The notes beneath the pieces are model-generated. The model saw nothing but the letters and a program-made list of their open reading frames with translations, was not told the origin of the DNA and ran no database searches. Shown here piece by piece: positions 1-34,963 of a stretch of 34,963 nucleotides of DNA (position 1 is the first letter of the stretch; each line of letters starts with the position of its first letter). The translations under genes and the position numbers were made by a program. The DNA is from Erysipelotrichaceae bacterium (GTDB lineage Bacteria > Bacillota_I > Bacilli_A > Erysipelotrichales > Erysipelotrichaceae): NCBI GenBank assembly GCA_030525525.1, contig JAUNEN010000014.1, positions 1 through 34,963 on the forward strand, read 5' to 3'.

Positions 1-360
1 GATCCATCAACTTTCATAATTTGAGGGTTGACATGGGTTCTTACATATCAGGATGGCAGAATGTAGATGCTCTGGAAGCGGCAGTATCTGATGTCAATGA
101 AGCATCAATGGACGATTATTTCAAGAAACCGGAGGAAACGGAAGCAATGAATAAACTCAAATTGCTTTTCAGAATATTCAGTGCTTTGACACCGATTCTG
201 AACCATTTTGCACCGGTATACGCAGCTGGTGATCCGGGCAATCGATGTAATTCTTCCCGGCTGGGGAATCGTGCAGGCCGGTATGCCTTTGCAAAGTCAT
301 GACCCTTCTCAGCGCATCAATGGTTTTCCTGCACTTGCCGGAGGACTGATCATCGGATGA
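1..360 (+). pseudogene. Frame-broken C-terminal gene fragment, unknown function
   Basis: One frame is open from the window edge to about 302, reading through MGSYISGWQNVDALEAAV and NKLKLLFRIFSALTPILNHF. A second frame, open from 202 to a TGA at 358-360, carries a protein-like stretch (ILPGWGIVQAGMPLQSHD, then FPALAGGLIIG). The two overlap, so a single frameshift between about 202 and 300 would join them into one C-terminus. A terminator follows at 387. I do not recognise the family, and the frameshift is inferred rather than proven. The 5' part lies outside the window. Confidence 0.35.
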
Positions 361-386
361 TCCATTTCTTACCTTTTGGTAACTAC

Positions 387-410
387 CGCACATTAATGTG
401 CGTACTTTTT
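387..410 (+). terminator. Rho-independent terminator
   Basis: Perfect stem CGCACA/TGTGCG with loop TTAA (387-402), followed by TACTTTTT. It lies downstream of the broken gene at 1-360 and upstream of the CDS at 466. Confidence 0.6.
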
Positions 411-465
411 CCGGATGTTTTCTTACTCTAGAATATGATCCGTAAGAAAGAGAGGAATTCTGAAT

Positions 466-828
466 ATGACAAATTGGGCATTAAAATTCGCGTTAAATCA
501 TGAGGGAGCTAACGTCAGAAACATCTACTACACAGCTGCTTATTTCGATCTGGAAGGTCTTACAAATCCTGCAAATGGAGAAGCCTATACTGACAATGAA
601 CTGGAAGCAATCAAGGCAAATGCTGTTAAAGGAAACGAAAACTACGTTTTTGATATCAAAGAAGGTGCATTGATTGGTATGGAAGCTTTCAATACCGGTA
701 AGATTTTCTGGTATGATGCGGAAAACGGCAGGAAGATCACTGCAAGTGCTGCACCTTTGCTTCTTGATGGTGAGACCGGCGAATTCAAAACTACTGAAGG
801 AGTTGTAGTTGCCGAAGCAGCAAAGTAA
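466..828 (+). CDS. Hypothetical small protein (120 aa)
   Basis: ATG start preceded by a purine-rich AGAGAGG ribosome site about 11 nt upstream. The 120-residue product begins MTNWALKFALNHEGANVRN and is acidic and soluble, with no signal peptide or membrane segment. It contains the phrase AAYFDLEGLTNPANGEAYT and ends in an alanine-rich tail. I do not recognise the family. It lies 67 nt upstream of an HxlR regulator on the same strand; that regulator has its own promoter-like element in the gap, so the two may be separately transcribed. HxlR regulators often control redox or detoxification genes nearby, but nothing in this sequence itself points to such a role. Confidence 0.6.
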   Translation: MTNWALKFALNHEGANVRNIYYTAAYFDLEGLTNPANGEAYTDNELEAIKANAVKGNENYVFDIKEGALIGMEAFNTGKIFWYDAENGRKITASAAPLLLDGETGEFKTTEGVVVAEAAK

Positions 829-849
829 CGCTTTCTAAAGGATAGTAAC

Positions 850-879
850 TTCCTGTCAGTAACCAGGAAATGGTATAAT
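850..879 (+). promoter_or_regulatory. Extended -10 promoter with dyad operator for the HxlR gene
   Basis: An extended -10 (TGG then TATAAT at 874-879) lies 16 nt before the HxlR start. Just upstream is the inverted repeat TTCCTG (850-855) / CAGGAA (864-869), and AGTAAC occurs twice around it. A dyad in the -35 position suggests autoregulation by the HxlR protein; that link is inferred. Confidence 0.45.
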
Positions 880-895
880 CTTTTCGGGTGTTATT

Positions 896-1228
896 ATGAT
901 AAAGACATATACAGATTGTCCGGTAGAATATACCGCTTCTCTTCTTGGAAATAAATGGAAGCCATTGATCCTGAGAGAGTTATTGACCGGGACCAAACGA
1001 TATAACGAACTGACGAGAAATGTTGTAGGCATCTCGCCGAAAGTATTAACCGAAAATCTCCGGGAACTGGAGGAAGATGGCATATTATCACGGAAAGTGT
1101 ATCCGGAGGTTCCGCCACGAGTTGAGTATTCTTTGACAGAAAAAGGCAATGATCTTCGTGATGTCATCAATGCCATGATGGCATATGGCAACAAATACAA
1201 AAACTCTAAAAGAACGCAAGCAAACTGA
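896..1228 (+). CDS. HxlR-family winged-helix transcriptional regulator
   Basis: The 110-residue protein has the HxlR-family layout: an N-terminal Cys followed by a winged helix (GNKWKPLILRELLTGTKRY, then LTRNVVGISPKVLTENLREL, then wing VEYSLTEKG). HxlR/DUF24 regulators act as dimers and several use the N-terminal Cys as a redox or electrophile sensor. Here Cys8 in TYTDCPVEY is in that position, so redox sensing is plausible. Length matches the family. The ribosome site is weak (GGGTG). Its stop codon lies inside the 5' arm of its own terminator. Target genes are unknown; the 120-aa gene upstream is the nearest candidate, and a dyad in its promoter suggests self-control. Confidence 0.9.
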   Translation: MIKTYTDCPVEYTASLLGNKWKPLILRELLTGTKRYNELTRNVVGISPKVLTENLRELEEDGILSRKVYPEVPPRVEYSLTEKGNDLRDVINAMMAYGNKYKNSKRTQAN

Positions 1229-1242
1229 AACTTGCGTTTTTT
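1213..1242 (+). terminator. Rho-independent terminator of the HxlR gene
   Basis: Stem AACGCAAG (1213-1220) / CTTGCGTT (1231-1238) with a following T run to 1242. The CDS stop codon (1226-1228) falls in the loop. The next 170 nt or so (1243-1419) hold no gene I can support. Confidence 0.85.
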
Positions 1243-1419
1243 AATTTCCTTATTGCGGATGGTTTGTCGGTAACTCTCAAATTAAGTCGAAAAGATCTGA
1301 AAAATGTGGAGAAGTATTGCAATATTGCGTTAAAACGGGACAAACACGGGAAGGCATTGCAGATGAAAACAGCTATAATTTTTCTTGTAAACAGAAGGCC
1401 TGAAGTTTACTGAGAAAGA

Positions 1420-1550
1420 ATGGATGCAGGGCTAGATATTGATGATAAGAAAGTTGCAGATATCGATCGCGAAGGAGCTTTTATGGCTCCAGAACGTGTA
1501 TCATTAGTTACTCAATATATACTAGAACACTTCAATCAGAAAACTTACAG
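1420..1550 (+). pseudogene. Remnant resembling a type I restriction HsdR subunit
   Basis: About 43 codons read DIDDKKVADIDREG and then RVSLVTQYILEHFNQKTY. This resembles, from memory of the family, the inter-domain segment of type I restriction HsdR helicase subunits, where a phrase like YILEHFDQKT precedes the second helicase lobe. The similarity stops at the TY residues and the frame runs into an unrelated lipoprotein sequence. No ribosome site or promoter is evident. If right, nearly all of a large restriction gene is missing. No HsdM or HsdS is present in the window. Confidence 0.4.
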
Positions 1551-1570
1551 TAGCGGCAGTCCTCTTCTGC

Positions 1571-2197
1571 ATGACCGGATGTACGGCAACACAGGCTATG
1601 CAGGAAACACCGTCGCCTACATTTTCTTCGGCTGGTAAAGAAGTCATCTCAGTCACGAAGAAAGCTGCAGATACGATTCAGAAAGAAGCGGACAAGGCTG
1701 CTGGTAAGCTTCATCAGGAAGAAAACAGTCCGGATGATTCCAAAACCGAAAAGAAACCACAGGAAAATAGTAATTCAGGTACTGAAACATCCAGGTCTTC
1801 CAGACAGCAGGAAGTGCCAACAGCAACCCCTGTCCCTCAGCAAGCCACAGTACCTGATCCAACACCTGAACCTACTCCAGAGCCGGAACCGGAGCCAGTT
1901 TATGAGGAACCTGTTTATCAGGAACCGGTTCCAACACCTGCTCCGCCTCCTCAGCCATGTCCGGGAGGAAAGAATCCGGATCTGGGATGTGAAGTCATCC
2001 TCGACAGCAATTATTACCGTGAAACGTTTGGCAGCTATAACGAAGCCATGGTCAGAGGACAGTACTACATGGACGAGGTCATGTATATCGGTGATATTGA
2101 GATCACCAGCTATTCCGTGCAGGAGGTTTACCGGAATGATCATTCCATTGCCTACTACGGACTTAAACATTGGTTAAATGGATCTCTGATCCAGTGA
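1571..2197 (+). CDS. Proline-rich lipoprotein, probably lacking its true start
   Basis: The open frame actually extends back to just after a TAG at 1523-1525 and encodes a lipoprotein signal: positively charged RK, hydrophobic LTVAAVLFC, then MTGC as lipobox with the acylated Cys. No ATG, GTG or TTG lies before this signal in frame, so the first Met (1571) sits inside the signal next to the lipobox. After the Cys come a Lys/Glu/Ala-rich segment and a wall-spanning Pro-Glu region (PTPEPTPEPEPEPVYEEPV). A C-terminal domain of about 75 residues follows, beginning with a CPGG...LGC Cys pair and rich in Tyr. The role is unknown, probably cell surface. The missing start coincides with the junction to the HsdR-like remnant, so this is probably a 5'-damaged gene. 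Confidence 0.5.
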   Translation: MTGCTATQAMQETPSPTFSSAGKEVISVTKKAADTIQKEADKAAGKLHQEENSPDDSKTEKKPQENSNSGTETSRSSRQQEVPTATPVPQQATVPDPTPEPTPEPEPEPVYEEPVYQEPVPTPAPPPQPCPGGKNPDLGCEVILDSNYYRETFGSYNEAMVRGQYYMDEVMYIGDIEITSYSVQEVYRNDHSIAYYGLKHWLNGSLIQ

Positions 2198-2255
2198 TCA
2201 TACAGAGAACTTCGGTTATGCTAGTCATAAGGCCATGTAAAAGGAGATTGTTTTT

Positions 2256-2321
2256 ATGTATGCAACGGATCATGAAGTCTCAGATTTCAGACAGCTTTCT
2301 TTCAAAACGATTTTTCCCTGA
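2256..2321 (+). pseudogene. Orphan SD-ATG with 21-codon ORF, possible 5' gene stub
   Basis: A good ribosome site (AAAAGGAGA) with proper spacing precedes an ATG at 2256. The frame runs MYATDHEV and then enters the antisense of the purF 3' end, stopping at 2319-2321. A strong start leading only into the tail of a convergent gene suggests the rest of the gene was lost by deletion. It could also be chance. Confidence 0.25.
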
Positions 2322-3686
2322 ATCATCGGGAACTTCGGTCGGATAGTTTCCCGCAAAGCAGGCGCTGCAGTAGGAATGATGCGTCAGCTCTTTCAGACTT
2401 TGAAGAGGCAGATAGCCGAGTGAATCCGCCCCGATCAGGCGGGCGGTTTCCTCAGCAGTGTTATGGGCGGCGATCAGGTTCTCACTGGAATCAATATCCG
2501 TTCCGTAATAACAGGGATAAAGAAACGGCGGTGCGCAGACGCGCATGTGGACTTCCTGAGCGCCGGCTTCCTTCAGAAGTGAAACAATCCGTCTGCATGT
2601 GGTGCCTCGGACGATGGAATCGTCAATCAGCACCACTTTTTTGTCTTTGACAGCATTCTCAATGACCGAAAGCTTAATCCGCACCTGGTCAGAACGGTGA
2701 TCCGGAGCGATGAATGTGCGGCCGATGTATTTGTTTTTGATCAGGATGTTTTCGTATGGAATGCCGGACGCCCGGCTGTAGCCGACTGCTGCGTCAAGAC
2801 CTGAGTCCGGCACGCCCGCCACAAGGTCCGCTGTGACCGGGTGGACATGGGCGAGAATTTCACCTGCCTTTAAACGTGATTCATGGACGGACATGCCGTC
2901 GATCACTGAATCAGGTCTGGCAAAATAGATATATTCGAAAATGCAGAATCTGCGCTCTGCCTGACGGCAGTGTTCTGTACGGGAAATGATTCCATGGTCT
3001 GTAAAGATGATGATCTCGCCGGGCATGACATCGCGGATCAGTGTTCCACCTGCGGCGGTGATTGCGCAGCTTTCAGAAGCTGCAAGATATGTGCCGTCTT
3101 CCCTTTTCCCGATGCAGAGCGGCCTGAAGCCGTAAGGGTCCCTGGCCGCGATCAGCTTGCGCGGAGACATTAGCACCAGTGAATAGGCGCCTTCAAATTC
3201 ATCCATCGCCGCGCTCAGGGAATCTTCAATGCTGGATGTCCGCAGTCTTTGACCGGTGATGAGATAGGCGATCGTTTCGGTATCGCTGGTCGTATGGAAA
3301 ATGGCGCCGGAAAGTTCCAGCCGGTCGCGCAGTTTCGCGGCATTGGCGAGGTTGCCGTTATGGGCGAGCGCCATTCTGCCCTTCTGATGATTGACAAGAA
3401 GCGGCTGCACATTGGCCGCGGCGGCACCGCCGGTTGTCGCATAGCGGGTATGGCCGACCGCCATACGGCCTTTGGGAAACGCGTTCAGAGCCTGTTCGCT
3501 GAATACTTCCGAAACAAGTCCCGGCGCCTTATGCGAAACAAAGACGCCGTCATCGTTGACAACAATTCCGCATCCTTCCTGGCCCCTGTGCTGCAAAGCA
3601 TACAGACCGGCGCAGACAATCCGGCTGACATCGCAGGACTGTTTTGCAAAGATGCCGAAAACGCCGCATTCTTCATGAATACTCAT
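2280..3686 (-). CDS. purF: Amidophosphoribosyltransferase PurF
   Basis: Catalyses the first committed step of purine synthesis: glutamine + PRPP to phosphoribosylamine. The N-terminal Ntn-hydrolase glutaminase begins after a short propeptide at the nucleophilic Cys of EECGVFGIF; HRGQEGCGI and NGNLANA are glutaminase motifs. The C-terminal phosphoribosyltransferase has the PRPP loop VVLIDDSIVRGTT. Cys residues in RFCIFEYIYF, RVCAPPF and YCSACFAGNYP match the [4Fe-4S] ligands of Bacillus-type PurF. Length (468 aa) is normal. I chose the second ATG (3686) because AAGGA then lies 7 nt upstream; the ATG at 3692 would be too close. It follows gltD by 16 nt and so appears to be the last gene of the GOGAT operon rather than part of a pur cluster. 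Confidence 0.95.
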   Translation of the reverse strand: MSIHEECGVFGIFAKQSCDVSRIVCAGLYALQHRGQEGCGIVVNDDGVFVSHKAPGLVSEVFSEQALNAFPKGRMAVGHTRYATTGGAAAANVQPLLVNHQKGRMALAHNGNLANAAKLRDRLELSGAIFHTTSDTETIAYLITGQRLRTSSIEDSLSAAMDEFEGAYSLVLMSPRKLIAARDPYGFRPLCIGKREDGTYLAASESCAITAAGGTLIRDVMPGEIIIFTDHGIISRTEHCRQAERRFCIFEYIYFARPDSVIDGMSVHESRLKAGEILAHVHPVTADLVAGVPDSGLDAAVGYSRASGIPYENILIKNKYIGRTFIAPDHRSDQVRIKLSVIENAVKDKKVVLIDDSIVRGTTCRRIVSLLKEAGAQEVHMRVCAPPFLYPCYYGTDIDSSENLIAAHNTAEETARLIGADSLGYLPLQSLKELTHHSYCSACFAGNYPTEVPDDSGKNRFERKLSEI

Positions 3687-3702
3687 CTGCATGTCCTTTC
3701 TT

Positions 3703-5154
3703 TCAGATCAGATTGGTATAGCCCATCAGCCATTCATCCACTTCCACGGCGCATTCCAGCCCTTCGCGGATGGCCCAGACAACCAGGGAAGCTCCCCTGT
3801 GCATGTCGCCGCAGCTGAAGATCCCGCTGATGTTTGATGCATAGCTGTTTTCCTTCGAGGCGACTGTATTGCGCCTGCTCAGCTCAATCCCTGCCGAAAG
3901 CGGCAGTTCTGTTTCGCATCCGGTGAATCCGGCGGCGATGATCAGCAGATCGCATGGCAGGATATCCCGTTCCTCACTGATGACCGGCCGGCCTTCTTCA
4001 AAGTGGATTTTCGCGGTTTCAACCGCCTTCAGGGCGCCGTCCTCTGTGATCAGATTTGTCAGTGTCGTGGACCAGATCCGCGGATCATTTCCATATAAGC
4101 AGATCGCTTCCTCCTGGCCGTAATCGGTTTTCAGCACTTTCGGCCACTCTGGCCAGGGATTGTTTTCCCTTCGTTCTTTTGGCGGAGAAGGCATCATTTC
4201 AATCTGCACAGCAGACGTGCACTTCTGGCGGATCGCTGTCGCAAGACAGTCATTTCCGGTATCCCCGCCGCCGAGGATCACCACGTTTCTGCCGGCCGCG
4301 CTGATTTCCGGAAGGCCCGGAAGGCTTCTGGTGGTTTCCGAAAGATACGTGATCGCCCTGATGACGCCCTTTGTGTTTTCAATGCCTTCAAGATCAGGCA
4401 TTCTGGCCTGTGAAGCCCCGCAGGCAAGAATCACGGCGTCATATTCCTCCTGCAGTTCTGCAAGAGAAATGTCCTTGCCGGCTGAAACGCCTGTGATAAA
4501 CCGAATTCCTTCTTCGGCCATCAGAGAGATACGGCGCTCCACAACCTTCTTGTCAAGTTTCATGTTGGGAATACCGTACATGAGAAGACCGCCCGGCTTC
4601 CCGCTTCTTTCATAGACTGTTACGTGATGGCCTCTTTGGTTCAGACGGTATGCCACCGCAAGACCGGCCGGGCCGCTGCCGATGACCGCCGCCTTTTTCG
4701 CTGTGCGCACCGGGATTTCTTCAGCCCGGATCAGGTTATTGGCAAAGCCGGTATCAGAAAGAAAGCGTTCGTTATCGCGGACTGTGACAGGTTCGCCATC
4801 GTATCCGTTGATACATGCCTTTTCGCATAAAGCCGGACATACCCTGCCGGTGAATTCGGGAAACGGGTTGGTTTTGAGCAATCTTCTTAAAGCATGTTCA
4901 TCATTGCCGCGGTAAATCTGATCATTCCATTCCGGGATCAGATTATGAAGCGGACAGCCGGTCACCATCCCGGAAAGACGGATGGCAGACTGGCAGTAAG
5001 GAACGCCGCAGTTCATACAGCGTGACGCCTGTTTCCGTCTTTCTTCCGTTTTTGAACAAAGGCGGATCTCGTCATAATCATTGATTCTTTCAGCGCATGC
5101 GCGCTCACTGTCTTCTCTTCTTGAATAAAGAAGGAATCCGTCCGGTTTTCCCAT
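3703..5154 (-). CDS. gltD: Glutamate synthase small (beta) subunit
   Basis: Passes electrons from NAD(P)H through FAD and iron-sulfur clusters to the large subunit. The N-terminal Cys motifs (CMNCGVPYCQ, CPALCEKAC) bind [4Fe-4S] clusters. The FAD-binding Rossmann motif is VIGSGPAGLAVAYRL and the NAD(P)H one is VVILGGGDTGNDC. The C-terminal GIFSCGDMHRGASLVVWAI motif closes the FAD site. Length 483 aa is normal. The start is the ATG at 5154, which overlaps the gltB stop as TGATG behind GGAGG; the same frame is open further upstream, but that extension lies inside gltB and is not protein-like. Translational coupling to gltB fits the fixed subunit stoichiometry. Confidence 0.96.
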   Translation of the reverse strand: MGKPDGFLLYSRREDSERACAERINDYDEIRLCSKTEERRKQASRCMNCGVPYCQSAIRLSGMVTGCPLHNLIPEWNDQIYRGNDEHALRRLLKTNPFPEFTGRVCPALCEKACINGYDGEPVTVRDNERFLSDTGFANNLIRAEEIPVRTAKKAAVIGSGPAGLAVAYRLNQRGHHVTVYERSGKPGGLLMYGIPNMKLDKKVVERRISLMAEEGIRFITGVSAGKDISLAELQEEYDAVILACGASQARMPDLEGIENTKGVIRAITYLSETTRSLPGLPEISAAGRNVVILGGGDTGNDCLATAIRQKCTSAVQIEMMPSPPKERRENNPWPEWPKVLKTDYGQEEAICLYGNDPRIWSTTLTNLITEDGALKAVETAKIHFEEGRPVISEERDILPCDLLIIAAGFTGCETELPLSAGIELSRRNTVASKENSYASNISGIFSCGDMHRGASLVVWAIREGLECAVEVDEWLMGYTNLI

Positions 5155-8100
5155 CACACACCTCCATGTGCCTGCGTCAGTTCGCTGAACGCCGCCATTT
5201 CGGCGTTCTGACGGCTGATGCCCTGTTCTTCGTAATAAGAGATTCTCTCCACAATTGCCTGATATGGCGCCGCGATGATTTTCTTGAAATGCGGCAGCCA
5301 TTCCTCTTCATTGTCGAGAATCATCTTCGCTCTCTTCGATCCGGTTTCCCGGTAATAGTCTTCCAGGATTTCCCTGAGCTGGTGAATATCGTATTTGTCA
5401 CTGACTTCCTTTAAAACCAGGGAACCGGAGCTGATCTGGCGGTACAGGACGTGATGTTCATCGAGCACATACGCGACGCCGCCGCTCATGCCGGCCGCGA
5501 AGTTTTTGCCGGTTTCTCCGAGGATGACCGCGATTCCGCCGGTCATATATTCAAGCCCATGGTCGCCGCACCCTTCGCACACAGCCCGGGCACCGCTGTT
5601 GCGCACACAGAAACGCTCACCGGCAATCCCGGCGAAATATGCGGTTCCCGATGTCGCGCCGTACAGGGCGACATTGCCGGCGATGATATTCTGATCCCAG
5701 GCAAAGGAAGCTTCCTTTTTCGGCACAATCACAATCTTTCCGCCGCTGAGACCCTTGCCGACGTAATCGTTGGCATCGCCATGGAGTCTGAGTGTCAGAC
5801 CGGCAGGAATAAAGGCGCCGAAGGACTGGCCGGCCGAGCCGGTGCATTCCACAGTCCAGGTATCGTCCGCCTCCTTTTCTCTGCGGGTGCGGATAATCTC
5901 TGAACCAAGCAGTGTTCCGACGGTGCGGTCGGATGCGCTGAGCTGAATGTCAATATGTCGTTTCTTCTTTGTTTTCAGACAGGCACTGTGCCATGGAATC
6001 AATGTGCGCATGTCGACTGTTTTTTCAAGTGAGAAGTCAAACTCATGCCCCTTTTCATAATGAACCGGCAGGCTTTCCTTCAGAACAGAGGCATACGGCA
6101 GATCGGATTGCGTCACAAGGAGATCGCTTCTGCCGATCAGTTCATCCATTGTCCTGATTCCAAGAGACGACATGATATGGCGGACTTCTTCTGCGATCAT
6201 CAGCATATAGTTCATGACATGTTCCGGTTTTCCTTTGAAGCGGGCACGCAGCGTTTTGTTCTGGGTCGCAATGCCGAACGGACAGGTGTCTTTTGAACAG
6301 ACCCGCATCATCATACAGCCCATTGAGACAAGCGGTCCGCTGGCAAAGCCGAATTCCTCCGCTCCCAGCATTGCCGCGATCACCACATCACGGCCGCTCA
6401 TGAGTTTGCCGTCTGTCTGCAGAATCACGCGCTCACGGAGATTGCTGGCGGTTAAAGCGCGGTGGGCTTCAATCACACCCAGCTCCCATGGCAGGCCGGC
6501 ATGATGAATCGAGCTGAACGGAGCCGCACCTGTGCCGCCGTCATTGGATGAAATCAGAATGACACCGGCTCCGGCCTTGGCAACGCCGCAGGCGATGGTG
6601 CCGACTCCCTTCTCGCTGACCAGCTTGACGGAAATCCGGGCGTCCCGGTTCGCGTTTTTCAGATCATAAATCAGCTGGGCAAGATCCTCGATCGAATAGA
6701 TGTCATGATGCGGAGGCGGGGAAATCAGAGCCACGCCGGGCGTTGAACAGCGGGTGGCAGCCACCCATGGATATACCTTGGCGGCAGGCAGATGTCCGCC
6801 TTCTCCGGGTTTTGCGCCCTGAGCCATCTTGATCTGGATTTCTTTTGCACTGTCAAGATATTCCAGATTGACGCCAAAACGGCCGGAAGCGACCTGTTTG
6901 ACGGCAGAGCTGCGGATGGTATTGAAACGGGCGGGATCTTCGCCGCCTTCACCTGTGTTGGACCGCGCCCCGAGACGGTTCATGGCTTCTGCCATGGTTT
7001 CATGGGCTTCCTTTGAAATGGAGCCGAAGGACATAGCACCGGTATTGAAGCGCTTCACGATCTCTTCCGCCGCTTCGACTTCTTCCAGCGGGACAGGCGT
7101 CTGATCCTTTGCGAAAGAACAGGTATCGCGCAGATGGTGCGGCTTCATCGCATACAGAAGCTCTGTATAGTGTTCAAAGTCTTCATACTTCCCGCTTCTG
7201 CACGCTTTCTGCAGAGCGACAATCACCTCGGGCGAATAGAGATGGCTTTCCGCGGCGCGATTGGAGCGCAGGCCATGGCTGCCGATGCTGTCGAGGGTGG
7301 TGTCTGTCTGTAATCCCAGCGGGTCAAAGGCATGTGAGTGGCGGTATAAGATGTCTTCTTCAATGTCTTTGATGGTGATCGGACCGCCGTCGGAAACCGT
7401 GCCGCAGAAGTATCTGTCAATCACTTCGTCTGAAAGGCCGAGGGATTCAAAGATTCTGGCGGACTGGTAGGACTGAATTGTGGAAACACCCATCTTGGCG
7501 GCGATCCTGACAATCCCGTCCCGGATGGCGCTGTTGTAATCATCAATCGCCGTGTGGTAATCCTTGTCCAGAATGCCGAGATCAATCAGCTCGACTATGC
7601 ATTCCTGGGCAAGGTACGGATGAACCGCCCGGGCCCCGAAGCCCAGCAGCGCAGCACATTCGTGAACAGTGCATGGTTCGCCGCTTTCGACAATCAGGGA
7701 AACCCTGGTGCATTTTTTGGTGCGCACCATGTGCTGCTCCACGGCGGAAACCGCCAGCAGGCACGGGATGGGCAGATGGTTTTCATCAATGCCGCGGTCG
7801 CTTAAAACAAGAATATTGGCACCGGCTGTATAGGCTCTGTCGCAGCTGAAACAAAGCTGCTCCACCGCTTTTTCAAGCGAGGTATTGGGATAGTACAGCA
7901 TACTGATCACGGCACATTTCAGCTTCTGCTGATTCAGAGCCTTGATTTTCATCATATCGGTTCCGGACAGGATCGGGTTGCTGATTTCAAGAACCGCACA
8001 GTTGGTGCTTTTTTCTTCGAGGAGATTTCCTTCCGAGCCAAGATAGACAGCGGTATCCGTTACGATCTTTTCACGGATGGAATCAATCGGCGGATTGGTA

Positions 8101-9638
8101 ACCTGGGCAAAGCGCTGATAAAAATAATCCGTGAGTTTCACATGGGAGTGTGAATACATCGCCAGCGGCGTGTCATGGCCCATCGAACCGGTCGGTTCCA
8201 CGCCGTTTTCCGCCATGTGATAAAGGACGTCCATCACATCCTCATAGGAATAGCCGAAGACCTTGTAAAGCTTGTCACGCATCTTCTGATCATGGGAAGG
8301 AAGCCGGTGATTGGGAATCGGCAGATCGGCGAGCCGTTTCAGATGAAGACTCAGCCATTCACCGTACGGGTTGGCATGGATATAGGTGTTCTTGCATTCT
8401 TCGTCTTCGATGATCCTTTTCTTCACTGTATCGGCCAGAAGAATCCTGCCCGGCATCAGACGTGATTTCTTCACAATATGCTCTTCTTCAAAATCCAGTA
8501 CACCGACTTCCGAGGAGAGAATAAGCCGCTGATCATCTGTGACATAGTATCTGGCCGGACGCAGACCGTTTCTGTCCAGGCAGGCACCCAGTCTTTCCCC
8601 GTCAGTGAAGATCACCGCGGCCGGACCGTCCCAGGGTTCCATCATGGTCGCATAATAATGATAAAAATCCTTTTTGTCCGGGGAGATCGAATTGTTGTTC
8701 CGCCATGGTTCGGGAATCATGATCATTAACGCCAGCGGCAGGTCGATACCGCTCATATACATGAATTCCAGAGTGTTATCGACCATGGCGGAGTCTGATC
8801 CGTCATCACTGATGACCGGATATATTCTGTCAATGTACGGCTCACTCAAGGCGGAATGCATGGTTTCCTCCCGTGCCAGCATCCGGTCATGATTGCCGGA
8901 AATGGTGTTGATTTCACCGTTATGGGCGATCATCCGGTACGGATGGGCCCGGTTCCAGCTGGGATTGGTGTTGGTCGAAAAGCGGGAATGGACAACCGCA
9001 ATTGCTGTTTCAAAATCCTCGGACTGCAGGTCTTCGTAAAACAGCCGCAGCTGCGTGACAAGAAACATGCCTTTATAAACAATCGTCCGGGAAGACAGGG
9101 AAACAATATAGGTGCTGTCATTGCCCTGTTCGAATTCTCTTCTTGCCACATAAAGAAGCCGGTCAAAGGCCAGCCCTTTTTCACAGTCCGCCGGCTTTGC
9201 CACGAAAACCTGACGGATGGCGGGCATACTGTCGATCGCCTTCTTTCCCAGAATGTCACTTCTGACGGGCACATCGCGCCAGCCGAGAACCTTCATTCCG
9301 TACTTTTCGGCGATGACGCCGAACATCCGGCAGGAAATCACCTGGGAAACCTGGGTGCCCTGAAAAAAGAACATGCCGATGCCGTACTCCCCTTCATCAG
9401 GCAGTTCAATTTCTTCATCATGAGCTGCCTTCTGAAAAAAGCGGTGAGAGATTTGCAGAAGGATCCCGACACCGTCGCCGACCTCGCCGCTGGCATCCTT
9501 GCCGGCCCTGTGGCCCAGATGCTCTACAATTTTCAAAGCATCGTTGACTGCTTCATGGGTGCGATGACCGTCGATATTGACAACCGCGCCGATCCCGCAC
9601 GCATCACTGTCTCTTGTTTCACTCATTCTCATAGCCAT
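5154..9638 (-). CDS. gltB: Glutamate synthase large (alpha) subunit
   Basis: Converts glutamine + 2-oxoglutarate to two glutamates. Domain order: a short propeptide of about 13 residues; a class II glutaminase starting at the nucleophile of DACGIGAVVNIDGH; a central domain; the FMN-binding synthase domain (FNTGAMSFGSISKEAHE, then RSNTGEGGEDPARF); a [3Fe-4S] site with Cys residues in GCMMMRVCSKDTCPFGIATQ; and the C-terminal GXGXG beta-helix (GLSGGKIVIVPKK, GYMTGG-type repeats). Length 1494 aa is typical. Starts at 9638, 9632 and 9626 are all possible; the first has AGGAG only 4 nt away. It lies 71 nt downstream of the ANTAR gene and is coupled to gltD. All expected catalytic motifs are present. 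Confidence 0.97.
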   Translation of the reverse strand: MAMRMSETRDSDACGIGAVVNIDGHRTHEAVNDALKIVEHLGHRAGKDASGEVGDGVGILLQISHRFFQKAAHDEEIELPDEGEYGIGMFFFQGTQVSQVISCRMFGVIAEKYGMKVLGWRDVPVRSDILGKKAIDSMPAIRQVFVAKPADCEKGLAFDRLLYVARREFEQGNDSTYIVSLSSRTIVYKGMFLVTQLRLFYEDLQSEDFETAIAVVHSRFSTNTNPSWNRAHPYRMIAHNGEINTISGNHDRMLAREETMHSALSEPYIDRIYPVISDDGSDSAMVDNTLEFMYMSGIDLPLALMIMIPEPWRNNNSISPDKKDFYHYYATMMEPWDGPAAVIFTDGERLGACLDRNGLRPARYYVTDDQRLILSSEVGVLDFEEEHIVKKSRLMPGRILLADTVKKRIIEDEECKNTYIHANPYGEWLSLHLKRLADLPIPNHRLPSHDQKMRDKLYKVFGYSYEDVMDVLYHMAENGVEPTGSMGHDTPLAMYSHSHVKLTDYFYQRFAQVTNPPIDSIREKIVTDTAVYLGSEGNLLEEKSTNCAVLEISNPILSGTDMMKIKALNQQKLKCAVISMLYYPNTSLEKAVEQLCFSCDRAYTAGANILVLSDRGIDENHLPIPCLLAVSAVEQHMVRTKKCTRVSLIVESGEPCTVHECAALLGFGARAVHPYLAQECIVELIDLGILDKDYHTAIDDYNSAIRDGIVRIAAKMGVSTIQSYQSARIFESLGLSDEVIDRYFCGTVSDGGPITIKDIEEDILYRHSHAFDPLGLQTDTTLDSIGSHGLRSNRAAESHLYSPEVIVALQKACRSGKYEDFEHYTELLYAMKPHHLRDTCSFAKDQTPVPLEEVEAAEEIVKRFNTGAMSFGSISKEAHETMAEAMNRLGARSNTGEGGEDPARFNTIRSSAVKQVASGRFGVNLEYLDSAKEIQIKMAQGAKPGEGGHLPAAKVYPWVAATRCSTPGVALISPPPHHDIYSIEDLAQLIYDLKNANRDARISVKLVSEKGVGTIACGVAKAGAGVILISSNDGGTGAAPFSSIHHAGLPWELGVIEAHRALTASNLRERVILQTDGKLMSGRDVVIAAMLGAEEFGFASGPLVSMGCMMMRVCSKDTCPFGIATQNKTLRARFKGKPEHVMNYMLMIAEEVRHIMSSLGIRTMDELIGRSDLLVTQSDLPYASVLKESLPVHYEKGHEFDFSLEKTVDMRTLIPWHSACLKTKKKRHIDIQLSASDRTVGTLLGSEIIRTRREKEADDTWTVECTGSAGQSFGAFIPAGLTLRLHGDANDYVGKGLSGGKIVIVPKKEASFAWDQNIIAGNVALYGATSGTAYFAGIAGERFCVRNSGARAVCEGCGDHGLEYMTGGIAVILGETGKNFAAGMSGGVAYVLDEHHVLYRQISSGSLVLKEVSDKYDIHQLREILEDYYRETGSKRAKMILDNEEEWLPHFKKIIAAPYQAIVERISYYEEQGISRQNAEMAAFSELTQAHGGV

Positions 9639-9677
9639 ACTTCTCCTGTCGTTTTTTCACCATTGAAAGCCGCAATG

Positions 9678-9697
9678 CCGGGGTCCTGAGGCCCCGG
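9678..9697 (-). other. GC-rich hairpin in the ANTAR-gltB gap
   Basis: Stem CCGGGG/CCCCGG with inner CC.GG and loop TCAG. No T run follows on either strand, so it is not a simple terminator. A second weak dyad, CATTG/CAATG, lies just downstream toward gltB. It may be an mRNA-processing or stability element, or a regulator target in the gltB leader; function is not shown. Confidence 0.4.
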
Positions 9698-9709
9698 TCA
9701 TCCGTCTGT

Positions 9710-10240
9710 TTATTTTTGTGAATCTTCTTTGATTATCCTCTCTGCCACTTTTGCCATCGGCAGTCCGAGGTTCATGCTGAGATGCTGCAGATAGCGGTGT
9801 GCTTCCGTTTCATCCATCTGTTTCTGTTCCATGATGAGTTCTTTGGCTTTCGAAATCATCTGCCGGTCGGATTGCGGCCGGCGGGGTATTCTTTGATAAT
9901 GCAGCTGCTCCAGCATGTCAGCCCAGGCGATCAGAACAGATTTGGTGACAGGCATTGCCTGGCGGAAGATCTTTTCCGAACTGATCTGGCTGAACTGATC
10001 CGGCCGGCAGAGACAAAGGATTTCCACATGTTCATTCAGATCGGCTGCCACTTCATCGAGCGATCTGTTTCTCAGCCTGACGCCGGCAATGAGGATGCCG
10101 TCCTGGATCAGACGGAATGTGCGTCTGACTTCATCCGCGGATGAACAGGTGCGGATCACATCATAGCCGCTTTCCCGCAGAAGCGAGGCGATTCTCGCGG
10201 CAGTATCCGTGTCATGGAACGCGACTGCGAATTTTGTCAT
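9710..10240 (-). CDS. ANTAR-domain RNA-binding antiterminator with pseudo-receiver
   Basis: The 176-residue protein has a receiver-like N-terminus (about 1-115) and a C-terminal ANTAR three-helix domain (about 125-170: ISKAKELIMEQKQMDETEAH, then YLQHLSMNLGLPMAKVAERI). ANTAR proteins bind nascent leader RNA and prevent termination. Canonical members are activated by Asp phosphorylation, but the beta-3 position that should hold the Asp reads ILIAGVRLRN, so this receiver probably cannot be phosphorylated. The gene starts 8 nt after the glnA stop with a weak ribosome site, implying coupling, and lies immediately before gltB. Its position between GS and GOGAT genes, plus terminator-like leaders on glnA and amt, makes it the likely nitrogen regulator, as proposed for ANTAR proteins beside glnA in clostridia. 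Confidence 0.9.
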   Translation of the reverse strand: MTKFAVAFHDTDTAARIASLLRESGYDVIRTCSSADEVRRTFRLIQDGILIAGVRLRNRSLDEVAADLNEHVEILCLCRPDQFSQISSEKIFRQAMPVTKSVLIAWADMLEQLHYQRIPRRPQSDRQMISKAKELIMEQKQMDETEAHRYLQHLSMNLGLPMAKVAERIIKEDSQK

Positions 10241-10248
10241 AACAGTTC

Positions 10249-11577
10249 TCAGTACATCATGAGATATTCATTGATTTCCCATTCGGAAACCGATGTGCGG
10301 TAAGCGTCCCATTCGGCATACTTGCCGGCGCTGTACTGGCTTGTGATATGAGAGCCCAGCGTATCACAGACAACTTTGTCCTCCAGCATGAGATCAACTG
10401 CTTCCTTCAGGTTGGCCGGCAGACTTTCAATGCCTCTTTCCTTTCTTTCCGCTTCGTCCATCACGAAGATGTTTTCAAGGACTTCTTCCGGCGGTGTCAG
10501 ACCGCGCTCAATGCCGTCAAGGCCGGCGGCCAGACAGACTGCCAGCTCCAGATACGGGTTGCAGGAAGGATCCGGACATCTCAGCTCAACTCTTGTCGCC
10601 TGTCCGCGCGCTGCCGGAATACGGATCAGAGCGGAACGGTTGGAAGCGGACCAGGAGATATAGCACGGTGCTTCATAACCGGGTACCAGACGCTTGTAGC
10701 TGTTGACCAGCGGGTTGGTAACAGCGCTCATGGAACGGATATGTTCGAGGATGCCGGCAATGAAGGCATAGGCTTCTTTCGAAAGGCCTCTTTGATCAGA
10801 GGGATCGGCGAAGATGTTCACACCGTCTTTGAAGAGTGACATGTTTGTGTGCATGCCGCTGCCGTTGATGCCGTAGATCGGTTTGGGCATGAAGGTCGCA
10901 TGCAGGCCGTTCTTCTGGGCGATTGTCTTGACCGCCAGCTTGAATGTCATGACATTGTCGGCTGTTCTTAAGGCGTCGCCGTATTTGAAGTCGATTTCAT
11001 GCTGACCGCGGGCCACTTCGTGATGGCTGGCTTCTACTTCATATCCCATCTTTTCAAGCATGAGGCAGATTTCGCGTCTGGTGGATCCGCCGTGATCAAG
11101 CGGGTCAAGATCGAAATAGCCGGCGTCATCGCTTGTCTTTGTGGTCGGCTGTCCGTTTTCATCTGTCTCGAACAGGAAGAATTCACATTCCGGACCGACG
11201 TTGAAGGAATAGCCCTTTTCCGCCGCTTTGGCGAGCGCCTTTTTCAGGGTGCTGCGGGGATCGCCGGCAAACGGTGTTCCGTCCGGGTTGTAAACATCGC
11301 AGATCAGTCTGGCGACGCGGGCCTGGGAAGGTCTCCAGGGAAGCACGGCGTAAGAATCGAGATCGGGATGCAGGTACATGTCGGATTCATTGATTCTGAC
11401 AAAGCCTTCAATTGAGCTGCCGTCGATCATGATTTCGTTGTTGACGGCCTTATTGATCTGAGAAGCGGTGATCGCGACGTTTTTCAGTCTTCCGAAAATG
11501 TCGGTGAACTGCATGCGGATAAATTCCACATCGCCTTCTTCCACCATTCTGATGATGTCTTCTTTTGTGTAGCTCAT
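10249..11577 (-). CDS. glnA: Glutamine synthetase, type I (alpha)
   Basis: ATP-dependent ligation of ammonium to glutamate. The N-terminal beta-grasp contains DIFGRLKNVAI; the catalytic domain has the metal-binding GPECEFFLF, the HHEVARGQHEIDF strand, NGSGMHTNMSLF, and the flap and Glu loop KRLVPGYEAPCYISWS. Length (442 aa) and the lack of the adenylylation-site region place it in the GSI-alpha class, which is feedback-controlled rather than adenylylated. The start is the ATG at 11577 behind AAGGAGG; the longer open frame upstream is leader sequence containing a terminator hairpin. It has its own promoter in the gap after dapL, and its mRNA probably continues into the ANTAR regulator and GOGAT genes. 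Confidence 0.97.
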   Translation of the reverse strand: MSYTKEDIIRMVEEGDVEFIRMQFTDIFGRLKNVAITASQINKAVNNEIMIDGSSIEGFVRINESDMYLHPDLDSYAVLPWRPSQARVARLICDVYNPDGTPFAGDPRSTLKKALAKAAEKGYSFNVGPECEFFLFETDENGQPTTKTSDDAGYFDLDPLDHGGSTRREICLMLEKMGYEVEASHHEVARGQHEIDFKYGDALRTADNVMTFKLAVKTIAQKNGLHATFMPKPIYGINGSGMHTNMSLFKDGVNIFADPSDQRGLSKEAYAFIAGILEHIRSMSAVTNPLVNSYKRLVPGYEAPCYISWSASNRSALIRIPAARGQATRVELRCPDPSCNPYLELAVCLAAGLDGIERGLTPPEEVLENIFVMDEAERKERGIESLPANLKEAVDLMLEDKVVCDTLGSHITSQYSAGKYAEWDAYRTSVSEWEINEYLMMY

Positions 11578-11599
11578 ACTCTTCTTCCTCCTTGATTTG

Positions 11600-11646
11600 A
11601 AAAAACAAAAGAGCAAAGGAAACCCGCTGCCGGGCACCTTTGCTCT
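11600..11646 (-). promoter_or_regulatory. glnA leader attenuator (terminator hairpin with shared motif)
   Basis: Perfect 10-bp stem AGAGCAAAGG (11646-11637) / CCTTTGCTCT (11619-11610) followed by TTTGTTTTTT, between the glnA promoter and its ribosome site. The 17-nt loop holds a smaller CCCG/CGGG hairpin. The 5' arm plus loop contains GCAAAGGTGCCC, matching 11 of 12 positions of the amt leader. A full intrinsic terminator directly before an essential biosynthetic gene implies conditional readthrough. No classical tandem hexaloop ANTAR target was identified. Confidence 0.75.
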
Positions 11647-11653
11647 AACAGTG

Positions 11654-11685
11654 ATTATAGTAAAGAATGAAATGTAAATTGTCAA
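11654..11685 (-). promoter_or_regulatory. Probable glnA promoter
   Basis: Minus-strand TTGACA (11685-11680) and a consensus TATAAT (11659-11654) in the dapL-glnA gap. The 20-bp spacer is longer than optimal, so an activator or an alternative -35 may be used. The predicted RNA would begin about 2 nt before the attenuator stem. Confidence 0.55.
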
Positions 11686-11694
11686 CAATCTTTT

Positions 11695-12891
11695 TCAGAA
11701 ATATTTTTCATTTCTTAACCTGATGATTCTTCTGCCCGCTTCTTCGACATCCTCTTCCTCAGCGAACATGGAGAAGCGGATCCAGCCTTCCCCGCTTTCA
11801 CCGAAGCCGGCGCCGGGCGTCGCAACGATCTGTGCCTGTTTCAGCAGGATATCAAAGGTTTCCCAGCTGCCTGAGCTGCAAGGACATTTCATCCAGATAT
11901 AAGGCGAGTTTTTCCCGCCGGCATAGGAAAGACCGGCTTCATCCAGCGCCTGCATAAATGTCTTTGCGTTTCTGCGGTAGACTTCATGAAGCAGACTGAC
12001 TTCCTTCTGCCCTTCTTCGCTGAACACGGCCAGCGCGCCTTTTTGGAGAATGTACGAAACCCCGTTGGTACGGGTTGTGCGGTTGCGCACCCACATCGCA
12101 TTGAGCGAAAGCCCGTCCCGCACAAGATCCATCGGGATCACGGTGTAGCCGCATCTGGTTCCGGTGAAGCCGGCGGTTTTGGACAGGGAACTGATTTCGA
12201 TCGCGCACTTCTTTGCGCCTTCAAGCTCATAAATGCTGCGGGGAATATTCTCTTGACAGACGAATGATTCATAGGCGGCGTCAAAAAGAATGACCGATTC
12301 TGTCCGGATAGCGTAGGCAATCCATTTCTCAAGGCATTCTTTTGTGCATACGGCACCGGTGGGATTGTCCGGCGAACAGAGATAAATCAAAGCCGTCAGG
12401 TCCTCTTCAGGCACAAGCGGCTGAAAGCCGTTTTCAATGTCAGTACCGGGAAAGATGATTTCTCTGCCGTCCATGAGATTGGCGTCGGCGTAAGCCGGAT
12501 AGGCAGGTTCGGGAATCATCGCCGGCAGGCTGCGCTCAAACAGATGGAGAAGATCTCCAAGTTCATCGCTGGCACCGCTCGAAACAAAGACTTCTTCCGG
12601 ATTCACCGGAATGTTCCGCTTCCGATACCAGTCCGCGATTGCTTTTCGCAAAGCCGGATCGCCGCATTCGGGCATGTAGCCGTGAAAAGTTTCGGCATGA
12701 GCCTGCTCTTCAACCGCTTCATGAAGCGCCTTGATCACCGAAGGCGTCAATGGCTGAGTCACATCGCCGATGCCAAGGCGCAGAACTTTCTTTCCCGGAT
12801 TTTCCTTCTGCCATTCCTCAATCCGTCTGCGGATATCCGCGAAAAGATATGATTCCTTTACCTTCATGTAGTTAAGATTCATACCGGTCAT
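11695..12891 (-). CDS. dapL: LL-diaminopimelate aminotransferase
   Basis: PLP-dependent class I/II aminotransferase converting tetrahydrodipicolinate directly to LL-diaminopimelate, bypassing the succinyl and acetyl branches. Family motifs: RLGIGDVTQPL at the N-terminus, VSSGASDELGDLL, LIYLCSPDNPTGAV, the PLP-lysine motif SSLSKTAGFTGTRCGY, and C-terminal ATPGAGFGESGEGWIRFS. Length 398 aa fits. The ATG overlaps the dapF stop as ATGA, indicating translational coupling; a second in-frame ATG three codons later is possible. The adjacent epimerase completes the step to meso-DAP, which supports DapL over a generic aminotransferase. It lies in the asnB transcript controlled by the asparagine T-box. 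Confidence 0.92.
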   Translation of the reverse strand: MTGMNLNYMKVKESYLFADIRRRIEEWQKENPGKKVLRLGIGDVTQPLTPSVIKALHEAVEEQAHAETFHGYMPECGDPALRKAIADWYRKRNIPVNPEEVFVSSGASDELGDLLHLFERSLPAMIPEPAYPAYADANLMDGREIIFPGTDIENGFQPLVPEEDLTALIYLCSPDNPTGAVCTKECLEKWIAYAIRTESVILFDAAYESFVCQENIPRSIYELEGAKKCAIEISSLSKTAGFTGTRCGYTVIPMDLVRDGLSLNAMWVRNRTTRTNGVSYILQKGALAVFSEEGQKEVSLLHEVYRRNAKTFMQALDEAGLSYAGGKNSPYIWMKCPCSSGSWETFDILLKQAQIVATPGAGFGESGEGWIRFSMFAEEEDVEEAGRRIIRLRNEKYF

Positions 12892-13691
12892 TTCTTTCTC
12901 ACCTCTTCCATTTCCGCTTCAAAGACAAATTCAGCTGGTCCTTTCATCCAGAATTCCCCGTTTTCTGCTTTTGTAAACTCCAGGATGCCGCCATCCAGTT
13001 CAACAATGACTGTCCCCTTCTCATTCACTGCGCCGGTAAAGATGGCAGCTGCCGCGCTGGCTGCAGCACCGGTGCCGCAGGCCATTGTCACCCCGCTGCC
13101 TCTTTCCCATACCCGCATACGCAGGGTGCCGTTATTGCGGACATTCACAAATTCACAGTTGACGCCGCCCGGAAATAACGGATGGTGCTCAATGAGGGAG
13201 CCGATCTTCTCCGGCAGTGAAAGCCCCTTTTCGTCAGTGAAGATAACGGCATGGGGATTGCCGGTACTGACCGGATACAGAGTGTATGTCTGCTCACCGG
13301 CTTCAACGGTCACTGCCGGGCTGACTGTGACGGTTCCCATGTTGACGGAAACCGAAGTGACTTTGCCCTCATGAACATCCAGACGCAGCCGGCGGATACC
13401 TGAGCGGGTCTCGATCAGAAGATCTGTTTTATCACTCAGGCCTTTTTCATAGATATATTTTCCGACACAGCGGATGCCGTTTCCGCACATGAGTGCTTCG
13501 GAACCGTCAGCGTTGAAGATGCGCATTCCGAAATCGGCTGTCTGTGATTCTGTTATGTAGATCAGGCCGTCAGAGCCGACGCCGTAATGGCGGTCGGAAA
13601 GAAGAATGCTCAGATCAGAAACATCGGCGGGCACCTCTTCATGGAAATAGAGGTAATCATTGCCAAGCCCCTGCATTTTTGTGATTTTCAT
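12888..13691 (-). CDS. dapF: Diaminopimelate epimerase
   Basis: Epimerises LL-diaminopimelate to meso-diaminopimelate for lysine and peptidoglycan. The two catalytic cysteines are visible at about residues 69 (LMCGNGIRCVG) and 205 (VTMACGTGAAAS); the N-terminal KMQGLGNDYLYF and the STGNPHAV motif are conserved. Length 267 aa is normal. I take the ATG at 13691 (MKITKMQ); the in-frame region upstream overlaps asnB and is not family-like. It begins 16 nt after the asnB stop and overlaps dapL by 4 nt, so asnB-dapF-dapL form one operon. Confidence 0.95.
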   Translation of the reverse strand: MKITKMQGLGNDYLYFHEEVPADVSDLSILLSDRHYGVGSDGLIYITESQTADFGMRIFNADGSEALMCGNGIRCVGKYIYEKGLSDKTDLLIETRSGIRRLRLDVHEGKVTSVSVNMGTVTVSPAVTVEAGEQTYTLYPVSTGNPHAVIFTDEKGLSLPEKIGSLIEHHPLFPGGVNCEFVNVRNNGTLRMRVWERGSGVTMACGTGAAASAAAAIFTGAVNEKGTVIVELDGGILEFTKAENGEFWMKGPAEFVFEAEMEEVRKK

Positions 13692-13707
13692 CCTGCCGTC
13701 CCCCTTT

Positions 13708-15291
13708 TCAGATTCCGCTGGCGCCGTAGTTGGAAAGCACCCGGGCGCTGGGATCATTGACATTGCAGCCCTGCCATTCTTTGTTCGGCATCCAGAAATC
13801 AGTGATCATTTCCGCTTTGCCCGGATAGTATTTTTCAAACAGTTCACGGTAAAGAAGGCTTTCTTTCGTAAATGGTGCGCAGTATGTATAGGCAGCGGCC
13901 TTCTCTCTGAATTCCTCATCGGTATACAGAGTCTCTGCGTACTGTTTGATGTCATCGACCATGGAATGGCCGACAGCGTCTGAGAATGCTGCCTTTTGGC
14001 GCCATAGGATTTCATCAGGAAGAATATGATCGTCTGCGAATGCTTTTCTGAGCAGATACTTGCCCATGTGATGGCGGTTCATTTTGAGGACCGGATCAAT
14101 CGCCATGGCGTAGCGGACAAATTTGAGATCGCCGAACGGAACCCTTGCCTCCAGGGAATTGAAGGAAATACAGCGGTCGGCCCGCAAAACGTCGTACATA
14201 TGCAGCTCACGGATCCGTTTTTCCGCTTCTTTCTGGAAGGCGTTGGCGTCCGGGGCAAAATCAGTATATTTGTATCCGAAAAGCTCATCGGAGATTTCGC
14301 CGGTCAGAAGAACACGTATATCCGTGTTTTCATGGATATACTTGCAGACCAGATACATGCCCATGGATGCCCGGATGGTTGTGATGTCCCATGTGCCCAG
14401 CATTCTGACAGCTTCTTCCAGGGAAGAAATCACCTGCTGTTCTGTCATGATGACTTCGGTATGGTCAGAGCCGATATAATCCGCCGCTTTGCGCGCGTAT
14501 CTCAGATCAATCGCGTCGGTATCCATACCGATGGCAAATGTCCGGATGGGATGGTCCGTGAGCTTCTGGGCAATCGCGCAGACCAGTGAAGAATCCAGTC
14601 CGCCGGAGAGCAGAAACCCGACCGGCGCATCGGCATCGAGCCTTTTTTCCACCGCTTCGCAAAGCAGTCTGTTCAGTTTACGGGAAATGGCCTCTTCATC
14701 CTTCATCGTGAACTGGCTGACGGCAGCCGGATCGCAATAGCGTACAAATCCGTCTTTTTCACTCCAGTAGTGGCCGGGCGGAAACGGCATGATGGTTTCG
14801 CATAAGGCTGTCAGGTTTTTCGGCTCGCTCGCAAAGGCGTATGAACCGTCTGTAAGTCTTCCGTAATACAGCGGCCTGATTCCGATCGGATCCCGGGCGG
14901 CAATGATCATGTCTTCCTTATGATCGTAGATGATCATGGCAAATTCCGCGTCAAGGGTCTTGAAGAGATCGGTTCCGTATTCGTAATACAGCGGCAGGAT
15001 GATTTCACAGTCAGAACCGGAGACAAGCGGAAAGTCCGCCTTCAGTCTTTCGCGGACCGGTCTAAAGCCGTAGAGCTCGCCATTGCATACGGCATAGTCG
15101 CCGTTCATCTCAAACGGCTGCATACCTTTTTCATCCAGCCCCATAATGGCTAAACGGTGGAAGCCCATCCAGCCTTTCGGAATTTCAGTCAGGCGGCTCA
15201 TATCCGGGCCCCTGGATTTTGTTTCATCAAAACATTTTTTTAATGTGTCATAAGGAACATCCTTTGAAAGTACAGTGAAGATCGAACACAT
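13708..15291 (-). CDS. asnB: Asparagine synthetase (glutamine-hydrolysing)
   Basis: Makes asparagine from aspartate, ATP and glutamine. Residue 2 is the glutaminase nucleophile (MCSIFTVLSKD), followed by class II amidotransferase motifs (RLAIMGL, NGELYG, GSDCEIILPLY, ARDPIGIRPLYYG). The synthetase domain has the PP-loop LLSGGLDSSLVCAIA at about residue 230 and ends with a synthetase-type SDAVGHSMVDDIK region. Length 527 aa is typical of the AsnB class. The start at 15291 is fixed by the required Cys2 and by GGAGG 9 nt upstream; the longer open frame crosses the T-box and is not coding. First gene of the asnB-dapF-dapL operon. Confidence 0.96.
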   Translation of the reverse strand: MCSIFTVLSKDVPYDTLKKCFDETKSRGPDMSRLTEIPKGWMGFHRLAIMGLDEKGMQPFEMNGDYAVCNGELYGFRPVRERLKADFPLVSGSDCEIILPLYYEYGTDLFKTLDAEFAMIIYDHKEDMIIAARDPIGIRPLYYGRLTDGSYAFASEPKNLTALCETIMPFPPGHYWSEKDGFVRYCDPAAVSQFTMKDEEAISRKLNRLLCEAVEKRLDADAPVGFLLSGGLDSSLVCAIAQKLTDHPIRTFAIGMDTDAIDLRYARKAADYIGSDHTEVIMTEQQVISSLEEAVRMLGTWDITTIRASMGMYLVCKYIHENTDIRVLLTGEISDELFGYKYTDFAPDANAFQKEAEKRIRELHMYDVLRADRCISFNSLEARVPFGDLKFVRYAMAIDPVLKMNRHHMGKYLLRKAFADDHILPDEILWRQKAAFSDAVGHSMVDDIKQYAETLYTDEEFREKAAAYTYCAPFTKESLLYRELFEKYYPGKAEMITDFWMPNKEWQGCNVNDPSARVLSNYGASGI

Positions 15292-15300
15292 AAAACGGCA

Positions 15301-15556
15301 CCTCCGGGTATCGGCAGTCATCCTGAAATGATTCAGGACGAAGGCTGCCTCTCCGTGGTGCCACCTGATTTGCTTCTCATAGGTTCCATCAAACCTGTGC
15401 GGGGATAACGTGCCGCTCTTCACGCCTTCCCTACTGATCACCTTTGACGTTCAGGTCGGACTTGGAAGTGTTTTTCCATACCGGTTTCATGCGGGATTCC
15501 CACCAGCGCCCGCTCTCTTGAAATGAAATAACGGATGTACTCCTCTTCCGCTCCGC
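15301..15556 (-). promoter_or_regulatory. Asparagine T-box riboswitch
   Basis: The T-box core AGGTGGCACCACGG lies at 15366-15353. Stem I starts near 15555: GGAAG pairs with CUUCC (15468-15464), CAUCCG with CGGUAUG, and the specifier loop between them contains AAC (15472-15470) followed by A just before the closing stem. AAC is an asparagine codon. UGGC in the T-box complements GCCA, the 3' end of a tRNA with discriminator G, as in tRNA-Asn. Distal-loop features (AGAGAG, GGTGGGAATCC) are present. Downstream, a long hairpin (GGCAG...CTGCC around TCCTGAA/TTCAGGA) is not followed by a U run, while GGCACC of the T-box can pair with GGTGCC overlapping the asnB SD. Control may therefore be translational, or by a weak terminator ending GTTTT. 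Confidence 0.95.
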
Positions 15557-15573
15557 TTTTTTTGTATGCATGC

Positions 15574-15603
15574 ATTCTATCTTCAGTTCCGCCTTCCCGT
15601 CAA
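15574..15603 (-). promoter_or_regulatory. asnB operon promoter
   Basis: Minus strand: -35 TTGACG (15603-15598), 18-bp spacer, -10 TAGAAT (15579-15574). The predicted start near 15567 lies about 11 nt before the T-box stem I base, which fits. Confidence 0.7.
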
Positions 15604-15738
15604 TCTTTTTTCATTTATTTTCTGAAATTTTTATCTTGATTTTACATTTTTTGAAATTGTTTTCAGCTGTTCCCTTAATAAGGAAAACAGGCGGTTCATT
15701 GTGCTTCAGAAGTGTTGAAAAGGCCTGAAAAAAAAGAG

Positions 15739-15767
15739 TTGACACCGGATTTTGCGGTGTGTAATAT
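15739..15767 (+). promoter_or_regulatory. amt promoter with internal inverted repeat
   Basis: Consensus -35 TTGACA (15739-15744), 17-bp spacer, -10 TAATAT (15762-15767). The spacer carries the perfect inverted repeat ACACCG (15742-15747) / CGGTGT (15755-15760), a possible repressor site. Predicted transcription start about 15774. Confidence 0.8.
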
Positions 15768-15777
15768 GTACGCATTG

Positions 15778-15837
15778 AGGCAAGGGTGCCCATAAGGTTC
15801 CCCTGCCTTTTCTTGTTATACAGGCTGATGGGGAACC
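15778..15837 (+). promoter_or_regulatory. amt leader attenuator with mutually exclusive hairpins
   Basis: Structure 1 is terminator-like: AGGCA.GGG (15778-15786) pairs with CCC.TGCCT (15800-15808) with one mismatch, followed by TTTTCTT. Structure 2 is a perfect 8-bp pairing of GGTTCCCC (15796-15803) with GGGGAACC (15830-15837). Both need the CCCC at 15800-15803, so they exclude each other. The hairpin begins about 4 nt after the predicted start and contains GCAAGGGTGCCC (15780-15791), nearly identical to the glnA leader. Confidence 0.65.
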
Positions 15838-15842
15838 GCACT

Positions 15843-15854
15843 TCACATATGTGA
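15843..15854 (+). promoter_or_regulatory. Perfect 12-bp palindrome upstream of amt
   Basis: TCACATATGTGA is fully self-complementary. It lies in the amt 5' untranslated region, between the attenuator and the ribosome site. It could be an operator or simply chance; no partner site was found. Confidence 0.3.
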
Positions 15855-15888
15855 CCAAAGATCTTTCAAACGATTTAAGGAGGAAAGA

Positions 15889-17634
15889 ATGATGGATGAA
15901 ACACTGCGGACACTCGTAAGCTCAGAAGTATTCAGTGTCTGGTTCCTGGCCGGAGCTGCGCTGGTCTTCTGGATGCAGGCCGGCTTTGCCATGGTCGAGG
16001 CCGGCTTCACAAGAGCCAAAAACACCGGCAACATTCTGATGAAGAACCTGATGGATTTCTGCATCGGAACAATCGTCTTCATACTGATCGGATACGGCCT
16101 TCTAATGGGAGAAGACCTGGCCGGCTTCATCGGCAGACCCGGCTTCGATCTGCTGAGCGCCTATCAGGAATTTGATTATTCCGCCTTTGTCTTCAACCTT
16201 GTCTTCTGTGCCACCACCGCGACGATTGTCTCCGGCGCGATGGCAGAAAGGACAAAGTTCCTGTCATACTGTGTCTATTCAGCTGTTATTTCAGCTCTGA
16301 TCTATCCCATTGAGGCGCACTGGATCTGGGGCGGCGGCTGGCTTTCACAGATCGGCTTCCATGATTTTGCCGGCTCCTGCGCCATTCATATGGTCGGCGG
16401 CATTTCCGCTTTGATCGGTGCGAAGATACTGGGAGCGAGAATCGGCAAATACCGTAAGGACAGTGACGGGAAGATTGTCAAAGTCAACGCGATTCCCGGC
16501 CATAACATTACATTCGGCGCATTGGGATGCTTTATTCTCTGGGTAGGATGGTATGGATTCAACGGAGCGGCAGCGACAGATGTGCCGCAGCTTGGCTCCA
16601 TCTTCCTGACAACAACCATTGCTCCTTCTGCCGCGACGGTCGCCTGTATGATCTTCACCTGGCTGCGCTATGGCAAACCGGATGTCTCGATGTGCCTCAA
16701 CGCTTCCCTGGCCGGACTTGTGGCGATTACCGCCGGCTGCGATGTGACCGACGCCTTCGGTTCTCTTGTCATCGGCACTGCCGCCGGACTGCTGGTTGTC
16801 TTCGGCGTCTGGCTGCTGGACAGTGTCCTGCATATCGATGATCCGGTCGGCGCGGTCGCGGTCCACTTCTGCAACGGTCTTTGGGGTACGATTGCCGTCG
16901 GTCTGTTTGCGACGGACACAGCTCCTGCCTATAGCATCGCAGATCAAAGCGGCGCTGTGATGAAGGGTCTCTTCTATGGCGGAGGTCTGAAGCTTCTCGG
17001 CATTCAGCTCAGCGGTGTTGTGAGTGTGGCGTTATGGACAGCTGTTACCATGACCCTTGTCTTTCTGGCCATTAAAGCCGTCTTTGGTCTGCGGGTCAGC
17101 CGTGAAGAAGAACAGCTCGGCCTTGATGTGACGGAACATGGTCTGACAAGTGCCTACGCCGGATTTGCGATGACGCCGGAATATCTTGAGGAAGGTCCTG
17201 TCACTGAAACCGTTCCGGTGATTTCTGAAAGCGAACCGGTGCCGGTTTATACAAAGAAAGAATCTGATGCCGGCACACCGAAGATTTCCAAGGTCGAAAT
17301 CGTCTGCCGCGAGGCTTATGTGGAGCCGCTCAAAAACGCGCTTGTGGGCATCGGTATTACCGGCATGACAATCACCCATGTGCTTGGCTGCGGCGCCCAG
17401 AAAGGCAAGCCTGAATATTACAGAGGCGTTGCGACCGAAGCCAGCCTGCTGCCCAAGGTGCAGTTTGATATTGTCGTTTCCAAAGTACCTGTGCGCTCCG
17501 TCATTGAAACCGCGAAGAAAGTTCTCTACACAGGTCATATCGGAGACGGCAAGATCTTTGTCTATGACGTTGAAAATGTCATCAAGGTCCGTACATCCGA
17601 GGAAGGCTATGACGCCTTGCAGGATGTTGAATAG
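15889..17634 (+). CDS. amt: Ammonium transporter with fused C-terminal PII domain
   Basis: Residues about 1-410 form a complete Amt channel of eleven predicted membrane spans. DFAGSCAIHMVGG and AVAVHFCNGLWGT hold the twin pore histidines and the structural Asp, and WIWGGGWL is also conserved. After a Pro/Glu/Val-rich linker, residues 465-581 are a full PII protein (KVEIVCREAYVEPLKNAL, GITGMTITHVLG, GDGKIFVYDVENVIKVRTSE). In the T-loop (KGKPEYYRGVATEA) the position of the E. coli GlnB uridylylated Tyr51 is Thr (about residue 516), so classical uridylylation is unlikely. Free PII proteins plug Amt pores according to ATP/ADP and 2-oxoglutarate; here the regulator is tethered. Start 15889 or 15892, behind AAGGAGG. 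Divergent from the asnB operon, single gene, with its own promoter, leader and terminator. Confidence 0.95.
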   Translation: MMDETLRTLVSSEVFSVWFLAGAALVFWMQAGFAMVEAGFTRAKNTGNILMKNLMDFCIGTIVFILIGYGLLMGEDLAGFIGRPGFDLLSAYQEFDYSAFVFNLVFCATTATIVSGAMAERTKFLSYCVYSAVISALIYPIEAHWIWGGGWLSQIGFHDFAGSCAIHMVGGISALIGAKILGARIGKYRKDSDGKIVKVNAIPGHNITFGALGCFILWVGWYGFNGAAATDVPQLGSIFLTTTIAPSAATVACMIFTWLRYGKPDVSMCLNASLAGLVAITAGCDVTDAFGSLVIGTAAGLLVVFGVWLLDSVLHIDDPVGAVAVHFCNGLWGTIAVGLFATDTAPAYSIADQSGAVMKGLFYGGGLKLLGIQLSGVVSVALWTAVTMTLVFLAIKAVFGLRVSREEEQLGLDVTEHGLTSAYAGFAMTPEYLEEGPVTETVPVISESEPVPVYTKKESDAGTPKISKVEIVCREAYVEPLKNALVGIGITGMTITHVLGCGAQKGKPEYYRGVATEASLLPKVQFDIVVSKVPVRSVIETAKKVLYTGHIGDGKIFVYDVENVIKVRTSEEGYDALQDVE

Positions 17635-17667
17635 TCCTGAATTCTTACGGACACATACTCTCACGTG

Positions 17668-17700
17668 CAAAGCCGCCCTTTTGTCCGGGGCGGTTTTGCC
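17668..17700 (+). terminator. amt terminator
   Basis: Stem CCGCCC (17673-17678 region) / GGGCGG (17688-17693) with outer GCAAA/TTTGC pairing and TTTT following. Confidence 0.75.
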
Positions 17701-18288
17701 TTTCCCGAAATGCACACGCAAACGGATACCGATGATAATCAGCAGGCGGTATAGTACTGCTGAGGAAGTGCCCATAAGCGGCAGATATCAGCTTTCTGAC
17801 TGCCGGAAACAAAAACCCTGTCAGGGATCTGCCCTTTTCATAAAAGAAGCAGAAGCGGCGGTCCTGAGCAGAGCCCGGTCAGCCGGGATCTGCTGAGCTG
17901 ATGAAAGAAGGTATTCAGAATGATATCTGCAGAGCAGCACGAATGAATTCTATATTCTTGCGTATATGACCCGTCTGTGTTTTGAATCTTTAAACCCGCA
18001 GAAACCGGGAATTGACATTCTTGCCATGGAAGAAGGATGTTTCAATGACGGCAAATGGAAACGTCAGTGCAGGCTGAACGGTGATGAAACTGCCGGAAAC
18101 AGCTATGAGGCAGATGCTGTCAAACTGCTGTATGTCAAATTGTTTGCATATTAAGATCTGCATCTGATCAGAAAGCCAATAAATCTCAGATACTTGAGCT
18201 GAGCAATTTAGATAGCAGCACGAACTGCCAGGACCATGAAATCACAGCTTAAAGAGAATGACAGATAATCTCCGCAATCAATTTATTC
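17701..18288. other. Gene-poor stretch with strong hairpin and one weak ORF
   Basis: No convincing gene was found in about 590 nt. A striking extended hairpin lies at 17867-17894: AGCAGA/TCTGCT outside, CCCGG/CCGGG inside, loop TCAG, one G-A mismatch, no T run. A 62-codon plus-strand frame (17966-18154: MTRLCFESLNPQKPGIDI...) has no ribosome site and no recognisable family; it may be a decayed gene. The stretch could hold an untranslated RNA or be degenerate sequence. Confidence 0.3.
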
Positions 18289-18633
18289 CTAACAAAGCCC
18301 TTGCGCCGCACTGCCCCCATTTTTTCCCAGATCAGTGATCAGACCATACCCATCCCGATAGCGGTATCCGGTATTGTCATCTTTCAGGGAGTCTTCCACC
18401 TTCATCACATCACTTTGCACAGCAATGACATCGCCTTCCTCATATTCGTGCATGCAGGCAAGCCTGAGACCTCTTTCTGCCTGTTCATCACTCAGCAGCC
18501 TTCTTTCTTCTTCCCTTAAAGGCAGAGCGCGTTCTGTCTTTACCAGACACTTTCCGCACTTATGATTTCCGCCGCATACCGCATTGACAGGGATCCCCTT
18601 TTTCTGCAGATATTTCAGAATTGTCTTTTTCAT
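18289..18633 (-). pseudogene. Truncated RACo-like corrinoid activator: 2Fe-2S domain only
   Basis: Residues 1-70 form a plant-type 2Fe-2S ferredoxin domain: LKYLQKKGIPVNAVCGGNHK, then CGKCLVK, and the fourth ligand in GLRLACMHEY. This is the N-terminus of the large DUF4445/RACo-like reductive activators of corrinoid proteins. In those proteins a linker leads to an ASKHA ATPase beginning with a GxAxDxGTT phosphate motif. Here the sequence reaches GYGLITDLG and then diverges to a short non-family tail and stop at residue 114, where about 500 further residues would be expected. No corrinoid methyltransferase lies nearby. A functional stand-alone ferredoxin is possible but a truncated remnant is more likely. 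Confidence 0.65.
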
Positions 18634-18766
18634 GATTCGTCATGTTACATGCATTATAGCAAACAACATGTTTTTTATGTCAAAGCTTTCAAATGTAACC
18701 GTCACAGGCATCAGTGATCTTCAGTATCTTCTGTGCACGAAACAGTTAACAGTTTATTGAATTGAC

Positions 18767-18795
18767 TTGAAAACAATTTTTAATTGCCTTAATCT
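18767..18795 (+). promoter_or_regulatory. Candidate promoter for the serine hydrolase
   Basis: TTGAAA (18767-18772), 17-bp spacer, TAATCT (18790-18795), about 43 nt before the ATG at 18838. Confidence 0.45.
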
Positions 18796-18837
18796 GCAGT
18801 CAGGACGTCCCTGGATTCACAATAGAGGAGTATTTTT

Positions 18838-19830
18838 ATGAACAGAGAACAGCTGCAGAGATTCATTTCAGAAAGCACCGGAAATGAAAGCAACATCACT
18901 CAGATCCATGTCATCAAAGACGGCAGAAGTGTTTATGATGACTGCTGGCATGGATTTACAGCCAATGATGCAATGAATGTCAATTCCGTGACCAAAGGAA
19001 TCATGGCACTGCTTGCCGGGATCGCTTTGGATCAGGGCTTTATCAGAAGTCTTGATCAGAAAGTGATGGAGTTTTTCCCGGACTATTCCGTTAAGCGCGG
19101 AGAAAAAACAATTTATGATGTAACGATACGGCACCTGCTCACGATGACGGCGCCTTACAAAGGAAAGTCAGAGCCATGGAAAAAGGTGTGCACTTCGGAT
19201 GACTGGACGCTTGCAATTCTTGATTATCTCGGAGGCCGCAAAGGGATCACGGGTGAATTCAGATATGCGACACTTGGGATCCAGATCCTGACAGGAATCA
19301 TTGAGCGCGCAAGCAAAGAAAAATGCATTGATTTTGCGAACAGGAATCTGTTTGAACCGCTGGGACTTCCGAAACGGATACTGCATGGCGACAGCTCCAA
19401 AGAAGACCAGTTCGATTTCTTCATGAATAAGAATCCGAGAAAATACGAGTGGTATAACGATCCTCAGGGCACCGTTACGGCCGGCTGGGGATTGTGCATG
19501 TCAGCCGCAGAAATGGCGGCTGTCGGAGAACTTGTACTGAATCGGGGGATGTACAACGGCAGAAAGGTCATCTCAGCAGAATACATTGATGACATGCTGA
19601 AGCCGCATCTGAAACTCGGTGAAAGATTCGGATATATGAACTACGGATATTTATGGTATAAGCCTTTTGATGACAGAGAGGTTTATGCGGCGATCGGAGA
19701 CAGCGGAAATATCATTTATATCAGCAAAGAAACAAATGTTTCCGTGGGTATGACCGGCACATTCAGACCGAGGATATTTGACAGAGTCGATTCCATCGAA
19801 CAGAAAGTGCTGCCTGCGATTATCGGGTAA
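18838..19830 (+). CDS. Serine hydrolase, beta-lactamase class C-like family
   Basis: The 330-residue protein has the penicillin-binding/beta-lactamase fold motifs: catalytic SVTK (SxxK) in MNVNSVTKGIMALLAG, and the second-motif region FRYATLGIQIL, where the usual Asn of YxN is Thr. GDSGNIIYI replaces the K/HTG motif. The surrounding phrases (IRHLLTMTAPYKG, FEPLGLPKRI, GWGLCMSAAEMAAVGELVLN) are typical of PF00144 esterase/peptidase homologues. There is no signal peptide, so it is probably cytoplasmic; a resistance role is unlikely and the substrate is unknown. Ribosome site GAGGAG. Single gene with its own promoter and terminator. Confidence 0.88.
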   Translation: MNREQLQRFISESTGNESNITQIHVIKDGRSVYDDCWHGFTANDAMNVNSVTKGIMALLAGIALDQGFIRSLDQKVMEFFPDYSVKRGEKTIYDVTIRHLLTMTAPYKGKSEPWKKVCTSDDWTLAILDYLGGRKGITGEFRYATLGIQILTGIIERASKEKCIDFANRNLFEPLGLPKRILHGDSSKEDQFDFFMNKNPRKYEWYNDPQGTVTAGWGLCMSAAEMAAVGELVLNRGMYNGRKVISAEYIDDMLKPHLKLGERFGYMNYGYLWYKPFDDREVYAAIGDSGNIIYISKETNVSVGMTGTFRPRIFDRVDSIEQKVLPAIIG

Positions 19831-19944
19831 CAGTCATTGCAGTTAACACTGCAGATTCCGGTCAGCTGCTGAATAACAGCTTTCGGCACTTTCCTTCCCG
19901 CCCAGCCGTTGCGCAATACCAAATATCTGAAGAAGCAGAGAAAT

Positions 19945-19974
19945 GGAGCACCTTGTTCAGATGCTCCGTTTTTT
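19945..19974 (+). terminator. Terminator downstream of the serine hydrolase
   Basis: Stem GGAGCA (19945-19950) / TGCTCC (19962-19967) followed by GTTTTTT. The rest of 19975-20270 shows no gene I can support. Confidence 0.75.
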
Positions 19975-20270
19975 GGTGATTCATTATTTCACTGCTTCCG
20001 CTTCAGGCTTCCGGATATCTCTTTTAGAGTGGCATTAACAGCATGAAGATGACAAACATTGCCCCTGCCATGATGCACGCAGCCGCCATACAGAAATTCA
20101 ATTGCCGTGAAAAACAGCTTCGGGCTGATCTAAACCGCCTGAATGAAGGAGCGATCCGTACCGGCTGGTTCGATGCCTGTCTGCAGCTTACCGTATGTCA
20201 CTCTACCGGCGACAGAGCCGATTGCCCTGATCAGCAAACCGAATGTGCAGATTTTTATTTTTAAACTGCA

Positions 20271-20352
20271 AATAAAAAATCCGAAGGTTCGGATAAAAAT
20301 AAAAAGGCGCTCCCCGGCTTTGGGTTTACGCCTCGACCGGCACTTATGCCGG
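20271..20352 (-). terminator. Stack of three hairpins ending the 20376-20930 gene
   Basis: Read on the minus strand: CCGGCA/TGCCGG (loop TAAG, 20352-20337); then AGGCG/CGCCT (20333-20305) followed by TTTTATTTTT; then ATCCGA/TCGGAT (20294-20279) followed by TTTTTATTT. The last two are tandem intrinsic terminators. Confidence 0.7.
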
Positions 20353-20375
20353 TGGCAGGTCTGATTCCTTGGTGA

Positions 20376-20930
20376 TTAACGGCGTCTGGGATCTCTTTCA
20401 AGAGAATGGCCGTAATTGACCACATGGTAGGCAAGATACTTCATGACCGCATTGAATACAAATGAAAGGCTGAATGTTGTACTGCCGCTGCTGATCGGTG
20501 ATCCGTTGACAGTCAGATTGGCTGCCATGAAACTCAGAACCACTGTACATACAATTCCTGCAACCCCGCCGAGAACTTCAAAGCGTGCAGCTGATTTTAA
20601 ACTGTCGGCACACTTCCGGGAGAACGGTCTTTCCTCTTTGCATTCTGTCAAAGCATCTCTGGTTTTAAGTGTACCCAGAATTGCCAGAACCAATGCGACT
20701 AAGGCAGCCGCCATAACACCGAGCATGACCGGTTTCAGAGCATCCATTTCAGCCGGTGTCATGCTTCCGCCGCTGATTGTGATGACATTTCCTGTTTTTG
20801 CCGCAAGCTCGGAGAAGCTTCCCGCCATTGCAACCATGACAAGTACGCCCGTAACAACCATTGCCGCAATAACCAGGAGCACCAGAACAATCGTGCAGCA
20901 AGCTTTCAAAAATCCTGCTGTTTTTCTCAT
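20376..20930 (-). CDS. Four-helix membrane protein, DUF2975-like
   Basis: The 184-residue protein has four predicted membrane spans: about 8-35 (IVLVLLVIAAMVVTGVLVMV), 68-87 (VMLGVMAAALVALVLAILG), 115-135 (VLGGVAGIVCTVVLSFMAA) and a final span. A conserved-looking cytoplasmic loop ECKEERPFSRKCADSLKSAA sits between spans 2 and 3. That layout and an RPFS-type loop resemble DUF2975 membrane proteins, but the match is from memory and weak. The ribosome site GAGGAGG is strong. No DUF2975-associated helix-turn-helix gene adjoins it. Function is unknown. Confidence 0.75.
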   Translation of the reverse strand: MRKTAGFLKACCTIVLVLLVIAAMVVTGVLVMVAMAGSFSELAAKTGNVITISGGSMTPAEMDALKPVMLGVMAAALVALVLAILGTLKTRDALTECKEERPFSRKCADSLKSAARFEVLGGVAGIVCTVVLSFMAANLTVNGSPISSGSTTFSLSFVFNAVMKYLAYHVVNYGHSLERDPRRR

Positions 20931-21000
20931 ATGAATTCCTCCTCACTTCTCATTCTACAACCAATTGACCATCCTTTGGCATATTCTTAAAACAACTGAA

Positions 21001-21021
21001 AGACAGACTCAGAGACTGTCT
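21001..21021 (-). terminator. Weak terminator after the phosphodiesterase gene
   Basis: Stem AGACAG/CTGTCT (minus strand, 21021-21001) followed by a poor T-rich tail (TTCAGTTGTTTT). Confidence 0.4.
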
Positions 21022-21037
21022 TACTTAATCATCCGTA

Positions 21038-22804
21038 TCAGTTGAAGATGCCGTCCACGATCTTTTCAAAATCCGTACGCTTTTCCAGCTGACTGATCAG
21101 TCCGAATGCCTGTGAGACATGATCGGTGATAATTCCGTCGGCTTTGCTTAACAGGAAGTGTTTCTGGGAACCAGGTTCATTCGGTGTCCATACCAGTACT
21201 TTCTTTCCCTGCTTATGGATTGCATCCATGGCAGAAGCTGTCGCCGATTCTTCTTCAAGTCCGAGATAATCGCAGTTGAGTGCGGCCGTATTTCCGAATG
21301 AGAGGAATGTCAGATATCCCGTCTGTATTTCCGGATACGTCTTTTCGGTATAGTCGATCAGATCATACTGCAGGGAAATCAGCACACTCTGATCTTCCAT
21401 GCCTGCCTCCCGGACAGCCTTTACGGTATCATCCGCCATCTGCCTGTCGGCAGTATTTCCCTTCAGCTCAATAAACAATACAATTTTATCTTTGGAAGCC
21501 GCCAGCATTTCTTCAAGCGTCGGTACCGGTTCTCCATCCACTGAAAGTGCACGGACTTCTTCAAGGGTCATGTCTTCCGGTCTTTGATCAACACCGGCAG
21601 TACGCTCAAATGTGGAATCATGGTTCAGTACATAATAGCCGTCTTTGGTACGCTGAATATCGATCTCACTGCCATATGCGCCCAGTTCAGCAGCTTTCTT
21701 TAATCCTGCCACACAGTTTTCCGCACCTTCGGTTCCCCCGCCTCTGTGGGCAATGATGGGACACGTGATCTTCGGCGGGAAGATATCATCGAATGCCTTG
21801 TTTCCAAGATACGAAATGATCATGACTGCCGCAACGCCTGAGATACAGGCAATGATCAGCACCGGATAGTGCTTGTTTTCCTGTACCTCATATGCAATAT
21901 CCGGCTCTTCCTTATACTGGTAATACAATTCTGTAATGCGCATCAGATAAAGCGGCACAGCAAAAATACCTGCCAATGCGAAAGCAGCTGCAGCGTTCAT
22001 ACACACTGCCAGCAGCCAGAACCGGCGCATTCCTTCCGTACTGACTCCCAGGAAAAACAGCGGTATTCCAAGCAGCACCAGTCCGAGCAGGATCATGATC
22101 GCTGCACACGACAGAAAATACACAAAATTGTTTTTTGTGTAGTTCTTCCAGTTTTTCTTCATTAATGAGCGGGAATCTCTGAGCGAGCGTTTTACCGGAA
22201 GATCATCCAGCAGAATCCCGTGCAGTGAGAACATATTGGCCAGACCGATGAGTGTGAAAAATACAATAGCGACTTTATACAGGGCATTGTACAGCGGTGT
22301 CGTCTCGATCACCGAAGTAATGAATGTCGGGATGTAAAGTCCGTTTGTGAGGGAGATTGATATGCCGAATCCCAGGATCGGTGCAAGCAGTGCAATATAC
22401 AGCACAATGACGATGCCTGCCGGGCAGAAGAATCTGCGGATATCCGCAATGCTTTCCCTCATACATTCCCATACCGTGAATTCTTCCTTTTTCAGCCGCT
22501 TTCCGCTGAACAGGATCATCGTATTCAGGTCAAATGCAACATAGAGAAACAAGGAGACAAGTGCCATCGCAATCAGCAGGATTCCCTGCCAGGTTGTAAA
22601 CAGGAACAGGAAATCACCGCTGCTGACTGCGACTCTTCCGGTCGAGTGCAGCGTCCATCGCATCGCTACGGTCAGACCGAACAGCAGAATTCCCAGAATC
22701 ACCTTGGATACAATCTGATATCTCATGATATCCGGTATTGCCTGCAGATACGGCAGTACCGTGTTCTGCAATTGCTTTTGTTTCAGTTTCTGTTTCTGTT
22801 TCAT
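21038..22804 (-). CDS. Membrane-anchored glycerophosphodiester phosphodiesterase
   Basis: Hydrolyses glycerophosphodiesters to glycerol-3-phosphate and an alcohol. The N-terminal half (about 25-340) is a multi-span membrane domain of the GPDPase_memb type. The C-terminal half is the GDPD TIM barrel with catalytic IIAHRGGGTEGAEN, EIDIQRTKDGYYVLNHDSTF, PTLEEML, ELKG, and the late VLVWTPNEPGSQ and ADGIITDHV motifs. The barrel probably faces outside, where it could act on deacylated lipids or polyol-phosphate polymers (inference). I chose the ATG at 22804 (MKQKQKLK, a basic start typical of such proteins) because no ribosome site precedes the ATG at 22873. It lies downstream of the S9 peptidase on the same strand with a gap of about 100 nt. 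Confidence 0.9.
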   Translation of the reverse strand: MKQKQKLKQKQLQNTVLPYLQAIPDIMRYQIVSKVILGILLFGLTVAMRWTLHSTGRVAVSSGDFLFLFTTWQGILLIAMALVSLFLYVAFDLNTMILFSGKRLKKEEFTVWECMRESIADIRRFFCPAGIVIVLYIALLAPILGFGISISLTNGLYIPTFITSVIETTPLYNALYKVAIVFFTLIGLANMFSLHGILLDDLPVKRSLRDSRSLMKKNWKNYTKNNFVYFLSCAAIMILLGLVLLGIPLFFLGVSTEGMRRFWLLAVCMNAAAAFALAGIFAVPLYLMRITELYYQYKEEPDIAYEVQENKHYPVLIIACISGVAAVMIISYLGNKAFDDIFPPKITCPIIAHRGGGTEGAENCVAGLKKAAELGAYGSEIDIQRTKDGYYVLNHDSTFERTAGVDQRPEDMTLEEVRALSVDGEPVPTLEEMLAASKDKIVLFIELKGNTADRQMADDTVKAVREAGMEDQSVLISLQYDLIDYTEKTYPEIQTGYLTFLSFGNTAALNCDYLGLEEESATASAMDAIHKQGKKVLVWTPNEPGSQKHFLLSKADGIITDHVSQAFGLISQLEKRTDFEKIVDGIFN

Positions 22805-22908
22805 CTTTCCTTCTTCTTCCGACAGATATTGTACCAAAAATGTCATGTCGGGAAATGCCGGGTTGACATTCAAAAGAAAATATTCATCAAAAGCTTCCGA
22901 CGGCCTGA

Positions 22909-24897
22909 TTATTCTATGTTTTTGGCGTAGTGATCAAACCATTCCGTGATCTCTTTCAGTCTTCTGATTCTGTGCTTCGGCTTGCCGCTTCTGCTCAATT
23001 CATGATTTTCGCCATGGAACAGACACATCCTTGCGGGAACACCATGCATCAGAAGTGCCTGCAGCATCTGCACTGCATCCCCCATCCAGCATCTGTAGTC
23101 CTCATCAGACTGGATGAACAGTGTCGGTGTCTTTGCCTTGTCTGCATATGCAAGGGGTGAGTGTTTCCACATCTTTTCGGGACTGTTCCAGGGATCTGCC
23201 TGGATTGCGGAAAGATTATGATAATAGCCGATGTCGGTTGTCAGGCATTTGGAAATGTAATTGGATATGGACCGTTGAGATGCGACTGCCGCAAATCTGT
23301 CGGTATGTCCGATGATCCAGTTTGCCATGAATCCGCCATAGCTGCCGCCTGTCATTGCAATGCGCTTTGGATCAATCTGCGGCACACGTGCAAGTACCTG
23401 ATCCGTGAATTCCATCAGGTCGTTATAATCTCTGACACCGTAATTGTCGCCATAGATATCTGCGAATGCCCCGCCTTTTCCGGAAGAGCCTCTCGGATTG
23501 CAGAAGAAGACAATATACCCTTCTGCCGCCCAGTACTGCATTTCATGGAAGAAGCCTTCGCCATAGGCAACCTGCGGACCGCCATGCACATCCAGGATTG
23601 CCGGGTATTTCTTTTCTTTGTCAAAATCTGCCGGATAAAGCACCCATCCGTCGATTTCCGTACCATCCGCATCAATGAATGTGAAGTGTTCTGTCTCAGC
23701 GATTGCATGTTCATTCACATACTCTTCATTGAAGCAGGAAATCTTTGTAACCTCTCCGTCTTTTTTCATATAGACTTCCTGCGGTCTGTCTTTCTCCATA
23801 CCGAGGAAATAAACAGGATCGCTTCCCGCAGCGCAGCTGACAATATTGATCTCATCAATCAGTGTTTCAATATTTCCGGAAAGATCCATACGTCTGAAAA
23901 CGGAATGCGTGCCGATTGTCTGCACAAAGAAGATCCCGTCTTTGCCGAATAAAACCTGTCCTCCTCCGGCAATATCGCTTCCGATGCCGCCAAGGCTTGG
24001 ATCAGGTTCTGCCAAAAGTTCAAACGAACCATCTTCATGGCAGAGATAGAATTTCGGATTTTCGGAGGTTCCGTATGTTTCACCCGTAGCTGCCAGGAAT
24101 ACAATCTGTCCATTGCAGAAGACGGCACCGGAAACACTGTATCTGTTTTCCAGATTCACTTCGGTAACGGTTCCCTCTTTGATATCCCTGATATACATCT
24201 TTGATTTCTGCGGGTTGAGTGATTCGAATTCATTGCCCCAGTAAATCACTTTGTTCTTTTCTTCATTGACTGAGAAGCCATGCAGGTCAAAATACTGATC
24301 CGTCAGCTTTTTACGTGTGCCTGCTTTATTGTCAACAAGGAAAAGACCTGCACGCTGCTTGTTGATGACACCTCTGCCGTTGAACCAGAACGGGAGTTCA
24401 TCAAATACGGAATAATCCTTTTCTTCTTCCAGGGCAGCCAGTGCCTTTTTCTTTTCTTTTTCATCCATGCCTTCAAAATCAGGCAGACTCAGATTGACAC
24501 TTCCCTGTACAAGAAAACAATCTTCACTTAACGGGAAGAGACCGCTTGCCGCAAACGGCAGAACCATATATTCACTTGCTTCGCCGCCTGAGAGAGAGAT
24601 TCTGTTATAGACGGTATAAACAATTCCGTCCTTTGCCGGATGCGCATTCAGTCTGTCCCCCGGAAACAGAATTGTATTTTCATCCAGGAAGCACGGAGCC
24701 TTTCCGTTTTCGGATGCTGTCAGGCGGAAAAATGACGGAGTATGCGTTTCGTCATTTACCCAGATATCGGTTTTATATGTATTTTTTTCAACATCACCTT
24801 CGGTCACTGTCACTGCCAGTTTTTTGCCGGATGGTGAAACGACCGGATCAGACAGCTTTCTGATTTCTGCAAAATCTTCAATTCCTACTTTCTTCAT
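22909..24897 (-). CDS. S9-family prolyl oligopeptidase-like serine peptidase
   Basis: The 662-residue protein has an N-terminal beta-propeller (about 1-390, repeated WD-like blades such as VSPSGKKLAVTVTEGD) and a C-terminal alpha/beta hydrolase. The catalytic triad is visible: Ser in MTGGSYGGFMANW, Asp in FIQSDEDYRCW, His in HGENHELSRSGKP. This matches S9C acylaminoacyl-peptidase/dipeptidyl-peptidase relatives. There is no signal peptide, so the enzyme is cytoplasmic and probably trims peptides. The ATG at 24897 (MKKVGIEDF) has AAGGA 8 nt upstream; an earlier start at 24930 lacks one. A TATAAT lies upstream in the gap without a clear -35. Confidence 0.93.
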   Translation of the reverse strand: MKKVGIEDFAEIRKLSDPVVSPSGKKLAVTVTEGDVEKNTYKTDIWVNDETHTPSFFRLTASENGKAPCFLDENTILFPGDRLNAHPAKDGIVYTVYNRISLSGGEASEYMVLPFAASGLFPLSEDCFLVQGSVNLSLPDFEGMDEKEKKKALAALEEEKDYSVFDELPFWFNGRGVINKQRAGLFLVDNKAGTRKKLTDQYFDLHGFSVNEEKNKVIYWGNEFESLNPQKSKMYIRDIKEGTVTEVNLENRYSVSGAVFCNGQIVFLAATGETYGTSENPKFYLCHEDGSFELLAEPDPSLGGIGSDIAGGGQVLFGKDGIFFVQTIGTHSVFRRMDLSGNIETLIDEINIVSCAAGSDPVYFLGMEKDRPQEVYMKKDGEVTKISCFNEEYVNEHAIAETEHFTFIDADGTEIDGWVLYPADFDKEKKYPAILDVHGGPQVAYGEGFFHEMQYWAAEGYIVFFCNPRGSSGKGGAFADIYGDNYGVRDYNDLMEFTDQVLARVPQIDPKRIAMTGGSYGGFMANWIIGHTDRFAAVASQRSISNYISKCLTTDIGYYHNLSAIQADPWNSPEKMWKHSPLAYADKAKTPTLFIQSDEDYRCWMGDAVQMLQALLMHGVPARMCLFHGENHELSRSGKPKHRIRRLKEITEWFDHYAKNIE

Positions 24898-25005
24898 GAT
24901 TCTGTTCCTTCTTTCTGTTTTCATTGACACAATCTACAGGAATTATAATTCGTCAGCTCTCATTGCGCACCTTGTATGCCATGACATGACGCCCTCTTTA
25001 TATAT

Positions 25006-25041
25006 AAAAAAAGCTGCAGCAGCCTTTTGAGCTGTTGCAGC
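25006..25041 (-). terminator. Terminator of the HAD phosphatase gene
   Basis: Minus-strand stem GCTGCAACAGC / GCTGCTGCAGC (25041-25013, one mismatch) followed by seven T residues. Confidence 0.85.
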
Positions 25042-25050
25042 AAGTGATCA

Positions 25051-26172
25051 TTATTCAGCAGGTGTGTACTGCTGTGCAGCCTTTGTGATGCCTTCTGCAT
25101 AGATGACAGAGAAGTCATTCTTCATGGAAATCGGTGTATAGCCTTTTTCTGTATATTCTTTTGACTTCTTGTCCCAGTCGGCGGTACCCCATTCTCTTTC
25201 GCTGTCATCAGCGACGATCATGTAAGCTTCTGCCTTATAAGGATTTCTGGAATCGATTGCGTAGTTCATCATACTTGTATCGCTTCCGCTGTTGCCGAAT
25301 GCAAGAACCGGACGCTGACCGATTTCCTGTTCAATGTAGATCGTCTTGTTGCTGTTGAGGTTCTTCTGAACAAATCCACCTGTCAGGATGAGCTCATCAC
25401 CATCCTCATATTTGTAATTCATATTGGAGGATTCATCTTCATGACCCGCCTGCTTGACTTCGAAATCGGTACCGATGACGTGCTCCGGAGTGACATAATC
25501 CTTGATCGGGGAATTTGCTACGATTGCACGGGTTGTTGTACGTTCTGTTCCGCTGATGACATAGATCGTAAATTGATTGTCATACAGATATTTGACAAGC
25601 TCGACCATCGGCAGATAGAAGTTGTCGATATATCTCATGTTGTTGAAGCTCTGTGTCTTCTTCTGACCGAATTCGACTGCATAGTTGTAGAATTCTTCGA
25701 CTGTCATTCCTGCATATGCCTTTGCAAAATTACGGGCAAGTGTTTCATCCGCAACATAACCCGGCTTGATTGATGCAGCGACTTCCTTCAGCTCATCAGA
25801 GACCTTCTCGGGATGATCGTGCAGACAGTATTCGATGAACATCATGGTGTCATAGTATGTGTAATATGTTTCGCATGCCAGTGTACCGTCCATATCAAAT
25901 ACAGCGATACGGTCTTCGACAGGGATGAAGTCCATGCTTGTTTCATCAGTGACTGATGTGACGAAATCAATCAGTTTCTGCTTCGGAGCAGATCCTTCGC
26001 TCCAGAGTGTCAGCGGTTCTGCAACGACTTCTTCCGGTGTTTCAGTCGGCTGATCAGCAGCAGGAGCTGCACCTCTGCCGTTAGCAAATACGATGCCGAT
26101 GATTAACAGCGCAACGAGCTCGATAATCGCTGCACAGCGCCAGAAATTCAGTTGTTTCTTCGTGTTTTCCAT
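25051..26172 (-). CDS. Membrane-anchored HAD-superfamily phosphatase
   Basis: A 373-residue protein with an N-terminal signal anchor (about 10-31: WRCAAIIELVALLIIGIVFA) and a short Pro/Glu-rich linker. A HAD hydrolase domain follows: motif I FDMDGTLACET, motif II VISGTERTTTRA, and a late acidic motif LAFGNSGSDTSMMNYA. The large cap between motifs I and II resembles the PF12710-type phosphatases such as phosphoserine phosphatase relatives. The topology places the catalytic domain outside, so it may release phosphate from an extracellular substrate; which one is unknown. Start supported by AGGAAG upstream. Monocistronic, ending at a strong terminator. Confidence 0.88.
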   Translation of the reverse strand: MENTKKQLNFWRCAAIIELVALLIIGIVFANGRGAAPAADQPTETPEEVVAEPLTLWSEGSAPKQKLIDFVTSVTDETSMDFIPVEDRIAVFDMDGTLACETYYTYYDTMMFIEYCLHDHPEKVSDELKEVAASIKPGYVADETLARNFAKAYAGMTVEEFYNYAVEFGQKKTQSFNNMRYIDNFYLPMVELVKYLYDNQFTIYVISGTERTTTRAIVANSPIKDYVTPEHVIGTDFEVKQAGHEDESSNMNYKYEDGDELILTGGFVQKNLNSNKTIYIEQEIGQRPVLAFGNSGSDTSMMNYAIDSRNPYKAEAYMIVADDSEREWGTADWDKKSKEYTEKGYTPISMKNDFSVIYAEGITKAAQQYTPAE

Positions 26173-26370
26173 ATCTTCCTCTTTTCTGTTTTTAATGCAT
26201 CTTATTTATTATTCCATCCCTTTTCAAAACTGCAAGTGTATTTTTTCAACGAAAGCCTTTTCAGTCTGCAGATTCTGTCAGAACAGATATTTGCATGCTG
26301 TGAGAGTTTGCATCTCTGTATAGACAAAACATCAGTTATAATAGCTTAAAGAAACTCAGAGGGTGATATT

Positions 26371-27822
26371 GTGTTTGAAAATGAAGAAACGAGGAAATGG
26401 CTGCTGTTTGCGGCGCTGCTCGTGCTGACATGGCTGGCAATGCGTCTGAACAAAACGGTATTCAACCTGATGCGGAAAAAGAAAAACGGACTCAAGACGA
26501 AATTCTTTGAGCGTTTTAATGTTGTGGTCATTCTCATTGCAGCTTTGGTTCTTGCGTTCTCAATCTTCGGAGCTTTAGGGACACTCTGGAAAACACTGCT
26601 TGGCGGAACCGCAGTCATTACTGCCGTGCTTGCCTTTACCGCCCAGGATATTATCAAGGATATCCTCGCCGGTTTCATGATCACGATTTACAAGCCGTTT
26701 GAAATCGGCAACAGAATTGAACTTGAAAACGGAACCGCCGGCATTGTCAAAGATATTACAATGCGCCATGTTGCATTGAGTCTTATTGATAATACGGTAT
26801 GTGTCATTCCCAACTCAAAGCTGAATGCGATGTCAGTCATCAATTACAGCTACCAGTCAGGACTTAAAGCAAAGCAGTTCTCCTTCCATATCGCTTATCC
26901 CAGCGATGTCAGAAAGGCAATGGAAGTCATCCTGGAAGCGATCAAAAGCTCCTCATACACTGTACCCGGTATCAAAAGAGACTACGGTATGGATTATGCG
27001 CAGATCTATTTCATGGATTTCGAAGGAAGCAGCCTGCTGCTGAAAACAACTGTCTACTTCCCGGCAGAAGTACCTACCGAAGTGATGACTTCAGATGTCA
27101 ATCTGCGTGTTGATCTGGCACTCAATGAAAACGGAATTGAAATTCCTTATACCTACGTCAATGTGCTGAACCCTGAGCCTGCCGTGAAGCAGGGCAGCGG
27201 AAAACTTGTCAGAGCCGGCAGGCCTTATATCACCGAAGATATGATCATCAAGGCTGACGGAACCGGCATGAAGGAAGCAGTTGAAAAAACCGAGAAATTC
27301 GGAAATGACTGCCGTTTAAGCAGAAAAGAAGTTCTCCGTCTGCGCTTACTCTCGGAAGAAGCACTGACAATGATGCGCAGCATTCTTCAGAATTCGGATG
27401 CCTATTATCACATTGCCCGTCAGAAAAATACTTATTACCTGCAAATCAAATCTCATCTGAATCCGGATGATGTGCAGAGACAGAAACTGCTTGCCGTTTC
27501 TTCCAGCGGTACCAATGCGGCACCAATGGGACTTATGGCTAAAATCGGATGGCTGATCCGCACAAGCCAGGTTGACAAACCGATTGCCCAGACGTCACTC
27601 ATGAATCTCGGCATGCTCAAGAATGCAAATGCGGACGGTACAATTGCAAGCTGGTCACTGCAGGAATATAAAACCGCATTACAGACCACCAAGGAGAAAA
27701 ACACCGAAGCAGCGCAGGCCTGGGAAGAACTCGACCGTTCGATCGTCTCCAGTATTGCGGATGATGTCAGTGTCAGAATCACCCGCTCAGATGTTGATCT
27801 GATTATCAAAAAGAGATTCTGA
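26371..27822 (+). CDS. MscS-type mechanosensitive channel with C-terminal ATPase-like domain
   Basis: GTG start behind AGAGGGTG. Residues about 8-95 hold three membrane spans, the last being the Gly/Ala-rich MscS pore helix (LLGGTAVITAVLAFTAQDI), followed by the beta domain KPFEIGNRIELENGTAG and NSKLNAMSVINYS, so the first 275 residues are an MscS channel core. The final 200 residues are not part of MscS. They contain RKEVLRLRLLSEEALTMMRS and KLLAVSSSGTNAAPMG, which resemble small histidine-kinase-like (GHKL) ATPase proteins of Clostridia. The usual N-box Asn is replaced by Met, so ATP binding is doubtful. The domain assignment is from memory. Monocistronic with a terminator. Confidence 0.88.
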   Translation: MFENEETRKWLLFAALLVLTWLAMRLNKTVFNLMRKKKNGLKTKFFERFNVVVILIAALVLAFSIFGALGTLWKTLLGGTAVITAVLAFTAQDIIKDILAGFMITIYKPFEIGNRIELENGTAGIVKDITMRHVALSLIDNTVCVIPNSKLNAMSVINYSYQSGLKAKQFSFHIAYPSDVRKAMEVILEAIKSSSYTVPGIKRDYGMDYAQIYFMDFEGSSLLLKTTVYFPAEVPTEVMTSDVNLRVDLALNENGIEIPYTYVNVLNPEPAVKQGSGKLVRAGRPYITEDMIIKADGTGMKEAVEKTEKFGNDCRLSRKEVLRLRLLSEEALTMMRSILQNSDAYYHIARQKNTYYLQIKSHLNPDDVQRQKLLAVSSSGTNAAPMGLMAKIGWLIRTSQVDKPIAQTSLMNLGMLKNANADGTIASWSLQEYKTALQTTKEKNTEAAQAWEELDRSIVSSIADDVSVRITRSDVDLIIKKRF

Positions 27823-27837
27823 TCGTTTAAACCAAAA

Positions 27838-27868
27838 GCTTCTGTTTCTGAAGGAACAGGAGTTTTTT
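27838..27868 (+). terminator. Terminator of the MscS gene
   Basis: Stem CTTCTGTT (27839-27846) / AACAGGAG (27855-27862), one wobble pair, then six T residues. Confidence 0.85.
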
Positions 27869-27994
27869 CTTTCAGATCAGATCTCCCCTTTTTTTATGTT
27901 TTTCCCTTCATCTTTCATTCAGGATTGGCAGAATCAGCAAAACAGGAAAAGATTAAGATGAAACATCCGGACTTTCCAATCACGCAGACTGTAT

Positions 27995-28032
27995 TACAAT
28001 AAAACGAGCCGCATCATGCATGAAAGATGCGG
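27995..28032 (+). promoter_or_regulatory. Candidate -10 and 5' hairpin upstream of the 28092 gene
   Basis: TACAAT (27995-28000) with a poor -35, then a perfect 7-bp hairpin CCGCATC (28009-28015) / GATGCGG (28026-28032) that would sit near the mRNA 5' end. This may stabilise the transcript; no T run follows. Confidence 0.35.
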
Positions 28033-28091
28033 TACACGGCTGTATTGAAAAGCCAATGAATGACTGCGTTATTTCAGGAGGAAATAAGAAT

Positions 28092-28499
28092 ATGAAAAAC
28101 AAGAAAACACTTTATATCATCATCGGAATTGTGATTGCGGCAGTGATTGCAATCGCGATTGCTGTATCAAATCAAAGAAGCTCTTTCATCAGAGTTGAAA
28201 ACAATGACGACAATACAATTTCCGTCACAGCGCAAAAGGCACCCGCTGACGCAGGCGGAATGGGATATATCACAATCGCTGAAGGCCAGGAACTCTACGT
28301 CCGCAGCAATATGACAGATCACAGCACAATCAAAATCGAATTACTCCCCGCTGAGATCGATGCGACAACAAAAGTGCTGATGGAAGAAAGCTTCACTGCA
28401 ATCGATGCCAGATACTTTGAAGTTCCCGCAGGCGAATATACAATCCGCATCACAGCTGAAAAAGGTGCGGAAGGTACAATGGATATTTCTGCAAAATAA
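28092..28499 (+). CDS. Small signal-anchored extracytoplasmic protein, unknown
   Basis: The 135-residue product starts MKNKKTLYIIIGIVIAAVIA, a basic N-terminus and one membrane span, with about 105 residues outside. The outer part is beta-rich (ISVTAQKAPADAGGMGYITI, EVPAGEYTIRITAEKG), reminiscent of small immunoglobulin-like or bacterial sandwich folds. I recognise no family. ATG at 28092 with AGGAGG 10 nt upstream; a longer in-frame ORF from 28020 lacks a ribosome site and crosses a leader hairpin. Monocistronic with a strong terminator. Confidence 0.75.
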   Translation: MKNKKTLYIIIGIVIAAVIAIAIAVSNQRSSFIRVENNDDNTISVTAQKAPADAGGMGYITIAEGQELYVRSNMTDHSTIKIELLPAEIDATTKVLMEESFTAIDARYFEVPAGEYTIRITAEKGAEGTMDISAK

Positions 28500-28519
28500 C
28501 AATCCGAAAAATCTGAGAC

Positions 28520-28560
28520 ACTCCTTTCTGACATGTATCATGCGGAAAGGAGTTTTTATA
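28520..28560 (+). terminator. Strong terminator after the small anchored protein
   Basis: Nine-bp perfect stem ACTCCTTTC (28520-28528) / GAAAGGAGT (28545-28553) followed by TTTTATATTTT. Confidence 0.9.
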
Positions 28561-28620
28561 TTTTCAAAGGTCAGATGCCTCCCCTTTTTCGCACTCTCAG
28601 TTTTATTTTTTCTGAACCTC

Positions 28621-28651
28621 TTGACTGCACCCTTGGGGTTCAGCTTATGGT
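28621..28651 (+). promoter_or_regulatory. MerR-type promoter with 19-bp spacer and operator
   Basis: TTGACT (28621-28626), 19-bp spacer, TATGGT (28646-28651). The spacer region holds the dyad CTGCACCC (28625-28632) / GGGTTCAG (28636-28643), 7 of 8 positions symmetric. A long spacer with a central dyad is the hallmark of MerR-activated promoters. The predicted start would fall almost on the ribosome site. Confidence 0.75.
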
Positions 28652-28670
28652 GTAGGCGGAGGTGATGATG

Positions 28671-29525
28671 ATGTATATTCATGAAGCCGCTCAGTTATCC
28701 GGAACAACAAAAAAAGCAATTGAATACTACTGTCAGAAAGGACTGCTGAACCCTGTACCATCTGAGAACGGATACAGAGTTTTCTCTGATCATGATATTG
28801 ATCAGCTGAAAAAGATCTCTCTTTTAAGAAGTCTTTGCGTATCGGTCGAAGATATCAGAATACTGCTTGAAAAAGATGACAGTACAGCCTTTCAGAAAAT
28901 CATCGAAGATCAGAAAAAAGATCTTCAGAAAAGAACAGAACAGAACGATCTTCTCAAAGAGCTTGCAGAATCTCTGGACTGGAATGCTGTGGAACTCAAA
29001 GCAGCCGCAAGAGAATGCAGGGAGTCTGTGAAAGGCCGTCTGACAAAAGCTTTTCCCGGTTTCTGGGGTAAGTATCTGTCGCTTCATTTCGGACAGTTTC
29101 TGAAGGATCCTGTAAAAACAGCAGAGCAGGAAGATGCCTGGCGTACGGTCTGTGATTATCTTGACAGCGTACAGCTGGAGATTCCGGAAGATCTGGAAAA
29201 CTGTCTGGATGAAATGAATACCGAGCCTTCTGAAGAAGTCTTCCGCAAAACAAACGAAGCTCTTCTGAACGCAGTCAATGATCCGCACAGCTGGATGGAA
29301 AACAACAAAGAAATGATTGAGCGATATCTTGAATTGAGTCAGACAGATGAATGGCGAAATTCACCCGGCGCAAAGCTCAGGGAGCTGCTCACAAAGTTCA
29401 ATCAGGAACAGGGATACAACACCGTTTTCATCCCTGCCATGAGAAAACTCAGTCCGGCATATGATGAATACTGGGTGATGCTGCAGAAGGCAAATGAGGT
29501 CTTTTCCCGTCAGTATCAGCAGTGA
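28671..29525 (+). CDS. MerR-family transcriptional regulator
   Basis: The N-terminal winged helix (YIHEAAQLSGTTKKAIEYYC, GLLNPVPSENGYRVFSDHDI) is typical of MerR proteins, followed by the dimerisation coiled coil (about 75-115). The C-terminal 170 residues, rich in Trp and acidic residues (FWGKYLSLHFGQFLKDPVKT), form an effector domain I do not recognise; no metal-binding Cys cluster is seen, so an organic or lipophilic ligand is more likely than a metal. Four start codons are in tandem; the ATG at 28671 is 8 nt from GGAGG. The gene's own promoter has a 19-bp spacer with a dyad, so it probably activates itself. No adjacent co-transcribed target: the next gene has its own riboswitch. Confidence 0.9.
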   Translation: MYIHEAAQLSGTTKKAIEYYCQKGLLNPVPSENGYRVFSDHDIDQLKKISLLRSLCVSVEDIRILLEKDDSTAFQKIIEDQKKDLQKRTEQNDLLKELAESLDWNAVELKAAARECRESVKGRLTKAFPGFWGKYLSLHFGQFLKDPVKTAEQEDAWRTVCDYLDSVQLEIPEDLENCLDEMNTEPSEEVFRKTNEALLNAVNDPHSWMENNKEMIERYLELSQTDEWRNSPGAKLRELLTKFNQEQGYNTVFIPAMRKLSPAYDEYWVMLQKANEVFSRQYQQ

Positions 29526-29551
29526 GCTGATGCGGATGTGAAGTCTTTGGA

Positions 29552-29580
29552 TTGTCAAAACACGCAAATCATATTATCTT
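29552..29580 (+). promoter_or_regulatory. Candidate promoter of the fluoride-riboswitch transcript
   Basis: TTGTCA (29552-29557), 17-bp spacer, TATCTT (29575-29580). The riboswitch aptamer begins a few nucleotides after the predicted start. Confidence 0.5.
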
Positions 29581-29585
29581 AATAA

Positions 29586-29678
29586 CCGGGAATGATGTTC
29601 TCCCTGGGGTGACCCGAACCGCTTTTGAAAGCTGATGACGTCTGTATGGTTTTTTCATGCAGAAGAATCAGCTTTTTT
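29586..29678 (+). promoter_or_regulatory. Fluoride (crcB) riboswitch with terminator
   Basis: Aptamer features match the crcB motif: GGGA...TCCC (29588-29604) enclosing ATGATGTTC, then AACCGC, then GCTGATGAC. GATGTT (29594-29599) can pair with GACGTC (29637-29642), equivalent to GGAGTT/GACTCC in known examples, which is compensatory support. An extra small GGG/CCC hairpin is inserted before AACCGC. The expression platform is a terminator AAAGCTGAT (29628-29636) / ATCAGCTTT (29667-29675) ending in T6; it uses the 3' side of the aptamer, so fluoride binding should permit readthrough. Confidence 0.92.
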
Positions 29679-29714
29679 GTTTCTTCTGCACTTCATGAAG
29701 GAGGAATGATTTTG

Positions 29715-30890
29715 ATGCTGTTGAGTTTTGCAATGATTTTTATTCTGGGAATGCTGGCAGGTCAGCTTTGTGCAAAGGTCAGGCTTCCCCCTTTGATGGG
29801 AATGCTGATCACCGGTATTGTGCTCGGTCCGTCCTGTCTGAATCTGCTGGATCCCTCTCTTCTGAATATTTCGTCAGAACTTCGAAGGATTGCCCTGATC
29901 ATCATATTGTTAAGAGCCGGACTGAATCTCAGACTCGAGGATTTAAAAAAAGTCGGACGTTCGGCAATTATGATGTGCTTTGTTCCGGCCTGTTTTGAAA
30001 TATCGGGAATGCTGGCGGCGGCACCGGTTCTGTTTGGGCTGTCTGTTCTTGATTCATTGATTCTTGGAACCGTCATTGCGGCAGTCTCACCGGCTGTCAT
30101 TGTGCCGCATATGCTTAAAATCATGGATGAAGGCTATGGCGTGAAGCAGGGAATTCCGCAGATGATTCTTGCCGGTGCTTCTGCCGATGATGTGTTTGTC
30201 ATTGTATTGTTTACTTCTTTTACATCAATCGCTGCCGGCGGTCATTTTGAAATCGGCAGTCTCTTGCGGATTCCTGTTTCCATACTTTTGGGAATCGGAG
30301 CGGGTGCTGTTCTTGGCTATGCGATGCATCAGTTTCTTTCAAAGATTCATCTCAGTATTGAGAAAATCATCATTCTGTTTCTGTCAGTCTCTTTTCTGCT
30401 CGTCACTGCGGAAGATCTGATCAACAGTACGGTTGGTTTTTCCGGATTAATTGCTGTCATGGCAATGGGCATGATGTTTGCCGCAAAAGCTGAAACGGAA
30501 GCAGCTGATCTTTCAAAAGGACTGTCAAAACTCTGGACTGCAGCTGAAATCATCCTGTTTGTTCTGGTTGGCGCTGCAGTTGATATCAGCTATGCCTTAA
30601 ATGCCGGTGTGAATGCCATTCTGCTGATCTTTGCAGTTCTTGTTTTCCGTATTCTGGGAGTCGCTCTCTGTGTAGCCGGAACAAAGCTGAACTTCAAAGA
30701 GAGGCTTTTCTGCATGATTGCATATACACCCAAAGCAACCGTTCAGGCTGCGATCGGTGCGATTCCCCTTTCAATGGGACTCGCCTGCGGAAATACGGTT
30801 CTGACGGTCGCTGTCATCGCAATTCTGATTACAGCGCCGCTTGGGGCATTTCTGATTGATCTGACTTACAGAAGATTTTTGCAGTTATAA
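29715..30890 (+). CDS. Cation/proton antiporter-family transporter under fluoride control
   Basis: A 391-residue protein with about 12 membrane spans of the CPA (Na+/H+ exchanger, KefB-like) superfamily. Typical phrases: LPPLMGMLITGIVLGPSCLN, ALIIILLRAGLNLRLEDL, GTVIAAVSPAVIVPHML, the ion-site ASADDVFVIVLF, and AYTPKATVQAAIGAIP. Antiporter-type genes are a known class behind fluoride riboswitches, where they are thought to help expel fluoride or restore ion balance. I chose the ATG at 29715 (10 nt after GGAGG); earlier in-frame starts lie against the ribosome site or inside the riboswitch. The usual fluoride exporters CrcB/Fluc or CLC-F are not in the window. Confidence 0.88.
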   Translation: MLLSFAMIFILGMLAGQLCAKVRLPPLMGMLITGIVLGPSCLNLLDPSLLNISSELRRIALIIILLRAGLNLRLEDLKKVGRSAIMMCFVPACFEISGMLAAAPVLFGLSVLDSLILGTVIAAVSPAVIVPHMLKIMDEGYGVKQGIPQMILAGASADDVFVIVLFTSFTSIAAGGHFEIGSLLRIPVSILLGIGAGAVLGYAMHQFLSKIHLSIEKIIILFLSVSFLLVTAEDLINSTVGFSGLIAVMAMGMMFAAKAETEAADLSKGLSKLWTAAEIILFVLVGAAVDISYALNAGVNAILLIFAVLVFRILGVALCVAGTKLNFKERLFCMIAYTPKATVQAAIGAIPLSMGLACGNTVLTVAVIAILITAPLGAFLIDLTYRRFLQL

Positions 30891-30915
30891 AAAGACGGAC
30901 TCTCAGAATCCGTCT
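30887..30915 (-). terminator. Terminator of the larA-like/DUF1537/pdxA2 operon
   Basis: Stem AGACGGA (minus 30915-30909) / TCCGTCT (30899-30893) followed by TTTTAT on the minus strand. The hairpin also lies immediately after the antiporter stop, so it may serve both convergent transcripts. Confidence 0.8.
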
Positions 30916-30929
30916 GATATTGATCTTTT

Positions 30930-31970
30930 TCACTCTGCCATGCGCAGTGCATAATCAATCGCATTCACCAGGCTTAACTCATTGCTTTCGCCTTTGCCGG
31001 CATGCGCAAAGTCTGTGCCATGGTCAACGGATGTGCGGATGATCGGCAGACCGAGTGTGATGTTGACACCTTCCACTGCCTTCCATGTCTGTTTTTGACG
31101 ATCATATACAAAACCGATTGTCTTGGTGGGAATATGTCCCTGATCATGATACATGCATACGACGATGTCATACCATCCTCCCCTCATCTGGGAGAATGCA
31201 CTGTCAGGCGGCAGCGGTCCGATGGCATCGATTCCTTTTGCCTTTGCTTCATTGATGGCAGGTATGATCTCATCGATCTCTTCCCTTCCGAAAAGACCGT
31301 TTTCACCTGCATGCGGATTGAGTCCGCATACACCGACCTTCGGATGTTCGATTCCAAGATTCCTGCAGGCCTGATACGCCAGTTCAATCACTTCCAGAAC
31401 TCTGTCTTTCTTCACCCTGTCGCATGCTTCTCTGAGTGAAACGTGGGTTGATACATGAACAACCCGGAAGTCATGGTGGGCAAGCATCATCGTGTATTTC
31501 TTTGTATGCGTATAAACTGCATAGATTTCGGTATGGCCGTCAAAGTGCTTTCCTTCATCCGCAAGTGCCAGGTTCATCGCTTCTTTGTTCAGCGCATTAG
31601 TGACAGTCGCATCGATTTTCCTTTCCATTGCCAGCTCAATCACCGTGCGCACGCATTCAAAGGCTGCTCTGCCTCCTTCTTTGGAAACTTCGCCGATTTT
31701 AAATTTCTTTACATCATCAATCAGATCCAGATGATATACATCGATGGTTCCGTATTCAAATAATGCATCACTGACATCTGTGACTGAATGAATTCTGATT
31801 TCCGGATGAGAAACAAACTTCTTTGCCTGTTCCAGAATCTTCGCATCCCCGACAACCAGCGGACAGCAGCGTTCATAAAGAGATGCATCGCTTAATGCTT
31901 TGACTGTAATCTCGGGTCCGCTCCCGGCCGGATCACCCATGGTGATGCCGATGATCGGTCTTTTCTTCAT
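30930..31970 (-). CDS. pdxA2: PdxA2-family 4-phospho-tetronate dehydrogenase
   Basis: A 346-residue NAD-dependent dehydrogenase/decarboxylase of the PdxA family. GITMGDPAGSGPEI is the N-terminal signature; metal ligands sit in FDGHTEIYA, VHVSTHVSL and VCMYHDQGHIP, and TSVDHGTDFAHAGKG is the C-terminal substrate motif. PdxA proper oxidises 4-phosphohydroxy-L-threonine in vitamin B6 synthesis. PdxA2 members, found next to DUF1537 kinases as here, oxidise 4-phospho-erythronate or -threonate, which decarboxylates to dihydroxyacetone phosphate. The context (4-nt overlap with the kinase, no B6 genes) favours PdxA2. Last gene of the operon. Confidence 0.9.
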   Translation of the reverse strand: MKKRPIIGITMGDPAGSGPEITVKALSDASLYERCCPLVVGDAKILEQAKKFVSHPEIRIHSVTDVSDALFEYGTIDVYHLDLIDDVKKFKIGEVSKEGGRAAFECVRTVIELAMERKIDATVTNALNKEAMNLALADEGKHFDGHTEIYAVYTHTKKYTMMLAHHDFRVVHVSTHVSLREACDRVKKDRVLEVIELAYQACRNLGIEHPKVGVCGLNPHAGENGLFGREEIDEIIPAINEAKAKGIDAIGPLPPDSAFSQMRGGWYDIVVCMYHDQGHIPTKTIGFVYDRQKQTWKAVEGVNITLGLPIIRTSVDHGTDFAHAGKGESNELSLVNAIDYALRMAE

Positions 31971-33178
31971 ATCATCTTTTCCTCCAGTTTCTTCTGCAGT
32001 GACACAAGCAGTTCTTCATCGCCGAATCCTCCGGATTTTGTGATCAGATATCCGGTTCCTTCATGATTTGTATATTCTGCAAGCACTGTACCCGGTGCCA
32101 TTTCCTTTAACGGTTTCAGTGTTTCAATTCCCAGTGCTTTCACACATCCAAGCAGCGTATCCCCGCCGATGATCATCATTGTCTTACGGATCTTCTGTCT
32201 GATAAGAATTGCTGCGATCTTTCCCATATATTCTGCAATTCTTTCAGCAGCGTTTTCTTTTAAATCTTCTTCGCATACCGCATCATCCATCGTATCGATG
32301 ATGGAAACAGGTTCAATTGCTTCATGGACAAAGGAATTTACAAAGTGTTCCATGTCTTCTTCAGTCCACTGCTCACGAAGGATTTCTGATACCGGCAGAT
32401 GCTGTCTGTATGCATTTTTGTTTTGAGCAAATTGCAATTGCTTTGCGCTGACTTCATTCATCGAACCGCATAAAACGAGCAGCTCGCTATATAATCCTTC
32501 ACCTATAGATGCAACGTCTCTGTCTTTGATGCATGCCGGATATTTTTCCAGCAATCCTGCACAGCCTGCCGCAATGAGTGGCTTGTCAGAATCCGCAAAG
32601 ATCTTTGCGGCCAGTCTTTCCATCTCTTCTTCACTGCTGCAGTCATATACCGCTATTCCTTCCGGTTCTTCATTTTCCGGATTCAGAGAGACTTTAACAT
32701 CTGACTGAAGATGAATCAGACGGTCAATTCTGCTCTCTTTGACCGGATTGATCACATCCTTTGCAAAGATACTTTCTGCAAGCGGCAGACCGTTGACATA
32801 ATGAATTCCGTCTTTTGTCATCCGGTTCATTTTCGGCCATGCCGGTACAAATGACAGTGTCTTTTCACCTGCTGCTTCAAGCAATGCGCTTAGTTCGGAA
32901 CCGACATTGCCTCTGAGTCCCGAATCTGTTTTTTTATAAATACGATTGAAACCGACAGTCTTAGCCTGCTCTGCAAGTTCATATATGATCCGATAGGCAT
33001 CTTTGCTTTCGATATGTCTGGAATCGGTATTGATGACCAGTACATCTTCATTGAAATCTCCCGGAATTCCCGTATTCTGTACAAGCACATTCACCCGATA
33101 GCCTTTGACAGCCAGCTGAACACCGGTATCCAGCGAACCGGTCAGATCATCCGCAAGAATCAATAATCTTTCACTCAT
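31967..33178 (-). CDS. DUF1537 four-carbon acid sugar kinase
   Basis: A 403-residue kinase of the family shown to phosphorylate tetronates and related acid sugars at C4. The N-terminal domain starts with the conserved ILADDLTGSLDTGVQLA and contains YKKTDSGLRGNVG; the C-terminal nucleotide-binding domain has IIGGDTLLGCVKALG, MAPGTVLAEYT and ITKSGGFGDEELL. Both domains are complete. It overlaps the upstream racemase and the downstream dehydrogenase by 4 nt (ATGA), so all three are translationally coupled. The exact substrate (D-threonate, L-threonate, erythronate or a 3-oxo acid) cannot be told from sequence alone. Confidence 0.9.
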   Translation of the reverse strand: MSERLLILADDLTGSLDTGVQLAVKGYRVNVLVQNTGIPGDFNEDVLVINTDSRHIESKDAYRIIYELAEQAKTVGFNRIYKKTDSGLRGNVGSELSALLEAAGEKTLSFVPAWPKMNRMTKDGIHYVNGLPLAESIFAKDVINPVKESRIDRLIHLQSDVKVSLNPENEEPEGIAVYDCSSEEEMERLAAKIFADSDKPLIAAGCAGLLEKYPACIKDRDVASIGEGLYSELLVLCGSMNEVSAKQLQFAQNKNAYRQHLPVSEILREQWTEEDMEHFVNSFVHEAIEPVSIIDTMDDAVCEEDLKENAAERIAEYMGKIAAILIRQKIRKTMMIIGGDTLLGCVKALGIETLKPLKEMAPGTVLAEYTNHEGTGYLITKSGGFGDEELLVSLQKKLEEKMI

Positions 33179-34479
33179 ACAAAATCTTCCAGGAACCCTT
33201 CTTCATCAAACTGAAGTTCATAAGGCTCACTTAATATTTCAATTTCAGGAATACTCTTCAAAGATTCTGCCAGAGGTTCGGAAACCTCAAATTCATTTAA
33301 TGAGAGCGTATCGTGAATTCTTGCAATCCTTGCCTTTGCATAATCAATCCGCGGGCATGTACGTACGGCAGTCCTGAGTGCATCAAAATCATTTTTCCGG
33401 TAGAACGGAATCTTGCCGCCGTCAATCATCAGATTCGTTGTGACATTGACCCATGTGCTCTGCCAGTCCACGGAATTCAGACACCTTGCAGTTGTAATAT
33501 CCGCAAGTCCCAGTCCGCATGCATTATGATGGCTCTGTTCGCTGAGTCCTCTGATAAAGAGTCTGTGTGTATGGAAGTCATCCTTGAAATAAGGCATGAA
33601 GCCTCTTCCTGTCACATTGGGATCTGCCCCTTCCCCAGAGATATCCTTGCCGATGCGGTCAATGATCAGAACATCGATATTGTCGAACATAAAACGCGGG
33701 AAACGGCGTCTTGCCTCTTCAAGGAGTTCTCTGTCACCTTCCATGATCTTTTCTTTCGGATAAACTCTGATTTCTGAAATATCATCATATGCATTCTGTA
33801 CAACACCGACTGCAAATACCACATTCATCTTTTCCAGAAATACAGATGCGGAATTCGGAATGTTTTCAGCAAATGTATCAAATCCCCGCATATGCAGAGC
33901 TGAGCAGCCTTTATGCTTGGCAAGTCCGATTGCCATCATTTTCAGAAGCCCGCTTTCATGTTCACCTTTGAAGTCTGTATGCGGTTTGACTTTGTTGTAT
34001 ACAACAATGCCATCCGCTTCATATGCATTGCGGTCGCAATAAACCGGTGTCTTTACATCATCATTCAGATTTCCGATCTGCACCACATCCATGGACGCAA
34101 GAATCGGGACTCCGATGCTTTCTTCGGTAATTCCGTAACCGCTTAATATTTCAAGATTGCCTTCGGCAGTTCCTCCGCCATGGCTTCCCATTGCCGGAAC
34201 AATGAAAGGTTCTGCTCCCCATTCCTTCAGCTGATCGCAGATACTTCTGACTATGAGTGCATTGTCGGGAATGCCTCTTGAACCGACAGTCACAGCGATC
34301 CGTTTTCCCTTTGTCAAAGAAGCATAATCATGTTTTGCAAATTCCTGTTTCAGATGGGAAGGAATGTCTTCGATTCTGTCCTTTGCATAATTCTGACGGA
34401 TTCTTACCATCTTTGGCACAACGACATCATCAATTCCCTGGATCGGGACCGGAATATCCGGAAAAGCAATTGTATGCAT
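33175..34479 (-). CDS. LarA-like nickel-pincer racemase/epimerase (DUF2088)
   Basis: A 434-residue homologue of lactate racemase LarA. It has VTVGSRGIPDN, the first catalytic-His region VPAMGSHGGG, and the motif KVKPHTDFKGEHESGLLK followed by MMAIGLAKHKGC, which holds a second His and the Lys likely to carry the nickel-pincer nucleotide cofactor. LarA homologues racemise or epimerise 2-hydroxyacids, including sugar acids. As first gene of an operon with an acid-sugar kinase and a phospho-tetronate dehydrogenase, it probably inverts C2 of a tetronate to give the kinase its substrate (inference). The cofactor genes larB, larC and larE are absent here and must be elsewhere if the enzyme is active. 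Start ATG 34479 with AGGAGG well spaced. Confidence 0.85.
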   Translation of the reverse strand: MHTIAFPDIPVPIQGIDDVVVPKMVRIRQNYAKDRIEDIPSHLKQEFAKHDYASLTKGKRIAVTVGSRGIPDNALIVRSICDQLKEWGAEPFIVPAMGSHGGGTAEGNLEILSGYGITEESIGVPILASMDVVQIGNLNDDVKTPVYCDRNAYEADGIVVYNKVKPHTDFKGEHESGLLKMMAIGLAKHKGCSALHMRGFDTFAENIPNSASVFLEKMNVVFAVGVVQNAYDDISEIRVYPKEKIMEGDRELLEEARRRFPRFMFDNIDVLIIDRIGKDISGEGADPNVTGRGFMPYFKDDFHTHRLFIRGLSEQSHHNACGLGLADITTARCLNSVDWQSTWVNVTTNLMIDGGKIPFYRKNDFDALRTAVRTCPRIDYAKARIARIHDTLSLNEFEVSEPLAESLKSIPEIEILSEPYELQFDEEGFLEDFV

Positions 34480-34551
34480 GAGCTGACCTCCTGGTTCAAA
34501 ATATATGATTCTGATTACCCGTGATTGTTTCAGAAAATGACATCATCTTTA

Positions 34552-34573
34552 AAAAGACAAATATCTGTCTTTT
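34552..34573 (-). promoter_or_regulatory. 22-bp palindromic candidate operator of the tetronate operon
   Basis: Perfect 8-bp arms AAAAGACA / TGTCTTTT with a 6-bp centre, in the leader of the racemase operon. A minus-strand TATAAT lies upstream at 34631-34626 (no clear -35), putting the palindrome about 50 nt into the transcript. Its shape suits a GntR- or LacI-type repressor site; no regulator gene is seen within the window. Confidence 0.45.
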
Positions 34574-34679
34574 CTATGAGTCTTTGCTGTTGTGTTGTTG
34601 TTTTCGGGTATATGAAGCTGAGATCATTATACCGTATTCAGTGCGGCAAACGGGACTTTGAAACAGCCCGGATTGAACA

Positions 34680-34712
34680 GAAGAAAACCGGAGCGGTTTG
34701 ACCCGCTCCGGC
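34680..34712 (-). terminator. Strong minus-strand terminator
   Basis: Nine-bp stem CCGGAGCGG (34711-34703) / CCGCTCCGG (34696-34688), loop GTCAAA, followed by TTTTCTTC on the minus strand. It ends whatever is encoded at 34735-34935. Confidence 0.85.
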
Positions 34713-34734
34713 TGAATGATATGTTTCTGTATTG

Positions 34735-34935
34735 TCAGTCGTCTTTGGAATGTCTTTCGACGATCTGATAGGATTCCTGATTTGCGAACATCTCTCTGAC
34801 AGTGATCGGATCATCACCTGTCAGCTTTTTGAAGTCATCAGTCTGGATTAAAGCTATGGATGGGATCTTCTTGCCGTTGATATAAACAAAATCCGTTTTA
34901 AGTTCTGAGAATGCTATAATTGCGAAGAAAAGAGG
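34735..34935 (-). pseudogene. Start-less minus-strand ORF, possible remnant
   Basis: An open frame between an upstream TGA (34938-34936) and a TGA at 34737-34735 encodes a protein-like stretch (FFAIIAFSELKTDFVYINGK, then IPSIALIQTDDFKKLTGDD) of about 66 residues. No ATG, GTG or TTG precedes the conserved-looking part, yet a strong terminator follows immediately, so a gene once ended here. A non-standard start such as ATT, or truncation, would explain it. I do not recognise the family. Confidence 0.35.
34912..34920 (+). promoter_or_regulatory. Extended -10 promoter
   Basis: TGC followed by TATAAT (34915-34920), 22 nt before the ATG at 34942. No clear -35, as is common for extended -10 promoters. 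Confidence 0.5.
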
Positions 34936-34941
34936 TCAATT

Positions 34942-34963
34942 ATGTTATCTATATTACTGTCAA
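34942..34963 (+). CDS. Start of a CDS cut by the window edge
   Basis: ATG preceded by AGAGGT at good spacing and by an extended -10. Only MLSILLS is visible, a hydrophobic start suggesting a membrane protein or signal peptide. Function cannot be assigned. Confidence 0.45.

Follow-up and report, generated by a model that had tools for sequence, protein, structure and literature searches.

We found that the glnA and amt genes in the window (the whole 34,963-nucleotide stretch of DNA that was analysed) lie behind leaders that, judged from sequence, are highly likely to be attenuators controlled by an ANTAR protein through a single hexaloop: a hairpin at the start of the transcript, once held by the protein, would block an intrinsic terminator. 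The family of ANTAR target RNAs is known; what appears to be new is that its two-loop feature, which was looked for, is absent. The parts of the two leaders are given below, where R1 is a covariance model of promoter plus hairpin, trained on ANTAR-linked leaders that include both window leaders.

11654 to 11685, minus strand: glnA promoter, with −35 TTGACA at 11685-11680 and −10 region TACTAT/TATAAT at 11662-11654 (from the sequence and an aligned promoter block of 40 leaders)
11632 to 11645, minus strand: glnA hexaloop hairpin GAGC-AAAGGT-GCCC, loop at 11641-11636 (R1 match 11687-11628, 52.2 bits)
11600 to 11646, minus strand: glnA intrinsic terminator with the hexaloop as its 5′ arm; AGAGCAAAGG (11646-11637) pairs with CCTTTGCTCT (11619-11610), U-tract to 11600 (fold −25.2 kcal/mol)
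15739 to 15767, plus strand: amt promoter, with −35 TTGACA at 15739-15744 and −10 TAATAT at 15762-15767 (from the sequence and alignment)
15779 to 15790, plus strand: amt hexaloop hairpin GGC-AAGGGT-GCC, loop at 15782-15787 (R1 match 15737-15795, 42.1 bits)
15778 to 15815, plus strand: amt intrinsic terminator; AGGCAAGGG (15778-15786) pairs with CCCCTGCCT (15800-15808), then TTTTCTT (fold −17.6 kcal/mol)

A preliminary description of this DNA had noticed a 12-mer common to both leaders, and its coordinates and identity were borne out: GCAAGGGTGCCC (amt, 15780-15791, plus strand) and GCAAAGGTGCCC (glnA, 11643-11632, minus strand) are identical at 11 of 12 positions. As it had also stated, the 12-mer supplies the 5′ arm of a terminator-like hairpin near the predicted start in both leaders, and both loops continue to GGTT. 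In the RNA the loop reads AA(A/G)GGU, six bases closed by C-G directly behind the predicted transcription start; both promoters have the form TTGACA-17-TA..AT, with the start predicted a few bases before the motif. The core CAARGGTGC occurs four times in the window versus 0.55 expected from shuffles, and a promoter precedes only the glnA and amt copies. One core match at 32991-33012 (model R2, E 0.086), which has no promoter, was taken as chance. The glnA hairpin is weak in the window's genus because of an A-C mismatch at pair 3, found in the glnA leaders of that genus. The bases of each hairpin also serve as the 5′ arm of its terminator, so that hairpin and terminator are mutually exclusive.

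In the mechanism that we propose, transcription would start a few bases before the AARGGU hairpin, which has A at loop position 1 and G at position 4 (A1/G4) and a closing C-G pair. By default the loop, together with one strand of the stem or both, would pair downstream into the intrinsic terminator, and transcription would stop. The ANTAR protein, presumably active under nitrogen or glutamine limitation, would grip the hexaloop hairpin on its emergence and so remove the 5′ arm of the terminator, and the polymerase would read into glnA-ANTAR-gltB-gltD-purF and into amt. We infer binding, antitermination and the direction of the response from what is visible in the sequences: promoter position, hairpin, covariation, terminator overlap, co-occurrence with the ANTAR gene, and nitrogen and glutamine targets.

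In relatives of the same genus the glnA and amt leaders carry the same element. We sought the ANTAR gene in all 316 genomes of the order Erysipelotrichales and took the surroundings of 60 such genes; weak matches (profile positions 10-35, in frames of about 300 amino acids) were set aside as probably false. A search with an alignment of nine ANTAR sequences returned close kin only; the organisms of the nearest ones are MAGs of rumen and gut that bear the label Solobacterium or Erysipelotrichaceae. An unbiased scan near ANTAR genes, which accepted hexaloop hairpins of any loop sequence provided that they lay before an open frame and overlapped one arm of a terminator, gave 35 A1/G4 hairpins with stems of at least 5 bp, against no more than 5 in each of the 15 other classes. 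A second scan required the core C-AANGRN-G behind a promoter, thereby fixing the closing C-G, and made no demand on stem pairing. Beside ANTAR genes it returned 50 promoter-linked copies, all with the second pair formed and all with a T-rich tract behind. Permuted cores yielded 0-5 sites in 18 of 20 cases; the remaining two, which resemble the real core, gave 10 and 12. A looser pattern over the genus, CAARGGTG...CTTTT, was dropped as too noisy, its matches being mostly coding.

Loop positions A1, A2 and G4 and the closing C-G are invariant in the 45 distinct hairpins (A1 and G4 being fixed by the search pattern), and stem pairs 2-4 covary. Changes on both sides were found in 41 cells versus 17.4 after shuffling (none of 500 shuffles as high), and the covariation score was 0.531, compared with 0.257 for shuffles and no more than 0.221 when the partners were slid; relatedness of the genomes inflates such values. 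The stem thus passed the covariation test proposed in the preliminary description. Standard pairs make up 88% of the cells of the four stem pairs, and the stems vary widely (GGC/GCC, GAAC/GTTC, ACAGC/GCTGT, AAAGAC/GTCTTT, ACGGC/GTCGT): the sequence is free but paired over at least 3 bp, save for the A-C mismatch noted above.

The distance from the end of the −10 box to loop A1 is mostly 14-16 bases. In 46 of 48 leaders the loop is overlapped by the terminator fold, whose mean is −23.2 kcal/mol, against −2.7 kcal/mol for the hairpin. All copies are strong terminators placed where the message begins, as would be expected of constitutive leader terminators, or of 5′ stabilising hairpins, that work without a trans-acting regulator. 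A simple terminator, however, gives no reason for a conserved loop and a compensatory stem in the very hairpin that excludes it, and we give this explanation next to no credence.

The presence of the element goes with that of the ANTAR gene. In the 3.5-Mb genome of the window R1 has exactly two matches, the glnA and amt leaders (both in the training set), a pair well removed from coincidence. Across the order it has matches in 64 of 316 genomes: 55 of the 66 with an ANTAR gene versus 9 of the 250 others (p=1e-40, for kin genomes that are not independent and include many MAGs), which leaves 11 ANTAR genomes without a match at threshold. Six genomes (G018, G064, G015, G120, G130 and G204) carry the element and gave no ANTAR match, most of these assemblies being incomplete or contaminated; the leaders are real upstream of glutamine synthetase III (GSIII) and amt in G015 and G064, and upstream of amt in G018. 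Two of the nine genomes outside the ANTAR set, G210 and G211, have false matches, which were rejected because they lie at the start of an unrelated coding sequence and have no terminator. Outside the order, in a 392-genome sample of the phylum, real matches again fell in ANTAR-positive genomes.

Targets away from the ANTAR locus and outside the training set include amt, GSIII, gdhA, carA, ilvE and the genes for a GATase and an amino-acid binding protein; together they form a nitrogen and glutamine regulon. Further matches upstream of nitrogen genes, by which the preliminary description had wanted the element judged, were accordingly found in relatives (amt, GSIII, gdhA, carA and ilvE). Copies of the element also lie ahead of pyrG, purC, the gene of a protein with a class-II glutamine amidotransferase domain, and dapF (L131 9854, L162 8224, L144 14993, L128 988, L149 13314, L154 15072, L256 and L152 11941, where L numbers denote loci), which extends the regulon to nucleotide and other glutamine-using pathways.

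Co-occurrence is no proof of binding, and another RNA-binding protein might read the hexaloop while the ANTAR gene is merely co-inherited in a nitrogen gene cluster. Glutamine synthetase and ANTAR genes are neighbours at 54 of 60 loci, so that any factor linked to the locus would co-occur with the element. Yet the A1/G4 hexaloop with C-G closure is the published signature of ANTAR targets, and a casual look noticed no other gene with the same distribution; we therefore regard a different reader as very unlikely.

ANTAR targets have been defined as dual hairpins with A1/G4 loops, and changes to the linker damage induction (Ramesh 2012, PMC3369931). The EutV-RNA structure reduced the binding site to one hexaloop, regarded as no more than the minimal site, yet antitermination is said to need contact to each loop of the pair (Walshe 2022, PMC8934654). 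This requirement of EutV for both hexaloops (PMC3369931, PMC8934654) is at odds with the single-loop leaders described here, and actinobacterial ANTAR RNAs are likewise dual (PMC8164766). We found no second A1/G4 hexaloop in the window glnA and amt leaders. Among 48 leaders searched for two hexaloops with a short linker, a second A1/G4 hexaloop (stem of at least 3 bp, before the end of the U-tract) was present in 6 versus 2.9 expected by chance, and 42 had a single hexaloop only. The statement in the preliminary description that this is not a standard two-hexaloop ANTAR target therefore holds for the window leaders and for most of their relatives.

We also considered a canonical dual target whose second loop was missed, being non-standard or upstream of the assumed start. 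Possible second A1/G4 loops do stand right behind the first at L146 and L151 (and, by eye, L118), and three glnA leaders outside the order (G638, G363 and G357, G numbers denoting genomes) have two hexaloops with an 18-nt linker. A second loop is, however, present in only 6 of the 48 leaders, where chance would give 2.9, and absent from the two in the window, and TTGACA/TATAAT lies directly upstream: because the loop begins 14-16 bases after the −10 box, there is no room for an earlier one. We consider a missed second loop unlikely. In some amt leaders (L145 at 14459/14401, L174 at 6350/6285, L030 and L047) two complete attenuators follow one another, and each of them has a separate terminator.

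That the targets are glutamine and ammonium genes, and that the leader overlaps a terminator, would also suit a metabolite-binding RNA, such as a glutamine riboswitch, controlling the terminator directly. The only Rfam match in the window at the gathering threshold was a fluoride riboswitch away from both leaders, and a permissive scan of 11500-16000 gave neither a glutamine riboswitch nor any family for the leader, in agreement with the earlier remark that the cyanobacterial glutamine riboswitch does not match. The conserved part is only a hairpin of about 14 nt, and its presence follows the ANTAR gene; direct metabolite sensing thus seems extremely unlikely. Taken together, the A1/G4 loop, the ANTAR gene behind glnA and the co-occurrence of the two make the element very probably an ANTAR antiterminator rather than a riboswitch. 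The preliminary description had offered a new RNA target or riboswitch; the structured, covarying regulatory leader stands, and the riboswitch finds no support, given the short A1/G4 hairpin that tracks the ANTAR gene.

In amt, the preliminary description had also proposed a competing helix that would break the terminator.

15796 to 15803 and 15830 to 15837, plus strand: amt alternative helix, GGTTCCCC with GGGGAACC, a perfect 8 bp extended by TGCC/AGGC

The helix is real: it folds at −19.1 kcal/mol in the window (shuffle p=0.002), is stronger than its shuffled versions in the amt leaders of close relatives, 6 of 6 (p from 0 to 0.046), and is kept with base changes in the amt leaders of G018, G064, G007 and G001. 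It was looked for in more distant amt leaders and none was seen. Its 3′ strand lies downstream of the U-tract. Because that strand is made after the U-tract, the helix cannot be the primary antiterminator, and we rejected it in this role; of the earlier claim, the perfect helix conserved in close relatives stands and the breaking of the terminator does not. The structure that excludes the terminator is the hexaloop hairpin itself. The alternative helix is probably a read-through structure and might, as a guess, prevent a transcript that has passed the terminator from falling back into the terminator fold.

The proposed reader of both leaders is encoded behind the first of them, in a same-strand run of glnA, the ANTAR gene, gltB, a gltD-like open reading frame (named from its sequence) and purF.

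10249 to 11577, minus strand: glnA, type I glutamine synthetase (TIGR00653, 561 bits; 12 of 12 checked catalytic residues kept)
9710 to 10240, minus strand: ANTAR protein, proposed binder of both leaders, directly behind glnA (PF03861, E=2.8e-16)
5154 to 9638, minus strand: gltB, glutamate synthase large subunit, behind glnA-ANTAR (NF008730, 1545 bits)
2280 to 3692, minus strand: purF, glutamine-using amidophosphoribosyltransferase, last gene of the run (TIGR01134, 489 bits)
15889 to 17634, plus strand: amt, proposed target, for an ammonium transporter with a fused PII domain (fusion read from the close homologue L145)

The L145 homologue has both PF00909 and PF00543, and the window Amt was matched to its relatives at the protein level. 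gltB has no leader element of its own, the R1 matches in the window being two only.

The ANTAR domain of the window protein scores 59.5 bits versus a curated cut-off of 27.3. The protein has no Response_reg match, and in the alignment its receiver-like domain lacks the phospho-acceptor Asp; by its sequence it is of the AmiR-like pseudo-receiver type, unlike the two-component type of EutV. Regulation through a partner, as in AmiR, is likely for a protein that lacks this Asp. The predicted structure (AlphaFold, pLDDT 94.9) has EutV bound to RNA as its best PDB match, and the fold also matches Rv1626 and AmiR; the high full-length rmsd reflects domain placement. The RNA contacts published for EutV, mapped onto the alignment by hand, are kept at Arg142, Lys147, Lys149, Glu160, Met172 and Asn173 and lost at Lys143, Arg168, Arg175 and Arg177. 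Tyr164, which stacks on G4 in EutV, is His here and invariant as such in 19 homologues.

The ANTAR gene may itself be controlled through hexaloops. A hexaloop-terminator lies directly upstream of it at L150 (8907), L158 (8649) and L172 (7398), which we read as putative transcriptional self-control. At L246-L249 (also L284, L285, L288 and L289) the Shine-Dalgarno sequence of the ANTAR gene, AAAGGG, is a C-G closed A1/G4 hexaloop, as in atacac-AAAGGG-gtgtat AGT ATG in four genomes outside the order; translational self-control is possible.

A candidate for the regulating partner is glutamine synthetase. At 54 of 60 loci the ANTAR gene directly adjoins, on the same strand, a gene for type I glutamine synthetase. 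At 26 loci from outside the genus (among them L117, L120, L122-L124, L127-L130, L139-L143, L145, L147, L149, L151, L154, L156, L161, L169, L171, L173 and L175), the flap Glu (EAP) of the homologue beside the ANTAR gene is Lys (KAP) in an otherwise recognisable protein of about 390-430 amino acids. These homologues have presumably lost catalysis and are probable sensor pseudo-enzymes. By gene adjacency and the precedent of Bacillus TnrA, glutamine synthetase or its homologue would pass the nitrogen signal to the receiver-like domain. The wider reading, that one 5′-end hexaloop suffices throughout the order, that an often disabled glutamine synthetase (Glu to Lys) senses, and that it and the ANTAR protein replace GlnR/TnrA, is tentative, and we give it slightly less than an even chance.

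The leaders resemble the attenuators of EutV/eut (Enterococcus faecalis), NasR/nasF and AmiR/amiE in having an A1/G4 six-base loop with a conserved closing pair and a stem kept by pairing, in excluding an intrinsic terminator, in the presence of an encoded ANTAR protein and in serving nitrogen genes. Unlike those, which have two hexaloops with a linker of 5-12 nt, they have one, which stands at the very start of the transcript and doubles as the 5′ arm of the terminator. The window order, glnA-ANTAR-gltB, can be set beside that of Clostridium, which we take to be glnA-nitR-gltAB. NitR of Clostridium saccharobutylicum, likewise an ANTAR regulator with GS/GOGAT genes, antiterminates these genes according to a review (PMC6316151, citing Stutz 2007). 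Beyond that system, the order described here adds amt, GSIII, gdhA, pyrG, purC, carA and ilvE as targets and often has a glutamine synthetase homologue whose flap is changed. As in the GlnA-TnrA/GlnR control of Bacillus subtilis (PMC6316151), it may be glutamine synthetase itself that senses nitrogen on behalf of the regulator, its contact with the ANTAR protein being suggested here only by gene adjacency; TnrA and GlnR act on DNA, whereas the ANTAR protein would act on RNA by antitermination. The common ground with the cyanobacterial glutamine riboswitches (glnA RNA, Downstream-peptide) is a leader RNA that controls glutamine metabolism, but the leaders described here have no Rfam match and no conserved pocket.

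In the published model an ANTAR dimer must engage two hexaloops one after the other before it can overcome the terminator. The one-loop version is seemingly kept over 23 genera, at a transcript start where no second loop can precede, and no description of a single-hexaloop attenuator at a transcript start was found in the literature searched, most subscription papers lying outside that search. Searches for dual motifs will have missed such single-loop regulons. The leaders offer naturally occurring one-loop targets on which the action of ANTAR proteins can be tested; they would also explain nitrogen control in poorly studied rumen and gut Firmicutes and suggest that the sensor is likely a homologue of glutamine synthetase.

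The window holds two other leader RNAs. A T-box-like leader (15562-15331, minus strand; 80.2 bits, under the Rfam gathering score of 93) precedes an asparagine-synthase-like open reading frame (13708-15441), whose listed GTG start is probably too early. The fluoride riboswitch mentioned above (29579-29651, plus strand; 47.1 bits) lies upstream of a cation/proton-antiporter-like gene.
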